This document shows positions 1 to 22,267 of a stretch of 22,267 nt of DNA, piece by piece. This DNA comes from Planctomycetaceae bacterium. GTDB lineage: Bacteria; Planctomycetota; MHYJ01; SBBU01. The position numbers and the translations under genes were made by a program. The notes beneath the pieces are model-generated. The model was not told where the DNA came from and made no database searches. It saw only the letters and a list, made by a program, of their open reading frames with translations. The stretch lies in NCBI GenBank assembly GCA_005239585.1, contig SBBU01000056.1, positions 1-22,267 of the forward strand, read 5' to 3'. The first letter of the stretch is position 1, and every line of letters begins with the position of its first letter.

Positions 1-1
1 C

Positions 2-691
2 TCTGATACAGTTAGGCTGGGTATTATGGGGGGACTGGGTCAAATCAAGACGCTATTTCACCAGCAAAAGGAGCAGATTGAACGTCAACCAGATGAAGAG
101 CTTAGGGCAAGGCTGCTAGACCTCATGCAGGAGGCCGAGTCACTTAGAGAGAGACTGCGGGCCGTAAAAAACCTCGAATTTAATGAAACCAAGAAAAAGT
201 ACAAACTATTGATGGCAGATGTTGTTCTTCGACCCAACCCGGAGCGATTTGACAGCACAATCATCATCGCCAAGGGTCAGAATCACGGACTCGTTACAGG
301 TCTTGCTGTTGTGTTTAACAACATACTAATTGGGAGGATAATCTCAGTCTCTCCATGGACATCACGGGTAATGCTCACGACAGATCCCCGGCTTAAGGTT
401 GGGGCATTTGTTATCGACAATCAATATGATTCAGAACCAAGGCCCAGACAGGTTGGAGTGGCCATGGGAGATGTCACAGCAATCAAATTAAAGTGGGTCT
501 CAAACCCGGAAGAAGTAGAGGCGGGTCATTATATCCTTACCACAGAGGACCCTGAAAACAATACACCTAAAGGACTTGTAATAGGAAAGATAACAGTCAT
601 TAAAAAACTTCGAAACTCTTATCTTAATATCGGCGTCGATCCTGTTGTGAACCCCGCCACCCTTGAATATGTTTTTGTGCTCAAGCCATGA
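2..691 (+). CDS. mreC: Rod shape-determining protein MreC (5' partial)
   Basis: MreC is the periplasmic scaffold of the elongasome, anchored in the inner membrane and linking MreB/MreD to PBP2-RodA. The frame is open to the left window edge (eight codons precede the ATG at 26), so that ATG is internal and the N-terminal membrane helix and true start lie outside. What remains starts in a charged, heptad-like coiled coil (about residues 10-50 from the ATG, rich in E/R/Q/L). It is followed by the two beta-barrel halves typical of the family, with the pattern GQNHGLVTGLAVV, then IGRIISVSPWTSRVMLTTD. The family is usually about 270-300 residues, so some 40-70 residues are probably missing. The stop overlaps the mreD start as ATGA (688-691). 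mreB is the expected upstream neighbour. Confidence 0.93.
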   Translation, partial: SDTVRLGIMGGLGQIKTLFHQQKEQIERQPDEELRARLLDLMQEAESLRERLRAVKNLEFNETKKKYKLLMADVVLRPNPERFDSTIIIAKGQNHGLVTGLAVVFNNILIGRIISVSPWTSRVMLTTDPRLKVGAFVIDNQYDSEPRPRQVGVAMGDVTAIKLKWVSNPEEVEAGHYILTTEDPENNTPKGLVIGKITVIKKLRNSYLNIGVDPVVNPATLEYVFVLKP

Positions 692-1137
692 TACCAATAC
701 TTGTAGTTATTTTTGCTGCGGAGGTCTCGAACTTTACACCATCTGGTGTGAACCCCGATCTATTTCTAATCGCTGTTGCAGCATTTGTTGTCCTCGGGAA
801 AAAAGATGCGCTCTATTTTTCGGCTACATGCGGTCTGCTGAAGGACATTACATGCTCAGGTCCGCTTGGTTTTCATGTACTCCTTTATGTGCTTTTGGCT
901 CTTTTACTCACCAAGGCAAGGCAGATCTTGTTCCTCGACAATATCCTATTCTTTCCGGTCTTGATATTTGTTCTAACCGCTCTTTCAAGCACGCTCTCAG
1001 GCATTCTGGTAGGCGCTGGATATGAAAAGATTTTGCACATTGCAGTCGTTAATTCGATCTACTCAACCTGGATAGCGCTTTTCGTGTTTGTGGTGGTCAA
1101 ATTATGCATGATCGCAGGCTACAAGTTGCAATCTTGA
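688..1137 (+). CDS. mreD: Rod shape-determining protein MreD
   Basis: This is a 149-residue, very hydrophobic protein with about five predicted membrane helices, the size and character of MreD, the integral membrane partner of MreC. MreD sequences diverge strongly, so the call rests on hydropathy, length and position between mreC and mrdA. A typical family feature is the GLLKDITCSGPLGFHVLLY stretch (about residues 48-66), resembling the G-hydrophobic-D...P-G-hydrophobic block of other MreDs. The ATG at 688 sits in an ATGA overlap with the mreC stop, indicating translational coupling. The 3' end overlaps the PBP2 gene by 34 nt. No own promoter is seen. Confidence 0.88.
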   Translation: MIPILVVIFAAEVSNFTPSGVNPDLFLIAVAAFVVLGKKDALYFSATCGLLKDITCSGPLGFHVLLYVLLALLLTKARQILFLDNILFFPVLIFVLTALSSTLSGILVGAGYEKILHIAVVNSIYSTWIALFVFVVVKLCMIAGYKLQS

Positions 1138-2831
1138 TACTTCTGGGCCTTGTCATAGTGTCCATGAGGACACTATATCTTCAGGCTCAGGATCCAATGC
1201 CACTCAGGGCAAAGACATCCTATATCTCTATTGTTACGATCCCGCGAGCAAAAATCATCGATAGAAACGGAAAGGTGCTTGCGCATGACGAGAGAAGCTT
1301 TGACCTCTACATGATACCCAATGAGTTTGACAAGGATCCCACAGTGATCATTGCGCTCCGTGAGATCATGGATATTGACGATGCACTCCTCACTCTTTAT
1401 GACAAAATAAACCAGAGGCTCGATAATAGGAAACTGTGGCTTTCTGAGCGCCGTGTGCCTCAGCTTCTCAAGAGAAACCTCTCGTTTGAAACGGCTATGA
1501 AGATAGAGATCGATTCAAATAGGTTCAAAGGTCTTATTGTGCGCGAATCGATGAGAAGGAGCTATCCATATGGAAAGATTGGATCTCATGTAATAGGGTA
1601 TATTGGCAAACCCACGGAAAATGAATTTTTAAAGGTGCTTGAGGATGAATCAATCCCAGAGCACCTTCAGGCAATCCTTCGCTCAAGACCAGAGTTGAAG
1701 GAGAGTGTTGTGGGAAAGATGGGAATTGAACGTGAATTTGACCAGACACTTCGGTCAAGCCCGGGTATAGCGGTGCTCGAACGTGACACGTCAACAGGGG
1801 AAAAAAGAGATATTTCCCTAAAGGATCCCGAGGCCGGTGAGGACGTTCAATTAACAATCGATATAGATATTCAAAAGAAGGTAGAAGGAATCTTGGACAG
1901 ACAGACACAGAACGGCTGTGTTGTAGTCCTAGATACCAAGTCAGGCGAGATAGTAGCCATTGTCAATAAACCTTCATTTGATCCCAACCATTTTGTCCCA
2001 CCTGCAAAATCAGAGTTGATTCAGGATTACCTGAATCAAGAGTCAAAACCGCTCTTGAATCGGGCCACTAGGGGTGAATATCAGCTCGGGTCGATATTTA
2101 AAATCATAACTGCACTTGCTGCCTTGGAAGAGCAGATGCTTGTTCCATCCCGGACGATTGAGTGCAAGGGCAAATATTTTAGTCGAGATGATGCATTCAG
2201 GTGCTGGATATATCGTCAGCACAAGGCAGCTCATGGACATCTTGATCTAACCGGCGCAACGGCGCGATCATGCAATATATTCTTTTACAGGCTTGGACAG
2301 GATCTCGGTATGGGGCTCCTGAAAAAATGGGCCCTTAAGATGGGCTTTGGCGAAAAGACTGGGATCGGGCTAGGATTTGAATCGGCGGGCAGGCTTCCAA
2401 GGGACTCGGCTATTCTCACTAACTCGATCTCGTTTGCCATCGGCCAGGCTGATTTTCTTGTTACCCCAATTCAGGTAGCCAAGTCTTTCTCAATCATTGC
2501 TAATGACGGGATCTGTGTAAAACCTCACATCATAAAGAAAGATGATATAGCGAGTCTGCGAGTTGAAATATCAAGTGAAAACATTGGGCACATAAAAAAG
2601 GGTATGCAGGCTGTATGCAAGGAATCATACGGCACTGCACACTCGCTTTCCCATCTTGATGCAATGGGAAAAACCTCCTCAGCCCAGACTAACTCATCAT
2701 CATCAGGGGCCCATTCATGGTTCGCAGGGATATACAAAAACTATGCGATTGTGGTCCTTCTTGAATACGCAGGCTCGGGCAGTGAATTTGCTGCCCCAAT
2801 TTTTGGTCAGGTGGCATCGTGTCTAAAATAA
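1104..2831 (+). CDS. mrdA: Peptidoglycan transpeptidase PBP2 (class B, elongasome)
   Basis: Class B penicillin-binding protein that cross-links peptidoglycan during elongation together with RodA; anchored in the inner membrane with its catalytic domain in the periplasm. At 575 residues it is slightly shorter than E. coli PBP2. One N-terminal membrane helix (about 8-24) is followed by the dimerisation/pedestal domain (about 45-225; IDRNGKVLAHDERSFDLYMIP is the usual entry block) and the transpeptidase domain (about 250-570). The active-site serine is S330 in S-I-F-K333, and the SxN box is S389-C-N391. The third box reads K523-T-S525 rather than KTG; the rest of the local block (SAQ, then HSWFAGI) is intact, so the enzyme looks functional. 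The ATG at 1104 follows a GGTGG-type ribosome site and lies inside mreD. The end overlaps rodA by 13 nt. Confidence 0.95.
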   Translation: MHDRRLQVAILILLGLVIVSMRTLYLQAQDPMPLRAKTSYISIVTIPRAKIIDRNGKVLAHDERSFDLYMIPNEFDKDPTVIIALREIMDIDDALLTLYDKINQRLDNRKLWLSERRVPQLLKRNLSFETAMKIEIDSNRFKGLIVRESMRRSYPYGKIGSHVIGYIGKPTENEFLKVLEDESIPEHLQAILRSRPELKESVVGKMGIEREFDQTLRSSPGIAVLERDTSTGEKRDISLKDPEAGEDVQLTIDIDIQKKVEGILDRQTQNGCVVVLDTKSGEIVAIVNKPSFDPNHFVPPAKSELIQDYLNQESKPLLNRATRGEYQLGSIFKIITALAALEEQMLVPSRTIECKGKYFSRDDAFRCWIYRQHKAAHGHLDLTGATARSCNIFFYRLGQDLGMGLLKKWALKMGFGEKTGIGLGFESAGRLPRDSAILTNSISFAIGQADFLVTPIQVAKSFSIIANDGICVKPHIIKKDDIASLRVEISSENIGHIKKGMQAVCKESYGTAHSLSHLDAMGKTSSAQTNSSSSGAHSWFAGIYKNYAIVVLLEYAGSGSEFAAPIFGQVASCLK

Positions 2832-3946
2832 AGTTGGCGCTCATACCAGTAGCGCTTACTTGCCTAGGTTTGCTTTCGCTCTACAGCATCGAACCGCCGC
2901 TTGATTCAGCAGGACAGGACATGTTTGAGTCAATGTTCTTCAGACAGCTTTTGTTCCTATGCATTGCCGTCTTGATCATGATAGTTGTCTCTAACATCCA
3001 CTATAGAAGATTCTGGAGCACTTCCCATGTATGGTACGGCCTTTCAATAGTGATGCTGATTGCTGTGCTGTTATTTGCAAAAAATGTTCGGGGCGCTAGA
3101 AGCTGGTTCAAGATAGGAATATTTTCATTTCAGCCATCGGAGCTTGTGCGGATATTTCTGGTCATCGTTGTAGCAAAATACATGTCTACACGGGAAAAAC
3201 TAGTTGGCAGGGATTTATTAATCATATTTGCCATGGTTTTGATACCTATACTGCTGATTACTGCGCAACCCGATATGGGCATGGCCCTGATTACGCTTGT
3301 AAGCGTTGTGATCATGGTCTATGCCAGCGGTATTACCTTCAGGCAGTCTATTCCGGTCTTGATCATCTTGCTGGCGGCATGTCCCTTGATTTACAAATTT
3401 GGTCTGCGCGATTATCAAAAAGAGAGGATAAATGCGGCATTCAAGATGACATCTTTGGACAGCAGATATCAGGTGGATCAATCAATCAAGGCGATTGTCT
3501 CGGGCGGCATTTCAGGCAAGGGTATAGGACAGGCGTCGCTCACAATGCCGTTTTATGTCCCAGACAGGCATAATGATTTCATATATTCACACATTTGTGA
3601 AGAGCTTGGAATTGCCGGATCGCTGGGACTGGTATTTCTTTTTGGAGTCTTTTTCCTGAGCAGTCTGAGGCTTGCATTCTGGACGCGTGACCTTTTTGCC
3701 CGTTATGTCGTGGTAGGTCTTACGCTCGGTCTCTTTGTTCAGTTCAGCGTCAACATTGCAATGACGATTGGAATCTTTCCGGTTACAGGACTCAATCTGC
3801 CATTTGTAAGTTACGGCGGATCGAGTCTTTTTGCCAGCTATGTTGCGGCAGGGGTGATCCTCAGCGTCAACCGCTTTTGGCGCCCCGAATTCTCCGAAAA
3901 GCGCCTGCCCGAGTCAGCTTTTACAATAACACCTACCAAGTCATAA
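2819..3946 (+). CDS. rodA: SEDS peptidoglycan glycosyltransferase RodA
   Basis: RodA polymerises lipid II into glycan strands in partnership with PBP2. The 375-residue protein has about ten membrane helices, standard for SEDS proteins. Hallmarks seen are RGARSWFKIGIFSFQPSE (about 91-108, the conserved G-A-x-x-W-x-x-x-G-x-x-x-x-QPSE block), a large extracellular loop ending in VPDRHNDFIYSHICEELG with the catalytic aspartate at D253, and FPVTGLNLPFVSYGGSSL near the C-terminus, the most conserved SEDS segment. The start is GTG at 2819, preceded by CAGGTGG as ribosome site and overlapping the 3' end of mrdA, so the two enzyme subunits are translationally coupled. It appears to be the last gene of the operon; no clear terminator hairpin follows. 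Confidence 0.96.
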   Translation: MSKIKLALIPVALTCLGLLSLYSIEPPLDSAGQDMFESMFFRQLLFLCIAVLIMIVVSNIHYRRFWSTSHVWYGLSIVMLIAVLLFAKNVRGARSWFKIGIFSFQPSELVRIFLVIVVAKYMSTREKLVGRDLLIIFAMVLIPILLITAQPDMGMALITLVSVVIMVYASGITFRQSIPVLIILLAACPLIYKFGLRDYQKERINAAFKMTSLDSRYQVDQSIKAIVSGGISGKGIGQASLTMPFYVPDRHNDFIYSHICEELGIAGSLGLVFLFGVFFLSSLRLAFWTRDLFARYVVVGLTLGLFVQFSVNIAMTIGIFPVTGLNLPFVSYGGSSLFASYVAAGVILSVNRFWRPEFSEKRLPESAFTITPTKS

Positions 3947-4153
3947 GGCATCCCAAAATTCGCTTACTACTACAGACCAAGTTTATGCCCATTTTTCCAA
4001 TTTTCGGACGCATTCTAAACTGTATTAGGACTGAGTTTGGCCGCACGAATGTAAGTCTCTTCTATCTGTTGCAAAATCTGTTAGGCTTTCAGAATAACAG
4101 CTCTCGAACATACAACAGTGGATCGCGGATTTGACCCTAGCAATGACAGATAA

Positions 4154-4188
4154 AATGCCAGACGAGCTGGTTGAATTATTCTGGCATT
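4154..4188. repeat. 9-bp inverted repeat, candidate antitoxin operator
   Basis: AATGCCAGA (4154-4162) and its exact reverse complement TCTGGCATT (4180-4188) are separated by 17 nt. The left arm lies just upstream of the -35 hexamer and the right arm lies between the -35 and -10 of the predicted antitoxin promoter. Phd/YefM-family antitoxins usually repress their own operon by binding inverted repeats at the promoter, so this is the natural candidate operator. That function is inferred. Confidence 0.55.
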
Positions 4189-4198
4189 GTAGTAAAAT
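4171..4198 (+). promoter_or_regulatory. Predicted sigma70-type promoter of the toxin-antitoxin operon
   Basis: TTGAAT (4171-4176) and TAAAAT (4193-4198) are separated by 16 bp, each differing from consensus by one or two bases. The expected transcription start (about 4205-4206) coincides with the A of the antitoxin ATG at 4206. No Shine-Dalgarno sequence precedes that ATG, so a leaderless transcript is likely. Confidence 0.55.
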
Positions 4199-4205
4199 TG
4201 TACAC

Positions 4206-4469
4206 ATGATACAAGTAAGCGTGGCAGAGTTCAGAAATAACATGGCACGGGTAATAGATCTTGTACTGCGCGGCGAGACTGTTGTCCTGCAAAGGAATGG
4301 AAAGCAAGTCGCTGTTCTTACGAGGAGTCAAACGCAAATGAGGGGCTCGCTTTATGATCGTCCTTTTATACCAGCAAGTCTTGATCAGCCAGGCCCTGTT
4401 AGACCAGTACGGATACAAAACAGGTTACGCAGGGCACCGAGTGATGAGCTAATGCTAGAGCGCCACTAG
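4206..4469 (+). CDS. Phd/YefM-type antitoxin
   Basis: Likely antitoxin that binds and neutralises the adjacent PIN toxin and represses the operon. From the ATG at 4206 it is 87 residues, typical for the family. It begins with the family signature MIQVSVAEFRNNMARVIDLV (beta strand, then helix), followed by RGETVVLQRNGKQVAVL (about 22-38), the usual Phd/YefM DNA-binding and dimer core. The basic, proline-containing C-terminal half (about 50-87) would be the toxin-binding tail. In-frame upstream starts exist (TTG 4131, ATG 4143, ATG 4155). They would add residues before the conserved N-terminus and lie upstream of the predicted promoter, so 4206 is preferred. The stop TAG (4467-4469) directly abuts the toxin GTG, indicating coupling. 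Confidence 0.82.
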   Translation: MIQVSVAEFRNNMARVIDLVLRGETVVLQRNGKQVAVLTRSQTQMRGSLYDRPFIPASLDQPGPVRPVRIQNRLRRAPSDELMLERH

Positions 4470-4901
4470 GTGATACGGTTCTTCGATTCAACAGGCATTG
4501 TCAAGGCATTTGTACCGAAGGAAAACGGACACGATCAGGCCCGCAATCTGTTAAGCGAGCCTAGGGGTCATGGCTTGACATATGCTACAGCGGCCATCTG
4601 CGTGATAGAATCGTACTCTAAGCTTTGGCGATTGACTCGAAGCAAACGCGAGGTCGAAAAATTAGAAGACCAGCTCAAGAAATTTGATGTCTACGATATC
4701 ATAGACGACATCAGCCGTGTAAAAACTATGATCACGAAGCACGGACTCAAAGGCGCAGATAGCGCAATTCTCTCAGCTGCCATATTTCTGCATCAAACAA
4801 GCCGTGAGGTGGTTCAATTGGTTTCCTCAGATAAAGACCTCTTGAAAGCGGCTAGTAGTGAGAAACTGCGTATCATTCCTTTGCCCATGGGGTTGAGATA
4901 A
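4470..4901 (+). CDS. PIN-domain ribonuclease toxin (VapC-like)
   Basis: Probable toxin of a type II toxin-antitoxin pair: a PIN-fold, metal-dependent RNase that would inhibit translation when free. It is 143 residues, normal for VapC. Acidic residues expected to coordinate metal are visible: D6 in the N-terminal FFDSTGIVKAF strand, E47 in CVIES, D97 in KGADSAIL, and D121 (possibly D123) in VSSDKDLL. The N-terminal x-D-[ST]-[SG] strand and the GADSAIL helix are the strongest family markers. The start is GTG at 4470 with no gap after the antitoxin stop; no strong own ribosome site is visible, consistent with coupled translation. The pair interrupts an otherwise oriented gene context and may have been acquired by transfer (inference). 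Downstream 4902-5131 holds no gene I can support. Confidence 0.88.
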   Translation: MIRFFDSTGIVKAFVPKENGHDQARNLLSEPRGHGLTYATAAICVIESYSKLWRLTRSKREVEKLEDQLKKFDVYDIIDDISRVKTMITKHGLKGADSAILSAAIFLHQTSREVVQLVSSDKDLLKAASSEKLRIIPLPMGLR

Positions 4902-5131
4902 TCAGGACCTTCCGCTTTTACGTTCATGATAGTTGTGTTAAGCGGGTTATGGCAAATATTTGCGCATTACAGCTGAGGATTAAAGCACCATTCAAGTCTT
5001 GTGCTAATCTCCACTTGGCACCCAATTAGATCAAGGCATTGGCAGCGAAGGAATTTGGTACGCAGGGACAAAATCGCATTACACCAACCCCGTTAAGGGT
5101 TCACACTGAAAGCTTTTAAAAACTTCTGTAA

Positions 5132-8100
5132 CTAATCTTTTACGGGGACAAGTTCTAGGAGCATTACGGCGTGCGGCACTAGAGTGATCTTCGAAAGGTC
5201 AGTTTCTTTCCCTGTGACTAGATCTTTTGCCTTGGATTTCTTTGCGGTCTCAATGGCTGCGTCAATGTTATGATTTTTATTGTTTATTACATAAACGAGG
5301 TCTCTGCCTTGCAGGTAACAGTCGCGTAGCTCTACTGCATCATTACCTTCCATTGCCTGATAACCTTTTTTTATCGACAAATCCCTCAAGCGAATGGGTC
5401 TGGCAACCTTGGCTTGATCATAGATTTTTTCCATGGCATTAAAAATCTGCTGAACAACTTTTGGCACAGAGAGCCAGATTATATTTCCTTTTCCAAATGA
5501 TGTTATAAAGATCTCATTGTCGTCTGCCAAAGGTTTTTTATTCTTAGAGGCTTGATTCAACCAGTTAGATTCATCAAGCTTGTTGCAGTACGCGTCGGAT
5601 CGTATCGAGTCTTCTGTAAGGCAAATCGTGCCGCCCTCTTTTGCATATTTCTCCAGTGCGTTAAATGCATCGTCCGGGATATAGTGAACTGAAGGCAATA
5701 TAAGTAATGGTGTCTTGGCAGGAGAAAGTGCAGAGATGGTTCGTTCAGTCGTGAATCCGACTTTGGCGTCTAGATAACGAGTTGCGTCATAAAACTTTAG
5801 CAGTGATGTCATGTGCGGTTTTCGATCCTGAATAATACTAGAGTTGCTGTAAAAGATGGAAACCGCTGTCGGTAATTGCGTAAATGCAGCGGCAATCTCT
5901 GAAAATTTTTGTAATTCAAGCGCTGTTCGCCCAAAACTCTCAAGCTCAGCAGGCTTTTGGCCAAGCCCGGCAAACTGCGGTCCCCCCAGTCCGGGCTTTC
6001 CACCTGCAAGTATTCTGATGGCCTCATGTTCAAACCATTCTATGCCCCAAGTCCAGATCCATGTCCCTTGTTGACCTCTAAGCGCAGCCTGCCATAGATC
6101 TCTCCTCATGCGGTCATAAGAATGATCATTTATATCATGTGTGGCAACATTGTGCATCTCTGCATTTATGAATGGTTTTCCGGGCGCGACAGATTTGCAG
6201 AAATCTATGCATAGCGTATCACGACTAGCATCATAGGACGTAATGTCAAGTTCGTTTAGCATACCCTCATAATCGAGATAAGGACATTCTTCTGGATTGG
6301 GGTAAAAGAAGCCCTCTATAAAGCTTGTTGCCTTGGCAAGCGGCTCTGGAAGAAATTTTAGCGTCACAGGTGTCTTGGGGTCTTTTTTACGCACGGCCTC
6401 CCGTAGAAACTTCCAAAATTCAATTGCCCGTTGCTGCTCAAAGATCCTGCGATCATAATAGGCAGCCTTGTTCTCTTTCTTGTGTATGCTGTTCAGAGAA
6501 ATGTCATCAAACGACCTAATTGAGCCTTGCCACCTCTTGTTTAATTTTTCAATTGTACTGTAGCGTTCCTTGAGCCACTCCCGGAATCTCTCTACTGCGT
6601 AACGGCATGTGCAACGATAGGAATGAATTTCGTTTCCTAACTCGTAGACGCGTAAAGTAGGATGACCAGCAATGCGGCCAACTGCAATGTCTATCCACGC
6701 ACTTTGACCTTTTCGGTGATAAGGATCCTCTATACAATGTTCAAGCCACAGCCCCTTGCAGCCAACAGGTTTAATAGGATAAGGATAATTATAGAATTTC
6801 TTTCCTACGCCGATGTTAAAGTGAAGCAATACATCCAGCTGATTATTTTTAGCCTTCTCTAGAAAATCATCCAATTGTTCAAGTGGCCGCAGGTCGTAGC
6901 ATCCTTGTTCTCTGAAAACCATTGCCCTTATCGGGTGGACATTCAAATGCACTGCATTGAGGCCAAAGTTTCTCATCTGATCCAAGTCGCGCTGAACTGC
7001 CCCCCATGTGTTGAATGGACCGACCATTTGCAGGGGCTTGGCACCCCTGTAGAAGAATCCATCTTTAATAACCACATCATCAGTTGGGGTGGGCTCCAGC
7101 TGTCCCATCTCTTTCTTTGAATCTAAAATCAATTCCTCCACGCGTTTCTCAATATAATCTAGTATCATGGCTTTCTGCTTGCTGCTATCAACACCCTTGA
7201 GGTTTGAAGTCAGTATGTCGCCCTGCAGATGTACCAAGGCTGCAAAGAGTGCGTTTTTGCTGGCAAGGAGATGGCGATAGTCTTTGCTGGTTCCCTGGAG
7301 TTTTAAAATCTCCTGTTCAAGCTGATTCAGGGATTCCCTAATCTTATAATATTGTTCTGTTTCAACCTTTTTCCATGTATCAAGAGGGGGTTGCTCGAAA
7401 CCGAGCTGACTAAAAGCTCTTAGCTTTTCTGCCGAGTCCTTTGGTACAGCCGTTTGACCATCTTTGTTTCCAAAGATAATTTTGAAACCAAAGCTTTCCT
7501 GTAAGAGCGGCTTGACCGGCGGAAAATAAACCCATGGAATCTGGCCCTCATATATGCGGACATTTTTGTCTGCATCATTTACTGCAAACTTGGCCAGAGT
7601 TAATTTCTCAAACTGCCAATGTCTGCCTTTAAGAAAGGGATTCTGATCGACCTGGCCCTCTTTGCCAAACCAAATCTCATGATCGTCTGTGTTGTAAGAT
7701 GCGGCGGAATCACCAAGTGGATCGATCGCAAGGGCCATATGGTCGCCTTGCAGGATTTTTTCTGCATTTACAGGGGGCTTGGCATACTCGACGCGCGCAG
7801 CAAAATAGATGTATTTTGTATCCCACATGATGTATGCCTTGGCTGGAAAATCACCCTTCAAGTCCTCAAACAGGATAGGGTTTATATCCTTCCATTCATC
7901 TAACTTGCCATCTATCTCAGGAGGCTTGGCACAAAATTGACAAGTATAGTCCACACCGCCCGCCAGCACCTTGGCATAACCGGGTTGATTCACCTCTATC
8001 TGCTTTAGCGGATGCTTTAATGTGGCAAATGAATGAAACGGAAAGGAAGCGTCTGCGACGACACTATCTTTTTCGCCAACTTGTACTTTTAATTTGTATT

Positions 8101-8473
8101 TTCCCTCTGCAAGTGGCTCGTGCTTTAGTGGGATAATTCTGGTTTCGTTAGCCTTGAGTTCAAATTCGACATCTTTTATTGTTATCTTTTTGGAGTCAGA
8201 TCCGTTTGTGATGATACTTGATATCTTGAGTTTGCGGTCGCTCTCAAGCGTGTTATTGACGACGATTCCAAATCGAATTGGCTCGTCATCATAAAAAACG
8301 CGAGAGATATCGCTCACTTCTTCACTTATCGTAAGACCTTGGCCTGTGGGTGTCTTGCTATCTTGGGACCGCTTTATATCGGAACAGTTATTAGCAAGGA
8401 ATAAAATTATGATTAGGAATAATCTTTTCATCACAACTTGAGCGATTGTAGCGTTGAGATGATACGACTTCAA
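5132..8473 (-). CDS. CBM9-like + GH42-like (beta-galactosidase fold) lipoprotein
   Basis: Large exported protein, probably cleaving a galactose-type or related glycoside. Numbering is from the TTG at 8473. The signal peptide core MKRLFLIIILFLANNC gives a candidate lipid-modified C30, though ANNC is a weak lipobox. Then come a beta-sandwich (about 45-150), a CBM9-like domain (about 175-365; EIDGKLDEWKD), a helical linker (about 365-460), a TIM barrel (about 464-860), a Rossmann-like trimerisation domain (about 905-970; LLILPSVHYIPDDAF) and a C-terminal beta domain. The GH42-type acid/base is E615 in ELGNEIHS, followed by CTC and WLKERY...LNKRW as in GH42. The nucleophile candidate is E772 in FINAEMHN. 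Two of the cysteines of the GH42 zinc cluster remain (C621, C623) and the third is absent. TTG is chosen because it overlaps the upstream stop as TTGA, with AGGA in front; ATG at 8431 is the alternative and puts the signal peptide at the N-terminus. Substrate is unknown. Confidence 0.85.
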   Translation of the reverse strand: MKSYHLNATIAQVVMKRLFLIIILFLANNCSDIKRSQDSKTPTGQGLTISEEVSDISRVFYDDEPIRFGIVVNNTLESDRKLKISSIITNGSDSKKITIKDVEFELKANETRIIPLKHEPLAEGKYKLKVQVGEKDSVVADASFPFHSFATLKHPLKQIEVNQPGYAKVLAGGVDYTCQFCAKPPEIDGKLDEWKDINPILFEDLKGDFPAKAYIMWDTKYIYFAARVEYAKPPVNAEKILQGDHMALAIDPLGDSAASYNTDDHEIWFGKEGQVDQNPFLKGRHWQFEKLTLAKFAVNDADKNVRIYEGQIPWVYFPPVKPLLQESFGFKIIFGNKDGQTAVPKDSAEKLRAFSQLGFEQPPLDTWKKVETEQYYKIRESLNQLEQEILKLQGTSKDYRHLLASKNALFAALVHLQGDILTSNLKGVDSSKQKAMILDYIEKRVEELILDSKKEMGQLEPTPTDDVVIKDGFFYRGAKPLQMVGPFNTWGAVQRDLDQMRNFGLNAVHLNVHPIRAMVFREQGCYDLRPLEQLDDFLEKAKNNQLDVLLHFNIGVGKKFYNYPYPIKPVGCKGLWLEHCIEDPYHRKGQSAWIDIAVGRIAGHPTLRVYELGNEIHSYRCTCRYAVERFREWLKERYSTIEKLNKRWQGSIRSFDDISLNSIHKKENKAAYYDRRIFEQQRAIEFWKFLREAVRKKDPKTPVTLKFLPEPLAKATSFIEGFFYPNPEECPYLDYEGMLNELDITSYDASRDTLCIDFCKSVAPGKPFINAEMHNVATHDINDHSYDRMRRDLWQAALRGQQGTWIWTWGIEWFEHEAIRILAGGKPGLGGPQFAGLGQKPAELESFGRTALELQKFSEIAAAFTQLPTAVSIFYSNSSIIQDRKPHMTSLLKFYDATRYLDAKVGFTTERTISALSPAKTPLLILPSVHYIPDDAFNALEKYAKEGGTICLTEDSIRSDAYCNKLDESNWLNQASKNKKPLADDNEIFITSFGKGNIIWLSVPKVVQQIFNAMEKIYDQAKVARPIRLRDLSIKKGYQAMEGNDAVELRDCYLQGRDLVYVINNKNHNIDAAIETAKKSKAKDLVTGKETDLSKITLVPHAVMLLELVPVKD

Positions 8474-9825
8474 TCTATCCTGAATAATGTCCCGTCACCC
8501 GGTTGGAGGGTCAAACTGCCTATGGTTGATATAGTCCAGACTTGACCACTGCGTACATCTGTGAGCTGTGTCCCTCCAAGATTGGAAGGGAAAAGACCGT
8601 TTTGTGAGTTGACAAAATCATAGTTTACCATCATGAGATAACGCTGGGCAGTATCTAAATGTCTGAATGTGCGGGTGCGGATCATTGACGTTGTCTGCCA
8701 ATATGAATGAGTTTCGCTCGCAAACGATTCTTCGGCCTCAAGACGAAGCAAGAGCGACTTTATGGAATTTATCGAAGAATTTACTGAGGTTGCCTCTTCA
8801 TAAATATCAGTTGTCTGTCCCTGACGAGTAAGCATCCCGTAAAGGAGTTCCTCGTATCCCGAACCGCTAACAGTATCTTGCCACCAGTGAAGAAAATAAC
8901 CTATGCCCTTGGCGCCGTGAAATAGAGATGACCAGACGAGCCAGCGCATCTGGGCCCTTGTCGGACGCCTCGCCCCATTCTGATGAGTTGGCTGCAAGAC
9001 ACCATTTTGATAGATCTCTAAATTATTCCCCTGAGTAAGGACCCACATTGGGGCATTTATCGCCTTGGCTACCTGATATACCTTCTCTTTGAATAACGAA
9101 AAAAAATAGCGGGTGTTATCATCCGAAGAGGTGTTTTGAAATGGGCCTTCACCCCAGATAATTAGCGGTGGATTCATCGCCTGAATTGCCATGACAACCG
9201 TATCCACATTGTTGTACTCAAATACTACCGGATGATTCGGATCTGCTGATCTGATTACTGTGATAACTTCATTCGCCTTGGTAAATATCTCTTGCTGATT
9301 CGGTAGTTCTTCAGAGAGTATGTGCATGATAAGCGTGTTATCTGATGCAAAACGAGGTCCATTTGATTGCCAGAAAGGTTTCACTTCATTATCCACGATG
9401 CCCTGCCAGTTCGAAGGCCACGGCCATTGAGTCTGATCCCAGTATGGGGCCAGCGAGGCTGGCCCGCTTCCCTGTGCTATTACCTTCAAACCATACTGAC
9501 TCGCTTTACCAAGCCATTGCGGGAGCATAGTTGAATAATCAATATTATTTAGCCAGATCACATCAAAACCGCGCGTCCTCAAATCAGACAGGACAATATC
9601 CATATACTGGCTTGCTTGAATCCCCCAAAGACTGGCAGCGGTGTTAAAGGCGCTATTGTCGTTCGCTGTTGCATAGATAAAGTGCGGAAATATATTGCGG
9701 ACATTAATGGCAGAAGTAGACGTCTGAGTAGTTTGCGTTCCACCTGAACTGCTCCCTTTGCTACAGCTTGCACATGTGAGAGATATAAAAAATATTGCGA
9801 GCAGCCTGTGTGTGGAAGCAATCAA
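8470..9825 (-). CDS. TIM-barrel glycoside-hydrolase-like lipoprotein
   Basis: Exported 451-residue protein of unknown specificity. The N-terminus is a lipoprotein signal peptide, with CASC and lipidation candidate C21, followed by a Ser/Thr/Gly-rich linker (about 22-40). The rest reads as a TIM-barrel glycosidase fold: a strand/helix alternation with GFDVIWLNNIDYS (about 86-98), YGLKVIAQGSG, ILSEELPN (E172/E173, the position of a clan-A acid/base), LIIWGEGPF (E226), PMWVLTQGNN, then WSSLFHGAKGIGYFLHWW, a common closing block. A clear nucleophile glutamate is not evident (Q in VLTQG where E might be expected), so the protein may be non-hydrolytic or belong to an undescribed family. A small beta domain ends it. 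TTG at 9825 is needed to include the signal peptide; the next Met is about residue 75. It overlaps the stop of the giant gene as TTGA, so translation is likely coupled. Confidence 0.8.
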   Translation of the reverse strand: MIASTHRLLAIFFISLTCASCSKGSSSGGTQTTQTSTSAINVRNIFPHFIYATANDNSAFNTAASLWGIQASQYMDIVLSDLRTRGFDVIWLNNIDYSTMLPQWLGKASQYGLKVIAQGSGPASLAPYWDQTQWPWPSNWQGIVDNEVKPFWQSNGPRFASDNTLIMHILSEELPNQQEIFTKANEVITVIRSADPNHPVVFEYNNVDTVVMAIQAMNPPLIIWGEGPFQNTSSDDNTRYFFSLFKEKVYQVAKAINAPMWVLTQGNNLEIYQNGVLQPTHQNGARRPTRAQMRWLVWSSLFHGAKGIGYFLHWWQDTVSGSGYEELLYGMLTRQGQTTDIYEEATSVNSSINSIKSLLLRLEAEESFASETHSYWQTTSMIRTRTFRHLDTAQRYLMMVNYDFVNSQNGLFPSNLGGTQLTDVRSGQVWTISTIGSLTLQPGDGTLFRID

Positions 9826-12800
9826 CTTTGGCGCTTCAACAAGACGCGTTTAAATGTAGATGCAATCAATGCAAGAATCAGAATTAAGAAGAAGAAGAGA
9901 GGTCCCTTGGGGATTCCCCTCGAGGCTGCGATCGAATCTGCGCTTACGCATGAGTTCGGGGTATTCTTGCCGCTTGAACCGACGAGCGGCGCAAGGACCG
10001 CCTCTCCACCCTCAATCAGGTCACCCTCGGCAAAGACAGTCTGGTTTGATGCCTGCCCAACTCCTATGATCTCTGTCTTTACATCCCATATAACCTTATA
10101 CGTCTTTCCTTCCTCGCCCCATCCAGAGAAATTGAATACAAAGATCCATGTCTTGCTTGACCCTTTGGGGAGTATTATTGCAAGATTACTCAAGACCGAG
10201 AGACCATTGTCAGCACTAAAGGGGCTATTCGCCCTCGCTATAATGGTATCTATATCCGGATTGTATTCTCTATTCTGATCAATGTCCTCAACCACAAACA
10301 GACTCGCAATATCCTTCGGGTCATTTCCTGTCCCTGACGACCTTATGGAGATTGAGGTAACCTTGATGTCTTCGAATCCCGAGGCCTGTATCAATGTCTT
10401 GAGCATTACAACATCGTGCTGGTATGGCAATATCTTTCCCGCCCCGGCGTATGTGATCTTTGTTACCTTGAAGCTTCCCGATACACCTACACCCGGATTC
10501 TGGAATGTCTTGGTTGCGCCAGATTGTTCCAGTCCTGTCGCTATGATTTGTGTCTGTGAACCCCTGCCTGTGCCTTTTACCAAAGTAGGGTTTATTTTAA
10601 GAGTTATTGTATCACCGATCACAAAGCCGGTGTTTGTGAGATCGTATTGGATCAGGAAGAACTTTGTAGTGCTGTTCGCTACATCGGAACTGAGTCCGGT
10701 AAATGTAAATGTCCCATTATCCGCAGAGTATGTGCCCTGGGCGAGCACTGTGTCACCCAATACATCAAAAGCGCCATTTGCATTTGCATCGTGGATCAAC
10801 CTAACGAATCTGATTGCCTGACTATCATTGGCGCTCCCAGAGGCCTGTATGGCCAGCTCGTTCAGCGTAATGGTTTCTCCTATAGCTTCCAGACTGAATT
10901 GAAGCATGTCCACCTGAATCTGACCTGATGTGACGGGACCATCGGCAGGGGACTTGAGCGGATCTTTTGAAAGTGCGAGGCTTCCCGGTGAACCTACTGG
11001 TATTATGGTTACTATTCTTCCTCTCAGTGGGTAGACACCGCCCGGAATTATTGTTAATCCGGTGCTGGCACCCTTGGCAAGTATATCAACTTGCGAATCT
11101 ATTGAGGTCTGATACTTGTTTCCGATGGCCGCACTTCCTGCCAAGTTATAGGCGACAAAAAATGTCTTGCCCGCTGAAAACGGGACAGTAACGGCTGGAC
11201 TGATGCTAAACGTCACAGGACTTGTTGTGCTAGGATATGTTGTTGAGCCAAGTAAGGTATCAACTGCCGTATTCAGCGCCCCGTCGCTATCGGCATCAAG
11301 ATAGAGCCTCACGCTTGAGAGATCAGTTACACGATTATTCGGTGTCTGGACTTCATTTATCCTAATCGTTGAAATATTTACGTCCTCCACCGAGCCTGCC
11401 GAGGCTATTATCTTCAACATCAATACATTCTGTTGATCGTTTGGTACATTAATGTCTCCGAGCGCAAGACTGGTTACAGTAAGTGTTCCAGAGGAGGCCG
11501 AGGTTATTTGGAAACTGCTTGTGGCATAAGGTCCGGCGTTGCCGGCATTGTCTTTGAGTCTTACGCGCCAGTGATATGTGGTTCCGACCGTAAGCTGATT
11601 TGAAGGGATTCCATAAAAATTGTCAGTGGTGTTTACAGTTTTTAACCCGGTTAGAAATGCAGGATCTGTGCCCCACTGAACCTCATAGAATTCACCCAAT
11701 AATTTGATTTCATACCAGTTGAGCAGCGCCGGTGTTCCTTCTGTTATCTGGTTGGGTGGTCCTATTATACTTGGTGTGGGGAATGTCAGTGTTGTTAGTG
11801 TTATTCCATCGGGGTCAGTGACAGTTGAAGTGTTGTTGGCATTATCTGTGACCCTGTAATAAATGTTTTTCAAACCATCTCCCGATGTCAGCACCCATGA
11901 CTTGGTAAAATTAAAAGCCTCAAGAGGTGAGAAGGTTATATTGTCGTTTGAGTATTCTACCTGTTGCACGCCGCTTAGATCTATAGCTGTGAGGGAGAGA
12001 GAAACAACTGTACTTCTGGTGTTGGGTGCGCCGCCATTTATCGTAATTGTTGCTGTAGGAGGAGTGGTATCAAGAATAATACTGGTCGACACTGTAGTCT
12101 CGAGACTAGAAAAGTTTCTAACCTTATAGTAGACCGTTTTAATGCCGTCACCACCTGTAGAATCCAACGTCCATGGCCTTGTTTGGAGAAATGGTTCGCC
12201 AGCCCCTGTGAATGTGCCGTTATTTGAATACCATACCTTGTCAATGCCCGTCTCGTCTCTCGCGGCAAGTTCAAGATTTACTGTAGTCGTTCTTGTGTAG
12301 AGTGTGCTTCCAACAGGATCGGTTGCTTTGATCACGATTGATGCCGTAGGCTTGTTCGATGCCCCTGTGCTGTCAAGGTATATGGTGTCAGAGGACGTGG
12401 CGCTCTTGTTCGTGTTGTCTGTGACCCTGTAATAAACAGTTTTAATTCCATCGCCTGAAGTTAGTGTCCATGCCTTGGTTGTTGCAAAGGTTTCGGCGGT
12501 GAATGTGACTCCATCATTAGAGTAACCGACCTCTTTTATTCCGCTTTGGCTCCCTGCGGAGAGTGTGAGTGTGACATTCGGATCGCTAGTATATGTTAGG
12601 CCGTTATTTATCGATATGCTTGTCTGAGGCAGGGCAGAGTCGAGATATATATTAGCTCCTACTGTAGTTTCAACTCCAAGTGAGTTTCGTACCTTGTAGT
12701 AGACTGTTTTCGTGCCATCTCCGCTTAAAAGCGTCCACACCTTGGTCGCGGCAAAGGCTTCACCGCCGCCTGAAAAAATGCCGTCGTTTGAGTACCAGAC

Positions 12801-15800
12801 GGCGCTTATGCCATATGCATCGGAGGCGGTAAGTTCAAGATTTACAGATGTTGTCCTGCTAAAAAGTGTGTTGTTTGCAGGATCAGTCGCTTTAATCACT
12901 ATGGTGGCTGTGGGTTTGTTCGAATTTCCAGTACTGTCAAGGAGTATGGTATCGCTGGCGGTTGCAGTCTTGCTCGTGTTGTCTGTGACCCTGTAATAAA
13001 CGGTTTTAATTCCGTCACCTGAAGTTAGTGTCCATGCCTTGGTGGCTGAAAAAGCCTCGGATGTAAACGAGATGCCGTCATTTGAATATCCAACCTCCTT
13101 TACTCCGCTTTGACTTGCCGCGGAGAGTGTAAGCGTGACGCTTGTAGTATTTGTTGCTGCGGCGCCGCTATTTATGACTATGCTTGCTTGCGGCAGTGAT
13201 GAGTCAAGATATATATTGGCCGTTACAGTGGTTTCAACTCCAAGTGAGTTTCGTACCTTGTAGTAGACTGTTTTCGTGCCATCTCCGCTTGAGAGAGTCC
13301 ATGCCTTGGTTGTTGCAAAGGCTTCACCACCGCCGGAAAAAGTGCCGTCATTTGAATACCATACAGCGCTTATGCCATATGCATCGGAGGCGGTAAGTTC
13401 AAGATTTACAGATGTTGTCCTGCTAAAAAGTGTGTTGTTTGCAGGATCAGTTGCTTTAATCACTATGGTGGCTGTGGGCTTGTTCGAATTCCCAGAAGAA
13501 TCCAGAAGAATCGTATCAAAGATAGAAGTTCCAGTTGAGTTGTTAGCGTTATCGATGACCCGGTAATAAACAGTTTTAATTCCATCGCCTGAAGAAAGAG
13601 TCCATGCCTTGGTCAAACTAAAGGCCTCTGATGTGAAACTGACGCCGTCATTGGAGTATCCGACCTCTTTTACTCCATTCGCGTCCGATGCAGAGAGCGC
13701 GAGAGTGACACTTGTCGTATTTGTAGCTGATGCGCCACTATTTATAACTACGCTTGCCTGGGAAGTCGTTGCGTCATAAACGATGGTAGCCGACACGGTC
13801 CTAGAGTTGTTTGCGAAATCATAAACTCGATAGTATACTGTTTTAATTCCATCTCCGCCAGAAATATCGAGCGACCAGCTCTTTGTTGCTGAAAACGGCT
13901 CGGCAGAGCTAAATACAGTACCATTATTTGAATATTGGACCCTGTCTATACCCGTATCATCACTCGCTGTAAGCTCTAGGTTCACGGCTGCAAGCCTTGA
14001 CCAGTACGTGCTATTTGCTGGGTCAGTAGCCTTGATTACGATCGTTGCAGTGGGCTGGTTAGGATCACCATAGAGTGTGCTGGTCACATTCTGCCACGCG
14101 GATAGCGAGAGCTTTACGCAAACTCCCTCCTCACCTGCAAAGAAAACAATGTCTGCTGCTGAAAATGTCCCTGAGCCGAGATTCATCGTAGTTGTCGTCG
14201 TGACATTCGTCCAGCTTGCGCCGCTGTCGGCTGATGTAATGAGTGCCCCATTTGCGCCGGATGTGTAACCTGTACTCGAGCTAACGAAAAATGTAGAGAG
14301 GAGATCTTGTGTGGTTGGTGAAATGATTGTACTCCAGAGGCCGCCTCCGTTGACGGTTCTTCTGATGGTGCCCGATGCGCCTACAGCAACGACTGTATTT
14401 CCTGTCGGAGGATCTACAATCCAGACCGATTTAAAATTAACGCTTGCGCCAAATGTGCTATTTGCCCTGCCGCCGCTGGCTATCTGCACCTTCCTGTCTG
14501 TATCTCCGATGATCCAGCCATTGCCGCCTGCCGTGCTGTTTAACATGCGAATTGAGTTTAGTGTCTCGCTTACAGCCGGGGTAATTTCTGACCACCCAGA
14601 ATTAGGCCCATATATCTTTCCACTTGCGCCGCAGGCAAATGCGTTAGTTGCATCTACAAAGTGTACTGAGTTTAGGTCAGTTGTAGCACCGCCTGCAAGG
14701 CTTTCTGTTGACCAGGTTGATCCGCCATTTGCAGTCTTTAGGATTGTCCCACCATTTCCGACCACGTAGCCATTTGATGAATCTATAAATGAAAGGCCGT
14801 TGAGTGTCTGCGTGGTCGTAATCGATGCGCCAAGACTAGAGAAGTTCCATGTAACACCCGAGTTTGTAGTGGTTATCACTCTTCCTTGGGTAGAGCATGC
14901 AAATCCAGTAGAGCCTATAAACTGCATTGAGTTTATAGTGCTCATGAGGCCGACTGACCATGTGGCGCCGGAATCTGCGCTTTTAAGGACAAGATTGTCG
15001 ACACCGCAGATAAATCCATTAGCGCCTGTAAATGAGGCATGTATAAGATCGGCATTGCCAAATTTGCCGGATACCCAGCTGTCTCCACTGTTGGCCGTTG
15101 TCAGATATCGGCCCGATGTACCTACCGCAACTCCTGTACCTAAAGAAGTAAGTCTTACAGACTTGAGATCATCTGAAGTCACAGGGGTAATCACAGACCA
15201 AATTGCTCCACCATTTGCAGATTTAAGTGTTCTGCCACCCTTACCAACAGCCACAGCTACACCGCCTGCTGTTAGATAGTGGACATCGAATAGTTCATCT
15301 GTGGTATTGCTTGTAACGTTTGACCAGTTACTACCTCCGTCAGTCGTTCTAATAATTGTCCCGAGCGATCCGACTGCGAGCCCATTTGAAGTATCCGCGA
15401 ATGAGACCGCATTTAGCCTTTTTTGAGTCCTGGATGATTGAACGCTCCATGAAGCGCCGCCGTCATCTGTTCTCATGACCAGTCCGTTTGCCCCAACTGC
15501 AAAACCTACTGTGCTGCTGAGAAACTGCACATCTGTAAAATCTTCTGTAAGAATATTTGTCGCGATAGACCAGGACCCTGAGTTCATTCTTGCGATGCGG
15601 CCATGATTTGAGACAGACAATGCTGTATTTTCATCGACAGCCCATATCGAATTTGTAGGTCCGCCCGAGTGTTGTAATGTAAGTATCTTGAATGAATCAG
15701 TTGTCTTGAAGACCCTTCCATCACTCTGTGCTATGAATCCTGTAACTCCGTTAGTTGGAAAATTAACTCTCGGGCCTGATGTTGACCCGGCCGATATTAT

Positions 15801-18800
15801 TTCAAATTCATTCAACCCGCTCGTCGTAGAGAGTGTACTAGGTCCAAATACTGTGGCATGTATGCCAAATCCGTTTCCACTGCCAAGATTAAGGACGGCT
15901 ATCTTCGGTGTAAGTATGCGGATTCGATTAAGGTTTATTCCCAAAGGGCCCGGTGTGAAATTAGGAGGCAGGGTAATGGTAGACCAGTTAACGCCTCCAT
16001 TTGTAGACTTTCGTGTGCAGTTTACAGTTGATGTTGAGCTGCCAACTGCTATTACAACATCTGCAGCCGTATCATGCCACTTGACATCGATCATCCTGTT
16101 GAGCGATCCGCCCGGGGTTACATCTGTCCAGTTTGCCCCGCCATCAATACTGCGAAATATCTTGCCAGCGAGCGATAGTGGATCTTCTCCGACCAAAAGC
16201 CCTGTGTTTACATCCTTGAACTGAACGCCATAGACAAGGGTGTTTCCCAATCCTGCGGGAAGTGTTGGATCGTCTATCCCTCCATTCCAGGTTACCCCGC
16301 CATCGGTTGTCTTGTGGATGCCGATGCCGTTTGTAGCTGTGAGCCAGCCTATACTGCTTGTGGCAAAATAGAGACTGGTATATGTGAATCCAGTCGGAGG
16401 GTGGGTAATCGGATCGTGATCGCTCTCTGCGGTCCAAGTTGTCCCACCATTTGTTGTCCGACAGCGTGTGAGGAAATCGCCTGTTGCCATGCCAAAATTT
16501 CCATCGTAGAAGAAAATGTTTTTTAGAACGTCGGTAGACCCGCTTGACTGGGAGTTCCATGTGGAACCCGAATCAGTGGTGGCAAGGATTGTCCCTCCAT
16601 CGCCGCACATCCAACCGCGATAGCGATCGATAAAGTAGGTGCTTCTCAGGTCTCCTGATGTGTCGCCTGTTGCAGGACGATTCATTCCAAACCAGCTCGC
16701 GCCGTTGTTAGTGGACTTGATCATTGTTCCAAGGTCACCTACAAGAAACCCTGAAGAGGTCTCTGGGAAGTAGGGCGTAAGGAAGAGTCCGCTTGACTTC
16801 CATATCCATGTCGGAGTTGCCGCTGTAATGTCTGAAGCAGTGATCAAAGTAGCAGAATTGCCACCTACAAAGGCAGTGTTTGTTGTCGGGACCACGGCTA
16901 CCGTTTTGAAAGATAAATAAGTACCAATATTTTTTCTTTGGGTCCATGCAGTTGCCCCTCCATCCGAGGTTGTAACAACCACAGCGCTAGTCGAGCTGTT
17001 ATCGCCTACTGCGATACCTACCGAACCATCTTTGAACGCAACCGAATTGAGGTTGACAGTTGTGCTACTGGTCTGGGCAGGCCAGTTTGTATCGCTTGAT
17101 CTCCTGAGGATGCGTCCGCTATTCCCCACCGCCCATGCAGTCGTCCCATCGGTTGCAAAGACGTCATTTAGAATTGCCCCACCCTTGTTAAACTCAATCC
17201 AGTTATCACCCGAATCAGTTGACCTGAATATCTTTGCCGTCGATGAACCTCCTACAGCCCACCCCGTCGCTGATCCAGATGCAAAATGGACCGACCGAAG
17301 CGCGTCGACTCCACTACCTACGCGTGCAATTTGCGGTGCACCCCAAGTTATACCAGCATCTGGTGACCTAACAACGACTCCGCGATCTCCTACCGCCCAT
17401 CCAGTGCTGGTGTCAAAGAAGTACAGTTTTTTATAAATTGTATCCGTTGTAGTGGCTAACTGAGTTGACCATCCAGTTCCCTCTACAAATTTATAGATCA
17501 CCCCGCTACCCGCAATCACTACCCTGACCAGATCACTCGCTGCAATGTCTAGGATGCGGGCTGAATAAAAACTTGCCACTGGAGCGCCACCAATGGCGGC
17601 CCAAGTCACACCAAAGTCTGATGACTGCCAGACAGCAGATTCACCCACGGCAACGACGCGGTCACCATTTGCGTTTGCTAGGGCAGATACACCGCGAAGT
17701 GTTGGAGTGCCTAACCCATGGGCGATTTCAGCCCAATTCTGGCCGCCATCTGTGGAACGTGCAATAACACCACTATTGCCGACTGCTATGGCCTCATCTC
17801 TGGTGCTCCCGAAGAAAGAAACAGAGTTGAACTGATCAGTATTAGCGCTGGAGTAGACTTGGGACCATGTATCACCGCTGTCGGTACTCCTCCATATTCC
17901 ACCTTGCTGAACGCAGATCGCAGCACATTCTAGTCTTGCCCCAACTGCAAGCCAAACACTACCATAGGAGAGAGTAGCTGAAAAAGTGATATCCTGACCG
18001 TTGACATCAGCACTTTTTTCCTCAGTCCAAGTTGCTCCTGTATCGACAGTTTTGTATATCCTGCCATCATCACGGATAGCACAGCCTATAGTTGCGGATG
18101 AAAAGAATACCATGTTAAAATTAAATGCCCCCGGAGAATTGAGAGGTCTCCACGTTGTGCCCGAGTCGATTGTTCTCATGATCATGCCATTGGCGCCCAC
18201 AGCATTGGCAATTGACGCGCTCTCCACCCACACGCCGCGGATGTCATTCCTAGTATTTTGAAACTTCCAGTCCGTTCCGCTGTTGGCTGTCTTCAATACA
18301 GTGTTTGCCTCGCCGACTAGGAGGGCGCTCGTGGAGCTCAGTGTGTGGATTTTTTTCCATGAAAACCGGCTTACTGTAGATGTGTCAGTCCAGTTAACCC
18401 CGCCATCTACTGTCTTTCTGACTTTATCATTCCCTGTGCCCCATGCATAGCCATTTGATGCGTCGACAAATGAAAGGTCGTTAACACTGCTGCCTCCTGT
18501 TGTCGGATTTGCCCAGTTTGTCCCGCTATCAGTCGTCCACTTTATTTGATTACCCACAACCATCCATCCTGTGGTGGAGTTGATAAACTGGACATCTGTA
18601 ATTGATCCATCGTTACCAACAGCAGAAAGGAGTGTAGACCAAACCTTCTCTGTGTTGCTTCCTGATTCCACCTCTGTCTTTATGATTGTATGGTTGTCTC
18701 CAGCAATAAATACATAATCTGATCCGCCAGCAGAATATTTTGTGCTCGATGTCAGATTTACAGTTGTTGGTGAAATGACTGTTGTAAAAGTTGTCCCGTC

Positions 18801-20513
18801 AATTGTCTTGCGAATAACTCCCCCAGCTCCTGCAAAATAAGCCAGTTTATCCGAGGCACCTGAGCCCCACTTTGCGACCACGACTGTCTGTAACTGTACA
18901 CCGGCAATGGTAGTATTAGTCCAGCTTATACCATTCCAATATGAGACAACAGAATCAGAGCCTGATAGCCCCACAGCGAAAGCTGCGCTGGAGCTAAATG
19001 CGTAGACGGCCCTGTAGTTTGCTGCTGATCCAGTTGAATCACTTGCAAAGTTGACGGCGTTGTCTGTCGATTTCAATACACGCCCAGAGTCTCCAACCAC
19101 CCAGCCTGTAGAGCCGGAGAAAGAAACAGCGTAGAGATTCTCGGCAAATGGGCCGCCTGTAATAGTTGGCGTGCTCCAGGTATCACCCTGACTATCGGAA
19201 TATCTTATAACCCCAGCGCCTGCTGATGCGTCGCCTGCAATGATTACCCGGCCGCTCGGTCCGCTTGACCATACACCGCGGAGGTTAGTGGTTAATCCAG
19301 TAGTCTTTGAGGTTGCGAGAGTTGATGTCAGGAGTATGAACCTCCCGCTGTCGCCCACTGCGTAGCCAAATGTTGAGGCATCATCAAAGGCAAAAGTAGA
19401 ATTCAGATCCAAAGAAGTTCCAGTGCTAAATGGCAGGAATCGCCTCGCGTCGTTATCGATAGTGCGTGCAGCAAAGCCGCGAGGCGCCGCGATGAGCCCG
19501 CGCGATGCCGATGCCAGCGAGATTGATTTTATATTAATACGCGGTTGCGGGGTAAGGATATTGTCCCAGCTCTCGCCGGTAACTGACTTGATCGCGGTCC
19601 CAGTATTTCCGACCGCAAAGCTTGTTAGGGTATCTATTACAGCTACAGCGTTAAGCTGCACAGAGACGGGGCTTGTGACGGATGCCCACGAGGTCCCAGT
19701 ACTGTCTGATCTTAGGATTGTCCCGCTGGCCCCAACAACCCAAACGGAGGTAGAGCTTATCCACGCAAGACCTCTTAGATTATTAGAGGTGCCAGAGCTT
19801 GGAGATGTCCAGTTAAGACCTCCATCTGCCGTCTTGAGAATTCTTCCAGCATCGCCTACTGCAATGCCGTTTGTCGAGTCTACAAATTTGACTCGATAGA
19901 GATTATCAGTCCCTGCCGCAATAGTTGGTGTTTGCCATGTGTTTCCCCTATCAGTGGTCCTTCTCACTGACATTGCGCCGCCAGAAGCATCTCCAACATA
20001 AATGCCGATATCATCACTGGTGAAGTAGAGCGATCTTACTGTTACAGCGGAACCGCTCAGCAGATCGCCAGTCCAAGAACTCCCCCCATCTTCAGACCTG
20101 TAGAGCACCTCGCCTGAACCTGCGACCCAGACCTTCATGGTGGAAACTGAAATGCCCCTGGCAAAGACTCCGAAGAACTCAGTCCCGCCCGGGACTCCAG
20201 GTATGGCAATCACTGTCCAGTTCGTCCCGGCATTTGTGGTCCTAAGAACCGTCCCGTTTGCGCCGACTGCAAAACCAATAGATGGGGAAGAAAAGTAAAT
20301 TGAGTTGACCTTGTTGGTTGTTCCAGAGGTCATTATCTGAAAGCTGGATGCGCCATCTATAGTGCGCAATATTCTTCCGTTAGCGCCTACGATCCAGCCG
20401 TTTGTGTTGTTATAGAAAATCACATCATTGTAGTCATCCGTTGGTTGTATTGCGGGCACCCCTAGAATTGCGCTAAAAGAGACCCCCATAAGCAAGATGG
20501 GAAACAACCTCAT
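9822..20513 (-). CDS. Giant secreted YCF48-propeller / OmpL47-repeat surface protein with C-terminal sorting-like tail
   Basis: First gene of a three-gene operon, 3563 residues. Signal peptide at 1-18 or slightly longer (MRLFPILLMGVSFSAILG). Residues about 28-2140 are some 49 YCF48/Asp-box blades, each about 43 residues, with the pattern VGxxGxIxRTxDGGxxW. About 2150-2910 are eight OmpL47-like Ig repeats (YSNDG...W-T-L-x-SGDG-x-KTVYY-x-V). About 2911-3006 is a fibronectin-III-like domain (YHWRVRLKDNAGN). About 3007-3518 are three related beta domains with Ca-like D-x-D-x-D-G loops (DADSDGALN, DANANGAFD, DIDQNREYN). The C-terminus has Cys3522 in SCVSADSIAAS, a membrane helix (about 3538-3552) and a basic tail (KRVLLKRQS), resembling protein-sorting tails. 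A surface-exposed binding or adhesive role is likely; no enzyme motif is seen. ATG at 20513 has AGAGG six bases upstream and a promoter at 20535-20562. Confidence 0.92.
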   Translation of the reverse strand: MRLFPILLMGVSFSAILGVPAIQPTDDYNDVIFYNNTNGWIVGANGRILRTIDGASSFQIMTSGTTNKVNSIYFSSPSIGFAVGANGTVLRTTNAGTNWTVIAIPGVPGGTEFFGVFARGISVSTMKVWVAGSGEVLYRSEDGGSSWTGDLLSGSAVTVRSLYFTSDDIGIYVGDASGGAMSVRRTTDRGNTWQTPTIAAGTDNLYRVKFVDSTNGIAVGDAGRILKTADGGLNWTSPSSGTSNNLRGLAWISSTSVWVVGASGTILRSDSTGTSWASVTSPVSVQLNAVAVIDTLTSFAVGNTGTAIKSVTGESWDNILTPQPRINIKSISLASASRGLIAAPRGFAARTIDNDARRFLPFSTGTSLDLNSTFAFDDASTFGYAVGDSGRFILLTSTLATSKTTGLTTNLRGVWSSGPSGRVIIAGDASAGAGVIRYSDSQGDTWSTPTITGGPFAENLYAVSFSGSTGWVVGDSGRVLKSTDNAVNFASDSTGSAANYRAVYAFSSSAAFAVGLSGSDSVVSYWNGISWTNTTIAGVQLQTVVVAKWGSGASDKLAYFAGAGGVIRKTIDGTTFTTVISPTTVNLTSSTKYSAGGSDYVFIAGDNHTIIKTEVESGSNTEKVWSTLLSAVGNDGSITDVQFINSTTGWMVVGNQIKWTTDSGTNWANPTTGGSSVNDLSFVDASNGYAWGTGNDKVRKTVDGGVNWTDTSTVSRFSWKKIHTLSSTSALLVGEANTVLKTANSGTDWKFQNTRNDIRGVWVESASIANAVGANGMIMRTIDSGTTWRPLNSPGAFNFNMVFFSSATIGCAIRDDGRIYKTVDTGATWTEEKSADVNGQDITFSATLSYGSVWLAVGARLECAAICVQQGGIWRSTDSGDTWSQVYSSANTDQFNSVSFFGSTRDEAIAVGNSGVIARSTDGGQNWAEIAHGLGTPTLRGVSALANANGDRVVAVGESAVWQSSDFGVTWAAIGGAPVASFYSARILDIAASDLVRVVIAGSGVIYKFVEGTGWSTQLATTTDTIYKKLYFFDTSTGWAVGDRGVVVRSPDAGITWGAPQIARVGSGVDALRSVHFASGSATGWAVGGSSTAKIFRSTDSGDNWIEFNKGGAILNDVFATDGTTAWAVGNSGRILRRSSDTNWPAQTSSTTVNLNSVAFKDGSVGIAVGDNSSTSAVVVTTSDGGATAWTQRKNIGTYLSFKTVAVVPTTNTAFVGGNSATLITASDITAATPTWIWKSSGLFLTPYFPETSSGFLVGDLGTMIKSTNNGASWFGMNRPATGDTSGDLRSTYFIDRYRGWMCGDGGTILATTDSGSTWNSQSSGSTDVLKNIFFYDGNFGMATGDFLTRCRTTNGGTTWTAESDHDPITHPPTGFTYTSLYFATSSIGWLTATNGIGIHKTTDGGVTWNGGIDDPTLPAGLGNTLVYGVQFKDVNTGLLVGEDPLSLAGKIFRSIDGGANWTDVTPGGSLNRMIDVKWHDTAADVVIAVGSSTSTVNCTRKSTNGGVNWSTITLPPNFTPGPLGINLNRIRILTPKIAVLNLGSGNGFGIHATVFGPSTLSTTSGLNEFEIISAGSTSGPRVNFPTNGVTGFIAQSDGRVFKTTDSFKILTLQHSGGPTNSIWAVDENTALSVSNHGRIARMNSGSWSIATNILTEDFTDVQFLSSTVGFAVGANGLVMRTDDGGASWSVQSSRTQKRLNAVSFADTSNGLAVGSLGTIIRTTDGGSNWSNVTSNTTDELFDVHYLTAGGVAVAVGKGGRTLKSANGGAIWSVITPVTSDDLKSVRLTSLGTGVAVGTSGRYLTTANSGDSWVSGKFGNADLIHASFTGANGFICGVDNLVLKSADSGATWSVGLMSTINSMQFIGSTGFACSTQGRVITTTNSGVTWNFSSLGASITTTQTLNGLSFIDSSNGYVVGNGGTILKTANGGSTWSTESLAGGATTDLNSVHFVDATNAFACGASGKIYGPNSGWSEITPAVSETLNSIRMLNSTAGGNGWIIGDTDRKVQIASGGRANSTFGASVNFKSVWIVDPPTGNTVVAVGASGTIRRTVNGGGLWSTIISPTTQDLLSTFFVSSSTGYTSGANGALITSADSGASWTNVTTTTTMNLGSGTFSAADIVFFAGEEGVCVKLSLSAWQNVTSTLYGDPNQPTATIVIKATDPANSTYWSRLAAVNLELTASDDTGIDRVQYSNNGTVFSSAEPFSATKSWSLDISGGDGIKTVYYRVYDFANNSRTVSATIVYDATTSQASVVINSGASATNTTSVTLALSASDANGVKEVGYSNDGVSFTSEAFSLTKAWTLSSGDGIKTVYYRVIDNANNSTGTSIFDTILLDSSGNSNKPTATIVIKATDPANNTLFSRTTSVNLELTASDAYGISAVWYSNDGTFSGGGEAFATTKAWTLSSGDGTKTVYYKVRNSLGVETTVTANIYLDSSLPQASIVINSGAAATNTTSVTLTLSAASQSGVKEVGYSNDGISFTSEAFSATKAWTLTSGDGIKTVYYRVTDNTSKTATASDTILLDSTGNSNKPTATIVIKATDPANNTLFSRTTSVNLELTASDAYGISAVWYSNDGIFSGGGEAFAATKVWTLLSGDGTKTVYYKVRNSLGVETTVGANIYLDSALPQTSISINNGLTYTSDPNVTLTLSAGSQSGIKEVGYSNDGVTFTAETFATTKAWTLTSGDGIKTVYYRVTDNTNKSATSSDTIYLDSTGASNKPTASIVIKATDPVGSTLYTRTTTVNLELAARDETGIDKVWYSNNGTFTGAGEPFLQTRPWTLDSTGGDGIKTVYYKVRNFSSLETTVSTSIILDTTPPTATITINGGAPNTRSTVVSLSLTAIDLSGVQQVEYSNDNITFSPLEAFNFTKSWVLTSGDGLKNIYYRVTDNANNTSTVTDPDGITLTTLTFPTPSIIGPPNQITEGTPALLNWYEIKLLGEFYEVQWGTDPAFLTGLKTVNTTDNFYGIPSNQLTVGTTYHWRVRLKDNAGNAGPYATSSFQITSASSGTLTVTSLALGDINVPNDQQNVLMLKIIASAGSVEDVNISTIRINEVQTPNNRVTDLSSVRLYLDADSDGALNTAVDTLLGSTTYPSTTSPVTFSISPAVTVPFSAGKTFFVAYNLAGSAAIGNKYQTSIDSQVDILAKGASTGLTIIPGGVYPLRGRIVTIIPVGSPGSLALSKDPLKSPADGPVTSGQIQVDMLQFSLEAIGETITLNELAIQASGSANDSQAIRFVRLIHDANANGAFDVLGDTVLAQGTYSADNGTFTFTGLSSDVANSTTKFFLIQYDLTNTGFVIGDTITLKINPTLVKGTGRGSQTQIIATGLEQSGATKTFQNPGVGVSGSFKVTKITYAGAGKILPYQHDVVMLKTLIQASGFEDIKVTSISIRSSGTGNDPKDIASLFVVEDIDQNREYNPDIDTIIARANSPFSADNGLSVLSNLAIILPKGSSKTWIFVFNFSGWGEEGKTYKVIWDVKTEIIGVGQASNQTVFAEGDLIEGGEAVLAPLVGSSGKNTPNSCVSADSIAASRGIPKGPLFFFLILILALIASTFKRVLLKRQS
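11780..14070 (-). repeat. Eight OmpL47-like Ig repeats in an alternating A/B array
   Basis: Eight copies of a roughly 95-residue unit are recognisable from the GDG-x-KTVYY block, which on the + strand gives the tract ...taataaa/tagtaga..gtttt near 11855, 12130, 12425, 12700, 12990, 13265, 13560 and 13840. Two kinds alternate. One has VGYSNDGxSF and YYRVTDN (near 11855, 12425, 12990, 13560). The other has VWYSNDG and YYKVRNS (near 12130, 12700, 13265; the 13840 copy is diverged). The higher-order period is 564-574 bp (about 190 residues), a pattern expected from duplication of a two-domain block. Confidence 0.85.
12643..13497 (-). repeat. Near-identical 564-bp-spaced repeat copies
   Basis: The segments starting at 12643 and 13207 align along their whole length, about 290 bp each, without a gap at an offset of 564 bp. 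Within them 12802-12887 equals 13366-13451 over 86 bases, and 12802-12914 has a single mismatch in 113 bases. The remaining copies of the array are far more diverged, so this pair is the youngest duplication or has been homogenised by gene conversion. Confidence 0.85.
14100..20430 (-). repeat. About 49 tandem YCF48/Asp-box beta-propeller blades
   Basis: Reading the translated giant gene blade by blade, I count about 49 occurrences of the VGxxGxxxxTxDGGxxW signature; a few are degenerate. Examples are AVGSLGTIIRTTDGGSNW and VVGNGGTILKTANGGSTW. The count is approximate because degenerate blades (for example near 15850-15950 and 19330-19480) can be split differently. YCF48/HCF136 folds as a seven-bladed propeller, so the tract could form about seven consecutive propellers. 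Blades are diverged at the DNA level. Confidence 0.85.
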
Positions 20514-20534
20514 TTCAAACCTCTACTTACTCTA

Positions 20535-20562
20535 ATTTTATCAAGCATAGCGGGGATATCAA
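20535..20562 (-). promoter_or_regulatory. Predicted sigma70-type promoter of the giant-protein operon
   Basis: On the minus strand TTGATA (20562-20557) and TAAAAT (20540-20535) are separated by 16 bp, each one base from consensus. Transcription would start near 20528, leaving a short leader that still contains the AGAGG ribosome site (20524-20520), six bases before the ATG at 20513. It is the only good promoter found for the three-gene operon. Confidence 0.6.
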
Positions 20563-20805
20563 TTAAATCTACGCAAAGGCATCCATATTTTATGAATATT
20601 TAACATTATTAATACATAAAAACAGGCAGCAGACACCTTTTCATATGAACAAACATTATACAATCATATTTCGACAAAATCACCCTGCTTTTTGGCCTAA
20701 TTTTATACAATAGATTCCATTCTTTCATTATTTTCTATTTTTTGCACTGTAAAAGGCCAGAGTCTGGGGCTTGAGGCATTCAAATCTTGAAACTTTTATT
20801 GTAAG

Positions 20806-20817
20806 ATAGACGTCTAT
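20806..20817. promoter_or_regulatory. 12-bp perfect palindrome upstream of the LamG gene
   Basis: ATAGACGTCTAT reads the same on both strands. Outer arms TTGTA (20799-20803) and ACAA (20818-20821) extend the symmetry imperfectly, with a 3-base bulge. It ends 15 bases before the ATG at 20833 and just before the AAGGG ribosome site (20823-20827), a position suited to a repressor operator. No binding protein is suggested by the window. Confidence 0.4.
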
Positions 20818-20832
20818 ACAATAAGGGTCAAG

Positions 20833-22050
20833 ATGGCTAGAAGATACGCAATTCTCAGTATAGTTCTATTAGCAGGATATCAATCTGAGGGCACGAATTT
20901 CCTTATAAAATTAAAAGACGGGACGATGTTCCTATCTCATTTTCAAGTCAAGGAACTTGAACTAAAGACAAAAGAGGGTGATTTAAAGTTCGCGATCAGC
21001 GATATTAAATCGATCAAACAGGGAAAGACTGGACTCTCCGTAAAGACCACCAAGTCGATAGTAGAAGGCAAAATCGACCAAGACCTCAAATTCAAGGCAA
21101 AGCATGGGACTCTGACTATAAAGCAAGAAGATATAGCCGCAATAGTGCCCGCTCAAAAAAGGGTCTTTGTTGATGACAGTGTTACAGCGTATTGGGATTT
21201 TGATCAGTGTGAGGAAATAAAACTAAACAGTTCAAAATTAGAAACCGAGGATGACAACTCAGTTGTCAAGCTTGATCTATCGAATCACGATACTATAGAG
21301 ATTCCACACTCGGAAAATATCAGCATGAAGGAAGAAGTTGTGATTGAGATGAGGTTTAAATATTCATCCAAAGGAATAGAAGGAAACTGGATCAACCTTC
21401 TCAGAAAAGGAAATAGGTATAATGCAGCTAATTACGAGATTTGGATATTGCCCGGGGGAAAAAATATCCAAGTGGATGCCCTTTTTACAAAGGGTCAGAG
21501 CATAGCCACGCAATTCAAAGCAGTGGGTCTTGAAGCGGACAAGTGGCTTCACATGGTTTGTATGATCAGCACTAAAAAGAAGGAGATGGAGGTCTATATA
21601 AACGGTAAAATGCAGGAAAAATCTTCAAAGCCTGTTTTAGGAGATACCCTTCAGATCAATGACTCGTCTATTTACATCTGCAAGGAGACATATGAAAATA
21701 AAAATACAATGTGGATTGATTATTTGGCTATTTCAGGCAAGGCCTTGGAACCCGAGGAGATCAAGGAACTATACGAGTCAGGAAATCGTGTCAACTCAAT
21801 CAAACCACCAGTAAGCAAGGAGTACAACTCGATCCTGATGACTAAAAGTGGTGAGCGATATGCGGGAAAGCTAGACAAATATCTTGAATTTGAATCTCCA
21901 TTCGGAGATGTAAAGGTCAGTACTGCGATAATAGAAAAGATGACATTTTTCGAGTACAGAAAAGATGAGGTAGATAAACTCCACAAAAAGGCAAGAGAAT
22001 TGATCCCCAAACTGGGAGATGATGACCCGCATGTAAGAGAGAAAACGTAA
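20833..22050 (+). CDS. Secreted LamG-domain protein, HEAT-like C-terminus cut by in-frame TAA
   Basis: 405 residues up to the TAA at 22048. ATG at 20833 follows AAGGG at a good distance. The N-terminus is a signal peptide whose end reads L13-A-G-Y16, one base from a lipobox LAGC. Next come two copies of a small beta motif (about 24-62, LIKLKDGTMF...FAISDIKSI; about 68-106, TTKSIVEGKI...IKQEDIAAI). Residues about 115-318 are a LamG/concanavalin-A-like jelly roll, starting AYWDFDQCE, with WLHMVCMIS...EVYINGK and IDYLAISGKALEPEEIKELY as the usual closing block. A third beta motif (about 327-372; LMTKSGERYAGKL) follows. From about 383 the sequence PKLGDDDPHVREKT begins a HEAT-like segment that stops abruptly. 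The same frame continues through 22248, so the gene appears interrupted. Function is unknown; LamG domains commonly bind glycans or proteins. Confidence 0.85.
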   Translation: MARRYAILSIVLLAGYQSEGTNFLIKLKDGTMFLSHFQVKELELKTKEGDLKFAISDIKSIKQGKTGLSVKTTKSIVEGKIDQDLKFKAKHGTLTIKQEDIAAIVPAQKRVFVDDSVTAYWDFDQCEEIKLNSSKLETEDDNSVVKLDLSNHDTIEIPHSENISMKEEVVIEMRFKYSSKGIEGNWINLLRKGNRYNAANYEIWILPGGKNIQVDALFTKGQSIATQFKAVGLEADKWLHMVCMISTKKKEMEVYINGKMQEKSSKPVLGDTLQINDSSIYICKETYENKNTMWIDYLAISGKALEPEEIKELYESGNRVNSIKPPVSKEYNSILMTKSGERYAGKLDKYLEFESPFGDVKVSTAIIEKMTFFEYRKDEVDKLHKKARELIPKLGDDDPHVREKT

Positions 22051-22248
22051 GAGGACCTGCGGAAGATGGGTTGGGTGATAATACCTGTTTTAGAGGAAAA
22101 CAAAGGATTCAAAGATGAAGAGATAAAGATGAGGATAGGAAATCTGCTTGATAATCTAAGGGGCAGAAAGTATGAGATGAAGAAAGACGTGATAGAAGGT
22201 GAGATGTCAGTAAAATTTAGGAACAACTTTAGGGCGATGAAAAGTTAA
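22051..22248 (+). pseudogene. In-frame continuation of the LamG/HEAT gene after the TAA
   Basis: Directly after the TAA at 22048-22050 the same reading frame stays open for 65 codons: EDLRKMGWVIIPVLEENKGF, then DEEIKMRIGNLLDNLR. Joined to REKT before the stop, this restores the heptad R-E-x-x-(stop)-x-x-L and the helix pair typical of a HEAT-like repeat (charged turn, VRE..., LRKMG, PVLEE, EIKMRIGNLL). The stop falls at a variable helix position and one base change from CAA, AAA or GAA would explain it. No indel is needed. An independent small gene starting at the ATG at 22066 is less likely because that would begin inside the repeat. Confidence 0.75.
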
Positions 22249-22267
22249 GGGTCTAGGCGGCGAGCGA

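Follow-up and report, generated by a model that had tools for sequence, protein, structure and literature searches.

What is a protein with about 49 propeller blades for, and how are its blades arranged? The question is raised by a 22,267-nucleotide stretch of DNA from a Planctomycetaceae bacterium (contig SBBU01000056.1; "the window" below). As originally predicted, positions 9822-20513 encode a protein of 3563 residues. Its gene runs along the minus strand, from an ATG at 20513 to a stop at 9822-9824, with a frame uninterrupted over 10.7 kb. On balance, we favor the view that this giant protein is secreted and anchored at the surface, and that it has a head of seven rings, a stalk of Ig-like doublets, a C-terminal anchor, and a role in multivalent binding. 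The features of the locus are listed in Table 1. (The promoter-like site in the table is one of 26, compared to 26.4 expected in shuffled sequences, so such sites occur at chance frequency.)

Table 1. Parts of the giant protein, listed from its N-terminus to its C-terminus, and adjacent features.
Feature	Positions	Strand	Basis or remark
Promoter-like site, 5' of the giant gene	20535..20562	-	10/12 consensus matches; weak
Signal-peptide-like N-terminus (residues 1-24)	20442..20513	-	sequence reading; hydrophobic in all three orthologs
Ring 1, blades 1-7 (residues 25-324)	19542..20441	-	
Ring 2, blades 8-14 (residues 325-633)	18615..19541	-	
Putative ring 3, blades 15-21 (residues 634-935)	17709..18614	-	blade count only; boundary extrapolated; Asp-box kept in blade 21
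Putative ring 4, blades 22-28 (residues 936-1240)	16794..17708	-	blade count only; boundary extrapolated
Putative ring 5, blades 29-35 (residues 1241-1575)	15789..16793	-	blade count; top single 7-blade window in phase test
Putative ring 6, blades 36-42 (residues 1576-1856)	14946..15788	-	blade count only; Asp-box kept in blade 42
Putative ring 7, blades 43-49 (residues 1857-2149)	14067..14945	-	blade count only
Stalk, eight Ig-like repeats as four doublets (residues 2150-2908)	11790..14066	-	Big_7 and OmpL47-type matches
FN3-like domain (residues 2909-3005)	11499..11789	-	sequence pattern only; kept in orthologs
Three D-x-D-x-D loop domains (residues 3006-3508)	9990..11498	-	alignment A4
Motif PLVGSSGKx(5)C...P.GP (residues 3509-3538, Cys 3522)	9900..9989	-	pairwise identity; profile A9/A10 matches
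Hydrophobic helix, basic tail, stop	9822..9899	-	sequence reading, orthologs
Apiosidase-like, secreted-looking protein	8470..9825	-	PF13204 E 0.0017, below Pfam cut-off; ORF overlaps giant gene by 4 nt
GH42-type protein with CBM9 domain	5132..8473	-	PF02449 4.7e-23, PF06452 1e-5; ORF overlaps apiosidase-like ORF by 4 nt

We began with the number of blades, which had been put at about 49 from the bare sequence. An iterated blade HMM found 45 Asp-box (YCF48-type) blades across residues 25-2109. Another four, in the spacing gaps and after the last match, were read from the spacing by eye (about residues 978-1022, 1197-1240, 1519-1575, and 2110-2149). This makes 49, as originally counted. At E ≤ 0.01, the protein matches three Pfam families: PF14870 (YCF48), PF15902 (sortilin type), and Big_7. 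As a sequence match, the hit to YCF48 is far beyond chance (E = 1.7e-85; 287.4 bits versus a cut-off of 27). PF15902 is also above its cut-off (85.8 bits versus 33), in two stretches, the better being residues 873-974. The NCBIfam equivalog model for Ycf48 (NF010237) matches in nine stretches (2.5e-94).

We then asked if the blades are conserved. In a protein search, 2179 candidates with lengths of 1960-6235 amino acids were compared, and 48 were listed, including the giant protein itself (P0001). Among the matches listed, only P0003 (3204 amino acids) and P0004 (3041 amino acids) align over both the head and the anchor. These two metagenomic orthologs are 50% and 46% identical to the giant protein. 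For the other 45, the Pfam families and the C-terminal ends suggest that blades or Ig repeats account for the match. A scan of GTDB genome contigs with two peptide patterns found no relative of the whole protein. The same 49 blades recur, collinear, in all three orthologs. When gaps were filled mechanically under a second, pooled blade model, the counts were 49 for P0001, 49 for P0003, and 50 for P0004; given the blade-for-blade alignment of the three sequences, we read the 50th as over-filling.

Do 49 blades form seven rings of seven, as the original prediction suggested? For blades 1-14, we have a structural model. We ran AlphaFold2 on residues 20-640, a query that ended after blade 14, with a 14-row alignment (pLDDT 89.6). 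The model has two domains, residues 22-321 and 323-614, and each matches seven-bladed propellers. Its sole internal segment (of at least 3 residues) with pLDDT under 50 is residues 321-324, at the junction of blades 7 and 8. A caveat is that the alignment was drawn partly from arrays of 14, 21, and 27 blades, so this 7 + 7 prediction and the array counts discussed below are not independent lines of evidence. With high confidence, blades 1-14 are predicted to be two rings of seven. A longer query (residues 20-1219; 3 rows, with only the two orthologs added) gave a mean pLDDT of 44, which is unusable, and we discarded it.

For the other 35 blades, seven rings of seven is our best reading and is probably right, with rings 3-7 extrapolated. 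We also weighed a fairly unlikely alternative, in which blades 1-14 form two seven-bladed rings, the remainder forms rings of other sizes (such as nine, five, and ten), and the total of 49 is a coincidence. Three observations argue against it. First, the count is kept across the three orthologs. Second, cutting the head into sevens gives rings of even length (281-335 amino acids). Third, in 15 other YCF48-type proteins, 12 of the 22 blade arrays are multiples of seven, versus about 3 expected. (The 15 are the PF14870-bearing proteins among the 45 other matches listed, and include the near-duplicates P0027/P0028 and P0034/P0035.) But the other ten arrays are not multiples of seven (8, 27, 41, 13, 11, 5, 13, 6, 9, and 8 blades), which favors other ring sizes. 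Some of these counts, which are uncorrected, look like a weak blade missed or added (27, 41, 13, 6, and 8, in part). A second set of arrays, taken from loci, gave a weaker result: 16 of 34 are multiples of seven, and 13 of the 16 are just seven. The remaining 18 have 6 blades (eight arrays), 8 (four), 11 (two), 9, 10, 12, or 13. In this set, L008 and L010 are the same protein, as are L009 and L011 (from a Polyangia genome, not a planctomycete), and several loci are cut near 3 kb. Overall, the blade counts of YCF48-type arrays tend toward multiples of seven.

The match to PF15902 also favors other ring sizes, as sortilin (Vps10) has a ten-bladed propeller; its best stretch lies beyond blades 1-14, which are predicted to be 7 + 7. 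So does a ring-position phase test, in which phase 0 (each ring ending at a multiple of seven: blade 7, 14, 21, etc.) was not best in any of the three orthologs. Phase 5 scored above it in P0001, phases 5 and 6 in P0003, and phase 6 in P0004, which leaves it second, third, and second. Of 17 control arrays, the profiles put 13 in the correct phase (the misses are L016, L033, L034, and one array of P0009). These controls were preselected to have a multiple of seven blades and include near-duplicates (P0034/P0035, P0027/P0028, and L036/L041). A follow-up parse of ring positions by windows gave no clear parse and did not favor the boundaries of phase 0. Nor is there a seven-blade periodicity in the similarity between blades (multiples of lag 7; permutation p = 0.28). 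A last line of evidence is the Asp-box, which is absent from the last blade of a ring in a table of PMC2716378. By eye, the Asp-box is unclear in blades 7, 14, 28, 35, and 49, and is present in blades 21 and 42, the last blades of putative rings 3 and 6. Blades 8, 9, 23, 37, 45, and 46 are also unclear, which again favors other sizes. In short, the proposed seven rings of seven are modeled for blades 1-14 and favored by the prevalence of sevens elsewhere, but rings 3-7 gained no support from the phase test.

How do these rings compare to known propellers? By sequence, the solved relatives are Ycf48 and HCF136 (PF14870; PDB:2xbg, 5ojp, and 5ojr), which consist of Asp-box blades in a seven-bladed ring of roughly 300 residues, like ring 1 of the giant protein. 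Ycf48 aligns to residues 26-312, or one whole ring. Ring 1 matches these proteins by fold as well: single rings of Ycf48 align to the model over about 300 columns (target TM 0.73, rmsd 3.8). But the giant protein has 49 blades instead of 7, and 3563 residues compared to a ring of about 300-340, with a stalk and anchor added. It also scores under the cut-off for the Ycf48 equivalog (316 versus 326 bits). It probably has no link to photosystem II, and its neighboring genes fit with the original view that it does not function in photosystem assembly.

The top Foldseek match for residues 20-640 is to the tandem 7 + 7 Asp-box propellers of GH74 xyloglucanases (1.7e-18; PDB:5fkq, 2cn3, and 1sqj). 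GH74 enzymes have two catalytic acids in the cleft between their rings. Could the head be an enzyme of this kind that acts on xyloglucan-like polymers? This is very unlikely. GH74 structures do top the Foldseek list, and the neighboring genes are carbohydrate-active, but these matches rest on the geometry of the fold (12-16% identity), and no GH74 chain is among the 6 sequences found by a PDB sequence search (E ≤ 0.01). The rmsd over both rings is about 14, so the rings are arranged differently relative to each other, and GH74 has two rings while the giant protein apparently has seven. According to PMC2716378, the tandem propellers of GH74 come from one uninterrupted stretch of blades. Another structure, 2ymu, is a highly repetitive double propeller (which we take to be of the WD40 type), with 12% identity and two rings.

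Other parallels are metagenomic proteins with long arrays of the same blade type. Counted mechanically, P0009 has arrays of 14, 14, 7, and 8 blades; P0020, P0034, and P0035 have 21 each; P0014 has 27; and P0031 has 41. They differ from the giant protein in having other partner domains and fewer blades, and they are not collinear relatives. We noted multiple rings in eight YCF48-type proteins (P0009, P0020, P0027, P0028, P0031, P0032, P0034, and P0035, with 7, 14, 21, or, in P0031, 41 blades). For three of these (P0020, P0034, and P0035), the source gives the name CXXCH cytochrome family. In the literature, we recognized no paper on long tandem YCF48 arrays among the matches listed. The giant protein is an extreme new form of a known kind, the tandem Asp-box propellers.

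Next to the head is the stalk. The eight Ig-like repeats of the original prediction are there, as four doublets, with profile matches to Big_7 (Pfam) and to an OmpL47-type model (NCBIfam). The four repeats of the first type were identified by their pattern and by direct DNA repeats; those of the second type were identified partly by eye. The direct DNA repeats are spaced by 564-573 nt and are up to 89% identical. P0001, P0003, and P0004 have 4, 2, and 1 doublets. As the 49 blades are the same in all three, the head is fixed in number among these proteins while the stalk is rebuilt. The doublet (at 11790-14066) has been multiplied in steps of about 564 nt, so stalk length probably changes between strains. 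Similar DNA repeats on a single metagenomic contig can be assembled wrongly, so we considered that the gene might be an assembly artefact or a decaying repeat gene. This is extremely improbable: the frame is open from end to end, and two orthologs on other contigs have the same head.

We then examined the C-terminal region, whose domain borders we drew by eye. The three D-x-D-x-D domains are present as originally described, and a hydrophobic segment and a basic tail are there too. The fibronectin-like domain is recognizable by its pattern but has no Pfam match at E ≤ 0.01. The D-x-D-x-D region has no match in the PDB, nothing from NCBIfam for P0001, and in the scans made no Pfam family over its cut-off (GEVED at E = 0.47 and 1.1; Big_7 at 0.0011 in one of three members). 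A search among proteins of 310-990 amino acids found no homologs of the C-terminal region at E ≤ 0.001 (7996 candidates), but this is not a true absence, because relatives of its domains did turn up when genomes were searched with a profile. At E ≤ 0.001, 57 of 392 genomes of the phylum have matches to the profile for D-x-D-x-D (A4). Most of these matches cover part of the profile, and a single long frame often holds several of them. At L059-L078, frames of 1000 to over 4000 amino acids often carry several copies of the domains, which have no Pfam name here. Going by these profile matches, D-x-D-x-D is a widespread surface-protein domain. Its loops may bind calcium.

The complete module together with its tail, in contrast, is rare. 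Among the matches listed, nearly all 562 positions of A4 are covered only in one genome, G163, which is apparently from the Planctomycetota (1.9e-98, 1.2e-96, and 3.5e-88). A 55-residue profile of the tail, run over 294 genomes, also had G163 first (5.8e-7; the next best was 0.008). Adding three G163 tails to the profile uncovered two more G163 proteins, C85 (1.2e-5) and C286 (0.0066). In the ORFs of both, Ig-type repeats precede the complete module, and the C-terminus consists of LVGSSGH...C, a hydrophobic stretch, and an Arg-rich end. All five of the module-bearing proteins found in G163 have GSSG followed by a basic residue (K, R, or H) and, a few residues on, a Cys, a hydrophobic stretch, and a basic end. 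In these proteins (L050, L079, L080, L098, and L099), the FN3-like domain, three D-x-D-x-D domains, and tail follow repeats of the Ig or FN3 type; four of these ORFs run off the end of their contig. The Cys is invariant in all six aligned tails (the helix and basic tail were identified by reading). Among the three orthologs, pairwise identity is 63, 60, and 77% in the tail motif and 17-35% in the helix and tail after it. Outside of G163, the tail profile (A10) has unconfirmed matches in G251 (1.1e-4; a short frame with a stop), in G168 (2.3e-4; the motif filter returned nothing from this locus), and in others with E of 0.001-0.01. As a processing enzyme, we considered CPBP proteases, but with 6 matches in G163 they are too common to name one.

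Because the module also ends five proteins of one genome, it looks like a dedicated surface anchor, and the tail motif is possibly a new Cys-containing sorting signal. Its layout is that of MYXO-CTERM in the Myxococcota, with a C-terminal Cys motif, a membrane helix, and a basic tail (as described in PMC11980579), but with another motif, and the Cys of the giant protein is 17 residues before the hydrophobic stretch, unlike in MYXO-CTERM. The MYXO-CTERM model (TIGR03901) gave no match to the giant protein's own tail, and its best E value was 2.2, in one of the six tails. We suspect that the tail is attached by a chemistry that involves the Cys. Of all parts of the protein, this tail signal is the one most likely to be new in kind. 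A bolder and more doubtful idea, which we offer tentatively, is that the fixed head of 49 blades in seven rings and the freely varying stalk are joined to a previously undescribed Cys-dependent tail signal that acts as MYXO-CTERM does, and that otherwise different surface proteins of the Planctomycetota share this signal.

What might the giant protein bind? Two glycoside-hydrolase-like genes lie behind it in an apparent operon; the 4-nt overlaps between the ORFs depend on the start codons as listed, which are putative. Because these apiosidase-like and GH42-type/carbohydrate-binding genes follow, we guess that the ligand is a polysaccharide, by guilt by association. Upstream on the window are genes for MreC, MreD, PBP2, and RodA, and then, downstream of rodA on the plus strand (4131-4901), a Phd/YefM-type antitoxin and a PIN-like ORF (below cut-off), probably a toxin-antitoxin pair. 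PBP2 (MrdA) points to a deep planctomycete relative as the source: among its matches with an organism name, Planctomycetota come first (38 and 31% identity) and Omnitrophica next (33%). RodA gave 7 scattered loci with no taxonomic signal. Divergent from the giant gene and head to head with it (20833-22050, plus strand) is a gene for a secreted-looking protein of 405 amino acids with a LamG-type (Laminin_G_3) domain.

The layout and the neighbors together suggest multivalent binding at the surface, perhaps of polysaccharide. The gene product would be secreted and then anchored at the cell surface. A ligand with a repeating structure, most likely a polysaccharide, would be met by a face presented again on ring after ring. 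The head would be carried on the stalk, whose length would fix the reach from the cell and would be altered by duplication of doublets; after the stalk would come the FN3-like domain, the three D-x-D-x-D domains, and a tripartite anchor (Cys motif, membrane helix, and basic tail). The protein had been proposed to be extracellular and fibre-like. This is supported by an N-terminus that resembles a signal peptide, by the variable Ig stalk, and by the C-terminal anchor shared with other proteins. It had also been proposed to be an adhesin or a surface layer component. An adhesin is plausible. The protein could instead belong to an S-layer or be a purely structural coat protein with no specific ligand, as it is long, repetitive, apparently surface-anchored, and poor in cysteine (just 11 in 3563 residues). 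We find this quite unlikely, as S-layer proteins of the SLH-anchored type have SLH domains, which are not among the protein's Pfam matches (E ≤ 0.01), and a variable stalk with a fixed head is better suited to presenting the head than to forming a lattice.

The giant protein suggests that chains of Asp-box propellers can grow far longer than the tandem pair of GH74, always by sevens, and that the unit of growth is the seven-blade ring. It also suggests that in such a protein the head is kept blade for blade while the stalk is remade by duplication. Finally, the tail suggests a route for surface anchoring, probably in the Planctomycetota, that has no NCBIfam or Pfam model name here. If confirmed, the tail would help to list the surface proteins of such uncultured bacteria from their sequences.
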